Of a stretch of DNA of 43,462 bases, positions 1 to 43,462 are shown in pieces. The DNA is from a virus. Each line of letters starts with the position of its first letter. The stretch's first letter is position 1. Made by a program: the position numbers and the translations under genes. The stretch spans positions 1 through 43,462 of IMG/VR virus record IMGVR_UViG_3300035099_000622. One strand, 5' to 3'. The notes under the pieces were generated by a model that was not told the origin of the DNA, ran no database searches, and saw nothing but the letters and a program-made list of their open reading frames with translations.

Positions 1-574
1 CGTTCCGACCCTTCAGCACGTCGTCCATCACGAGCAAGTGCGCGCCCTTCCCGTTGATCCCGCTGTCCACCCCGGCGGCGCGATACACGCCAACCAGCCT
101 GCCGTCACGCTCCAGATTGAACTCGCGCCGGTTCTCGCAGTCGGAGTCGAACCGCAGCGCCGGAAAGAGGCGCTCGAAGCCGTCGCCGCGCACGAGCCGC
201 CGCGTCCCCGCGTTCATCTCCGCCGCCTGTTCCAAATTGTAACAAGCCTCGATAACCATATAGGGACGCGCGCCCGAGGCGTGCAGACCAAACTCGTAGG
301 CCGGCAGCAACTGGCTCATCAGCGTGGACTTCCCATGCCTGACCGGCATCATCACCATGAGGTTGTTCTTGTGCCCGCGCGGCGCCTCGCCTAGCATCCA
401 GCGCTCCACCGCCGCCACCAACCGCGCGTGAAGCTGCGGCCAGTCGTAAGCGCGCCCCAACGTCGCCTCGATGAACGCTCGCAGCGTCAATGGTTTGGTG
501 CGCGGCTTGACCTCGAACAGCGCCTCGCCCTCCATCGCCACCGTCAACCGCTTCGCCGCCTTGCGTCCCGCCAT
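1..574 (-). CDS. terL: Phage terminase large subunit, N-terminal part (runs off the window)
   Basis: ATPase motor that pumps phage DNA into the prohead through the portal. The reading frame is open from an ATG at 574 to the window edge, giving the first 191 residues. A Walker A-type loop (MPVRHGKST, about residues 76-84) and a Walker B-type segment (LLVMDD, about 180-185, followed by VLKGR) have the spacing and flavour of phage TerL ATPases. The C-terminal nuclease domain lies outside the window. An AAGGAGG-type ribosome site sits at 588-594. The upstream HTH gene stops 10 bp before this start, so the two form a leftward operon. Reading away from the portal gene, with over 8 kb of early genes between, is atypical for this type of phage. 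The family call is confident; the subfamily cannot be judged from half a protein. Confidence 0.88.
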   Translation of the reverse strand, partial: MAGRKAAKRLTVAMEGEALFEVKPRTKPLTLRAFIEATLGRAYDWPQLHARLVAAVERWMLGEAPRGHKNNLMVMMPVRHGKSTLMSQLLPAYEFGLHASGARPYMVIEACYNLEQAAEMNAGTRRLVRGDGFERLFPALRFDSDCENRREFNLERDGRLVGVYRAAGVDSGINGKGAHLLVMDDVLKGRN

Positions 575-583
575 TGTCTTCGG

Positions 584-1240
584 CTAGCCTCCTTGGTTTC
601 TCGGCTGGGCTCCACAAGCGCCCTGGCCATTCCCACCCAAGCCCTCTGTCACTTGCCGAATCTGGCCGAGCGCCCCTCGCTCTTCGCCCAGCTTCACCTC
701 CAACCACCTCAGCAAGCCCAACCGCCAATCCAGCCCGAGGTCCACGCACACCGCGCGCCACAAGGGCAACGCCGGGCAAGCCACCCCCGCCTCGCACCAC
801 GCCCAAGCCGACCTGTCCAACCCGTGCGCCAACGCCGCCGCCACTTGGCTCAAACCCCGCTGCCGCCGCCATTGCCTCATCGTCGAGCCGATGAACGTCC
901 GCCGCCGCCGATACGACAACCCGGGCGTCGTCTTCAGCGCTTGCCAACGTTCGTCCACTTGCAACATCACCACCTGCCGCCACGTCCCAAGCCGCCTGTC
1001 CCAACACTCCTGCCGACCCATGACGATCAGCCGCAACGCCGCCGACAACCGCGCGCCCCAAGACGCCACATCACATTGCGGCTCGCCCACGCCGCGGCGC
1101 GAAACGTAAAGCACCCCGCCCCACTTGTGCATGTCATTGACAATCAAACCCGCCGAGACCAGGTCCCTCACATATGGCAAGAGCGCCCACCGCTGAGAAT
1201 CCTTGACAGCCAACCCCGCCGCTGCATACAACTCGCTCAA
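584..1240 (-). CDS. HTH DNA-binding protein upstream of terminase; candidate small terminase subunit
   Basis: Unrecognised protein with a helix-turn-helix-like segment in its second half (WRRQRGLSQVAAALAHGLDRS, XRE-like spacing), followed by a Trp/Leu-rich tail. The N-terminal half contains a well-formed alpha/beta-looking stretch beginning near SELYAAAGLAVKDSQ. It lies directly upstream of and co-directional with the large terminase, the usual place of the small subunit, and small subunits often carry an HTH for pac/cos recognition. The assignment rests on position and the HTH only. The start is uncertain: the frame is open to 1507, but a longer form would overlap the divergent gene at 1317. 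I placed the start at the in-frame TTG at 1238-1240; an ATG at 1405 is another option. It could instead be an XRE-type regulator. Confidence 0.55.
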   Translation of the reverse strand: MSELYAAAGLAVKDSQRWALLPYVRDLVSAGLIVNDMHKWGGVLYVSRRGVGEPQCDVASWGARLSAALRLIVMGRQECWDRRLGTWRQVVMLQVDERWQALKTTPGLSYRRRRTFIGSTMRQWRRQRGLSQVAAALAHGLDRSAWAWCEAGVACPALPLWRAVCVDLGLDWRLGLLRWLEVKLGEERGALGQIRQVTEGLGGNGQGACGAQPRNQGG

Positions 1241-1316
1241 TTCGCCCGGCGCCGCCGGCCTGCGAATCCCCCGCTTGCGGTTGCCCGGCCAACGCCGCGT
1301 GGGAGGTCCGCCGCCA

Positions 1317-2231
1317 ATGTCAACCGACTCTGCACCACTTGAGACACCGGGGCCAGTTGGATTTGTGACGCCAACCGAACCAACCGACCCTTCGCAACCA
1401 GCCATTGCCGACGCCCTCAACCAAAAATTCCAAACAAGCGCGCCTTCGCCACAAGCGGGAACCGTCGCCACGCCCTTCCCGCCAGTCAAGCCCAAAATGC
1501 CAAGCAAACGCCCCCGTCGTCGCTCCTACCTTCCCCAACGCGAGTGGCGGGAACTGCAAGACGAGTTCAACCGCCGCCCCGACCTGACCATCGCCGATTT
1601 CGCCCGCGTCCACAACATCGCCCGACGATCCGCGCAACGCCACCTCTCCGTCAAGATACGCGACGAGTATCAAAGCCACTTGCAAGCGGAAGCCCAACAC
1701 CTCCTCCGCACGCAAGAAGGCAATGAGGCCCTCAAGAAAATCTCCATGCGTAAAAAAGTCCTCGAAGCCCTACTCGGCCTCTGCCTTGAGGACGTAGGTC
1801 TTAAAACCCCCTCTATCCCTGAGGACCTCCTTTTTTCTCTATCTCAAGAGATAGCCTCTAGCCTAGCCGCGCACACGCGCGCGCACGAGGGCCGGGTAAA
1901 CGCGAAAATCGTGCAAGAGATACTCCAGTCTGCCCTCGCCAACTCACGCATCCAAACCCGCCGCAGGCTCTCACCCGACCGGGCTTGCAGCCTCACGTTA
2001 TCTATCTGCTCGGAGCTAAATTCGCTCGAGGGCGTTGGCCCCGAAGGAATTCGTTTGGTTCTTGAATCGTTGGTTCACGAAATTAAACTTACAGGGCAAA
2101 CCCAACTACGCGAACTGGTGGAATCTTCAGTCTTGGAACTGGATCAAGCCGAAGCCGTTGGGTGGGCGTGGCAAAAAGCGTTGGAGAACGTACTCGGCCC
2201 GGTGATGCGGCGGGTCAAGGCGAGTGGGTGA
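1317..2231 (+). CDS. Putative HTH-containing protein of unknown function
   Basis: A 304-residue protein not assigned to a family. The start at 1317 is chosen because GGGAGGT lies at 1301-1307; the open frame extends to 1203 but would overlap the divergent gene. The first 75 residues are Pro/Thr/Ser-rich and look disordered. A basic patch (KRPRRRSY) then leads into a HTH-like segment with TIADFARVHNIARRSAQRHL, where residues are spaced as in recognition-helix motifs. The rest is helical, with Leu-rich segments. It is divergent from the terminase operon and faces the leftward early genes. Bases around 1790-1860 use unusual codons (CTA, TCT, CTC) and include a perfect palindrome, unlike the rest of the gene. 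It may be a regulator or a packaging accessory. Confidence 0.6.
   Translation: MSTDSAPLETPGPVGFVTPTEPTDPSQPAIADALNQKFQTSAPSPQAGTVATPFPPVKPKMPSKRPRRRSYLPQREWRELQDEFNRRPDLTIADFARVHNIARRSAQRHLSVKIRDEYQSHLQAEAQHLLRTQEGNEALKKISMRKKVLEALLGLCLEDVGLKTPSIPEDLLFSLSQEIASSLAAHTRAHEGRVNAKIVQEILQSALANSRIQTRRRLSPDRACSLTLSICSELNSLEGVGPEGIRLVLESLVHEIKLTGQTQLRELVESSVLELDQAEAVGWAWQKALENVLGPVMRRVKASG
1839..1854. repeat. Perfect 16-bp palindrome inside the 1317-2231 gene
   Basis: CTATCTC and GAGATAG flank a central AA. It follows a run of six T and sits in an island with codon usage unlike the surrounding gene. It could be a binding site or RNA hairpin; no function is shown. Confidence 0.5.
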
Positions 2232-2489
2232 ATCTCGCCAAATCGCCAGAAATGGCCTTTCCAGGCCCGTGGTGGCCTTTTCTTCCGATGGACAGTCTTC
2301 CCCTACCATCGCGGACTCAAAAGCCCATAGCAAGCCCCTATTGCATTTTTGACGTTTGGGTCGAAGGTGGCCCAAGTGCGCGAAATATACATTTTGCGAA
2401 CTTGCGCGCAAACCATTGACTTCACGCGATTTATGGCGGCCATTATTTTTTGCGAACTTCAGGCCTAATCACGCCGCGTTGATTTTGTT

Positions 2490-2915
2490 TCACTTGTCCG
2501 ACGACGGCCAATGGGGTAGGGTCGAAATTTTGGCCGATCCCCCCGCCTTCAAACCGATACGGTTGTTTGCCTCCCGTGCTTTCGCCGAGCCGGCTTGGGG
2601 GTTTCCTTTTCTGTTCTCATTCCCAGTGACGCCCGGGTTTTTGGTTTCAGCAAGGGGGGGGTGTTGGCGTGGGAAGTGGGGTTTTGGAGGTGTGGGGTGG
2701 CTGAAGTGGGGTTCTCCCCGTTTGCGGCGGCGACGCCTGAGAATTCTGCGGGCGGACTGGGGTATGGCGTCAAACGAACCGCTCTGAAGTCCTTTCAAGA
2801 CCTTCCCTGAAGCCGCCTTACACCGTGCGCTAACGTGGCCGAGAATGCTTCTAATGTCCGCCTCAGGAATGTCACCATCGCCGGAGATGATCTGTGCGAC
2901 CCGTTCTCTCGTCAC
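2490..2915 (-). CDS. Small protein sharing a duplicated domain with the 3390-4109 product
   Basis: Residues 1-63 (beginning TRERVAQIISGDGDIPEAD) align with the C-terminal domain of the DUF4406-like protein at 3390-4109 ([19 protein letters not shown]). Shared features are the SARCK/DSRCQ motif, a GK-LK turn and a basic R-rich end. This paralogy is visible directly and supports the N-terminal half as real coding. The domain looks helical and could bind DNA, but I do not recognise it. Residues 64-141 are low complexity (His/Pro/Lys-rich) and may be a degraded or frameshifted remnant. The start is a GTG at 2913-2915, inside the left edge of a 21-bp dyad, without an obvious ribosome site. That suggests a leaderless or autoregulated message, or a wrong start. 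Confidence 0.5.
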   Translation of the reverse strand: MTRERVAQIISGDGDIPEADIRSILGHVSARCKAASGKVLKGLQSGSFDAIPQSARRILRRRRRKRGEPHFSHPTPPKPHFPRQHPPLAETKNPGVTGNENRKGNPQAGSAKAREANNRIGLKAGGSAKISTLPHWPSSDK

Positions 2916-3169
2916 AGTCTCGTTTTTTGAGACTGAAAGCCCCCCAGCGGGGGCGCCCGGATGCGAAGGGGCTAAATTGTCAGGCGGGAGAGGGGGGGAT
3001 GCTTTGGCTTGGTGCCCGCATCCCCCTCTCCCTGGAAAGCTTTAAAGAGTGTCCCAGGATTTGGGACTGGAAGTTGGGCATTTTCCGCCGTCACAGTCTC
3101 GTTTTTTGGGACTGAGGAATTGTCACTGTCCCAAACTTTGGGACTGTTGAGGTAAAAATTTGGGACTGG
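2911..3169. promoter_or_regulatory. Array of four 21-bp dyads plus a half site (operator-like)
   Basis: The otherwise gene-free stretch 2916-3389 contains repeated inverted repeats with arms of the type GTCYC and GRGAC separated by exactly 7 bases. Site 1 is 2915-2935 (CAGTCTC/GAGACTG). Site 2 has arms at 3051-3055 and 3063-3067. Site 3 is 3094-3114. Site 4 is 3126-3146, with perfect 8-base arms GTCCCAAA and TTTGGGAC around one base. A lone right half TTTGGGACTGG follows at 3159-3169. Sites 1 and 3 lie in a 26-bp direct repeat (2911-2936 and 3090-3115) differing at one base. Centre spacings of about 134, 45, 32 and 22 bp include near multiples of a helical turn. The layout fits a multi-site operator, or iterons for replication or partition. 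The cognate protein is unknown. The rest of the gap, to 3389, shows nothing further. Confidence 0.7.
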
Positions 3170-3389
3170 TTTTCGCGCGCTGGAAAGTGCTCTTGCGCGG
3201 CGCTGCGCGGGGTCGCGCTGTTTCTGTTCGCAACACAAGAGCGCGTCAAGCCGCTTTTGCCACTGTGCGCGTCGCGCGGGGGGAACAGAAGCGGGCGACC
3301 AAGAGCGCCACTTGTCCGAAAGGCGATAGCGGTCGGGATTGCGCAACAAGCCGCCTTTAAGGACGCCCTGTTTGGAGACCGCTTGCCTC

Positions 3390-4109
3390 TCAGCCAGCGA
3401 AGAAGCCCGAGACCGTGAATACCGCCTCGCTGCTCTCTCCTGCCGCAATCGCGCAGCGTTCGACGCGGTCGAGGAAATCTGGCCCGCTTTTTCGGATGGC
3501 TCGGCGCAGCTCGGGAATGGCAAAACCAAGGTCGCAGGGGGCGGTTTTGAGACGTTTGCCCGCCACCGCCTGACATCGCGAATCAACATACGCGAGAACG
3601 TCCCTCATGGCGGACTCTGAGATGCGATCATCGCTGGCGACGATCTCTGCGATCTTCTCCCTGGTGGCAGTGGGGGTGATGGCGGCGCCCCTGTCAGTAG
3701 CGGTTCGCGTCGGGGCGGCCTTGCGCGTTTTGCCGCAAGGATTGAAATCGTCCCTTCTCGCCTTTTCGCCAAGGGCCAAGACGATCCCGCCTTCCGGCCA
3801 TTGGCCTTGGAGGAGGCAGACGGGGATGTCTCGTTCGGTGGCGAACTCGAGCTCCCGCCGCGCGCCTTTCGACTGCTCCCAACCGGGGAGCATGACCAGG
3901 GCGTCGCAACGGCTGAGGATTTCCAGGTCGCCCTTGACGAAGTCCAAGCCGGGGCACTCGTCCTCGAAGTGCGCCGTGTTGAGGTGCGGGCAAATGGCCA
4001 CGTGCCCCTCTCGCCAGAGGGCGATGGCGGCTTGGCGCGCTTGTTGGATGTTGGCGTCAACGCCTTGGGGCGTGGGGGCGCTGTAGGGTCCCGCGACGTA
4101 GACGATCAT
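3390..4109 (-). CDS. DUF4406 / nucleoside deoxyribosyltransferase-like protein fused to a C-terminal helical domain
   Basis: The N-terminal domain (about residues 1-120) starts [11 protein letters not shown] and carries the GPYS turn, a P-H pair near residues 41-42 and [17 protein letters not shown] around 74-90. This is the pattern of the DUF4406/nucleoside 2-deoxyribosyltransferase-like fold, which acts on nucleotides or related small molecules. A linker leads to a second domain (about 149-210) that recurs in the neighbour at 2490-2915. The start at 4109 has GGAGG 7 bases upstream and overlaps the stop of the preceding methyltransferase gene by 4 bases. I excluded the longer open frame to 4238 because it runs into that gene. 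Its role in phage nucleotide metabolism or DNA modification is inferred. Confidence 0.75.
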
Positions 4110-4501
4110 GGGTCGCCTCCGCAATCCAAAAGTGGGTTTGGGCGGTGGCTCTCGCCACGCCCGGTTTTCGTCTCGGCAAACAGGTCGAGCCTTCCTTGGC
4201 GGTCGGCGGCTTCGAGCCGGGCGCGGGCGATTCGACAATAATCGGGATCAATTTCAATTCCGAGAAAGCGGAAACCATCCTCGATGGCCGCCACGCCCGT
4301 TGAGCCACTGCCAGCGAAGGGATCGAGGATCAAGCCATTCGGCGGCGTGACAAGCCGATCTCGTCCGCCTCGGCTGCCGTCCCATTCCTTGCCCATAAAG
4401 CCAATCCCCGCGGGCGGATCGGTCACAAGGGCGTCCACGCTGTCATCGGACATTCCACGCAGGACAGGCAGGCAGTTGCCTTGGTAGAGCTCGTAGGCCA
4501 T
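4106..4501 (-). CDS. Shortened DNA methyltransferase (N6-adenine/N4-cytosine type), middle missing
   Basis: A 131-residue relative of phage DNA methyltransferases. It keeps the N-terminal region ([15 protein letters not shown]), motif IV (DPPA, residues 28-31, followed by [10 protein letters not shown]) and the SAM-binding motif I ([10 protein letters not shown], 60-69), and ends with an [14 protein letters not shown] helix. In full-length relatives motif IV and motif I are separated by a long catalytic and target-recognition region; here only 28 residues lie between, as if it were cleanly deleted. The catalytic aromatic of DPPY/W is Ala. It is therefore probably not an active enzyme on its own, though it could bind SAM or partner with the neighbouring enzymes. 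The start is the ATG at 4501 after a GGGGG run. The frame is intact and coupled to the next gene, so it is not an obvious pseudogene. Confidence 0.75.
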
Positions 4502-4513
4502 CAAAATTTCCCC

Positions 4514-5386
4514 CTACAACCCCGGCAACTGGTCGCTTACGAATGGCTTGACCCAGACGACCTCGGTGCGAGGCTGCATCCGCCGGGCCGAACCCTCGCC
4601 TAAGATTCCCGTCCCTCTTGTCTTGCCCGCCGCGTGGCAGACGGTCTTGATTTCGTGCTTGTCCCAACCCGCCTCGTCGAAACGGCGGTACGAAGGACAG
4701 TCATAGCCGCTCAGAACGACTGCGCCGTCGTAGGCCAGAAGCGCCTCAACGAGTTCTTCGTGGTCGTCAAACGTCAGTTCATGGCGATAGCGCTCGTCTG
4801 AACGGGCGGTCTGAACATAGGGCGGATCAATATACGCTAAGTACCCAGGTCCGCAGTATCGTTCAAGAACGACGCGCCAATCGGCGCATTCTACCTGGAC
4901 GCGGCGAAGGCGGGAATGAATCTCAGGGAGCAAATCTAGCGCTGAGAGCCAAGCACTAGAAGTGTGAGCCATTCCCTTGCGCGCGGTTGCGACCGCAGAA
5001 CCCCAACCCGCACCAAAACATCCAGCGAATGACTGCCTTGCCACGACGAACCATCGCGCGACGCGCTCCACAAGATCGGCCTTGTTTTCCCAAGTCTCGC
5101 AGCATTCCTCGTAAATGGCTCTGCCCCAGGGCAGGGCTTCCACACGGCGGTAGAACTTGGCGAATAGCTCGGGGTTGGCGAGAACCCGAAAGAAGTTCGC
5201 CAAGCCTTCGTCAACATCATTGTAAGTTTCAACGCCAGCACACGGCGGTTTGGCCAACAAAATCGAAGCACCCCCACCAAACGGCTCGACGTAGTGGCGG
5301 TGCGGGGGAAGCAACGGCAGAATCTTGGCCACCATCCTTCCCTTGCCGCCGAACCAGCGAATGGGGCTGCGCAATCGTCTGGTCAT
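4514..5386 (-). CDS. Dam-like (D12 class) N6-adenine DNA methyltransferase
   Basis: Transfers a methyl group from SAM to adenine N6 in a short DNA site. The order of motifs is that of D12/Dam enzymes: WFGGKG (residues 11-16), EPFGGGAS (34-41), YNDVD (55-59), the catalytic DPPY (187-190) and a YRHELTFDDHEEL segment typical of the family. At 290 residues it is of normal length. It lies 12 bp upstream of the mini-methyltransferase and 46 bp downstream of the larger methyltransferase in one leftward operon. Phages use such enzymes to protect DNA from host restriction or to mark it for replication or packaging; which applies here is not shown. The site specificity cannot be read from the sequence. 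Confidence 0.93.
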   Translation of the reverse strand: MTRRLRSPIRWFGGKGRMVAKILPLLPPHRHYVEPFGGGASILLAKPPCAGVETYNDVDEGLANFFRVLANPELFAKFYRRVEALPWGRAIYEECCETWENKADLVERVARWFVVARQSFAGCFGAGWGSAVATARKGMAHTSSAWLSALDLLPEIHSRLRRVQVECADWRVVLERYCGPGYLAYIDPPYVQTARSDERYRHELTFDDHEELVEALLAYDGAVVLSGYDCPSYRRFDEAGWDKHEIKTVCHAAGKTRGTGILGEGSARRMQPRTEVVWVKPFVSDQLPGL

Positions 5387-5432
5387 CGTTCGTCTCTTGG
5401 GAAAGGCTTGGAGCTCTCAAGCAGTTGGCCCC

Positions 5433-6824
5433 TTAGAATCCCGGCAGTTGCTCGTTCACGGCCAGCCTTCTTTTGGCGATGGCCAGATATTCGGGATTCG
5501 CTTCGATCCCGATGAAGTCACGGCCAAGCGTTTGGCAAACGAGGCCAGTAGTGCCGCTGTCCATGAAAGGATCGAGAACAATGGCAGGAATGGGCGGGGC
5601 GGTGGGGCACTTGCAACCTTGCCGCCAGCCGACAGTGCGACTTTCGTTCGCGTATTCGTGACCTTCCTGGCGGGCGGCCTGGCGCAAAAGAGACAATCGT
5701 TTTGCGTTGCTACCATCGGGATACGCCGTTGCGCTTGGCGCGTCGTGGGACATAAACCCCTTTTTGAGAATGCGCTCGTATGGCGCGCCACAATGGGGAC
5801 AGCAACCGCATTGGCTCGTTCCCGCCAAGATCATGGGTTCGATAAGCGCTCTGGGGAAAGCGGCAAAGTGCGGCTCTTTCAACGGTTCACACCGAACTGT
5901 CCACACTGATCGCTTGTTGCGTTTTTCTTCGCGCTCTTCTTTTGGGAATTCTCCTGCGCATAGCGCCATCATCCCTTCTTTGACGTATTTTGAATTGCGG
6001 TAGAATCGCTGTCTCAAAATACCGTGAGGTCTTTTGTCAGTTGCATAGGTGGCAGAAATAGGCTCTTTGATCGCCTCGCCGTCAAAATAGTAGCGCGGCG
6101 ACTTCGCAAACAAGAAAACGTACTCGTGCGCTTTTGTGCAGCGGTCGCGGACGCTCTCAGGCAGGCAATTGCGCTTAGCCCAGATTATGTCCTGGCGCAA
6201 GTACCAGCCATCAGCTTGAAGGGCAAGACCAACGCGCCAGGGAATGCCGCAAAGATTTTTCCCTTTCAAGCCGGGCACCCGCCCAGGTCTCTGACCGCAA
6301 TACTTTTCGTCTGACTTGCTAAGGCTGGCGCCCCCAGATCGGTAATCATGGCTGCCACAGTTTGAGCCAGCGTATGAATCGCCAATCACAATCCAACATG
6401 TGCCATCCGAGCGCAGCACGCGCCTCACCTCGCGAAAAATCTCGACTAAGTGGCAAACGTAGCACTGACCGCAGAGCGGCCTGCCACGCGCCCAGGCAAG
6501 GCAATCGGGGATCGGCTCTAAACCAAGTCCACCTTTCCATGCGCCACAGACAGAGCAAGTTTGACTGTATGTTTGGCGTCGTTTTAGCGATTGTTTATCT
6601 TGAAGCGCCCCCTCTCTTTTATTTTTATGGCCCGCACCCATACCACCATAGACCGTCCGCCAATCATGCTGGCAATTTCCCAAACCACCCCAAACAAAGA
6701 TCGTCGAGTCGCCATAGCTGCGCAAGCCCCAGTACGGGGGTGAAGTCACGATACAATGTGCGGATTCCGCTGGCATCACCTTGAGCACTTCGCGGCAATC
6801 ACCGTACTGAAGGCTGTGGCTCAT
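5433..6824 (-). CDS. Beta-class DNA methyltransferase with Cys-rich insertions
   Basis: A 463-residue site-specific DNA methyltransferase. Motif IV is SPPYWGLR (about residues 28-36), seen in N4-cytosine and some N6-adenine enzymes, and motif I is near the C-terminus (DPFMDSGTTG, from about 418), the beta-class order. Two CxxC-containing inserts (CSVCGAW near residue 90 and CGCCPHCGAPY after the midpoint) suggest zinc ribbons. Motif I has Asp where the usual FxGSG has Gly, which could weaken SAM binding. The start is supported by GGAGG five bases upstream of the ATG, and it overlaps the stop of the replication gene by 4 bases. It is the first of three methyltransferase genes in a row. A slightly AT-richer stretch at 6540-6640 hints at separate origin of the insert. 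Confidence 0.92.
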   Translation of the reverse strand: MSHSLQYGDCREVLKVMPAESAHCIVTSPPYWGLRSYGDSTIFVWGGLGNCQHDWRTVYGGMGAGHKNKREGALQDKQSLKRRQTYSQTCSVCGAWKGGLGLEPIPDCLAWARGRPLCGQCYVCHLVEIFREVRRVLRSDGTCWIVIGDSYAGSNCGSHDYRSGGASLSKSDEKYCGQRPGRVPGLKGKNLCGIPWRVGLALQADGWYLRQDIIWAKRNCLPESVRDRCTKAHEYVFLFAKSPRYYFDGEAIKEPISATYATDKRPHGILRQRFYRNSKYVKEGMMALCAGEFPKEEREEKRNKRSVWTVRCEPLKEPHFAAFPRALIEPMILAGTSQCGCCPHCGAPYERILKKGFMSHDAPSATAYPDGSNAKRLSLLRQAARQEGHEYANESRTVGWRQGCKCPTAPPIPAIVLDPFMDSGTTGLVCQTLGRDFIGIEANPEYLAIAKRRLAVNEQLPGF

Positions 6825-7852
6825 CTTGCCTCCACCCCCTTCCCGCTCGGTTCGCTTTCGCTCTCGCGCAGCGCGCGCGCCGGCTCTGTGGTCAGTGAAT
6901 CCGCTGTCCTACCGTTGTGGAGCGCGGCCAAAAACTCCGCCGGCGAGGCCCGCTCTGGCCCGCGATTGGCGAAGAAGCGTTGGAAGCGGTGGACGAGGTC
7001 GTTCGCCGTTGCGCCTTGCCCATTGGCCGAAACCGCGATTCGCCCGAAGACGTCCGGCGGCCCGTCAATTGGCCCCATCGCACCATAGGCTTGTTGGTGG
7101 AGGGTCTGATAGAGACTTAGGACGAACTCTCCCGTGAGAATTGCCGGCTTGGATGGGCGGGGGGTGACGGGGGGTGACAACCCCCTGTCGGAGGCTCTTT
7201 GCTTTTTCATTTTTGAATCGTTTTCCCATCCCGCTTTTGTTATTTTTCTAGGTGTATATTCTCTAGCGTAACATTTTGTGACGGTTGAACCGTAACATTT
7301 TGTGACGGTTGACGGTGAAATTTTGATCGAAGGGGGTCGTTCTTGAGGTCCAACCGTAACATTTTGTGACGGTTGAACCGTAACATTTTGTGACGGTTGG
7401 GCGATGTCGCGCTTTAGAATCTCTCCTATGTGTCGCTTGCGCGGACGGCCCATCCGATCATCCCAAACCTCCTTGATCGTCCGTAACACGGACTCGCGGA
7501 GCTTGTCGCCCAGGCAATAGGTGGCCGCTTTTCTGCCGCCGCTCGTCCTGACCAGCTCGACGTAGCCCCATCGCAGCAGCTGCTTGTTAATTCGCCCAGC
7601 CGTCATTCGCGTCGAGCCGATCTTGCCATCCAACGCCTCATACGTCACCGACCACGCTTGCGCGATTTTCGCCTTCTCGCCAAAGGTCTTCCGCGCCGCC
7701 CGCATGGCGAGGAAGAAGTGGCGCATCAGACCAAGGACGGCGCTGGGCGTGAGCTCGGGGAACGCGCCGACGAAGAAGAGGTTGTTGGGCATGGGCGTGT
7801 AGTAGGCTTTCCGCCGAACCTTGCCTTGTGCTTTGTCGGCCTCGTTGGTCAT
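6821..7852 (-). CDS. Lambda O-like replication initiator with internal origin
   Basis: The N-terminal part (about residues 20-130) has the look of phage replisome organisers: MPNNLF, PSAVLGLMRHF, a central EALDGKIGSTRMTAGRINKQL recognition-helix region and a wing-like YVELVRTSGGRKAATY. The C-terminal part (GEFVLSLYQTLHQQ onward) could recruit a helicase loader. Between them the DNA carries four 24-bp-period iterons, read in two different frames as QPSQNVTV twice and STVTKCY twice, then an AT-rich stretch. This mirrors phage lambda gene O with its embedded ori. The start is the ATG at 7852, overlapping the upstream stop by 4 bases; the open frame to 8023 is an overlap artefact. Its 343 residues are similar in size to known O proteins. 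The role is inferred from domain look and architecture. Confidence 0.75.
   Translation of the reverse strand: MTNEADKAQGKVRRKAYYTPMPNNLFFVGAFPELTPSAVLGLMRHFFLAMRAARKTFGEKAKIAQAWSVTYEALDGKIGSTRMTAGRINKQLLRWGYVELVRTSGGRKAATYCLGDKLRESVLRTIKEVWDDRMGRPRKRHIGEILKRDIAQPSQNVTVQPSQNVTVGPQERPPSIKISPSTVTKCYGSTVTKCYAREYTPRKITKAGWENDSKMKKQRASDRGLSPPVTPRPSKPAILTGEFVLSLYQTLHQQAYGAMGPIDGPPDVFGRIAVSANGQGATANDLVHRFQRFFANRGPERASPAEFLAALHNGRTADSLTTEPARALRESESEPSGKGVEAR
7200..7265. other. AT-rich stretch next to the iterons (candidate DNA unwinding element)
   Basis: T-rich runs (CTTTTTCATTTTTG, TTTTGTTATTTTTC, GTATATT) contrast sharply with the GC-rich surroundings and directly abut the iteron array on the 3' side of the replication gene. 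Confidence 0.55.
7264..7398. repeat. Four iterons in two tandem pairs (putative replication origin)
   Basis: Each 23-bp unit has arms AACCGTAACA and TGTGACGGTT separated by TTT, an imperfect dyad (9 of 10 arm positions pair). Copies are at 7264-7286 (two mismatches at its left end), 7288-7310, 7352-7374 and 7376-7398. Within a pair the period is 24 bp; the pairs are offset by 64 bp, which is not a multiple of three. An AT-rich stretch at 7200-7265 flanks the array on the gene's 3' side, the same order as in lambda ori. Confidence 0.8.
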
Positions 7853-8124
7853 CGCAACGTCCCCGCCCTTGCCTTTTCTTCCCAGAGCCGCTTGCGCGCC
7901 TTGCGGAATCCGGCGATGACTATGGACGGGTCGAGGCGCAGCGTCCCCGTGGCGAGTTTGGCCAGCGCGTCGCGGGCTTCCGCGGAATCTTCGAATAGAA
8001 GAAACAGCCGCTCGCCTTGCCACTCACCGCCGAGTGGCTCCAGGCCGCTTGCGTAAAGCACCGCTGCTTGTTCAAGGTCGTGAACGCGGATTGGTGGGGA
8101 GATTGGGGGAGGAATAGCTCGCAT
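7849..8124 (-). CDS. Small DUF5659-like protein upstream of the replication gene
   Basis: A 91-residue protein beginning MRAIPPPISPPIRV. The pattern (HDLEQAAVLYASGLEPLGG, then ERLFLLFEDSAEARDAL, then a basic RKARKRLWEEKA end) resembles small DUF5659-type proteins with a beta-alpha-beta fold. Their function is unknown to me. The ATG at 8124 was preferred to the upstream GTG/ATG codons because AAAGGAA lies 8-14 bases before it. The stop overlaps the start of the replication gene (ATGA), so the two are translationally coupled. It may be a regulator or accessory of initiation. Confidence 0.7.
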   Translation of the reverse strand: MRAIPPPISPPIRVHDLEQAAVLYASGLEPLGGEWQGERLFLLFEDSAEARDALAKLATGTLRLDPSIVIAGFRKARKRLWEEKARAGTLR

Positions 8125-8187
8125 GGTACGTTTCCTTTCTGTCATTGTGGCTGTGGCCGCCAACTTCGCGGCCTTTGATTTCGTTCG

Positions 8188-8232
8188 TCAAAGCCGGTCA
8201 AGGTGAAACCGCGACGGCCGCGGTTGTCAAGG
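8188..8232 (-). promoter_or_regulatory. Candidate leftward promoter with an internal dyad
   Basis: On the minus strand TTGACA (8229-8224) is followed by a perfect dyad with arms AACCGCG and CGCGGTT around five bases (8207-8225). A second TTGACC lies about 25 bases further downstream. The -10 region is poor (TTCACC), so this could be an activated or repressed promoter, or only an RNA hairpin, upstream of the 8124 gene. Confidence 0.3.
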
Positions 8233-8260
8233 GGAATTTCCCTCTATTGTTCCTTCAGAG

Positions 8261-8473
8261 TTAAAAACTCCAAACCAGAATGGCGGAAAAAGTCACACAC
8301 GCCGCCGCCATGCAAAGGAAAGCCCAAACCGCCAGGTCTAGCCTTGCCAAATCAAACCGCCCTCTTCGCCGGTTGTCTGCAGCCGCAGACAACATCCCCT
8401 CACTCAAAAAGAAGACCGCGGCCGCAAGGACGCTTAAAACCAAGCTGGCGACGACGTGGAAGCTCAAATCCAT
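8261..8473 (-). CDS. Small two-helix membrane protein
   Basis: A 70-residue protein with two hydrophobic segments: VVASLVLSVLAAAVFFL near the N-terminus and AVWAFLCMAAACVTFSAILVW at the C-terminus. A basic loop (RRRGRFDLARLD) separates them. GGGAG lies 7-11 bases before the ATG at 8473. It is not recognised as a known family. It sits among early leftward genes, so an early membrane role (superinfection exclusion or anchoring replication) is more likely than lysis, but this is inference. Confidence 0.65.
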   Translation of the reverse strand: MDLSFHVVASLVLSVLAAAVFFLSEGMLSAAADNRRRGRFDLARLDLAVWAFLCMAAACVTFSAILVWSF

Positions 8474-8491
8474 TGGCTTCTCCCTTCAGCG

Positions 8492-8683
8492 TCAGATTTC
8501 TTCGTCGGCCTCGGATTGGCCGGCGTCAAGCCGCTCCACCATGTCGGCGATCTCCGGCCTGTCGCTCGCCAGGTGGAGCGCCAGGTAGACGGAGTTCATC
8601 GGCAGCGATTGCAGGAGGAAGGCGAGTACCTGGGTGGCTAGGTGGTTGTCGAGGTCGGCGGGTTCTTTGATCGCGTGGCTCAC
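8492..8683 (-). CDS. Small protein of unknown function
   Basis: A 63-residue acidic, helical-looking protein (SHAIKEPADLDNHLATQVLAFLLQ... EIADMVERLDAGQSEADEEI). Its ATG overlaps the stop of the upstream ParB-like stub by 4 bases, giving a coupled pair. No family is recognised and no cysteines or membrane segment are present. Confidence 0.6.
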   Translation of the reverse strand: MSHAIKEPADLDNHLATQVLAFLLQSLPMNSVYLALHLASDRPEIADMVERLDAGQSEADEEI

Positions 8684-8850
8684 GTCCGGCCCCCTTCGCC
8701 GAACCGCTCCATGCTCTTGCCGAGCGCGGCCAAGGCCTCGTCGGTTATTTGGCGTGGATTGTCAGGCGAGTCAGCCAAATCGGCGACCGTCCTTATTTTG
8801 CGGGGCTGGCGCCCGACCCCAACGGGTTCGCTGTCGGCGACTTTTGACAT
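8680..8850 (-). CDS. ParB-like N-terminal fragment (stub)
   Basis: A 56-residue protein whose core, TVADLADSPDNPRQITDEALAALGKSMERFG, matches the opening of ParB/Srx-like nuclease domains (L-x-x-P-x-NPR, then helix, then S-x-x-FG). In full-length proteins the catalytic GxRR and the HTH follow; here the frame ends five residues after FG. Phage ParB-like domains are often found next to or fused with DNA methyltransferases, which also lie in this operon. It may be a remnant or a small adaptor. The start is uncertain: ATG at 8850 or 8871, neither with a good ribosome site. Confidence 0.5.
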   Translation of the reverse strand: MSKVADSEPVGVGRQPRKIRTVADLADSPDNPRQITDEALAALGKSMERFGEGGRT

Positions 8851-8965
8851 GGCGAAAGAAAGATGTCCCAAGTCGGGGGCCGAAGTAAAGCGAAAAAACA
8901 GCTTGACGCGGGCCTCCGCCGCCGCCAGGCTCCCCCTTGATTTTTCAGTTCTCTCCCCGCCGCAG

Positions 8966-8990
8966 CCGTAGCCACCCTTTTTAGCTACGG
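8966..8990. promoter_or_regulatory. Inverted repeat just upstream of the portal gene
   Basis: CCGTAGC (8966-8972) and GCTACGG (8984-8990) pair perfectly around an 11-base loop. The right arm shares two bases with GGTGA (8989-8993), the only ribosome-site-like sequence before the portal ATG at 8998. In RNA the hairpin could partly mask it; in DNA it could be an operator between the early leftward and late rightward operons. Confidence 0.5.
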
Positions 8991-8997
8991 TGACCGG

Positions 8998-11202
8998 ATG
9001 CCCAACTTCCTAAATCGCCTCTACTCCAAGGGCCGCGACGCGCTTAGGCGCGGCACGGAAGCGGTGGTGCTGCGCCTGCTCGCGCCGCGCAAGCTCGACC
9101 TCGGCTCGATCTTGGGTGAGCAGGTTGACCGCGAGTCGCTCGTCCGCCGCATGGTCGGGTACGTCTTCGTCTGCGTGACGATCAACTCGGAGGCCGCCGC
9201 GGTCGTGCCGAGGCGACTGTACAGCACGGCAAAGCGCGAGCGGCTTCGCGCCTTCGAGGTTCGCCCGCTGGCCAGGGAAAACGTCGAACGATTGGCCCGC
9301 CGCGCGCTCGGACGCGCCGGCCAACAGCTTCGAGCCGCAATCGACCGGGGCAATGGCGTCCATGAAATCGTCAATGGCCATCCCTGGCTCTCACTCATGC
9401 GCGAACCCAACGGCATCTTGGAGTGGACGAACGTCATCGAACTCACGGCCATGTACGGCCAACTCGTCGGCGACGCCCATTGGTACATCGTCCGCAACGC
9501 CTTGAACATACCAACCCAAATCTGGCCTTTGCCCTCACACCGGATGGTCTTGGCGAGGAGGCCCGACCAGCCCATCGCGGGTTGGCTTTTCCGTGACGGC
9601 GCCACCTCAATGGTCTTTCCCGAGGAGGCGCGGGAGGGGAAGGCCGTCCGGCAATTGCCAACGGTCAACGGCAAAGACCTTTTGATCCCGCCAGAGGACA
9701 TCGTGCATTTCCGACGCATCGTGAATCCGCTCAACCCCTATGGCGAAGGCCTGAGCGCGGTTTGGGCGGGCCGCTTGGCGATTGACCTGCAAACGATGAT
9801 GGAGGAGTACCAGCGCTCGCTCATCGAAGCCGACGGCACCCCGACGGTCTACGCGAAAAGCAAAGAGCGTCGGGCGCAAGGCTGGGAGGCGGAATGGCTC
9901 GAGCACTGGAAAGAGATGCGGCGGATCGCGGGGCCAGGCGTCCCCGCCGTCGTGGGCAGCGACGTCGACTTCCAGGTCGTCGGCCTGTCGCCAAAGGACC
10001 TAGCCTATGAGCGGGGCATGGACGCGATGGTGCGCGAGCTGGCCGCCGTGTTGCGCGTGCCAATGCCGCTGATCGACACTCGGAACGTCAGCTACGCTGG
10101 CGCGCAAGCGGCCTTCTACCAGCACCAGAAGATGACCGTGCAACCCATGAACGCCAAAATTGACGCGGAGATAAACGGCTCGATCATCTGGCCGACTTTC
10201 GGGCCTGACCTGTTCGTCGCCGCCGACGACAGCATCCCCGACGACGAGGAGGCCCTTTGGAAGCACACGCAAATGGGCGTCAGCGGCGGCTTGATAAGCC
10301 CGAACGAGGGGCGTCAGAGGCTGGGCTTTGAAACCATCGACGCTCCGAGCGCCGACAAGCTTTGGATACAGTCGGGCATGCGACCGCTCGACCAGCTCGT
10401 TGGAGCGCCAGTAGGACAAGCCGGTTTCACGGCCTTGGGTGATTCCAGCGCGACGAGGGCGGTCGACCCAGCCGACCCTTTTGGCCCGCAGTCCGCGCGC
10501 GAGTTGGATCGGACGACCTGGCGGTACATTCAAGAGGCGGTTTATCGCGGCGTCGAGGCCGGCGCGGGCGTTCTGGCCGAAGCCGGCAGCCTGAACATTC
10601 CGGACGTCGAGCGCCCTGAAATCGCGGAATTCTTGAAGGGCCACCGCGCCATGTTGAGCCAGAAGGTTTGGCCGAGGATCAACGATGAGACGCGCAAAGC
10701 GGTCTCCGCCATCATTTCGAACGCCATGGAGGAAGGAGCGACCTTGGAGCAAACGGCCCAAAGGATCAACGCCGTGTTCGACTACGCCACTGAGTACCGC
10801 TCCTTGCAGGCCGCCCGAACCGAAACGACGCGTGCTTTGAATCGTGGCGAAGAACTGGCCTATGGGACCAGTGGCGAGGTCGAAAAGAAGCAATGGGCGG
10901 CCAGCGCGGACAGTTGCCCTGAGTGCAAGGCCTTGGATGGTCAAACGGCGGCCATCGGCGAAGCGTTCAAGGGCGGCTACATGACGCCACCAGACCCCCA
11001 TCCCAATTGCACCTGCGCGATCAAACCCGTTTTGACTGGTCGAGGGACGTTTCATGCGGCGCACAAGCGACAGGGCGAAGGGGAAAGCAAGATCGAGAGG
11101 CAAATTGCCAATGCGCTTCGCGGCGTCTTCCAATCGCAGCGGGCGGCGGTGCTCGAGCAATTGGAGAAAAACAATTGGTTCAAGGAAAAACATTTTGCTT
11201 GA
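8998..11202 (+). CDS. HK97-type portal protein fused to a MuF head-morphogenesis domain
   Basis: First gene of the late operon. Residues 1-430 are portal: the dodecameric ring through which DNA enters and leaves the head (DAHWYIVRN, PEDIVHFRRIVNP-x-NPYGEGLSA, then AYERGMDAMVRELAAVLRVP and NVSYAGAQAAFYQH are typical). Residues about 520-680 form an SPP1 gp7/Mu F-like domain with ARTETTRALNRGEELAY, a CPEC motif and HPNCTC near the end, its likely metal-binding cluster. These two proteins are usually separate, adjacent genes; here one uninterrupted 734-residue frame contains both, as in some other phages. The last 45 residues are basic and helical. A short GGTGA precedes the ATG. Assignment is strong for both parts; MuF function is known only in general terms (a few copies in the prohead). 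Confidence 0.93.
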   Translation: MPNFLNRLYSKGRDALRRGTEAVVLRLLAPRKLDLGSILGEQVDRESLVRRMVGYVFVCVTINSEAAAVVPRRLYSTAKRERLRAFEVRPLARENVERLARRALGRAGQQLRAAIDRGNGVHEIVNGHPWLSLMREPNGILEWTNVIELTAMYGQLVGDAHWYIVRNALNIPTQIWPLPSHRMVLARRPDQPIAGWLFRDGATSMVFPEEAREGKAVRQLPTVNGKDLLIPPEDIVHFRRIVNPLNPYGEGLSAVWAGRLAIDLQTMMEEYQRSLIEADGTPTVYAKSKERRAQGWEAEWLEHWKEMRRIAGPGVPAVVGSDVDFQVVGLSPKDLAYERGMDAMVRELAAVLRVPMPLIDTRNVSYAGAQAAFYQHQKMTVQPMNAKIDAEINGSIIWPTFGPDLFVAADDSIPDDEEALWKHTQMGVSGGLISPNEGRQRLGFETIDAPSADKLWIQSGMRPLDQLVGAPVGQAGFTALGDSSATRAVDPADPFGPQSARELDRTTWRYIQEAVYRGVEAGAGVLAEAGSLNIPDVERPEIAEFLKGHRAMLSQKVWPRINDETRKAVSAIISNAMEEGATLEQTAQRINAVFDYATEYRSLQAARTETTRALNRGEELAYGTSGEVEKKQWAASADSCPECKALDGQTAAIGEAFKGGYMTPPDPHPNCTCAIKPVLTGRGTFHAAHKRQGEGESKIERQIANALRGVFQSQRAAVLEQLEKNNWFKEKHFA

Positions 11203-11282
11203 TAAGGCTTTTGCAAATCGGATAGACGTCCATTCCCGAAAGGCTGAATGGCCAGCGCCATCAGCCAAAGGAGCGCCTTTCG

Positions 11283-12386
11283 ATGGCCAAAGAAAAGATT
11301 CCCCGCCACAAATTGCTCTATCGCGGCGTGCGCACGCTCGACTTGACGAGCTATCCGTCTGAACGCACAGTCAAGGCGCAGATCAGCACGGACGACGTCG
11401 GGCGCGACAATCGCGTGGTTTTGACGCGCGGGGCTGAGTTTAGCGACTATCTGCAAAATTCCCCAGTCCTGTGGGCGCACGACCACTCCAAACCGGCCAT
11501 CGGCAGTTGCCTGTGGATCGCCAAGGAAATGGCCGCTTCGCCTCCTCGCATAATCGCCAAGACGCGATTCGCGCCGACTGACGACGGCGAGCGCCTACGG
11601 ATTCTTTACAGTGAAGGGGTACTGCGCGCGTGGTCCATCGGTTGGGACCCGCTTGAGTACGGTCCGGCGACCGAGGACGAGATCCGCGCGAATCCCGAAT
11701 GGGAGACGGCCGCCAAGTCTGAAGGCGGCCTCGAAGTCCATCGGCGCTGGACGTTGTGGGAATACAGCGCCGTGAACGTTCCCGCGCTGCCACAGGCTTT
11801 GACGCTTCTTGAGAAGGCCGTCAGCAAGGGCATGGTTGAACGCCAATGGGTGCGCTCTTTCCTGGGTGTCGAGCTGCCGGCAGGAGACCAAAACCCTGAG
11901 CGGGAGTCGCGTCCAGAAGGCGGCGGCTGGGACGAGACCGAGGACAGCTTCCGCTATCGGATTCACGATCCGGACGGTTACGACAAGTTTCGGATGGTGG
12001 AAATCGTGAAAGAGCCGCCACGCGTAAAAGGCGTCTACGGGCGGAAAAAAGGCACGGATCAGTGGGACTGGCAAGCGCTCATCTTCCCCAAGCCAACCGA
12101 CGAAGAGGCGGGTTGGACTTTGGCGGGAGCGAAGCAATGGCTCGCCGACCATCCCGACTTCAAGAAGGGGCGCGTCGCCGGGCCAAGCGAAAAGGACGTT
12201 GACGGTCAGCCGCCAAGCAATCCAAAGGCGATTGAGGAAAGCGCCGAAATGAAAGCGCCGCCACGGCGCGTCGCCGTTTGCCCCGGCGCGCTCACAAACG
12301 CCGACATAAGCAGGATCGTCAAGGAGACCGTCCAGGACGAGGCGGCCAAGTTTTGGTCGCGCCAAACTGGACGGCCATTGGATTGA
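11283..12386 (+). CDS. Prohead maturation protease (U35 type) with C-terminal extra domain
   Basis: Cleaves the capsid scaffold or delta region during head maturation. The HK97-type protease core is residues 1-175, with VLWAHDHSKPAIG (His66/His68 region), AWSIGWDP (Ser118) and WEYSAVNVPALPQAL. A second domain (about 195-300) contains SFRYRIHDPDGYDKFRM, a GVYGRKKGTDQWDWQALIFPK segment and WTLAGAKQWLADHPDF. This domain recurs in phage head proteins, but its role is unclear to me; it may serve as scaffold or cargo. The C-terminal 60 residues are charged and scaffold-like. A GGAG site precedes the ATG. It lies between portal and capsid, the canonical order. Confidence 0.88.
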   Translation: MAKEKIPRHKLLYRGVRTLDLTSYPSERTVKAQISTDDVGRDNRVVLTRGAEFSDYLQNSPVLWAHDHSKPAIGSCLWIAKEMAASPPRIIAKTRFAPTDDGERLRILYSEGVLRAWSIGWDPLEYGPATEDEIRANPEWETAAKSEGGLEVHRRWTLWEYSAVNVPALPQALTLLEKAVSKGMVERQWVRSFLGVELPAGDQNPERESRPEGGGWDETEDSFRYRIHDPDGYDKFRMVEIVKEPPRVKGVYGRKKGTDQWDWQALIFPKPTDEEAGWTLAGAKQWLADHPDFKKGRVAGPSEKDVDGQPPSNPKAIEESAEMKAPPRRVAVCPGALTNADISRIVKETVQDEAAKFWSRQTGRPLD

Positions 12387-12399
12387 ATCGAAATCAGGC

Positions 12400-12419
12400 C
12401 GCCGGGCTTCGGCCCGGCG
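12400..12419 (+). promoter_or_regulatory. Very stable UUCG-loop hairpin between protease and capsid genes
   Basis: CGCCGGGC, the tetraloop TTCG, then GCCCGGCG. No T-run follows, so it is not a classical terminator. It probably marks an RNA end, a pausing site or a stability element 133 bp before the capsid start, allowing capsid mRNA to differ in abundance from upstream genes. Confidence 0.6.
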
Positions 12420-12551
12420 ACGCTTCGCATGGTCTAGGCAGTTGCGCCACGGCCAGGGGCTGTGAAAGTCAGCTAGGCCAAAAAGACGCGATGGGGCCTT
12501 GGAATGCGATAGTCAGCACAGAATCGCAAACCTATCGAGGAGGCTACCATC

Positions 12552-13967
12552 GTGTCCAAAATCAAGTTCTTGCAAGACTGTGGGCCGAACTGGCCCAAAG
12601 ACGCCGTCGTAGAAAACGACCAGAACGTGCAGCAGGCCTTGGCCGCCGCGGGCCTCGCGAAAGGCGTCGCCTGGGACGACGTGGCGGTCGAGGATGTCGC
12701 CGCCGAGGGCATTCGCCGGGTCATCCAAGAGGCGACGCGCGCTGAATTCACCCGCCTGAACGCCGACCTTGAAAAGCGATTGAGCAAGACAGGCTCGATC
12801 AGCCTCGGGCCGGAGCCGGTCGACAAAGACCCGCGCCGCGGCTGGACAAGTCTGGCCGAATACGCCTATGCGGTCTATTTGGCTGGGATCCCGGGGGCGC
12901 CACGTCAGGCCGCCGAGCGCGTCGCTGACGTTTCCCGCACGGAAGACCTGATCGTCGAAGCGCAACGGCGGCTCGGCACGACACAGAAGGCGGAGATCGC
13001 CTCGCGCCAGGCCGCCCTGAGGGCGCTGCCGGCTGGGACGCTCTCGACCGTGACCGGGCCTGCCGGCGGCTATCTCTTGCCGACCGAGTTCGTGGCCGAG
13101 CTGTGGAAGCCGGTCATCGAGCAAGGGATCATCTACCCCTACGTGCAGAAAGTCCCCACCACCCACATGACCATCGAGTGGCCCGCGATCAACGACACCA
13201 CGCACGCCGCCGGATTGGTCTATGGAGGCGTTGGGGTCTACCGTCGGGCCGAACTGTCCCAAATGACCGCGACCAAACCCGGCTTCGCCACGATGAACCT
13301 GCAACTGACCGAGCAATACGTCTTCGTGAGCGTGCCGAACACGATGCTGCAATTCTCGGCCGTGAGCATCGAACCCCTGTTGACCGAGATCGCCCCGCAA
13401 GCGCTAGCCTGGAAGCTCGAGAGCGAGATTTTCAGCGGCAGCGGCGCTGGACAGCCGTTAGGAATCCTGAACGCCGCGGCCCTGGTCGCCGAGACGCGCA
13501 CCGGCGCGACCATCGTCTGGGACGACATCGTCCGGATGGAGGCGCATGTGCCAAGCCAGTTCGACGGTGACGCCCGCTTCTACCACAACCCGGACTTGCA
13601 CGACGACATTCGCGCGCTCTACGTCAGCGGCGGCGGAAACACCGTGCCGCTCATGGTCGTCACTGGCGGCGGCCCGGCCAAGCCGTTCCAAAACCTGTCG
13701 GGCTACCCGCTGATCCGGACGGAGCATTGCGAGGCGCAGGGCACCAAGGGCGACATATTGCTCGTGTGCCCGAAGCAGTACGTCCTGGCCGAGTACACCG
13801 GCGGGTTGCAAAGCGCCGCGTCGACGCACCTTTACTTCGACTACAACGCGATGGCCTTCCGCTTCGTGTGGTACAACGACGGACGGCCGGTGTGGTTGAG
13901 CAAGCTGACGCCAGAGCACGGCTCGGTCGAAATCAGCCCCTACATCGCCTTGGCGACGGCAGCTTGA
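12552..13967 (+). CDS. HK97-fold major capsid protein
   Basis: Shell protein of the icosahedral head. The start is a GTG with GAGGAGG eight bases upstream. Residues 1-150 form a charged, helical scaffold/delta-like region expected to be removed by the upstream protease. The HK97 fold follows (GGYLLPTEFVAEL near residue 176, the E-loop and P-domain region with VSVPNTMLQFSAVSIEPLLTE, then GSGAGQPLGIL). The late part YPLIRTEHCEAQGTKGDILLVCPKQYVLAEY is characteristic of the A-domain. Its length of 471 residues suits a protein with a fused scaffold. It is flanked by protease and a small virion-like gene. The N-terminal 50 residues (FLQDCGPNWPKDAVVENDQ) resemble a small phage domain also seen alone. 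Confidence 0.93.
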   Translation: MSKIKFLQDCGPNWPKDAVVENDQNVQQALAAAGLAKGVAWDDVAVEDVAAEGIRRVIQEATRAEFTRLNADLEKRLSKTGSISLGPEPVDKDPRRGWTSLAEYAYAVYLAGIPGAPRQAAERVADVSRTEDLIVEAQRRLGTTQKAEIASRQAALRALPAGTLSTVTGPAGGYLLPTEFVAELWKPVIEQGIIYPYVQKVPTTHMTIEWPAINDTTHAAGLVYGGVGVYRRAELSQMTATKPGFATMNLQLTEQYVFVSVPNTMLQFSAVSIEPLLTEIAPQALAWKLESEIFSGSGAGQPLGILNAAALVAETRTGATIVWDDIVRMEAHVPSQFDGDARFYHNPDLHDDIRALYVSGGGNTVPLMVVTGGGPAKPFQNLSGYPLIRTEHCEAQGTKGDILLVCPKQYVLAEYTGGLQSAASTHLYFDYNAMAFRFVWYNDGRPVWLSKLTPEHGSVEISPYIALATAA

Positions 13968-13998
13968 GGCGCGCTGAGGCAAAAGGAGGAGAATTGAA

Positions 13999-14439
13999 AT
14001 GTACCATCCAGTGAAATTCACGGACGATAGCAAGATGCCGGCGCTGATCACGACCGGCGGGATCAACCGCACGCAACTCGCGGCGGCGCAGAACTATGGC
14101 ACGAGCACGTACACCAAGCTTGACATGTACGACAGCGTTTGCGCGGTGGCCATCCTCGACGCGGTCGGCGCGGAGGACACGTTCACCTTGACGTTGCTCC
14201 AAGCGACAAGCGCGGCGGGCGCGGGCGCGAAAGCCTTTGGGACGGCCGCCACAACGACGACCTCGACCGCCGGCACGGTCTTCGCCGTCGCGGAGGTCGC
14301 CCGCAACCTCGACGTCGATGGAGGTTTCTGTTATGTCGGAGCGCGAATCGCCCCAACGACGGGCGACGAGGGACACTACGCGGAAGTCTTGCTGTTCAAG
14401 ACGCATCCACGCGAGCGCAAGTCAAGCATGCCGGCCTAA
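13999..14439 (+). CDS. Small protein after capsid; candidate head decoration protein
   Basis: A 146-residue protein with a strong ribosome site (AAAGGAGGAGAA) before ATG 13999. It is Ala/Thr-rich with many predicted beta strands (TFTLTLLQATSAAGAG, TTTTSTAGTVFAVAEVARNL, GGFCYVGARIAPTTGDEGHYAEVLLF). Position directly after the major capsid and a good translation signal fit a decoration or cement protein made in large amounts. No family is recognised. The YVGARI...LLF ending resembles small virion proteins in HK97-type phages, but this is inference. Confidence 0.6.
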   Translation: MYHPVKFTDDSKMPALITTGGINRTQLAAAQNYGTSTYTKLDMYDSVCAVAILDAVGAEDTFTLTLLQATSAAGAGAKAFGTAATTTTSTAGTVFAVAEVARNLDVDGGFCYVGARIAPTTGDEGHYAEVLLFKTHPRERKSSMPA

Positions 14440-14673
14440 GCGAATGGCGACTCGCGCCTCGATGCTCGACAGGATGGCGAGGTCGAGCGAGCAAAGGGCA
14501 GGCGAAGGCGATTGTCTGCCATAGCCGCCTCGCTTGGATGCGCCGGTTGCGCCCAAGTCGCAGTCGCCCCACAAGCCGCCGTCACAACGGGGCCGAGGGC
14601 GACCGATTGATGGCGGCATTGGTCGAGCGTTGACGGTCTGTCTTGCCACATTGAACTGCGGAGGTGACGAGGA

Positions 14674-15177
14674 ATGGGAAAGGTCAAAATCGTCGCCATT
14701 GCCGGCGCCTGTTGCCTGGCTCTGGCGATTTTCCTGGCGGTAAGACTGAAGCCCGGCCATTCGAGGCAGGCGGTCTTCGCTCCGCAAACCGTCGGGGCGA
14801 TCACGACAAGCTGGGCCTATGGCAGTCCGGCGGCGCTTAGCTGCGTAACAGCAACTTTCACGTCGGACGCGTCAGGGACGGTTGAGGGAATTGTGCCTTA
14901 CGATACCTATGCGGCTGCGAAATATCTTGGCGGCTTGCTCTATCGGGCGACCGTGGCGCCCGCCAGTGGGGCGTTGCGCCCGGACAACCTTTTCGACGTG
15001 ACGCTGTTGGACGTGGATAGCAAGGATGTTTTGCAGGGGCAATTCCAGAATCTGACGAGCGCCACCGCGACGACCGTGAATTTTTCTACGCCAACGGCCT
15101 TCATCGGCCCGCACACGCTGAGCGCAAGCGGGATGGGGAACAAGAAAGAGGCGAGTTTGCGGCTGTACTTTAGATAG
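14674..15177 (+). CDS. Membrane-anchored or exported protein of unknown function
   Basis: A 167-residue protein with an N-terminal hydrophobic segment (VKIVAIAGACCLALAIFLAV) after a basic start, and an external-looking beta-rich domain (TTSWAYGSPAALSCVTATFTS ... RLYFR). GAGGTGACGAGGA precedes the ATG. It is the first of three genes in this operon with export signals. It could be an envelope-targeted protein or a virion protein with a membrane anchor. The upstream 14440-14673 interval shows no convincing gene, only a 26-codon frame at 14444. Confidence 0.55.
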   Translation: MGKVKIVAIAGACCLALAIFLAVRLKPGHSRQAVFAPQTVGAITTSWAYGSPAALSCVTATFTSDASGTVEGIVPYDTYAAAKYLGGLLYRATVAPASGALRPDNLFDVTLLDVDSKDVLQGQFQNLTSATATTVNFSTPTAFIGPHTLSASGMGNKKEASLRLYFR

Positions 15178-15204
15178 GCGTTTTAGGCCGACGTGGAGCG
15201 GAAA

Positions 15205-16890
15205 ATGCGAAAGCGGATCTTTCTCGCCCTCATTCTCTCCATCATTCCCACTTTGCCCGCGATTGCGGCGAGCTTGCCCGGCGAGCTCGTATGGGACATC
15301 CCGACCGACAACGTGGGAACGTCCATCGCCGCCGAGTTGACCATGCGCCTCGCGGTGGGCGAGCAACGCCAATTCCGCGCGCGCCTGACCAGCCGCGGTT
15401 CGGTCATTCCGAACACCCGTTTCGACCTCTACCAATTCATGGTGAAGAACAGCGCGGGTTACACCATCGGCAGCCAAGCGATGACCCCAGAGTCGCCCCC
15501 GAGCGCGGGTTACTTTAGCTGCACCATCAGCTCGACGACGCTCGGCTCGACGGGCTTTTACGCGGCGGTCGTGGCGACGAGCACCTCCGCTGGCTTGCGC
15601 GTCGTGGCCGGCTGGTGGCGGCTCAACTTGACGGGCGTCCTCGACCCCAACCAACTCGCCGCGGGATCGCACGACAACGTAGTCGTCACGACCTTGACGG
15701 CGACGAACGTCTTCACGGACCACTTGTGGGCCGACGACCTTAACCTAACGACCTTCCCCCTGTACGCGCGGCGGGATGGGACGAATCCGCCGACGGCCAA
15801 CTGGGATTTCGCTGGGCGAAACTTGACGGACATTGGCAATCTCAAGACGACAGGGACACTCTACTCGCCCGACCTGATAAGTTCCTTCACGCTCAAGGCC
15901 GATGCGACATCCGTGACGGCCTCGCTCAACAAAAAGGCGAACTTGGCGGGTGGCAACGCCTTCACTGGCAACCAGAGCTTTGGCGGCTACAATCTGACGG
16001 CCATAGGCGCGTTTGCCACGACGGGGAATGCGACGTTGGGCGATTCAAGCGCCGACGAGCACACGATCAATGGCGACGTGCGCGTCACCAGCGGGATCGT
16101 CCTGACGGCGGGCAATAACATCAGGCCAAGTACCAACTCGACTTCTGCTATCAACATCGCGCAGGCGGATGGGACAGACTTTGTAACCTTTGACACGACC
16201 AATAAGAGAGTTGGCATTGGTGGCGTTACTCCTATAACCTCGCTTCATCTTCGTAGGGATCTTGCTTGGACGGCCGTAGAGCAGCTTATTCTTGAGAACA
16301 GCGCTTCGGGGGGTGGTGCGAAGTTCCTATTTCGTGGGGTAAATTCACACGATCAAGCTGCCATTGTTTCTTATGACATCTCCAGCGCGAGAGGCGCTTT
16401 AGGATTTTTCACAACAACCACGCCCTGGAGCGGGAATCCGACCGAGAAGGTGCGGATTGACCCGGATGGCAACGTTGGCGTCGGGACGACCAATCCAGGC
16501 GGCGGAGCTGGCTCTTCCGTGTTGAGCCTTGCCAACAGTTCTGCCACTCCAGCAGCCCTTGCCAACACGACCCACCTCTACTCCAGCGCGGGTGAGGGCT
16601 ATTGGATGGACGCCGCTGGCAACGTCACGTTGCAGACGCCGCACAATCCTGACACTGGCCAGTGGATTTTCTTCTCTGTCAACACCGTGACGAGTCAGGT
16701 TGTGCAGATTGACATGGAACGGCTTGTCACTGACGTGGAGAAGCTGACGGGCAAAAGCTACATGGTGAGAGACCGCGAGAAACTTGGCCCCAAGATGCGC
16801 CAGATCGCCGATGAGCTGTTGCGCAGACCGCCGCCATCAACGGTTGCGCCGACGACCTCGACGGCCTCGACCTTGACGGGAGGCCCATGA
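15205..16890 (+). CDS. Tail-fibre-like protein with signal peptide
   Basis: A 561-residue protein. The N-terminus has a Sec signal (MRKRIFLALILSIIPTLPAIA, likely cut before SLPGEL). Residues 23-145 form a domain repeated in the 23494-23952 protein, with VGEQRQFR and a terminal RVVAGWW. The middle is a repetitive Gly/Thr/Asn-rich shaft (NLTDIGNLKTTGT, NLTAIGAFATTGN). Two copies of a [11 protein letters not shown] motif (KRVGIGGVTP and GNVGVGTTNPGG) follow, as in trimeric fibre proteins. The end is helical (DMERLVTDVEKLTGKSYM), then a Pro/Thr tail. The ATG at 15205 follows GGAG; an in-frame GTG at 15193 is less likely. Its place between head and connector genes and its signal peptide are unusual for a fibre. 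Confidence 0.65.
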   Translation: MRKRIFLALILSIIPTLPAIAASLPGELVWDIPTDNVGTSIAAELTMRLAVGEQRQFRARLTSRGSVIPNTRFDLYQFMVKNSAGYTIGSQAMTPESPPSAGYFSCTISSTTLGSTGFYAAVVATSTSAGLRVVAGWWRLNLTGVLDPNQLAAGSHDNVVVTTLTATNVFTDHLWADDLNLTTFPLYARRDGTNPPTANWDFAGRNLTDIGNLKTTGTLYSPDLISSFTLKADATSVTASLNKKANLAGGNAFTGNQSFGGYNLTAIGAFATTGNATLGDSSADEHTINGDVRVTSGIVLTAGNNIRPSTNSTSAINIAQADGTDFVTFDTTNKRVGIGGVTPITSLHLRRDLAWTAVEQLILENSASGGGAKFLFRGVNSHDQAAIVSYDISSARGALGFFTTTTPWSGNPTEKVRIDPDGNVGVGTTNPGGGAGSSVLSLANSSATPAALANTTHLYSSAGEGYWMDAAGNVTLQTPHNPDTGQWIFFSVNTVTSQVVQIDMERLVTDVEKLTGKSYMVRDREKLGPKMRQIADELLRRPPPSTVAPTTSTASTLTGGP

Positions 16891-16929
16891 CGAGGTCGGC
16901 CTTGATCTCATGAAGGATGGAGTCGAACG

Positions 16930-17187
16930 ATGACGCAAGAGGAGAAAGAGACGCTCAGGCAAACGGTGGAGCTGGCCGTCTTGAAGGCGCTCGACGCCCA
17001 CGTCGAGCGCTACCACCGCGGCTTGCAGAACGGCATCGTCAGCCCGAAGACGCTCGTGGCGGTGGTCTTGGCGCTGGCCGTAGTGTTCGCCGGCCTATTC
17101 GTGAACGTCCTTCAGATGAAGGGACAGGCGATGGAGATCAAGACTCAAAACGCCCTGATTGAAGAGATTCTGCAGGAGCTGTTTTGA
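16930..17187 (+). CDS. Small membrane protein with coiled-coil ends
   Basis: An 85-residue protein: a charged helical N-terminus (TQEEKETLRQTVELAVLKAL), one membrane segment (TLVAVVLALAVVFAGLFVNVL), and a C-terminal helix (MEIKTQNALIEEILQELF). GGATGGAG precedes the ATG. It is followed closely by another small membrane protein; the pair could be holin and regulator or spanin-like, but position within head-tail genes argues for caution. Confidence 0.6.
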   Translation: MTQEEKETLRQTVELAVLKALDAHVERYHRGLQNGIVSPKTLVAVVLALAVVFAGLFVNVLQMKGQAMEIKTQNALIEEILQELF

Positions 17188-17221
17188 TCGGCGAGAAACT
17201 CACGCGAGAGGAGACAGGGAC

Positions 17222-17413
17222 ATGGCGCTAATCAAGTGGCTGCAAGGTAAAAAGACCTACGCCTTGGTCGCGTTGGCCGTCATCGTGTCCGGCTTGCGAG
17301 CGCAGAACCTGATCGACGACGACCTCTACAAGGGGGGCATGGCGCTCTTGGCGATGCTCGGCCTCGGCACGGTCCGTGCGGCCATTGCGAGCGTCGTCCG
17401 CAACGGCCGTTGA
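17222..17413 (+). CDS. Holin-like small membrane protein
   Basis: A 63-residue protein starting MALIKWLQGKKTYALVALAVI, then a Gly-rich second hydrophobic helix (GGMALLAMLGLGTVRAAIASVV) and a basic end. The pattern GKKTY-x-hydrophobic ... LGLGTVRAAIA is common among short phage membrane proteins annotated as holin-like. ATG 17222 follows GGAGACAGGG. The open frame to 17159 overlaps the preceding gene and was not used. The lysis enzymes are about 17 kb away, so the holin role is uncertain. Confidence 0.55.
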   Translation: MALIKWLQGKKTYALVALAVIVSGLRAQNLIDDDLYKGGMALLAMLGLGTVRAAIASVVRNGR

Positions 17414-17437
17414 GACCGCGATGGAGGGACGGAAAGG

Positions 17438-18325
17438 ATGCCCAATCTCGTCACGTTGCAAGAGCTCAAGTCGTGGATCGGCGAGACTGGCACGGGTTAC
17501 GACGCGCCGTTGACTTGCGCGTTACAGGCGGCCTCGGACTGGATTTGCGAGTATGCGGGCCAGGATTTCCTCGCCGCCGAACGCCGCGAACACCGCGACG
17601 GGAATGGGCAACCGTCGCTCTGGTTGCGCCAACGCCCCGTGCAAGACGTGATTTCCGTGCGCGGTCCGACCCGCGTGGACGCCTTGCAAGTCAAGTACGC
17701 GGCGTTCGACAGCGGCATGGGCAACATGGCGACGGTGGAAGTCGAGGATGGCGAGTCGCTCAAGCTGACGACGAGCCTCGACGGAACGCGGAGGGTTGAT
17801 GTCTTGGTCTTCTCAACGTACAAGAACCTTTCGCTCTTGCGCGACGCGATAGAAGGGGTGGCGGGTTGGACTGCGGAGGTCCTCGCGACCGACGATCGCC
17901 AGCAAGAGTCCGCTGAGCTCCTGCCCATGCAGCCGGGCGACGCCTATGGCCAATGGCTCACGCTGTCCACCACCGACCTGCCCATTGACGGCTATCATTG
18001 GGAAAGCTGGGGCGAAATCGTCCGTCGCGACTCAGAGTGGTCGTGGGGGCAGCGCAATTGGACGTTCCGTTACGTCGCTGGCTATGGCATTGCCGGCGAG
18101 CCGGAGGGGAATCGCATCGCGGCATTGCCCGGGCAACTTCGTCTCGCCGCGTTGGAATTGGCCAAGCTGTTGTATTTGCAAAGAAGGCAAGACCCTGACA
18201 TGCGGAGCGAGCATCTAGGCGACTATGGCTACTCACGCGCTGCGGCGGGGGAGCTGGGAACGTCGGGGATGCCGCTTCGCATCGAAAAAATGCTCGCGCC
18301 TTTCACGCGCGTTTTGGACCGCTGA
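17438..18325 (+). CDS. Head-tail connector protein (gp6-like adaptor)
   Basis: A 295-residue protein in the position of the adaptor that docks under the portal ring. The start (NLVTLQELKSWIG, YDAPLTCALQAASDWICEYAGQDF) is the classical opening of phage connector proteins, four helices around a short loop. The second half has beta strands and a C-terminal helix (LPGQLRLAALELAKLLYLQRR) that also recurs in the family. It is longer than the roughly 100-residue HK97 gp6, with a middle beta domain added, as in several related phages. The ATG follows GGAGGGACGGAAAGG. The next gene starts 1 bp after the stop. Confidence 0.82.
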   Translation: MPNLVTLQELKSWIGETGTGYDAPLTCALQAASDWICEYAGQDFLAAERREHRDGNGQPSLWLRQRPVQDVISVRGPTRVDALQVKYAAFDSGMGNMATVEVEDGESLKLTTSLDGTRRVDVLVFSTYKNLSLLRDAIEGVAGWTAEVLATDDRQQESAELLPMQPGDAYGQWLTLSTTDLPIDGYHWESWGEIVRRDSEWSWGQRNWTFRYVAGYGIAGEPEGNRIAALPGQLRLAALELAKLLYLQRRQDPDMRSEHLGDYGYSRAAAGELGTSGMPLRIEKMLAPFTRVLDR

Positions 18326-18326
18326 G

Positions 18327-18659
18327 ATGTCACTGGAAAGCATGATGTCGCACGAGGTCGTGATCGAAGCGCCGCTCTTGACCGACGACGGGATGGGCGG
18401 AAGCAAGCAGTCCTGGGCTGGCGGTCAAGCCTTCAAAGGATTCGTCCAGCCCATGTCAGCGGTCGAGCGCGACATGCACAGGCGGGCGGGGGTTGAGGCC
18501 ACGCACCACGTTTACCTGCCGCCAGAAGCGCCAGTGATGGAGCAAAGCCGGATAACATTCAATGGCAGGCGCTTCGAGGTCAAGGGCGTGCGCGAAGCCG
18601 GCGAGGGCCAATGGCCAAGCCTCAACCACAAGAAAATTGACTGCGTGGAACTGAGATGA
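18327..18659 (+). CDS. Head closure / head-tail adaptor protein
   Basis: A 110-residue beta-rich protein. It has the pattern of phage head-closure proteins: a statement of strand and ligand (VVIEAPLLTDDGMGGSKQSW), a GFVQPMSAVER segment, HHVYLP, SRITFNGRRFEVKGV and an ending like DCVELR. These proteins plug the connector after packaging. The ATG at 18327 is 1 bp after the upstream stop, and its own stop overlaps the next start (ATGA). The earlier open frame to 18225 overlaps the connector gene. Confidence 0.78.
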   Translation: MSLESMMSHEVVIEAPLLTDDGMGGSKQSWAGGQAFKGFVQPMSAVERDMHRRAGVEATHHVYLPPEAPVMEQSRITFNGRRFEVKGVREAGEGQWPSLNHKKIDCVELR

Positions 18660-19195
18660 CGCAAGAGCAAGCGTGGGCGCGAATCGAAAGGACCGTGCGA
18701 TCGGCGATGAGGGGAATCGCCCTGAGCTGCGTCAAGAACGCGAAAGACAGCCTTGTGGATAGGCCGCCTAGCGCCGCTGGGCGCCCCCCAGGGACACGAC
18801 GCGGCTTTTTGCGCAACAGCATCGCGTGGGAAATGGACTCGGACGCGACGGTCCGCGTGGGGATCGCCAAGGGAAGCCCGGCAGCCCATTACGCCAAGAT
18901 ACAGGAGTTCGGGGGGACGGTCGCGCCGCGCCACGGCGGCAAGCTCCGATTCCCCGTGCTCGTCGGGAGCTTGTGGCCCGCCGCCACCGGCCAGCGCAGA
19001 CGAAGCGCCAAGCTGTTGACGGAGGGCGGGACGCGAAGCTTGGCTGGACGCGGATTGCTCGTTGGACGGACTTACCGGTTCGTCACGAAGGCATCCGTCA
19101 CCCTGCCGCGTCGCCCATATTTGCGGCCGGCGGCCGAGCGCACCCGAACAGAGGTGCCGGCGATTGTGACGAGCGTGACAGCTGGGATGCAATGA
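18656..19195 (+). CDS. HK97 gp10-like neck/tail component
   Basis: A 179-residue basic protein. The features are those of the HK97 gp10 family: an N-terminal helix, a SLVDRPPSAAGRPPGTRRGFLRNSI segment, VRVGIAKGSPAAHYAKIQEFGGTV with the invariant YAK-x-x-EFG, and a late RPYLRPAAERTR. It joins the tail terminator or connector interface. It starts in a 4-base overlap with the head-closure gene. Confidence 0.83.
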   Translation: MTQEQAWARIERTVRSAMRGIALSCVKNAKDSLVDRPPSAAGRPPGTRRGFLRNSIAWEMDSDATVRVGIAKGSPAAHYAKIQEFGGTVAPRHGGKLRFPVLVGSLWPAATGQRRRSAKLLTEGGTRSLAGRGLLVGRTYRFVTKASVTLPRRPYLRPAAERTRTEVPAIVTSVTAGMQ

Positions 19196-19201
19196 GGCGA
19201 G

Positions 19202-19645
19202 ATGCGCTGGCTCATTCAAAAAATCGTCGAGCATTTGCGAGCCGACGCGCCACTGGCGGAGTGGGTCGGAAAGGACAAGCAGGGCCGCGTCAAAATCTAT
19301 CACGGGCGCGCCCCGCGGCTGGCCGACCTCCAAGATCACCGATACATGGTCTTCTACACCGACCTCGGCGGCGGCGCCCCGGTGGAGGTCTGTGGTGACG
19401 GTCAGGTGGTTGACCAGGCCTTGGTAGAATTCTTGTTGGTTGACAAAAGTGACGGCTCTGGCCTGGGGGTGGCCGAGGGTTACGACCTGTTGCGGGCCGC
19501 CATGGAGCCGGGATGGAAAGTCGCCGACGGGAGCAACGCGCTCATTGGCGTGGAACGACAGGGGCCATTGCGCGGGCCGACGGTCGATGACAACGACGAA
19601 TGGTCCGGGTCGGTTGACTATCGAATGTACGTCGTCACCAAATAG
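19202..19645 (+). CDS. Tail terminator-like protein
   Basis: A 147-residue protein in the terminator position. The N-terminal helix (RWLIQKIVEHLRADAPLAEWVG), the KIYHGRAPRLADL...YMVFYTD strands and C-terminal DYRMYVVTK match DUF3168-like tail-terminator proteins. These cap the tail tube and bind the head neck. It lies between the gp10-like gene and the tail tube gene, the canonical order. Confidence 0.68.
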   Translation: MRWLIQKIVEHLRADAPLAEWVGKDKQGRVKIYHGRAPRLADLQDHRYMVFYTDLGGGAPVEVCGDGQVVDQALVEFLLVDKSDGSGLGVAEGYDLLRAAMEPGWKVADGSNALIGVERQGPLRGPTVDDNDEWSGSVDYRMYVVTK

Positions 19646-19665
19646 AGGACGGGAGGTGAAAGAAC

Positions 19666-20058
19666 ATGGCTGCTGGAACGGTTATCTCAGGGGTCAGCGG
19701 GGCGTTTTCACTCAAGCAGGGCGAAACTGAAAAAGTGTACAATGTGACTGCCTGGACTTGCGAGAAGGCCGTCGCCTTCGAGCAGTATCTTCTCTTGGGC
19801 GCCACGTCCTGGATGAGGACGTTGCCGATGGAGTACTCCTGGCGCGCCACCGCCACGATCCACCTGTCTGACGAGGTCAACGAAATTCCCGAAGGGACGG
19901 CGTTGACGGCCACGCTGACCGTCTCTGGCTCGCCGAGCTACAAAGTCACCGGGAATTGCTATTTGACCCGGTTCGCGTGGAACTACATGCGGCGCGGCGG
20001 GTTGCCGACAGCGACAATCGAGGTCGTCGGCGATGGAGAATTGACGGAAAGCACGTGA
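19666..20058 (+). CDS. Major tail tube protein
   Basis: A 130-residue beta-rich protein (GTVISGVSGAFSLKQGE, NVTAWTCEKAVAFEQY, TLTVSGSPSYKVTGNCYLTRFAWN). Size and position directly before the chaperone pair and tape measure fit the tube subunit, which forms hexameric rings. GGGAGGTGAAAGAAC before the ATG suggests strong translation. Family identity comes from context more than motif; the SYKVTGNCYLT...RGGLPTATIEVVGDGEL tail is typical of short tube proteins. Confidence 0.7.
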   Translation: MAAGTVISGVSGAFSLKQGETEKVYNVTAWTCEKAVAFEQYLLLGATSWMRTLPMEYSWRATATIHLSDEVNEIPEGTALTATLTVSGSPSYKVTGNCYLTRFAWNYMRRGGLPTATIEVVGDGELTEST

Positions 20059-20074
20059 GAAAGGGGCGGCTTGA

Positions 20075-20590
20075 ATGGTCGATACAGAAGACTACGCGAT
20101 CCTCGTTGGGGCAGACGGCAAGCAGTACAAGGCGCGGAAGATTGGCCTCGCCTTCGTGCAATCCTTCTACGCCTGGCTGCGGCAACGCCAGCTCCAGACG
20201 TTCCTCGACGTCGTGGTGAAGTCACGCACGCCTGCTGAGATTGAATGCCCGCATTGTCGGGCACGTTTCACGCCACCGCGCATCGGGATCAGCCCGCAAG
20301 AGGTCGCCGTGGTGGCGAGCGAAATCGTCTCGCGCCCGATGCCCGACGACGAGTGGGTCAAGGAGCGTTGCGGGCCCTTGGGCCGCCTGTGGATGCTGGT
20401 CGAATCCGTGAAGGCCGCCAACAAAGGCATGACGGACGAACAGGTCCTCGCCGCGTTTGGGAACGCGATCGAACTCGCCGGACTCGAACTTCTCAGGCAG
20501 TCCTACCCGCCGCTGGAGGAGGTTGGCGATGGCGGCGCGGAAAACCCTACGTCGACTTTATCACAAGCTGGGAGCGCGCCTGCCTCGTAG
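20075..20590 (+). CDS. Tail assembly chaperone, zero-frame product (G-like)
   Basis: A 171-residue protein directly before the tape measure gene. The N-terminus is an alpha/beta fold (DYAILVGADGKQYKARKIGLA), then a CxxC (ECPHCRARF, residues 58/61), and a helical region ending in a Gly/Ser-rich tail. The open -1 frame continues past its stop to 20757, the normal arrangement for G/GT chaperones that guide tape measure folding and tube polymerisation. The stop of the extended frame overlaps the tape measure ATG. Confidence 0.75.
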   Translation: MVDTEDYAILVGADGKQYKARKIGLAFVQSFYAWLRQRQLQTFLDVVVKSRTPAEIECPHCRARFTPPRIGISPQEVAVVASEIVSRPMPDDEWVKERCGPLGRLWMLVESVKAANKGMTDEQVLAAFGNAIELAGLELLRQSYPPLEEVGDGGAENPTSTLSQAGSAPAS

Positions 20591-20757
20591 CGGCTCAGAC
20601 GTGCGGCGGGGACTTGGAAAGAGCGAGAAACATGAGCTTCGCCGAGGTGGCCCGCCGTTGCGATCTGGTGCAATGGTGGGATGCCACGCATGGCGGCGAC
20701 TATAGTCGCCAACTCTTGCGCGACATAGAGCGGTTCAGGGGGCGGAAGAGAGGATGA
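20545..20757 (+). CDS. Tail chaperone extension by -1 ribosomal frameshift (GT-like)
   Basis: The -1 frame, relative to the 20075 gene, encodes PYVDFITSWERACLVAAQTC, then ERARNMSFAEVARRCDLVQWWDATH and a basic end, with sensible composition to the stop at 20755-20757. The most plausible slip is at G-GAA-AAC (20539-20545), where codons GAA and AAC re-pair as GGA and AAA. It is not the classical XXXYYYZ, so the exact site is not certain. A GAGC/GCTC pairing just downstream might stimulate the slip. An alternative is independent initiation at ATG 20633. Confidence 0.6.
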   Translation, partial: PYVDFITSWERACLVAAQTCGGDLERARNMSFAEVARRCDLVQWWDATHGGDYSRQLLRDIERFRGRKRG

Positions 20758-22685
20758 ACATCTGGGAAATGTTCGTGCAGTTCACGCCGCGCATGGGCCA
20801 GCTCGAGCAAGGCTTCCAACAGGCGGTTCAAGGCTCAGAACGGGCTGGAAGGGCTGCGGGGAAGACGTGGGCCGGGGGTTTCGGCGGCGCCGCGACAGCG
20901 GGCTTGGCGAGTTCTGTCGGTGTCATTACCGGGGCGTTTGCGACGGCTTACAAGTTGGCGGGTGAGTGGCGCGAGGAGCTCGCTTCACATAGGATGTTGG
21001 CGGCTGCCTTCGAGCAGGGCGTGGGCGTCGCCGAAAAGGCGGTTCAGCGACTGTCGCGAGAAACTGGTTACGCAGACAAGCAAGTCCGCTCGATGATGGC
21101 CTCTTACCGGCTGACGGCCGACGCCCTCGGCTTGACCGGCGAGCGCGCGGATGACGTGGCTAAAGGATTGACGGAGCTGACATATCGTCAGGCGGAGTTC
21201 CGCAAAATCGCCCCAGAGGAGATATTCAACCGATTGCAATCGGGCATGTATGGGGCGTACCGCGGCCTTCGTTCAATCCAACTCGCAATGACGGACGTCG
21301 AAGTCAGCCAAAAGGCCCTTAGCATGGGCCTGGCATCGAGTGAAAAAGAGTTGACCGAAGTTGACAAGGCCTACGCTCGATATGTCTTGCTCATGGAGAA
21401 GTCTAATTTTGTGATGCAAGCGCAAATGAGCGACCTCTCAGATAGCCGGACGGCTTGGCGGAATTTCAAAAAAGAGATCGGTGAAATCGCGGAGCTCCTT
21501 GGCAAGAGCTATGAACCTGTTTTGAAAGGGGTCGTCGGGCTAGCGGCAAAAGGCGCGGAGGTTGGTAAAGAAATTGTAGAAAAGCTGGTCACGCCATCTC
21601 CGGCGGGCGTTGCGGTTGTGGGAGCCGTGACAGGGCAGGAAGTTTACAATGTCAGAGAGACGGCTGCCGAAAGGACCGAACAATGGCTTCGGCAACACCC
21701 CGAACAGGAGCTGCAAGCCGCCGCGAGAAGAATGAACCGGACGCCCGAACAAGTAGCCGCGGCCCGTCGGCTCCAAGAATACTACAACAAATCGCCGGAA
21801 TACCACAAACAATACGAGGCGGAAAACGAACGGCTCATGGCCGAAAAGCAAGAGGGCAAAGCACAAGCCGATTTGAGAAGAGGCGTTGAGACGCTCCTGA
21901 CCAAACGCGCCGAATTAGTCGAAAAGGCGCGAGAAGACAAGGACGTGCAACGGGCCATTTTGGCGCTTGTTGAAAGAATCAACGACGCCACCAAAAGGCA
22001 TGTCCAATACGTTGGCGAATCAGCCCGAGGCGCCGGAGAAACACTTCGCGGATTCTACGAGTCGATGGCCACAAGGCCGATAGAGATTCAACGGCAATTG
22101 GTCGGCCGAATGCTCGAAGAGCGGTTTGAACCGACCAACAAGGCGGAGAAGAAAGCCTTCGCGGACAGACGCGAACGGCTAGAGCGATACCAACGCGACC
22201 TGCAAGGGCGTTCGCAGGCCATAAGAGAGCGAGTCTCCGAGCTGGAGAGGGCGCAATCCGACATTTTGCGGATCGAACGGCTGGAGGCCTATTTGGGCGA
22301 GCCGGTCTTTGGTGAAGCGAAATCCCAAGCGGAAAAGTACGTCGCTCGGACAGCGCCCTCGATATATGGGAAACAATGGCAACGGATCGTGGGCGAAGAG
22401 CGCATGGCTGCCCGATACGCCTTGCTGACCGAGGCGATTGAGGAGTTCCAGAACTTGCAGCTCATGGAGAAATATGGCGCGGGCCTACCCCCTTGGCTGC
22501 GTCATAGACAGCAAATCGCCTGGCGGACGATCTCTCAATATGGCGGCCCGGAAGGCCAACGCGCGGCGATACGCGGGACGAACGAGGAGCGCGTGGTCAA
22601 AAACCTGGACATCATCACCAAGGTCATCCAAGACCTTCCAAATTTCGTCGTTGAGCTCGTGCGCGAGGCGATGAGGCGTTCCTGA
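20754..22685 (+). CDS. Tape measure protein
   Basis: A 643-residue protein that sets tail length and passes into the cell during DNA entry. It has the hallmarks: a coiled-coil N-terminus (MGQLEQGFQQAVQGSERAGRAA), a Gly/Ala-rich membrane-like part (WAGGFGGAATAGLASSVGVITGAFATA) and long charged helical stretches (EKADLRR, VEKAREDKDVQRAI...). At about 1.5 angstrom per residue the tail would be near 95 nm, a short siphovirus tail. There is no obvious peptidase domain. It is coupled by ATGA overlap to the chaperone extension. Confidence 0.83.
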   Translation: MNIWEMFVQFTPRMGQLEQGFQQAVQGSERAGRAAGKTWAGGFGGAATAGLASSVGVITGAFATAYKLAGEWREELASHRMLAAAFEQGVGVAEKAVQRLSRETGYADKQVRSMMASYRLTADALGLTGERADDVAKGLTELTYRQAEFRKIAPEEIFNRLQSGMYGAYRGLRSIQLAMTDVEVSQKALSMGLASSEKELTEVDKAYARYVLLMEKSNFVMQAQMSDLSDSRTAWRNFKKEIGEIAELLGKSYEPVLKGVVGLAAKGAEVGKEIVEKLVTPSPAGVAVVGAVTGQEVYNVRETAAERTEQWLRQHPEQELQAAARRMNRTPEQVAAARRLQEYYNKSPEYHKQYEAENERLMAEKQEGKAQADLRRGVETLLTKRAELVEKAREDKDVQRAILALVERINDATKRHVQYVGESARGAGETLRGFYESMATRPIEIQRQLVGRMLEERFEPTNKAEKKAFADRRERLERYQRDLQGRSQAIRERVSELERAQSDILRIERLEAYLGEPVFGEAKSQAEKYVARTAPSIYGKQWQRIVGEERMAARYALLTEAIEEFQNLQLMEKYGAGLPPWLRHRQQIAWRTISQYGGPEGQRAAIRGTNEERVVKNLDIITKVIQDLPNFVVELVREAMRRS

Positions 22686-22686
22686 C

Positions 22687-23478
22687 ATGGTGGCGGTCCT
22701 TGAAATCTCCCGACGGCGGCTGCGCTGCAACGAGTCGGAGGCGCAAGGCATGGCCGCCTATGAGATAACGGGCGTCACTGGCGGCGCGAACGAGGCCTAT
22801 ACGGCGCTGAAAAATCCGGCGGTCGGCGGAGTCGCTTACAACACCGCCTGGACGTATTTCACGCCGATGGGCATCGCGGGTGTCATGTATCCCGAAACCT
22901 ACGAGGTCGAAGCCACTGGAAACCCGACGGTCTTCCACGGCGCCATCGAGTTCACGACGCAACCGCAATGGCGACCCTCGTGCTCGATAAACAGCTCGAT
23001 TCAGACGATAGAGACGACAAGGGCCATCAATGGCGTCTCTTTGCCGACTGACGCCGACGGCCGGCAAGAGACGGCCACGATCATGGTGACGACGGAGACC
23101 TTCGTGGTCGAGCAGATCGAAGACGAGGCTCTCTGGTTCGGCAACATAGACGGCACGCCAAACGCCGATGGCAACAGGTTGCAGCGCGCGCGCTACGCCG
23201 GGAATCGGACCAACGCCGTGACGTGGCGCGGCGATCCACAACACGTTTGGCTTTTCACCGACTACGAGGTGGAACGGATGGGAGACCAGTCGGGACTGCA
23301 AGGCAGAGTCCGCGTGCGTTATCACTTTCAGCGACGAAGCTATAAAAACCAGGACGATGAAGACGTGATGTGGCTATGGGAAAGTCCATCCCAAGGCACT
23401 AAACACGTGTTGTACCTTTCATGCGATTTCGCCAGCGTTTTGCACTTGCACTGGCCCGACGGAAGTCTTATCACGTAG
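22687..23478 (+). CDS. Tail protein after the tape measure; possibly distal tail
   Basis: A 263-residue protein starting 1 bp after the tape measure stop. It is beta-rich (AAYEITGVTGGANEAYTAL, TFVVEQIEDEALWFGNIDG, RYHFQRRSYKNQDDEDVMWL). The slot after the tape measure usually holds the distal tail protein; it is not recognised by motif. It contains few cysteines and no signal peptide. Function by position only. Confidence 0.6.
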   Translation: MVAVLEISRRRLRCNESEAQGMAAYEITGVTGGANEAYTALKNPAVGGVAYNTAWTYFTPMGIAGVMYPETYEVEATGNPTVFHGAIEFTTQPQWRPSCSINSSIQTIETTRAINGVSLPTDADGRQETATIMVTTETFVVEQIEDEALWFGNIDGTPNADGNRLQRARYAGNRTNAVTWRGDPQHVWLFTDYEVERMGDQSGLQGRVRVRYHFQRRSYKNQDDEDVMWLWESPSQGTKHVLYLSCDFASVLHLHWPDGSLIT

Positions 23479-23493
23479 TTTGGAGAGGTTGCA

Positions 23494-23952
23494 ATGCGAC
23501 ACGCGAAAATCAACCCGCTACTTTTGGTCTGTCTTTTGTCTTGCCCATTCGCCCCTCGCGTTCACGCCGTCTCGCTTCCTGGCGACCTCACGCTGAACGT
23601 GCCGATTGACAACACTGAAACGTCCGCGCCCTGGTCGCTCACGATGCGGTTGGTCGTCGGTGACCAACGGCACATCAGGTTGCCGTTGGTCGAGGCGGGC
23701 AGTCCAGTGAGCAATAGCCGCTTCAGCTCTTACACGCTGGTCTTGAAAAACGCTGACTCGGTGACCCTGACGAGCCGAACGATGGCCAAGGAGACTCCCG
23801 CCGCCGACGGCTATGTGAATTGCACGTTGGCCTCTTCAGACGTCACGTCGGCGGTCAGAACCGCCGCCTTGGTCGCGACAAGTTCGACCGTCGCGTTGCG
23901 GATCGTGGCGGGTTGGTGGAAGGTTGAGGTCCAAGGGATCAAAGAGCCATGA
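23494..23952 (+). CDS. Exported protein paralogous to the N-terminal domain of the 15205 fibre
   Basis: A 152-residue protein with a Sec signal (N-region MRHAKIN, hydrophobic LLLVCLLSCPF, cleavage after VHA). The mature part matches residues 23-145 of the fibre-like protein at 15205: SLPGDLTLNVPIDN against SLPGELVWDIPTDN, then TMRLVVGDQRH, and an identical VAGWW near the end. It is a standalone copy of that domain, so the domain is mobile within this genome. Its stop overlaps the next start. Function unknown; a virion surface or periplasmic role is plausible. Confidence 0.65.
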   Translation: MRHAKINPLLLVCLLSCPFAPRVHAVSLPGDLTLNVPIDNTETSAPWSLTMRLVVGDQRHIRLPLVEAGSPVSNSRFSSYTLVLKNADSVTLTSRTMAKETPAADGYVNCTLASSDVTSAVRTAALVATSSTVALRIVAGWWKVEVQGIKEP

Positions 23953-24230
23953 TGCGACCGCTCTTCCAAACGAGCCAATTGTTAGTCCGAGGCCGCCCGA
24001 GCCGCGTCGGATGGGTCCGAAACGAGAACGCCTTCCGCCGACAGGTCATGGCCCAACAAATCGGGACTGGCGGCCATCTTTTCGTTTTTCAGTCCGCGGG
24101 TGGCTTGGCCATCGTCCCGACTGCGAAGAGTCGTTTGAGCTCCGTGAGCGGGAGTTTGCTGATACCTCACGGCCACACCTTGGACACCGATGGTGGATAT
24201 GACCGCGCGGGAATGACCGGCCCGACTTGA
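23949..24230 (+). CDS. Small protein of unknown function
   Basis: A 93-residue basic protein with ATG overlapping the previous stop. It has a phage-like [32 protein letters not shown] segment and a Gly/Asp-rich end ([18 protein letters not shown]). It is not recognised. Its place before the giant tail protein suggests a small tail-tip component. Confidence 0.55.
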
Positions 24231-24231
24231 A

Positions 24232-27200
24232 ATGGCGATCTACCACGAGTCCGCCTCTTATCTTTCGACGATTTTCCCTGAGCTCGCCGCGAAATCCACT
24301 TTGTCCTTGGACGTGCGCGAAGGGCTTGAGGACCAGCCCTTGGGCGTCCCCGCGAATGACGCCGCGCCCGTCTTTGAAACCCCCTGCAAGGGCTGCGGGG
24401 GGCGTTGGCTGGAGTCAACGGGCCTAGGCCACGTCGCACCCATCCAAGCTCCGCAGCAAGCGGCGACGCCCGAGCAACATCGGCTCTCCCGCTTGGTTTT
24501 CCGCAAGATGCACAAGCTGATCTGGGAGCTCTTCATGGTCGGCCGGAACGTCGAGGCGGCCGGACAGTCTCCCGGCGCTTGCGATTATTGGTCCAGCACG
24601 TACCTGGTTGGCGTGGATGGGCAATGGTTGACCTTGTGCATTTGGGATCAGGGCTACAAAGACCCGCGAAATTTGCGCGGGACGAGCACCTACGTCGGCC
24701 CGGTGGCGCCGAACTGGACCGTGCAAATCGCATGGCCCGGCACGAATTACGAGGCGAAAGGCTTGGACTTGGTGGTTGACGACGTGGATTTTTCGGTGAC
24801 TGGCGCGCCATATTACACGTTTAGGATCAAAATCAGCTATGACATCGGCGACATTTTGACTGGCGTGCCAGGGCCAAACCCGCATCTTTACAGTCCAGGC
24901 CAAGAGCCGACGGCCAACGACATCGCGGTCGCCTTGGTCAAACCTTGGCGTCCGCTCTACACGGCGCAATTCGGCCATGAGCTATTGTCCGTCAAGAAGA
25001 GGCGGGTTGTCATTCAATGGCCATTTTCAGAGCTGGACGCGAATGGCGCCTTGCTTTTGAGCGACAGTCTGGGAGTGACGATGAACGTCAGAATCGCCGC
25101 GCCCACGGCCGAGAGGGAGATTCCCGTCGGCGGACGAATCTATCCTGACCCGGAACTCAGCGACAGCGCTGGCAACTTCAAGCTCGAGCGCCTCGTCGGG
25201 GGCGTGTGGGTTGATTCCACCGCCGAGGTGCAAGCGACGGAAGTGTACATCGACCCAATCACGGGCTTCAGGTACGTCCTCAAACACCACTGGAGTCGCC
25301 TCCAATGCGTCCACGGACTAGGCGGGGCGGATTTCCAAACGCGGCTTTACCTCAAGGAGAAGATTCCCGACCCGGCAGGGACGGGGTGGGAATACGGCCC
25401 CGATCTGGCCATTGACGCCGAGCGGATTAGGATCACCTACTACGTCCATGATAGCACTGGGAACGAGTTAGCCCAGCGCTCCATGCTTTGTGGCAATTGC
25501 AAGCGCGACTACTCCGAGTGGATTGGCGGCTGCGGGTCGGGGGCCTCGGGCGTTGGGATTGACGGGAACGGCGAGCATTGGTTTTGCGCGGCCCGTGAAA
25601 ACGCGAGCGGCGTGGCCAATTTCCTGCCAGGCCGATGCTCGTTGCAACGCGCATGCTCGCAATTCGTCTGGGGCTATCCCGACGTCATCTCGCCGCAGAT
25701 TCTCGCCGAGATTGACAGCGCCAAGTACTATGTTTACGCGCAAGACGGCCCGCTGCTGGAATGGTATTGGAAACACGTTTGCGCGCCCAGCATCCTGCTT
25801 TTGCTTGGCGCGCCCTACGACACGATTGCTGGATACCATGACAACGTCGTGACGCAGGGTAGTGAAAAAGGCCAGGGTTGTTTGGGTTGGTGGCTTGAGG
25901 GTCAGATCGAGACCAACAATTTGACCGCCCATTCTGGAGCGATTTACGAAGGCGATGTGACACCCGCCAATTATGGCGACCACCACTATGGCTTGCTCGT
26001 GCGGCTGAACGTGGCGGGGCTTGGCCCTTACGAGCACCACCGCCAGGACGAAAACGGCGTCGAAGACGACATGTCAGACCCACTTGGCGGGCACCGCGCG
26101 TATTTGCTCCGCCACGTCATTTCGACCAGCCGCCACGTCAAGGATTTTGCCTCGCAATACTTCTATCGAGCCAGGCAGGAGTTGGGTTGGGAAGGCGAGA
26201 ATCGAATCAGCCGGACGCCCGCGCTGGGCAATCCCGTCAAAACCTTTTTGCCTGCCGTTCGCATTTCCCAGACCGGCCTGACGACTTTCGCCAAAGGGGA
26301 AGTCGAGCGCGGCTCCTGGACGCTCGGCGGCGAGCGATATGGACTCAGGATCAAACGCTACCGGACTGGCAAGGGCTATGGCTACAAACGGCTTGGCGGC
26401 AATCCTTGCAACGACCATGGCGAAGACCCGAACCTATGCGGCTACGTGTTGGCGGCCATCGGCTGTGCCGGCGGCGTCCTAACGATTGACTGCAAGGGCG
26501 GCGCGCATCGGATTGACAATAAGATTGACTTGGAGCACGCGGAAGAGGTTTACAGCTTTGTCGGTTCGGGCAACGTCGTCGAATTGCCAGAGGACCTGCG
26601 AATCCGCTCCAAAGACGAATACGCGACCTACCACAAGTTCGGAGATGTGACGGACAAAGCCTTTGCGGGTGACACGATTGAGTTCCTCGGCGTCGCTGGA
26701 CTCGAAGGCAAAAAGTTCTTCATCGCAAAGGCGCAGCCCTCTTGCGGCATTTCCCTGGGCGGCGAGTTGCCAATACCGAACTCTCCGCGCTGGCCTTCGG
26801 TCGACCATTCGTTCTACCTCTTGGCCGACCGCCTTTGGATCGCCGACGAACACGACTTGTTGTTGTCCGCGTACAACGCCGGCTCGCTCACGAACGCCGC
26901 TTTCCGAGTGGACACGTCGGGCGTCTTCTCACCAGGGCCGATTGAGCTAGCCTTCGCGCGCAAACCGGTTGGCGACAGGCCGACGAAGGAAATCCCGGCG
27001 CCGCAGATCGCGTTGAGCGTCACGTCTCTGTCGCCAAGTTGTCAAAAAAGTCGCCAGGCGGCCAGCCAAAGTTTCCAAGTTTGGAACTCTGGCGATGGGC
27101 TGCTTTCCTTTTCGGTGGGGAAAAACGCGGATTGGCTTAGCTGTTGGCCGATGGACGGCGTCTCCGAGGGGGAACACAAGACGGTCAACGTGAGCTACGA

Positions 27201-28263
27201 GAGCGCCGACCTGGACGTTGGAACGCATGAGGCCACGATCACCGTTTCCGATCCGAACGCCGGCAACAGTCCGCAGACGATAGCCGTGACCCTGACGGTC
27301 ACGGGCTGGCAGACGCCGCCGCATCCCGCGCCGCTGGCGCCGGTTCTATTGTACGCCTCGCAAGGCGCCCCCGACTACGTTCAGGTGGAATGGTCAACGG
27401 TTACGGGCGTTTCCTTTGTTTCAGGCAACAAGGGCTTCAAGGTCTATCGCCAGACGACCGCAGTTTTGGGCACGGACCCAATGCCGACCTTTGACGTTGG
27501 CCAGGCGGCGCTCATAGCTACGGTGGATCAATACCACCATGACTTTTGGGATCGGGTTGTGGCGGGCCAGCCCCCATCAGTCTGGTGTGGCTATTGGGTG
27601 AAGGCGTTCATCGAGGGGGATGAGAGCGAGTATAGCAATGTCAAGGGCGGGTTCAGCTGGCCGGGAGGCTTGCCGCCCGTCCCCAATCCGCCAACGAATG
27701 TGGGCGTATCGGACGGATGGCATGAAACAATAGTCGTTTCTTGGGATGCGGTCACAGGGGCAGATGGTTATATCGTTTATAAAGCCGTGGCGGAACCATA
27801 CACGTTTTATCCTGATCCGCCGCCGTCGGCGCCGCCAATTTCAAAAGCGAAAAAAATTTTCATGGGCGCCGGGACCTCCATCACCGACTATCAGGTGTTC
27901 GAGCGAATTTCTCCGCTGTATTGGGGTCCTTGGGGTTGGTTTTATTATGGCCCGTATTACTACTACTGGGTGCGTAGTTACAATCAATCTGGGATAAGCG
28001 ATGTCAGCTTGAGCGATTCGGGATACGCTGTGGGAGGTGAATGGTACGTATTAGTAACGCCCACGCCGACGCCAATACCCACGCCGACGCCAACACCCAC
28101 GCCGACGCCGACGCCGACGTCAACGCCGACGCCAACACCCACGCCGACGCCAACGCCGACGCCAACGCCCACGCCCACGCCGACGCCGACGCCGACGTCA
28201 ACGCCGACGCCAACGCCCACGCCCACGCCGACGCCAACACCTTCCGGAAGCCCTCCACCATGA
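24232..28263 (+). CDS. Giant tail-tip protein with BACON, FnIII-like and Thr-Pro stalk
   Basis: A 1343-residue structural protein, the largest gene here. Residues 1-925 are unassigned and include paired cysteines (CKGCGG near 48; CGNC near 423 in a Cys-rich block to about 480) that could bind metal. About 925-1025 is a BACON-type Ig-like domain ([12 protein letters not shown] ... [11 protein letters not shown]). About 1033-1140 and 1146-1270 are two fibronectin III-like domains ([30 protein letters not shown]). About 1275-1340 is a Thr-Pro stalk with a few Ser. BACON and FnIII domains are linked to carbohydrate contact or spacing. It is probably the tail tip or receptor-binding component. There is no clear ribosome site; translation may be coupled to the 23949 gene. 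Its stop overlaps the next start. Confidence 0.8.
28056..28245 (+). repeat. Hexanucleotide ACGCCN repeats encoding the Thr-Pro stalk
   Basis: About thirty near-identical 6-base units (ACGCCG, ACGCCA, ACGCCC, ACACCC) with two ACGTCA interruptions (28118-28123 and 28195-28200) one 77-78-base unit apart. They keep the frame of the tail gene and leave other frames open as well. Length is likely to vary by slippage, changing the stalk length without breaking the frame. Confidence 0.9.
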
Positions 28264-30512
28264 TTGAACCCATTCCAATTCTAACGACGCTCTACGTTGA
28301 TCCCGACCCCGCCCGCTGGCGTTACCGCGACCTCGACGAGTGGATAAAGCATTGCCTCAAGGTTGCCGGCCGCAAACGATTGGTATGCGTAGAATTCGTG
28401 CCAGACGCATTTAGAGACTGGTTGCTAAAAGAAGGCCATGAGATCATCGTCGAAGGAAAGGATTGTGGTCCGAGCCGGCCTCGAATGGCGGCTATGCTTG
28501 GAAAGGCACTCGAATCGCTTTCCAAATCGGAAAAGCCACCGGACTGCGTTTGGGTGATAGAAAATGACGCTTGCGTCTCGGCTGAAACCTTGGCCGCCGT
28601 CGAGGGCCTTTTCAAGGCCTTGCCCAAGGAAGCGGCGGCGGTCGAATTGCGTGCGATTGACGAGACCGGGAAAACGGAGTTCCCATGCGTGAGGAGATTC
28701 CCATCGCGGCCGTGGGAAAAAAGACCAATGAACCCGTTTCCAATCTCGCACGCCTGTTGGTCCGCCTCCCTATGGCGCATGGCCGCCTTGAGGCAAGTCG
28801 ATTTTTCCCAGCTTCCGCCGTTGAACCAATCCGACATCCAGGCCAGCGCTCAGTTGAAGGCGAAAGGCTGGTGTTTCTACGGGATCGCGTCGGCGACCTA
28901 CGTTCACAGGTCGCATGGCTCTTACGCCCGCGGGGAAGACTACCACCGCGATCCGACGATTGAGAAACCGCTGCGACTGAACCTTGGCTGCGGCGCCTTC
29001 TACAAACCGGGTTACGTCAACGTTGACGTGCGCGAGGAACTCGACCAACTAGAGCGGCGAGAAATAAAAGCCGACCTCCTGGCTGACGCGACTTGCGGGC
29101 TTGACCAATTCATAGGTCGTTGCGATGAAATCTACGCCGGCCACGTCCTTGAGCATCTTGAGAATCCGCTGGCCGCCTTGCGCTATTGGCTGCGACTCTT
29201 GAAGCCAGGGGTGGGCCGAATTCTCGTCGTGATCCCCGACTCCGCGAAAGCCATCGCCGACAACAATTTGGAGCAGCTCAAAGCGCATATCGGCCTTTAC
29301 CTGCTTGATTCGTCGAAACAACCGACGCCCGCCGACCACCTGCAAATCTATTGGCTGGGCCGCTTGCGCAGTGAAATGGAACGAGCCGGTTTTGCCGACC
29401 TGCGGGAAGTTGACATTCAAAAAGAAGATCGGCTTGCATCCAAGGCCAAATGTCAAAGCGCCTTGGAGGCCAGACGGCCAAGCGCGCCGGAAGTGAAAAA
29501 GACGGCATTCGTCCTTGACTGGCCGGACAAAAGCAAGGGCAGCATTGAAAATCTCAAACGAAGTTTGACCCAAGCCGGCTGGCGGGTTCGAAGTTTCATC
29601 CGCGATGGCGCGTGGTGGAACGAGGCGGTCAAAACGCTGCGAGAAAAGCGACCGGACTATTTCATCGCCTTTCAGCGGCTTTACGGCTTCGACAAAGCCG
29701 TCGCCGACCAGCTCCGTTCAAGCCGCATCAAAACGCTGTTTTTCGATTTCGGGATTGGCTGCGGGCGCAGCCACTATGGAACTGTCATCGCCGACCCTCT
29801 TGGCGAGGGCGCGGCTTCCGAGATTTCGATCCGCGGCATGGACGCCATCCTTCGGGATCGCCATTGGCGCAATTTGGCTGAAAGCCAGCTTGACAACGTC
29901 GACCGACTTTCTGCGGATCTTCACGAGAAGGCCAGTTCCATCGCGCTGGAGGGGATGCCCAAAGACTACTGGCTTTTACTATTGCAGCGCTCCGGGGAAA
30001 TGCACCTATGCTGCGACAGTCAGTTCCGCCAGTCTGACAAATTGGCTGAGGCCCTGATGACGTTGGCGGCGGATTCCGCAATCAACCAATTCATTGCGAT
30101 AAAGCCGCATCCCATGGACGCGAAGTGGGAATGGTCCGGCGAGCAGCGTTCGATGAATCACTGGATTTTGCCTGCCGGTGGTTTTGACGCTGAAAGCGAT
30201 GCTCACTTATTGCGATTGATTGCGGACGCCAGAGCGGTCATTAGCGTCAACTCAACTACCATTTTCCTTGCCATGCTCTTGGGCAAGCCGGTTTTGCAGC
30301 TAGGCCGCGGCTGGGCGAGCGGCAACAAGGTCGTGACGGAAGCCAAGCTCGACCGCTCTCTTTTTGGCAAGCCGCCGAATTTCGACAGCGAACGCCGACG
30401 TTGGTTTTTGGCCCTAATGTTGGCCCGCCAAATCGGGGAGAACGATTTGGCCAACGTCGAGAAGGCGATGGGGTTCATCCATCGTTTCTACCCCGAGGGG
30501 AACGCGATCTAA
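28260..30512 (+). CDS. Three-domain glycosyltransferase-methyltransferase protein (A-M-B)
   Basis: A 750-residue protein. Domain A (1-232) starts [17 protein letters not shown] and carries WVIENDA (about 97-103), a DxD-like acidic site as in GT-A enzymes. Domain M (237-400) is a class I SAM methyltransferase ([29 protein letters not shown]). Domain B (412-750) resembles capsule-polysaccharide glycosyltransferases of GT-B shape (VLDWPD, IAIKPHP near 614, [21 protein letters not shown]). The ATG overlaps the tail gene stop (ATGA), so it is coupled to the Thr-Pro-rich tail protein. I infer that it transfers and methylates sugars on the tail or on host-surface glycans. Reading frames through the upstream repeat are open, but ATG 28260 is the sensible start. 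Confidence 0.7.
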
Positions 30513-31195
30513 TGCGGCAGATTCCTATCATCACCACGGTCTACATCCCATCGCCCAGCCGTGAGCGCTATCGAAACACGTCCGATCTCGTCAAGCGATG
30601 CGTCGCGGCGGGCATCGGCCCCCGGCTGTTGGCGATAGACAAAGCGCCAGAGGAGTTCAGGCTTTGGGCTGGGGGCGCCGGGCATCGGCTCGTCACGCTT
30701 GAGGCTGGTAAACCTCCACGGATGACCAGGCTGTTGCAGGAGGCTCTGGCCCTCGTCCCTGAAGGAAGCGAATGGGTCTGGACAGTCGAGCAAGATGCGC
30801 TACTCGACGAGAGCGTCGCCGCCAAAATGGAATCCATCATGGCCGGCCTGCCGTTGGAAGTCGCAAGCCTGACGGCTCGACCAGTTGACGAGGACGGTAG
30901 AGACGTCGCGCCACACATCTTTGGAAGCTGGACTGAGAAATCCATCGCAGGCCACTATTTGGGGCGCGGGGAGTTGCTGCGGATTCCTTTCGCGCCTTTC
31001 CTCGCGACGCTGTGGCGGCTCGCGGCACTGCGCAACATGGACTGGTCGCACGTTCCGCCTTTTGTCTGCGCTGACCAGGTCTTGGGGCGGACTCTGAAGA
31101 CGCAAGGCCTCGTTTTGCTCGGCCACGCCGAGTTGAAAGTCTTGCACTATCCGAGGTCGTCGTACTTGAGCAATCGAATGGCGGGGAAGGATTGA
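30512..31195 (+). CDS. Stand-alone A-domain protein (GT-A-like glycosyltransferase)
   Basis: A 227-residue protein homologous over its whole length to domain A of its two neighbours: PIITTVYIPSPSRERYR, PPRMTRLLQEAL, WVWTVEQDALLDES (about residue 88), ASLTARPVDEDG, then ATLWRLAALRNMDWSHVPPF. The acidic VEQDA fits the DxD-like metal site. It starts one base inside the previous stop (TAATG), so translation is coupled. A third copy is in 32967-34724. The substrate is unknown. Confidence 0.65.
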   Translation: MRQIPIITTVYIPSPSRERYRNTSDLVKRCVAAGIGPRLLAIDKAPEEFRLWAGGAGHRLVTLEAGKPPRMTRLLQEALALVPEGSEWVWTVEQDALLDESVAAKMESIMAGLPLEVASLTARPVDEDGRDVAPHIFGSWTEKSIAGHYLGRGELLRIPFAPFLATLWRLAALRNMDWSHVPPFVCADQVLGRTLKTQGLVLLGHAELKVLHYPRSSYLSNRMAGKD

Positions 31196-31199
31196 AGCA

Positions 31200-31376
31200 A
31201 TGTCGTCAGAACCCGATCCGAATTGGCCAGAATTCACGGTGGTTGCCGAAAGCGACGTTTGGATTGAGCGGGGGACGGGGGAAATCTACGTCAAGCAATC
31301 GGCGATTGACAACCTCTTCGCCGACGATGGACTCTATTGTTTCAGGATCACCGGCTATCCGATTGCCGGTCTATGA
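31200..31376 (+). CDS. Small acidic protein (58 residues)
   Basis: A short frame, MSSEPDPNWPEFTVVAESDV..., with plausible composition (VWIERGTGEIYVKQSAI, LYCFRITGYPIAGL), filling the gap between the A-domain gene and the next structural gene. GGGGAAGG lies upstream. It is not recognised; it may be a small accessory of the glycosylation or tail proteins. Confidence 0.45.
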   Translation: MSSEPDPNWPEFTVVAESDVWIERGTGEIYVKQSAIDNLFADDGLYCFRITGYPIAGL

Positions 31377-31441
31377 GGCGACACAATGCCCCGTAAAAAC
31401 GTATTAGAGGCCCGTGGTAGGCTTTTGCAGGAGAAGGTAGT

Positions 31442-32866
31442 ATGAGTGGCCTACCCCCGATAGAAGTCATGCGCCAGCGCGTAAGGGCCATCGAGCAGGC
31501 CACCACCAAACTGTATGGCGTCGGCTCGCTGCCCGATTGGGTTCGCGGCCAAGGGCGACACATCAGCAGCGTTGGCGACAACCCGAATTGGGAGGATTGT
31601 TTCCCCAGCACTTGGGACACGGACATACCGACCATATTGGAAACCAATGTGAGTGGCGCGGACGCCTACGGTTTCGTTCCGGGCATATGTCCCAATGGCC
31701 ATTCATGGTATGAAAAAACATGGGACGGATGGACTCTGGGCAATTGGGTCGCCCCCGCCGACAACGATGGCAACCTGCTCTTTCAGTCGGGCGTGCCCAA
31801 CTTCGTGCTTGGCGGAACGTTCAATGGAAGGCGACGCGGTCTTTACGAAAACAACGGCCCATACTCTATCCAAAGTCCAGCCGCAAATTGGAAATACTGG
31901 TTGATGTCCGACCCCTACATGGACAGCCCCCCGGATGTTGACATGCCTCCCGATTCCACGCACAAGGAAATCACGCGTCGCCAACTTTGGGGTGCGGAAA
32001 GGCCCGTCGGCCACGCGAACGATTTCGCCGTGCAGCGCGTTGACAGCGGCGGTTATGCGGACGGTTTCGACTCGGCCATCGGCAACGTTTGTGAGGCTGA
32101 AGGCCCGAATTTCCAGCCGAATGTGTCGAGACGTTTCAAGGGCGTCTGTCAAATTGGCACCCCGTTCCCCTTCAACGTCGGCCCGCCGCCTCGCGCTGGC
32201 GCCCAGGTCTTGCTCGCGTTGGCGAAGATGACGTTCCTAAAGCTTCTGATCACCACCACGCGCATCCATTACCGCTGCACAGCGGATTGGCAGGTCCACG
32301 AGGGCATTCCACAAGGTTGGACATGGAACACCCCTGAAATCTCGGAGTACGAGGAGTCGCCGCCCAAGCACGAGGGCACGGTCGGCTTCGCCGTCATCGG
32401 CATCAAACGCCATCCGCTTTGGGGTCAGGCATTCGACGTCCTCACAACCATTAACCCGCCAGTGTCGGTTTTTATGCGGGAGGGCGAGAGTCGTTGGGTT
32501 GATTTGACCCAGGCCGTCGCCGCGGTCTGGGTAAACTGGACAGGCAAGGGTTACGCGAGCTTCGCGTTGATTCCCTACGATTCCACGATGTCCTACATGC
32601 TTACGGCTTCACAATCCTGGGAAAACAGCGAGATGCTCGCCCGTCTGTGGCCGCGGATCAATTGGACGGCGAAACGAAGTACCGATCCGAATCAAGTCTA
32701 TGGCGCTTTTTGGGTGGACTACGAGGTCACGACCAAGCTGATACAATACACGTTCGACGAGCCGAATCAGGCCATTCAAGATGGGCCTTACGTGTCGTTT
32801 CAATTGCCGGCGGGGACGGTTGACAGACTGCTTTCCTATGCTGACTATCCCAGCCTTGTGCCCTAG
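31442..32866 (+). CDS. Structural-type protein of unknown function in the glycosylation cassette
   Basis: A 474-residue Trp/Gly/Pro-rich protein (GVGSLPDWVRGQGRHISSVGDN, TWDGWTLGNWVAPADNDGNLL, PNFVLGGTFNGRRRG), with repeated aromatic blocks and few cysteines. AGGAGAAGG precedes the ATG. Its composition resembles phage tail-spike or receptor-binding proteins. It sits between glycosyltransferase genes, so it could be another substrate or a carbohydrate-binding spike. The family is not recognised. Confidence 0.6.
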   Translation: MSGLPPIEVMRQRVRAIEQATTKLYGVGSLPDWVRGQGRHISSVGDNPNWEDCFPSTWDTDIPTILETNVSGADAYGFVPGICPNGHSWYEKTWDGWTLGNWVAPADNDGNLLFQSGVPNFVLGGTFNGRRRGLYENNGPYSIQSPAANWKYWLMSDPYMDSPPDVDMPPDSTHKEITRRQLWGAERPVGHANDFAVQRVDSGGYADGFDSAIGNVCEAEGPNFQPNVSRRFKGVCQIGTPFPFNVGPPPRAGAQVLLALAKMTFLKLLITTTRIHYRCTADWQVHEGIPQGWTWNTPEISEYEESPPKHEGTVGFAVIGIKRHPLWGQAFDVLTTINPPVSVFMREGESRWVDLTQAVAAVWVNWTGKGYASFALIPYDSTMSYMLTASQSWENSEMLARLWPRINWTAKRSTDPNQVYGAFWVDYEVTTKLIQYTFDEPNQAIQDGPYVSFQLPAGTVDRLLSYADYPSLVP

Positions 32867-32880
32867 AAAGGCGACGTGAA

Positions 32881-32970
32881 ATGGCAGGTGAAAAGACGAT
32901 GAATAGAACAAGAAAAACGCGAAAAGCAAAAAAACCGAGAAGGCCGCGTCGGCCCCGCAAACCAAGATGA
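32881..32970 (+). CDS. Tiny, extremely basic peptide (29 residues)
   Basis: MAGEKTMNRTRKTRKAKKPR followed by RPRRPRKPR, with a net charge around +15. The ATG follows AGGCGACGTGAA, and the stop overlaps the next gene's ATG (ATGA). It may be a coupling leader for the downstream B-A glycosyltransferase or a nucleic-acid or membrane-binding peptide. Confidence 0.4.
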   Translation: MAGEKTMNRTRKTRKAKKPRRPRRPRKPR

Positions 32971-34724
32971 ACCGATCCGTCCTCATCCTCGATTGGCCGC
33001 CTTATTCCGGCAATGCCATGGCCGCCTTGCGCGAAGGCCTCGGCCAAAGCGGATATGAAACGTTGTGTTTCAGCCGCAGGGAAGGCGGCTGGCGCGAAAA
33101 GATCGACGAGCTTCTGGACTCCCGATTGCCTGACTATTTCCTCTGCTTCCGCCGCCTGTTCAACCCGATAGACCAGGTGGTCGTGGACAAGATTCGCCGA
33201 CTTGGGGTTCGCACGCTCTTCTTCGATTTCGGCGTCCAGCCAGGGACGCTCTTGTTTGACCCTTGGGGCGACGGTCCGGCGAGTGAAATCGCCCTGAAAG
33301 GGATGGACGCGCTCCTTCGAAACCCCGCGCAAGCACGCTGGGCGGCAGAGCGGGTTTGCGAGCTGGTTCGCTGGAGGGAGTCGCTTCTGCACGAGATGGG
33401 TCGGGCCGCCCCGTTGAAGGGCGTCCCGCCCAACTTCACATTGTTGTTGCTTCCGTGCAAGACCGAGCTGCGCGTCTGGCACGACGCCCGTCGGCGCGAG
33501 TGGTGCGAGCCGCTCGCCATAGCTCGAGGGTTGACCGCGCAGTTCGAGGGCCGAGGCGCCGGCCACCTCCTCGTCAAGCCGCACCCGCGTGATTGCACCT
33601 GGTGGTGGGAGGGGCCGGCGGAGGGCGCGCGTTGGCGCGTATTGCCACGAACGAGATTCGGCCAAGAGGGTGGCGGGTCGCTCGCCTGGCTGCTTCGGGA
33701 GGCGGACAGGGTGGTCGCGTTCGGCTCAAGGGCGGTGCTGGCGCCGTTGGCGCTCAACAAACGGGTCGCGGCGTTGAGTCGGGGCTGGTGGTCTGGCAAC
33801 GAAGTTTTGCTGGAGCTCGACCGTTTCGACCAAGTCTTCGCGCCTTGGCCAGATTTCGACCTGGCGCGCCGGGGGCTTTTTTTGTCGTTGATTTTTTCCC
33901 GTCAATGGCCGACGTCGAAAATGTCGGAGGCGACGGGAGTTGAAAAAGTGCTCTCGTCCTTCGAGGCCGTGGCGGATTGGCCGCCCTTGCGACCGTTGAG
34001 CGTGGCGCGAAAACGACCGCCAGAAAACCTGTCGCGACACCTTGACTCGCCAATCGTCACCACGATCGGTTGTCCGCTCGACCCTAAACAGTGGCGTTAC
34101 CCGAATCTTGAGAGGCGAATCGCGGAGAACGTCCTGGCGACGCGATGGCCACGTCAAATCTGCGTTGACCAATGCTCGACCACGTTGCGTCAATGGCTGG
34201 AGTCGCAAGGCCACGACTTTTGCGTCGAGGGCGCTTCCTTCGGAGGCGAGCCGCCGCGCATGGCGAAGATGCTTGGCGTGGCCATCCGCCAAATGCACGG
34301 CCCGACCATTTGGACGGTGGAGCAAGACGCCCGACTGACGGCGGAGGTCAAACGCGCCGCCGAGCTCCTTTTCGCGGAACTCGCCGACGACGTCGCGGCG
34401 CTCGAATTGCGGGCCGTCGACGAAGGCGGGGAGACTTGCCATCCTTCAATTGCTTCCTGGTGGCGCGAGGAGAAGGTGGTTGGCGGGTTGTTGAATCTCA
34501 AATTCGCCTCGTGGTCCGCCACGCTTTGGCGGCGGGAGGGCTTAATGCAAGTCGACTTCGACAGTCTTCCGCCGCTTCATCGTTCGGACATCGAGGCTGG
34601 CAAACAACTGGCGCAGAGGGGATGGCGATTCAAAGGCGCGTGGAACCTGACTTACGTCCACACGCCCCACAGTTCCAACCCGAAGGACACCGATGACCAA
34701 AGAGAGACAAATCGAATGGATTAG
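32967..34724 (+). CDS. Two-domain glycosyltransferase-like protein (B-A order)
   Basis: A 585-residue protein with the same domains as the 28260 product but permuted and lacking the methyltransferase. The B domain comes first (1-345): VLILDWPPYSGN, LLVKPHPRDC (near 204), VVAFGSRAVLAPLALNKRVAALSRGWWSGN. The A domain follows (359-575): SPIVTTIGCPLDPKQWRYPN, WTVEQDARLT (near 448), ASWSATLWRREGLMQVDFDSLPPLHRSD. Clear paralogy covers both halves. The start overlaps the basic peptide's stop, and the end overlaps the endolysin gene by 32 bases. A role in building or attaching the same glycan as the A-M-B protein is inferred. Confidence 0.7.
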   Translation: MNRSVLILDWPPYSGNAMAALREGLGQSGYETLCFSRREGGWREKIDELLDSRLPDYFLCFRRLFNPIDQVVVDKIRRLGVRTLFFDFGVQPGTLLFDPWGDGPASEIALKGMDALLRNPAQARWAAERVCELVRWRESLLHEMGRAAPLKGVPPNFTLLLLPCKTELRVWHDARRREWCEPLAIARGLTAQFEGRGAGHLLVKPHPRDCTWWWEGPAEGARWRVLPRTRFGQEGGGSLAWLLREADRVVAFGSRAVLAPLALNKRVAALSRGWWSGNEVLLELDRFDQVFAPWPDFDLARRGLFLSLIFSRQWPTSKMSEATGVEKVLSSFEAVADWPPLRPLSVARKRPPENLSRHLDSPIVTTIGCPLDPKQWRYPNLERRIAENVLATRWPRQICVDQCSTTLRQWLESQGHDFCVEGASFGGEPPRMAKMLGVAIRQMHGPTIWTVEQDARLTAEVKRAAELLFAELADDVAALELRAVDEGGETCHPSIASWWREEKVVGGLLNLKFASWSATLWRREGLMQVDFDSLPPLHRSDIEAGKQLAQRGWRFKGAWNLTYVHTPHSSNPKDTDDQRETNRMD

Positions 34725-35283
34725 GAGCCAGTTGCCCGACGCGCTGGCCGCCGAAGAGCTCTACCAGACGCCCGCTAACGTCCAGGTCGCCATCGCTGGG
34801 CACGAATCCAACTGGGGATCTTCGAAAGTCGCGCGCGAGAAGAACAACCTGCACGGGATAATGCGAGGGCTTGAACATCGCAAGTTCGACAGTCCGGCGC
34901 AAAGCTACCTTTTTTGCGCCAAGCTCTTGGCTCAAGACCCGCGTTATGCGCTGGCTCGTAAAAAAGTCTTTGAATTCGAGGCCACCGGAGCGCCGGCTTG
35001 GCAGGTTGAGCGCAAGTGGATCGAATCCGTCGCTTCAATGTATCTGACGGGTCGGGAAAGGGAGGACGTTGGACGCGGTTCAACGAGCCAAAACCAGCTT
35101 GGTAGGATACCACGCTTCGTAAGAAAGTGGCGGTTCTTGGCACGACTTCTTGTCCTTCTGAGGCAAAAAATCTCTTTCTTGGACAGGCTCATACCCAACG
35201 ACTTGAGGTTGGACCGGGCCGTGAACGATTGGATCGCAGACACGCTGTTGATCCACAAACGAGTTTTGGAGGCGCGGAAATGA
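34693..35283 (+). CDS. Endolysin-like glucosaminidase
   Basis: A 196-residue peptidoglycan hydrolase of the FlgJ/endo-beta-N-acetylglucosaminidase fold. AIAGHESNWGSSKVAREKNNLHGI (catalytic Glu38) and the following SPAQSYLFCAKLLAQ, with late WIESVASMYLT, match the family. The C-terminal 60 residues are basic and amphipathic (RKWRFLARLLVLLRQKIS) and may bind the membrane or LPS. There is no signal peptide, so release would need a holin or spontaneous entry. The start overlaps the glycosyltransferase gene by 32 bases and follows GAAGG. It could instead be a tail-associated hydrolase. Confidence 0.8.
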   Translation: MTKERQIEWIRSQLPDALAAEELYQTPANVQVAIAGHESNWGSSKVAREKNNLHGIMRGLEHRKFDSPAQSYLFCAKLLAQDPRYALARKKVFEFEATGAPAWQVERKWIESVASMYLTGREREDVGRGSTSQNQLGRIPRFVRKWRFLARLLVLLRQKISFLDRLIPNDLRLDRAVNDWIADTLLIHKRVLEARK

Positions 35284-36227
35284 CCAGAAGAGAACGACGG
35301 GTCCTCAGACGACGAGCCAGACGGCTGCACCGAACCGTGGAAGGGGTCCTCGGTTTTTGCCTTGGCGAGAAAATCAAGGCTGGCAAACCGACGGGCCAGG
35401 AGGCGCTCGTCTTTTTCGTCAGACGCAAACTGCCCTTGGGCGGCCCGGAAAGCCCAACCGTCATCCTGCCCCAAAGCATCGGCTCGATCCCGACGGACGT
35501 GGTCGAGGTCGGCGACCTGCGGGCGCAATCCTTCACCGAGCGGATGAGGCCCGCGCCCGCGGGCGCGAGCGTCGGCCACTTCAAGGTGACGGCCGGGACG
35601 CTGGGGCTGTGGGTCGCGCCAATGGACGATGGCAAGGCGTTACTTTTGGCGAGCTGCCGCCACGTCCTCGCGCCAGAGGGTTTCAACTATGGCGACGCGA
35701 TCCTCCAGCCAGGCGTTTACGATGGCGGCGGATTCGCCCCCCAAGACGACACGGTCGCGACGCTCTCCTTCGCGGCGCCCCTTCATTACGACCGCCCGTT
35801 GGTCCGGCTGTTGCGCGTATTCGGCTTCCCATTGCGCAACGAGGTGGATTTCGCCCTCGCGACGCCCTTGCGCCAATCTGACGCGACTCGCGAGATCGTC
35901 GGACGCGCCGGCTACCCGCGGCGAGTCCGCGACGTTGAGTCGGGTGAGAGAGTTTTCAAGGTGGGCCGCACGACGGAGTTCACGCAAGGGGCTTGCCGAT
36001 ACGTCGGCGCGACGCTGACGGTTGGATACGACGCGGGGCCGGCGACCTTCGAGAACGTCAACGTGTACGCGCCGTTCTCGGAAGGCGGGGATTCTGGCTC
36101 GGCCATCTTGTCGCAGGTGGACCAAGGCCAGACTTTGCACGACTTCCTTTTCGCGGGGTCGGAGCAGGTGACCGTGGGGTTCCGCGCCGCCGCCGCGTTT
36201 GAAAGGGCGGGGGTGCGTTTGCCATGA
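35280..36227 (+). CDS. Trypsin-like serine protease
   Basis: A 315-residue chymotrypsin-fold protease. The triad is visible as CRHV (His128), VDFALATP (Asp190) and EGGDSGSAI (Ser272), with a GRTTEFTQG strand before the Ser as in HtrA/V8-like enzymes. The first 30 residues are very basic (TRRERRVLRRRARRLHR). There is no signal peptide. GGAGG precedes the ATG, which overlaps the endolysin stop (ATGA). Such proteases are uncommon in phages outside prohead maturation, and this genome already has a U35 protease. Lysis, virion processing or host-factor cleavage are possible; the neighbours favour lysis or envelope targets. Confidence 0.85.
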   Translation: MTRRERRVLRRRARRLHRTVEGVLGFCLGEKIKAGKPTGQEALVFFVRRKLPLGGPESPTVILPQSIGSIPTDVVEVGDLRAQSFTERMRPAPAGASVGHFKVTAGTLGLWVAPMDDGKALLLASCRHVLAPEGFNYGDAILQPGVYDGGGFAPQDDTVATLSFAAPLHYDRPLVRLLRVFGFPLRNEVDFALATPLRQSDATREIVGRAGYPRRVRDVESGERVFKVGRTTEFTQGACRYVGATLTVGYDAGPATFENVNVYAPFSEGGDSGSAILSQVDQGQTLHDFLFAGSEQVTVGFRAAAAFERAGVRLP

Positions 36228-36787
36228 TCGAAGAGACCGCGTCGCCGCCCGTCGAGTTCCGCCAGCCACCGAACGGCATTTTGATCGTCGGCAAATCGCT
36301 CTTGGGCCGCGCCATCCGCTGGGCGTCAGGCCGGTACAGCCACTACGAGGCGATCCTCGACGAAAAGACCAGCGTCGGGGCGGTGGCCGGGGGGTTCTTG
36401 CGCCATGACATCCAGGAAGTGTTGACCTGGGGGACGGCGACCGTCATCGCGCCGCCAATCGAGCGTTGGACGGCTGCGGACCTTGACCGTTATCTGCGCT
36501 ACCTGGCGTGGCTCGAGGGCGCGCCATATGACTTCGCCTCGCTGCCCTTGTACTGGATGGGGCTTGAGACGGCGAGTAAGCTCAACTGCTCCGAGGCGGG
36601 CATGTACGCGTGGGACGAGCTTTTGCGTTGTTGCCTGAGCTGGCCGTTGCAAAACCGGCGGTTGAAGATGGCTACGCCCGAAGACATGCGCGTCCTTGGC
36701 AGGCGGCTGTGGACGAACAATCCGGCGGAAGCCGACCTCGCCGACCTCAAGGCGTTCAGCTGGAAATGGACTTTGCCAAGTCGTTAA
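36224..36787 (+). CDS. Permuted papain-fold (NlpC/P60-like) hydrolase
   Basis: A 187-residue protein. The order of catalytic residues is reversed relative to classical NlpC/P60, as in YiiX/YebB-like permuted papain folds: His40 in GRYSHYEAIL and Cys122 in KLNCSEAGMYAWDELL. PNGILIVGKSLLGRAIRWASG at the start is typical of this group. It may cleave peptidoglycan peptides or other amide/ester bonds. It overlaps the protease gene by 4 bases and ends convergently, overlapping the leftward gene at 36756 by 32 bases. Confidence 0.72.
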   Translation: MIEETASPPVEFRQPPNGILIVGKSLLGRAIRWASGRYSHYEAILDEKTSVGAVAGGFLRHDIQEVLTWGTATVIAPPIERWTAADLDRYLRYLAWLEGAPYDFASLPLYWMGLETASKLNCSEAGMYAWDELLRCCLSWPLQNRRLKMATPEDMRVLGRRLWTNNPAEADLADLKAFSWKWTLPSR

Positions 36788-37034
36788 ACCCGCCAAGCGA
36801 ATGAACGCCGTCCAACAAGCCCAACGCTCGCTTGACGATTTCAATTCGCACCTGGAGGGCGACCGTGGCCGGGCCGCCGCCAATCCGTTGGCAAAGCCCG
36901 CAAAAGGCCATCTCCTTTGGGAGGCGTTTGCAGGCCGAACCAAAGTGCCCGAAGCACATCTGGCCGGGGGATTTCTCTGCGAGCCAAAGCCACTCCTTCA
37001 AGAAAGCACGCTCGTCGTCGCTCAACGCTTCCAT
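36756..37034 (-). CDS. Small Cys-containing protein of unknown function
   Basis: A 92-residue protein (DDERAFLKEWLWLAEKSPGQ, then CFGHFGSACKRLPKEMAFCGLC). Four cysteines in the middle could form a zinc site. AGGAGG precedes the ATG. It is the last of the leftward cluster and ends inside the converging hydrolase gene. Not recognised. Confidence 0.55.
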   Translation of the reverse strand: MEALSDDERAFLKEWLWLAEKSPGQMCFGHFGSACKRLPKEMAFCGLCQRIGGGPATVALQVRIEIVKRALGLLDGVHSLGGFNDLAKSISS

Positions 37035-37044
37035 GATCGTCCTC

Positions 37045-37242
37045 CTACAGCGTCTTCCCTAGTGAGGGGGCGCTCTCGACCCACTTCTCGACGGACACCC
37101 GCACCGTCCGTTCGATTTCCGCGAGCCGAACTTTCGAGACGCGGGTCCACCTGTGTCCGCGCCGGTGCTTCTGGGCATAGTCGAGCGCGTAGGCGCGGAT
37201 CGCCCTCGCGTTCGTCAACCTTCTTTCCCTTTTCCGTCTCAT
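37045..37242 (-). CDS. Small basic protein of unknown function
   Basis: A 65-residue, Arg/Lys-rich helical protein (RRKRERRLTNARAIRAYALD, VSKVRLAEIERTVRVSVEKW). AAGGAGAAG precedes the ATG, and it overlaps the upstream stop by 4 bases. It could bind nucleic acid; no family is recognised. Confidence 0.55.
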   Translation of the reverse strand: MRRKRERRLTNARAIRAYALDYAQKHRRGHRWTRVSKVRLAEIERTVRVSVEKWVESAPSLGKTL

Positions 37243-37475
37243 TGGCTTCTCCTTGCGTTGCGCAATGTCTTGGCGACCTTCCGATCAAATGGCCCGCCCT
37301 TGGCCCGCGCCGCCGCGTGTTGGCTGAGGTCCCAAGGGTTGCCAGGAAAAGAAAGAAGCTCACCGTTTCGCTCCAGCTCCACTTCCTCATCGTTTCCCTT
37401 CGGCCAATACCGTTCCCCTGCGCGGGGGGAATTTTGGCCATAGACGTAGATCTTTCCCCACCTGCGCCTTCTCAT
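37239..37475 (-). CDS. Small basic protein of unknown function
   Basis: A 78-residue protein (RRRRWGKIYVYGQNSPRAGE, then EVELERNGELLSFPGNPWDLSQHAAARAKGG). AAAGGAGAG precedes the ATG, and it is coupled by a 4-base overlap on both sides. The family is unknown. Confidence 0.5.
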   Translation of the reverse strand: MRRRRWGKIYVYGQNSPRAGERYWPKGNDEEVELERNGELLSFPGNPWDLSQHAAARAKGGPFDRKVAKTLRNARRSQ

Positions 37476-37789
37476 GGTTCTCTCCTTTCTGGCGATTTCG
37501 ACAGCTGGTTTTGCTCGATTTCATAACACCATCCGCATCGTGGCCCGCGATCCACGAGGCTAACGAACGTATCCCGCTCGCTTGTGAACCTGCCGCAAAC
37601 ATCGCACGCACCGCCGTAGTGCGTGCCGCCCTCGTGGTGCGGCCACCAACGGCGGCCGCGCGGCGTTCGGAGGTAGTCGTCCTCCAGCCGTGTCATGTAG
37701 CACGGCATCCCCCTCGGAAGCGAGCACTGGTCCTCAGAACACCCATCCGAGGGAACAAGGGTGCCCCTCTTCATTGAGTGGTTTTTCAT
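37472..37789 (-). CDS. Zinc-ribbon-like small protein
   Basis: A 105-residue protein. CDVCGRFTSE...CGWCYEIEQ provides two CxxC pairs, and further cysteines lie earlier (GCSEDQCSLP). The pattern suggests a zinc ribbon. ATG 37789 follows GAGGTGA; the frame extends to a GTG at 37798 inside that ribosome site. A small regulator or nucleic-acid binder is likely, but not proven. Confidence 0.6.
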   Translation of the reverse strand: MKNHSMKRGTLVPSDGCSEDQCSLPRGMPCYMTRLEDDYLRTPRGRRWWPHHEGGTHYGGACDVCGRFTSERDTFVSLVDRGPRCGWCYEIEQNQLSKSPERREP

Positions 37790-37810
37790 GTTTTTCACCT
37801 CTACTTAGCA

Positions 37811-38008
37811 TCATTGTCGAGCCGCGCACTCAAGCGACTCGCGCGTTTCATGATCAACAACACCGGCGTCGCACATTTCTGCCGCTAGGATATCCACGGC
37901 TGCCCTGAACCCCGCGGCCATTGGGCTATCCGCGTAGTGTCTTTCTGCCCACGCTTTCAACCGTGGGCAAACGTTGCCGATAAACTCCTCGATCCTCTCT
38001 TTTTCCAT
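37811..38008 (-). CDS. Small protein of unknown function
   Basis: A 65-residue helical protein (EKERIEEFIGNVCPRLKAWA, then AGFRAAVDILAAEMCDAGVVDHETRESLEC). GAGGTGA lies about 10 bases before the ATG. Three cysteines are present but without CxxC spacing. Not recognised. Confidence 0.6.
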   Translation of the reverse strand: MEKERIEEFIGNVCPRLKAWAERHYADSPMAAGFRAAVDILAAEMCDAGVVDHETRESLECAARQ

Positions 38009-38079
38009 CTTTGTTTCACCTCACTTTCTTTGGGCAACAGGCCCAGCGCAACCATCCCGATCGAGCGGTTGCCCTCGAC

Positions 38080-38430
38080 CTATTCGCCAAGGGATTCAGT
38101 GTTGAGTGTATCCAACTCCCGTTCCGCCTGGGCAGCAAACCCAACCTTTGCAATCTGATCCCATTCGGACGGTTTATAAAATGGTAAAGATTCTACCATC
38201 CGCACCCTCATTTTGCCGCCACCCAAAATCTCTGACACGCGGGTCACTTTCACGTGATGCCACTCGGTCGGGTCAAAATCGGACTCTTCAGCCGCGGCTT
38301 CGAGCCGCGTCCAGGGCCGGACGCGCAGGCGGCGCGCCGCGTCAATTGCGCACTCAAGGCCGTCGCTCTCGGCGCGCAGCGCGCCGCCCGACCGGTCGGC
38401 GCCGCTCTGAAACGTCGCTCGGAATCTCAT
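38080..38430 (-). CDS. First gene of the leftward small-gene cluster, unknown function
   Basis: A 116-residue protein (RFRATFQSGADRSGGALRAESDGL...EWHHVKVTRVSEILGGGKMRVRMVES). ATG 38430 follows AAGGAG. The frame is open to 38472, but that form lacks a better start. It looks beta-rich at the start and end. The neighbour is an AT-rich divergent promoter region. Confidence 0.55.
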   Translation of the reverse strand: MRFRATFQSGADRSGGALRAESDGLECAIDAARRLRVRPWTRLEAAAEESDFDPTEWHHVKVTRVSEILGGGKMRVRMVESLPFYKPSEWDQIAKVGFAAQAERELDTLNTESLGE

Positions 38431-38656
38431 CTTTTTTTCTCCTTCCTCCCTATTTTTTCCGCAATCAAACAAGATAAGGCTAAATCAATTCGCGGCGGCT
38501 TGTCAAGAAAAATCGTACATGAAAAACATTTTTTTGCGCGTTGATTTTATTGGCTTTAGGCCGCACAAGCAAAAAAGTTGTAAAAAAATTCGCGCGAAAG
38601 CGACTGGGCGCGGTAGTCTGCGGGTGGTTTTTGAGAATGAGGGAAAAGGGGAATCA
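38431..38656. promoter_or_regulatory. AT-rich divergent intergenic region with promoter candidates
   Basis: This 226-bp stretch between leftward and rightward genes is far more AT-rich than its surroundings. On the minus strand a perfect TTGACA (38506-38501) is followed, at 18 bases, by TAGCCT, a weak -10. A TTCGCGCGAA palindrome lies at 38589-38598. Rightward promoter elements were not clear. Confidence 0.5.
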
Positions 38657-39055
38657 ATGAAAGTCACACCGAACCCGACCTGGGCCGTCCGCCCCCGCGA
38701 CCTCGACGACGAGCAGTGGTCGCTCGTCCGGGAACTGGTTTGCGAGCGGCGCGTGAGGGATGGTCAATTTCGCAAGGACGTTGGCGGAAAGCGCGACCTC
38801 GCCAACTCCGTCCTCGCCGCCGCACTCCGGGAGCGATGCAGCCAGCGGATCGCCGGGGGGCTGACGGACAAGAGCACGATTTCCAAGGCCAAAAAGGCTT
38901 GGGCCAACGATGGCACGCTTGACGCGATTTTTTTCGCCCTGGCCGCCCACGCCAAGGGCCGCTCCCATGACGAGATCCTGCGGCTTCTGCGACGGCGCGG
39001 CGCGATAGACTGGCGGCAGATGCTTCGAGCGTGGCGCGCTGCGCAAAAACGATGA
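38657..39055 (+). CDS. Basic helical protein of unknown function
   Basis: A 132-residue protein (AVRPRDLDDEQWSLVRELVC, TDKSTISKAKKAWANDGTLDAIFFALAAHAKGRSHDEILRLLRRRG). The serial short helices and many Arg/Lys suggest DNA binding. AAAGGGGAA precedes the ATG; the frame is open back to 38519. It is separated from the next gene by 800 bp of non-coding DNA. It may be a regulator of the right arm. Confidence 0.55.
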   Translation: MKVTPNPTWAVRPRDLDDEQWSLVRELVCERRVRDGQFRKDVGGKRDLANSVLAAALRERCSQRIAGGLTDKSTISKAKKAWANDGTLDAIFFALAAHAKGRSHDEILRLLRRRGAIDWRQMLRAWRAAQKR

Positions 39056-39087
39056 AAGCCTTAGTGACAAAGCTATCGCCCATGCAC

Positions 39088-39174
39088 GTCCTGAGTTGGG
39101 CCAGGACAGCGGCGGGTCGCGGCGACAGCCCGACCGAGGACAGGGGTAGCCGCCGGTTCGATCCCGGCGCCTCG
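39088..39174 (+). ncRNA. tRNA T-arm-like structured element (ncRNA or attachment-site candidate)
   Basis: Hairpin 1 is GTCCTG/CAGGAC with loop AGTTGGGC (39088-39107). Hairpin 2 is GGTCG/CGACC (39115-39135). Hairpin 3 is CGCCGG-TTCGATC-CCGGCG (39151-39169), a textbook T-arm with TTCRANY loop, enclosed by CGAGG/CCTCG. No seven-base acceptor partner for the 3' side was found, so a complete tRNA is not supported. Such a 3'-end fragment is what an attP core in a tRNA-targeting phage contains. No integrase is visible in the window. Confidence 0.35.
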
Positions 39175-39310
39175 CCCTTGGTATCTGCACTGCCAGGGGG
39201 TCGCCGCGTTCCTTTCGACGCTTGCGCTCAGCCATTGTCGTACAGCGAGAAAGCCGTCAGGCAAAGGCGAAGTCCGATCCACGGGCGGCTGAGCAAAAAT
39301 CCTACGGGAG

Positions 39311-39342
39311 GTCGCGGGCGCGACTTTTCCTTCTTTTTCTTC
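39311..39342 (+). terminator. Candidate rho-independent terminator
   Basis: GTCGC-GGGC-GCGAC stem (39311-39324) followed by TTTTCCTTCTTTTTCTT. It would end rightward transcription from the 38657 gene and the RNA element at 39088. The stem is short, so the call is moderate. Confidence 0.45.
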
Positions 39343-39529
39343 CCTCCATGCCGAGAACGCAGCCAACTCTCTGATTGTCAACGTGCGACTTCACGCTTGA
39401 CCCGCCCGCGCCCGCGATCCTCCCTCCTTGCCTGCAATTCGAGAAGGGGGCCGCGTAACTCTTCCCTCCACGTTGCCGGAATAAGAAACCTCCTCGCGAT
39501 TGCGCGGCCCCTGATTTCCGACTGGAGAC

Positions 39530-39728
39530 GGGCGCGGTGGCGTTCTGACGAAAACGCCTCAATTCGGGCGACGTTCGCCACAAGCCAGGCGCGATGCCCC
39601 GTGTGCCGCGGGGCGGTGCGGGCTTCCCCGCCTGGTACGTCCCGTGAAGTCAGGCCGCTGTGGAATGGCGCCGAAAAGCATTCTGAAGTCGCGGAAGACG
39701 AAGTGGGTTTGAATTCCACCCGCGCCCA
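39530..39728 (+). ncRNA. Candidate structured RNA of about 200 nt closed by a tRNA-like terminal stem
   Basis: GGGCGCG (39530-39536) pairs with CGCGCCC (39721-39727), seven bases as in an acceptor stem, followed by A and ACA. Next to it GTGGG/TCCAC with loop TTTGAAT (39703-39719) looks like a T-arm with one missing C. Internal hairpins are GGCGTT/AACGCC (39539-39558), GGCGA/TCGCC (39567-39579), CCAGGCG/CGCCTGG (39585-39635) and GCCCCG/CGGGGC (39596-39614). A terminal stem with a long body recalls the plan of tmRNA, but conserved tmRNA sequence and a tag frame were not found. It could also be a regulatory or packaging RNA. Confidence 0.35.
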
Positions 39729-39854
39729 ACAAGCGTAGAGAAGGAGCGTGAAAATGGGGATTCTGGCGAGGATGCGCGTCGTTTGTCGCGCCCTCGGCCC
39801 GATAGGGCGGCGCAAGAAGGCCGGCGAAGCCCCAAGGTGAAGGGGGTGACACAC

Positions 39855-40076
39855 ATGGCTTGTTCTTTGCGCGGAACGATGGCGGAGAGAGAGTCCGACG
39901 CCGGAGGGAACTCAGTGGCACGGGCCTCTGACCGCGGCTTGTACCTTGCGGCGATAATCAAGCGGGCCGAGGAGTGGGCAGCCGACCCGCACCAGCCCCT
40001 GAGCCTTCTTCGGCTCGCCGAGCACTTCGAGGAGCCTCGGGGCGCCTCACGGCCGAAAGGCGGCAAAGATGCCTGA
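39855..40076 (+). CDS. Small protein before the exonuclease gene
   Basis: A 73-residue protein (MACSLRGTMAERESDAGGNS...GLYLAAIIKRAEEWAADPHQ, then SLLRLAEHFEEPRG). AGGGGGTGA precedes the ATG; a second ATG at 39879 is possible. It overlaps the next gene by 8 bases. The helical, acidic-basic pattern is not recognised. It may be an accessory of the recombination module. Confidence 0.5.
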   Translation: MACSLRGTMAERESDAGGNSVARASDRGLYLAAIIKRAEEWAADPHQPLSLLRLAEHFEEPRGASRPKGGKDA

Positions 40077-40917
40077 CCACTTCAGCTACTCGCAGTTGGC
40101 GACTTTCCTTCGCTGTGGCGAGCAGTACAGGCGGCGATATGGCTGCGGCGAGAAGATCCCGCCAGGCGTCGCGGCGATTCGCGGCGTCGGATGTCACGTG
40201 GCCCGCGGCCACAACATGCGCCAGAAGATGGCGACGGGCTCCGACCTTCCCGGCAGCGAGATCGCGGACGTGGCCCGCGACGCCGTCAAGGCCGCCTTCG
40301 CTGGCGACGTGTGGTTCGCCCCCGACGAGAAAAACGTTGGGAAGAGGAAGTTGCGCGACAAGACAATTGACGCGGCGGTTGGGCTTGCGCGCCTCGACCG
40401 CGAGCGGCTGCACCCGGCGATCAACCCGGTCTTCGTCGAGGCCGACAAGGACGCGGCGGGAGGGTTGGAGACGGGCAAGATCGTCATCTCCCACCCTGAG
40501 CTGCCCGAGCCGGTCTGGGTCTTCCTCGACCTCGTCGACGGACAAGGGCCGAACCACCAAGTCATACGGGACCTCAAGACGAGGTCCAAGATGCCGCCCG
40601 AAGGCGAGGTGGAGCGCTCGACGCAGCTCACGATTCAGCACATGGCGTGGCTCGCCAGCCAAAAGTCCGACCCTTCGTCTTGCCCTCGTCCGTCAGTCGC
40701 GGTCGCTTTCGACTACCTCGTTGACGCTGCGGAGCCAAAGGTCAAATCGGCCCTGGCCGAGCGAACTCAAAGGGACTGGACCGTGGCTCTCCGGCGGTTG
40801 ACGGTCGTCATGACGTGCATCAAGCGTGGGGATTTCCCGCCATGCCCGGAGGGGAGCTGGTTCTGCGCCCCAAAGTGGTGTGGCTATTACCAGACTTGCC
40901 CTTACGTGGCGAGATAG
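40069..40917 (+). CDS. PD-(D/E)XK exonuclease with iron-sulphur cysteines (Cas4/RecB-like)
   Basis: A 282-residue nuclease. The start (FSYSQLATFLRCGEQYRRRY, with Cys16) is typical of RecB/Cas4-like nucleases; VWVFLDLVD supplies an acidic residue, and VIRDLKTRSK (Asp167, Lys169) is the D-x-K part of the active site. Cys266, Cys271 and Cys277 near the C-terminus complete, with Cys16, a likely [4Fe-4S] cluster as in AddB/Cas4 proteins. In phages, such enzymes resect DNA ends together with an annealing protein; the next gene could be that partner. ATG 40069 overlaps the previous frame. Confidence 0.85.
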   Translation: MPDHFSYSQLATFLRCGEQYRRRYGCGEKIPPGVAAIRGVGCHVARGHNMRQKMATGSDLPGSEIADVARDAVKAAFAGDVWFAPDEKNVGKRKLRDKTIDAAVGLARLDRERLHPAINPVFVEADKDAAGGLETGKIVISHPELPEPVWVFLDLVDGQGPNHQVIRDLKTRSKMPPEGEVERSTQLTIQHMAWLASQKSDPSSCPRPSVAVAFDYLVDAAEPKVKSALAERTQRDWTVALRRLTVVMTCIKRGDFPPCPEGSWFCAPKWCGYYQTCPYVAR

Positions 40918-40938
40918 AGGTTGACGAGGAGGATGGAC

Positions 40939-42144
40939 ATGGCAAGAGCAACCGGGAAAGAACAAACGGATGGACGCGGCGAAATCGTCGAGGCGCAAAT
41001 CGTTCGCGGCCCGCTGGCGTTGGAGTCGCCGCAGACGGCGCTGATCCGCCTGGAGAACGAGACTCAAATGGTCATGGCCCGCCAGAATCCGCGCGAGCTC
41101 CTGAAGGTGAAGGCGAGGCTGGAGGAGGAGATGGCGGCCTTTCCCGACGAGGTGGACGAGTGGATATACATCAAGCCGGTGGGCAAGCGCGAGGTCGGCG
41201 AGGGCGGCGAGGCGCGCAGGGTCCAGACTTTCGCCCGCGACCTTTCGATTCGCGCGGCGGAATCCCTGGCGGCGCACTGGGACAACCACGCCAAGGCCGT
41301 CACCTTTGAGGAGAACGAGGATTCCATAACCCTGACGGCGATTTGGCTCGACTGCGAGCGCAACCAACGGACCCTCCGCCAGCAGCGCGTGTCGAAGTAC
41401 ATGACCTTGCGTTCTTCGGGCGTGACGGTCAAGTTGGCCGACGACAAGCTCGACAACAGGGTGAAGGCCGAGGCCAGCAAGCTCGTCCGGGAGTTGATCC
41501 TCCGCAGCGTCCCGCAGTCCCTTCGGTTGTGGCTTTGGAATCGCGCGAGGGCAGTGACCTTGGACAAGAGGGGCCCCGATGGCAAACCCATCCCCCTTGG
41601 CCGGCGCTTGCGCAGCTGCGTCGAGTCCTTCAAGGCGGAACATGGAGTCGGCGAGGAGATGTTGGCCGAGGTCCTTGGCCACGAGGTCGGCAAAGACCTT
41701 GAGAACGACCTCCTCTACCTTGTCGGGATTTGGAACATCCTCCGTGACGAGACGATGACGGTGAAGCAGGTCTTTGGCGTTGAGCCAAGGTTGCCATCTG
41801 AGGAAAGCCCTCGGGTGGCCGGGCCGGCCTCTCCCGACCCTGGCAGAGTTGAGAGCGCGCAAGCCACCGCCTCACTTGCGACCAAGTCGTCGCCACCGGC
41901 CACGATGGAACATGGAGCGGAGACGCGAGCGGGCCAACGAGTCCCTCCCCTGACCGCGGACCAGCGCGACAAGGTCGAGGCGATCCTCTACGCCAAGGCC
42001 AAACCTGAGAGCAAAAAGGCCCGACAAGTCGAATTCGTCAACTACCTGGGCAGCATCGGATGCGAGAACCTCGCCGAGGCGCCCGCAAGCAAATTCACCG
42101 AGCTGGTCCAAGTGGCCAGCCAGATCGCGCTGAAATTGAGGTGA
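40939..42144 (+). CDS. Candidate single-strand annealing/recombination protein
   Basis: A 401-residue protein. Its position between an exonuclease and a RusA resolvase is that of phage annealing proteins (RecT/Erf-like function), but I see no clear family motif. The core (about 35-270) is alpha/beta with RNPRELLKVKARLEEEMAAF, RDLSIRAAESLAAHW and ELILRSVPQSLRLWLW. The C-terminal part (about 280-340) is a Pro/Ser/Ala linker followed by a small helical domain. GAGGAGG lies six bases before ATG 40939; the TTG and ATG at 40921 and 40933 are less well placed. It could also be a general DNA-binding protein. Confidence 0.55.
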   Translation: MARATGKEQTDGRGEIVEAQIVRGPLALESPQTALIRLENETQMVMARQNPRELLKVKARLEEEMAAFPDEVDEWIYIKPVGKREVGEGGEARRVQTFARDLSIRAAESLAAHWDNHAKAVTFEENEDSITLTAIWLDCERNQRTLRQQRVSKYMTLRSSGVTVKLADDKLDNRVKAEASKLVRELILRSVPQSLRLWLWNRARAVTLDKRGPDGKPIPLGRRLRSCVESFKAEHGVGEEMLAEVLGHEVGKDLENDLLYLVGIWNILRDETMTVKQVFGVEPRLPSEESPRVAGPASPDPGRVESAQATASLATKSSPPATMEHGAETRAGQRVPPLTADQRDKVEAILYAKAKPESKKARQVEFVNYLGSIGCENLAEAPASKFTELVQVASQIALKLR

Positions 42145-42153
42145 TGGGGCCAA

Positions 42154-42624
42154 ATGAGACTGGACGACCTCAGCGCTGGCCATTGGCAATGGGAGCAGGT
42201 GGCGCGGTTCACGGTGCCCGGCGACCCGCAGTCATGGCGGGCGCCAAAAGTCGCCTTGCGCGCCGGTCGTCTCGGCCGGCGCTGGATTCACCATTACAAA
42301 GAGGCGCCGGAGACGCAATGGAAACGCAAGGTGGCGGTCATGGCCAATGTCGCCCTCCTGCCCATGACCGGCAAAGGGCCGGTGCGCCTGACGACGCGGT
42401 TTTTCTTCGCGCCGCCCGCCCACCTCCTCCAACGCAAGAGACCCTTGCCACACTGGAAGGACACCAAGCCAGACGTCGACCGCCTAGCGACGTTGGTGAT
42501 GGACGCGCTCAAGGAGATCGCCTATCCCGACGACTGCCGCGTGGCGGCATTGGTCAGCGAGAAGCGTTTCACCGGGGATGGCGACCCGCGAGTCGAGATC
42601 GTCATCGAGAGGCTTTCAGAATAA
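42154..42624 (+). CDS. rusA: RusA-family Holliday junction resolvase
   Basis: A 156-residue endonuclease that cuts four-way junctions. TKPDVDRLATLVMDALK (Asp107, Asp109 and Asp117) and AYPDDCRV (Asp126/127) form the conserved acidic site, with the WKDTKPD preface typical of the family. VEIVIERL closes it. Its N-terminal region (FTVPGDPQSWRAPKV) also matches RusA-like proteins. It follows the candidate annealing gene and probably resolves recombination or replication intermediates before packaging. Confidence 0.93.
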   Translation: MRLDDLSAGHWQWEQVARFTVPGDPQSWRAPKVALRAGRLGRRWIHHYKEAPETQWKRKVAVMANVALLPMTGKGPVRLTTRFFFAPPAHLLQRKRPLPHWKDTKPDVDRLATLVMDALKEIAYPDDCRVAALVSEKRFTGDGDPRVEIVIERLSE

Positions 42625-42642
42625 GCTGGAAGTGTCAAGGCC

Positions 42643-42942
42643 ATGGACGGTTCCAATCCTTTGCCAGTCTTGCCGCGCAGGACGTTGCGCCAATGGCTTC
42701 ACGTGCGGTGGGTCAAGCGGACCGCTCGACGGGCCGACAGGACGTTTCGCCGGGTGATTGAGCAAGTGCCGCCACCAATGGCGGAGGAGATCGGCCATCT
42801 CATCTTGCTGAGAGAGACTGCCAACGGTCCGACGCCGAGAGGCGAAGGGAATGGCGGTTCGATCCTGGGGCTTGTGGCCAAGGCCGGCGAGGCGGCGAAA
42901 AGGCCAGCCGCTTCCGAAAAACTTGGAAAAGGAGACGGATAA
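42643..42942 (+). CDS. Basic helical protein of unknown function
   Basis: A 99-residue protein. RTLRQWLHVRWVKRTARRAD and FRRVIEQVPPPMAEEIGHLIL form two helices; the end is Gly/Lys-rich (GSILGLVAKAGEAAKR). No strong family resemblance. Its stop overlaps the next ATG (ATAATGG). Confidence 0.5.
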   Translation: MDGSNPLPVLPRRTLRQWLHVRWVKRTARRADRTFRRVIEQVPPPMAEEIGHLILLRETANGPTPRGEGNGGSILGLVAKAGEAAKRPAASEKLGKGDG

Positions 42943-43382
42943 TGGACATCACAATAGAAGAAATCGAAAGCTACTTGGAAAAGGCGAAGAAAGCCGGCGC
43001 CTGTGCGGAAGTTCTTTGTGAGATTGGCAATCTGCTGAAGACTGGAGGAGTTGACGCGGTGCTCTCAAATACGGAATGTCCATATTGGGCGTATTGGTAT
43101 AGTTTCAACGTTCTCGAAGGCAGGTGGCCGCAGGCCGAACCCATCATCGTCACCGACGCGGATTGCGCGTCTTGGTATAGCTCCCACGTTATCAGAGGCA
43201 GGTGGCCGCAGGCCGAACCTATCATCGCCAAGGATGCCAAACTAGCGTATTTCTATAGCCGGAACATTATCAAGGGCAGGTGGCCAGAGGCTGAGAGCAC
43301 CATTGCCGCAGACGCTGAATGGGCAGACAGATACAACCGCGACATTTTAGGCCTAGAGGTGTCAGGAGGAGACAAAGGATGA
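42942..43382 (+). CDS. Protein of tandem GRWPQAE repeats
   Basis: A 146-residue protein with three clear and one partial copies of a 26-residue unit, carrying Y-S, then GRWPQAEPII or GRWPEAEST, then DA. Repeats of this kind (R/K-WPEAE blocks) occur in phage and other viral proteins of unknown function. The N-terminal 40 residues are helical (DITIEEIESYLEKAKKAG). GGAAAAGGAG precedes the ATG. The stop overlaps the next start. Confidence 0.7.
   Translation: MDITIEEIESYLEKAKKAGACAEVLCEIGNLLKTGGVDAVLSNTECPYWAYWYSFNVLEGRWPQAEPIIVTDADCASWYSSHVIRGRWPQAEPIIAKDAKLAYFYSRNIIKGRWPEAESTIAADAEWADRYNRDILGLEVSGGDKG
43040..43310 (+). repeat. Near-identical 78-bp coding repeats
   Basis: The GGCAGGTGGCCGCAGGCCGAACC block occurs at about 43120 and 43198 with almost the same sequence (a shorter, diverged copy is at 43276), one 78-base step apart. 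The DNA identity suggests a recent tandem duplication. Confidence 0.75.
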
Positions 43383-43462
43383 AAACTGAATTCGTGACTT
43401 TGCGATTCCTAAAATGCTATTGGGGTGGATGGTGCTGCGAGTGCAAGCCGTGCGAACGTGTT
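43379..43462 (+). CDS. Start of a Cys-rich protein, cut by the window end
   Basis: The first 28 residues, MKTEFVTLRFLKCYWGGWCC then ECKPCERV, are in frame from ATG 43379, overlapping the previous stop (ATGA) after AGGAGACAAAGG. Four to five cysteines suggest a zinc-binding fold. Nothing more can be said. Confidence 0.5.
   Translation, partial: MKTEFVTLRFLKCYWGGWCCECKPCERV

Follow-up and report, generated by a model that had tools for sequence, protein, structure and literature searches.

A cassette of three proteins in the tail operon of an unclassified phage

The window analyzed here, meaning the whole stretch of 43,462 bases, is the complete IMG/VR entry IMGVR_UViG_3300035099_000622. It derives from an environmental, unclassified tailed phage and encodes a portal, a major capsid protein, a head-tail adaptor, a tape-measure-like protein and tail proteins. 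Because the portal and capsid proteins share at most about 25–32% identity with those of known phages, the phage stands isolated among them. The cassette under study comprises three plus-strand proteins that lie between a long tail protein and a lysin (Table 1). We designate their domains A, M and B, so that the proteins read A-M-B, A and B-A; their coordinates and reading frames are those of the original prediction.

Table 1. Positions of the cassette, its domains and the flanking genes in the window
Feature	Position	Strand	Details
Probable tail-tip/tail protein, 1343 aa	24232..28263	+	BACON-like domain, FN3-like region, C-terminal Pro-Thr repeat; candidate glycosylation target
Tandem repeat encoding the C-terminal (PT)n tail of the 1343-aa protein	28056..28238	+	residues 1276–1343
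A-M-B protein, 750 aa	28260..30512	+	
Domain A1, GT-A type (predicted)	28260..28964	+	N-terminus of A-M-B; WVIENDA 28551–28571; His within YVHRS 28899–28913
Domain M, class I SAM methyltransferase (predicted)	28965..29495	+	LNLGCG motif 28977–28994; Pfam Methyltransf_23 E 1.5e-7
Domain B1, KpsS/Capsule_synth-like GT-B (predicted)	29496..30512	+	KPHP 30102–30113; QRSGE 29985–29999, QxxxD in the family
Domain A2, stand-alone GT-A protein (predicted), 227 aa	30512..31195	+	TAATG junction with the preceding gene; AF2 model
58-aa ORF	31200..31376	+	starts 5 bases past A2
474-aa protein within the cassette	31442..32866	+	no Pfam or PHROG match
B-A protein, 585 aa	32967..34724	+	
Domain B2	32967..34046	+	N-terminus of B-A; KPHP 33576–33587; PCKTE 33453–33467 replaces QxxxD; GSRA replaces NST
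Domain A3, GT-A type (predicted)	34047..34724	+	C-terminus of B-A; WTVEQDA 34311–34331; AF2 model
Lysin	34693..35283		

Overlapping start and stop codons link part of this block. The A-M-B gene starts at 28260 on an ATGA junction with the gene for the 1343-aa tail protein, and a TAATG at 30510 joins the A2 gene to the A-M-B gene. The 58-aa and 474-aa ORFs separate the A2 gene from the B-A gene, which begins about 100 bases downstream of the 474-aa ORF with no overlap coupling upstream and whose 3′ end overlaps the lysin gene by 32 bases. The coupling to tail genes through ATGA and TAATG overlaps that had been predicted is therefore present at the first two genes and absent upstream of B-A.

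Several other features of the record were noted. Past the lysin, in the tail and lysis block, positions 35127–36227 encode a protease-like protein (PHROG 20754, E 1e-36; Peptidase_S64 just under cut-off). Two proteins of the structural block (15205–16890 and 23494–23952) share a 145-residue N-terminal domain at 42% identity, and both start with an apparent signal peptide, an uncommon feature in structural proteins of phages. On the minus strand, 4106–6824 holds three DNA methylase ORFs (two N6_N4_Mtase, one D12 class), one of which is short and matches only the end of its profile.

Three copies of domain A and two of domain B

The copies A1, A2 and A3 align pairwise by blastp with E-values of 4e-33, 9e-52 and 1e-33 (31–39% identity over 217–228 columns), and B1 aligns with B2 at E 3e-56 (34% identity over 332 columns); matches between A and B are at the level of chance. 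A six-frame profile scan of the window recovers exactly three copies of A and two of B, the next best E-values being 0.21 and 0.28. The two kinds of search agree, and bear out the prediction of two paralogous domains present in three and two copies.

Along the operon the domains run A-M-(B|A)-x-(B-A), where x is the 474-aa ORF. There are thus two instances of the unit B-then-A: the TAATG divides one of them between two genes, and a linker of about 30 residues fuses the other. Judged from this arrangement, one duplication together with one gene fission or fusion would explain the domain order. The locus had been read as the product of both duplication and permutation; the duplication is clear, and we dropped permutation as a necessary step, B preceding A in the identical order both times. 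With only three copies of A and no outgroup, a tree does not settle their branching.

Domain A resembles GT-A glycosyltransferases

No useful match to A was found in Pfam, NCBIfam or PHROG, PDB sequence searches with A returned nothing, and the GT2 profile PF00535 is silent across the window, with positive controls. We consequently describe A as GT-A-like and leave it outside any named family.

AF2 models were built on 3–4 sequences, and model confidence for A is moderate: the stand-alone A2 protein has a mean pLDDT of 63 and a pTM of 0.66, and in the model of the 585-aa B-A protein (mean pLDDT 49) the core of A3 lies mostly at 60–78. Both models match cellulose synthase BcsA (VIA), with Z 14.3 over 174 residues at 3.2 Å for A2 and Z 13.3 over 162 residues at 3.0 Å for A3; many other GT-A entries match as well. 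In Foldseek, the best solved structures for A3 are of GpgS, and a mannosyltransferase and TarS appear in the top 32; viral matches to the A model include many GT2-type proteins (E 1e-6). All three copies share, without variation, an ExD motif (ENDA or EQDA) and a C-terminal His. In the A2 model the ExD ends core strand 88–93 and corresponds to the acidic, DxD-like metal/nucleotide motif after the fourth strand, as would be expected, together with the His, of a metal-dependent GT-A enzyme.

The same models bear on whether A might instead be a nucleotidyltransferase of the same Rossmann-type superfamily. The A2 model also gives Z 12–13 to GlmU and IspD. Enzymes of the GlmU/IspD type carry an N-terminal glycine-rich NTP signature, however, and A begins IPIxTTxY and lacks it; moreover, the top matches of both A models are glycosyltransferases, and the C-terminal His of A is of the GT-A type. 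We consider a nucleotidyltransferase very unlikely. The assignment of A to the GT-A fold class of glycosyltransferases is well supported by the predicted structures of two of its copies, in keeping with the original prediction that A is a glycosyltransferase.

Domain B is related to capsule synthesis glycosyltransferases

B1 matches the Pfam family Capsule_synth (PF05159) at 34.6 bits against a cut-off of 20, a result repeated in a second search with controls. B2 alone has no PF05159 match, yet is 34% identical to B1. A profile of B aligns with three KpsS-like plasmid proteins (hhalign E 6.1e-9) over the C-terminal, CMP-binding (Rossmann) half, and the KPHP of both B copies aligns with KEHP, KAHP and KHHP of the KpsS-like proteins. 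This motif, (K/R)xHP, is the CMP-binding element of retaining Kdo transferases and of sialyltransferases (PMC12887879). PDB sequence searches with B returned nothing, and where the AF2 model of the B-A protein covers B, pLDDT is mostly under 50. From family and motif matches, the identification of B as a KpsS/Capsule_synth-type, putative GT-B relative is well supported at the level of enzyme class, and the predicted likeness of B to capsule glycosyltransferases is upheld. A structure comparison without a glycosyltransferase fold in A or B would have spoken against the original prediction; A has a predicted GT-A fold and B falls in the KpsS/Capsule_synth family, and this condition did not overturn the prediction.

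B shares with KpsS, KpsC, WbbB and KrkA (PF05159 and relatives; GT99, GT107, GT118 and GT140) the (K/R)xHP motif and the match over the C-terminal Rossmann half, and KpsC, like the phage fusions, carries two glycosyltransferase modules in one chain. The phage domains differ from Capsule_synth types in having a shorter N-terminal half, in being fused to GT-A and methyltransferase domains, and in residing in a phage. They also differ at the catalytic site. In KpsC, the Asp of QxxxD forms a covalent sugar adduct and is the nucleophile (PMC10148158). In a gapless alignment to QLDSD and QVYND, the site reads QRSGE in B1 and PCKTE in B2, placing Glu in both copies where the family has the nucleophilic Asp. 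B1 keeps the Gln, the KxHP and the NST motif; B2 has no Gln and carries GSRA in place of NST. Because the Asp of QxxxD is replaced, we do not file B as a retaining beta-Kdo transferase (GT99, GT107 or GT140), though it would operate in a similar way. B would bring a predicted capsule-type CMP-sugar transferase into a phage, no further example having turned up in 50,697 phage records, and the change from Asp to Glu at its catalytic position poses a sharp question of enzymology.

With both Asp and Gln lost, B2 could be inactive or follow a different chemistry. A broader version of this idea, in which some or all of the copies are no longer enzymes and instead bind carbohydrate or take part in assembly, B2 having lost its catalytic activity, draws on the PxxxE and GSRA that replace QxxxD and NST in B2. 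It sits poorly with the retention of ExD and His in A1–A3 and of Q, KxHP and NST in B1, and with a Glu at the nucleophile position that is common to two B copies only 34% identical, and we judge it decidedly unlikely.

A methyltransferase joins the two domains, with parallels in other viruses

Between A1 and B1 lies domain M, with the SAM motif LNLGCG and matches to Methyltransf_23 (31.7 bits against a cut-off of 27) and, at its cut-off, Methyltransf_11; a PDB sequence search gave a weak match only. By these profile matches M is classed as a class I SAM methyltransferase, located between A and B in one protein as had been predicted. A sugar methyltransferase coupled to the sugar-transfer domains is a fair reading of M; the original prediction had the cassette assemble a methylated glycan.

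The closest functional parallel, by analogy, is A064R of the chlorovirus PBCV-1, in which two glycosyltransferase domains and a SAM methyltransferase, each assayed, occupy one chain and build a methylated virion glycan (PMC9614988). A064R, and also A111/114R, resemble the phage cassette as viral multidomain proteins that build a methylated sugar end on a virion protein. The likeness is one of function: PBCV-1 is a eukaryotic algal virus, the product is an N-glycan of the capsid protein, the domain order is GT-GT-methyltransferase, and there is no KpsS-type domain. Among phages, the glycosyltransferases of the mycobacteriophages Che8 (gp110), Corndog (gp38) and Myrna glycosylate capsid and tail subunits, C-terminally, and the available excerpts of these reports describe no KpsS-type domain or duplicated set (PMC12619734, PMC12363180).

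The locus had been put forward as a system not previously described. This is true of the exact set, while the GT-GT-methyltransferase of PBCV-1 and the virion glycosyltransferases of mycobacteriophages were already known. Virus-made methylated glycans are familiar in general, and what is new is these enzyme families and this set: an orphan GT-A domain, a KpsS-like domain in which the nucleophile is altered, and the duplication and fusion of these two with a methyltransferase in the tail operon of a phage.

Searches for relatives

Neither A nor B has a sequence match in 50,697 phage records. For A, searches of phage, plasmid, IMG/VR and sampled bacterial sequences turned up no relative. Peptide patterns from the A alignment, applied to IMG/VR and GTDB genomes, gave chance hits only, as did a DNA pattern for WTVEQDA and patterns of the invariant positions, which recover all three copies in the window; HMM searches found no relative of A in samples from two bacterial phyla, with 379 and 68 genomes respectively. 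Such pattern searches need near-exact short words, and the bacterial phylum samples are small. For B, phages yielded no relative and neither did IMG/VR by pattern, leaving the distant KpsS-like plasmid proteins.

The portal protein yielded no relatives from IMG/VR; the capsid alignment did retrieve related records. None of the 37 capsid-related phage records contains A, B or PF05159, and the A-M-B, A and B-A triple, which the original prediction suggested seeking in other phages, was found neither in these records nor among the 50,697. Two of the 37, G018 (IMGVR_UViG_3300009506_000095) and G026, have GT2 genes (PF00535) over cut-off. In G026, a GT2 gene and a GT-B gene lie among structural genes. 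G018 encodes Ser-Pro-repeat proteins, the last of them ATGA-joined to a GT2 gene that opens a cassette of GT2, methyltransferase, sulfotransferase and radical SAM genes; it is the sole record with such repeats among 82 loci scanned.

G018 resembles our phage in being capsid-related and in its layout, with Ser-Pro-repeat proteins directly followed by an ATGA-coupled GT2 gene and a glycosyltransferase and methyltransferase cassette, and differs in its canonical GT2 (PF00535) domains, its sulfotransferases and radical SAM enzymes, and its lack of A and B. The pattern of repeat plus cassette comes from two phages and was recognized in retrospect. Were it general, glycosylated structural proteins of phages, and the enzymes that act on them, could be found by a simple genomic rule. 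Viewed by itself, the G018 region (C1:17000–36500, locus positions 527–17867), with several GT2, two sulfotransferase, methyltransferase and radical SAM genes after the Ser-Pro-repeat structural proteins, is possibly a sulfated or methylated virion glycan system.

A proposed role in glycosylating the virion

The gene upstream of the cassette follows a tape-measure-like gene, and its 1343-aa product matches Pfam BACON_2 (E 6e-5, just under cut-off) and a PHROG major tail protein segment (E 3.8e-5). Of the last 68 residues of the protein, 66 are P, T or S, including 30 Thr. As a separate observation, no stop codon interrupts the A-M-B frame within the Pro-Thr repeat, and the frame consequently extends upstream across all of it (28041–28260); slippage at this place could join the tail protein and the glycosyltransferase into one chain. 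We set such a frameshift fusion aside: the upstream extension is due solely to the lack of a stop in the repeat, and A-M-B has its own ATG and a plausible ribosome-binding site.

It is about an even call, in our estimation, that the three proteins form a glycan assembly set of the phage, expressed with the tail genes, that glycosylates a virion protein, possibly at the Pro/Thr tail. In mycobacteriophages, capsid and tail-tube subunits are reported to bear glycans at their C-termini (PMC12619734); together with the context in G018 and G026, this suggests as acceptor a virion protein, perhaps through the Pro-Thr tail. Position in a tail operon does not by itself prove that the virion is the target, and the searches found no relatives in which linkage of the cassette could be seen to be conserved.

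In the proposed scheme, A would act as a metal-dependent GT-A enzyme on a nucleotide-diphosphate sugar (UDP, GDP or dTDP type), its ExD and C-terminal His binding metal and nucleotide, and B as a GT-B transferase of the KpsS/Capsule_synth group whose KPHP would hold a CMP-sugar (Kdo or another ulosonic acid). Expressed late, A and B would transfer sugars in the cytoplasm from host nucleotide sugars; the CMP-sugar synthetase family PF02348 has no match in the window, hence the proposal that donors come from the host. M would methylate the growing or the finished glycan. The acceptor would most likely be a virion protein encoded in this operon, with the Pro-Thr tail of the 1343-aa protein as lead candidate, and the product a short, acidic, methylated glycan that might cap or shield the tail or change its binding. 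The domain identities and copy numbers, the predicted fold of A, the families of B and M and the gene layout come from the analysis, and to these the scheme adds inferred donors, order of addition, methylation site, acceptor and benefit.

The cassette might alternatively alter a host surface polysaccharide (capsule or LPS), for example blocking superinfection, as seroconverting phages do. The family of B builds capsule and LPS linkers, and A resembles polysaccharide glycosyltransferases such as cellulose synthase. The genes, however, are embedded in the late tail-lysis block, from tail tip to lysin, which better suits virion assembly than lysogenic conversion. Moreover, the three proteins have no strong hydrophobic segment (highest 19-residue hydropathy 1.45, no likely membrane span), unlike Gtr-type enzymes; this is as expected of cytoplasmic enzymes acting in assembly, not of membrane-bound seroconversion enzymes. 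Profiles of the Gtr-type set (GtrA flippase, GtrB bactoprenol glycosyltransferase, membrane-bound GtrC) match none of the cassette proteins, in a record that may be a fragment. We regard action on the host surface as fairly unlikely.

Glycosylation or hypermodification of phage DNA is a further alternative. The family of B uses CMP-ulosonates, for which we know of no precedent on DNA. The cassette sits among tail genes, well away from the DNA methylases at 4106–6824, and no base hydroxylation gene was recognized among the ORFs scanned. Although phage glycosyltransferases that modify DNA are known (cited in PMC12619734) and the window also encodes DNA methylases, we find this role highly improbable.

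Returning to glycosylation of the virion, a stronger form of the proposal would hold that A and B are new glycosyltransferase families, that B has exchanged its nucleophile from Asp to Glu, that the phage places a methylated ulosonate glycan on its own Pro-Thr tail, and that phages more widely pair Ser/Thr-Pro-repeat structural proteins with ATGA-coupled glycan cassettes. Taken as a whole, this combination seems to us somewhat unlikely. Few phage glycosyltransferases have a known protein target, and the locus offers a compact, testable set with a candidate acceptor nearby.

Two further tandem repeats were observed in the window. One, of 78 bases in about 2.5 copies (43084–43285), lies within a coding ORF close to where the record ends; the other, of 24 bases in about six imperfect copies (7267–7399), lies inside a minus-strand ORF (6821–7852) with no family match.
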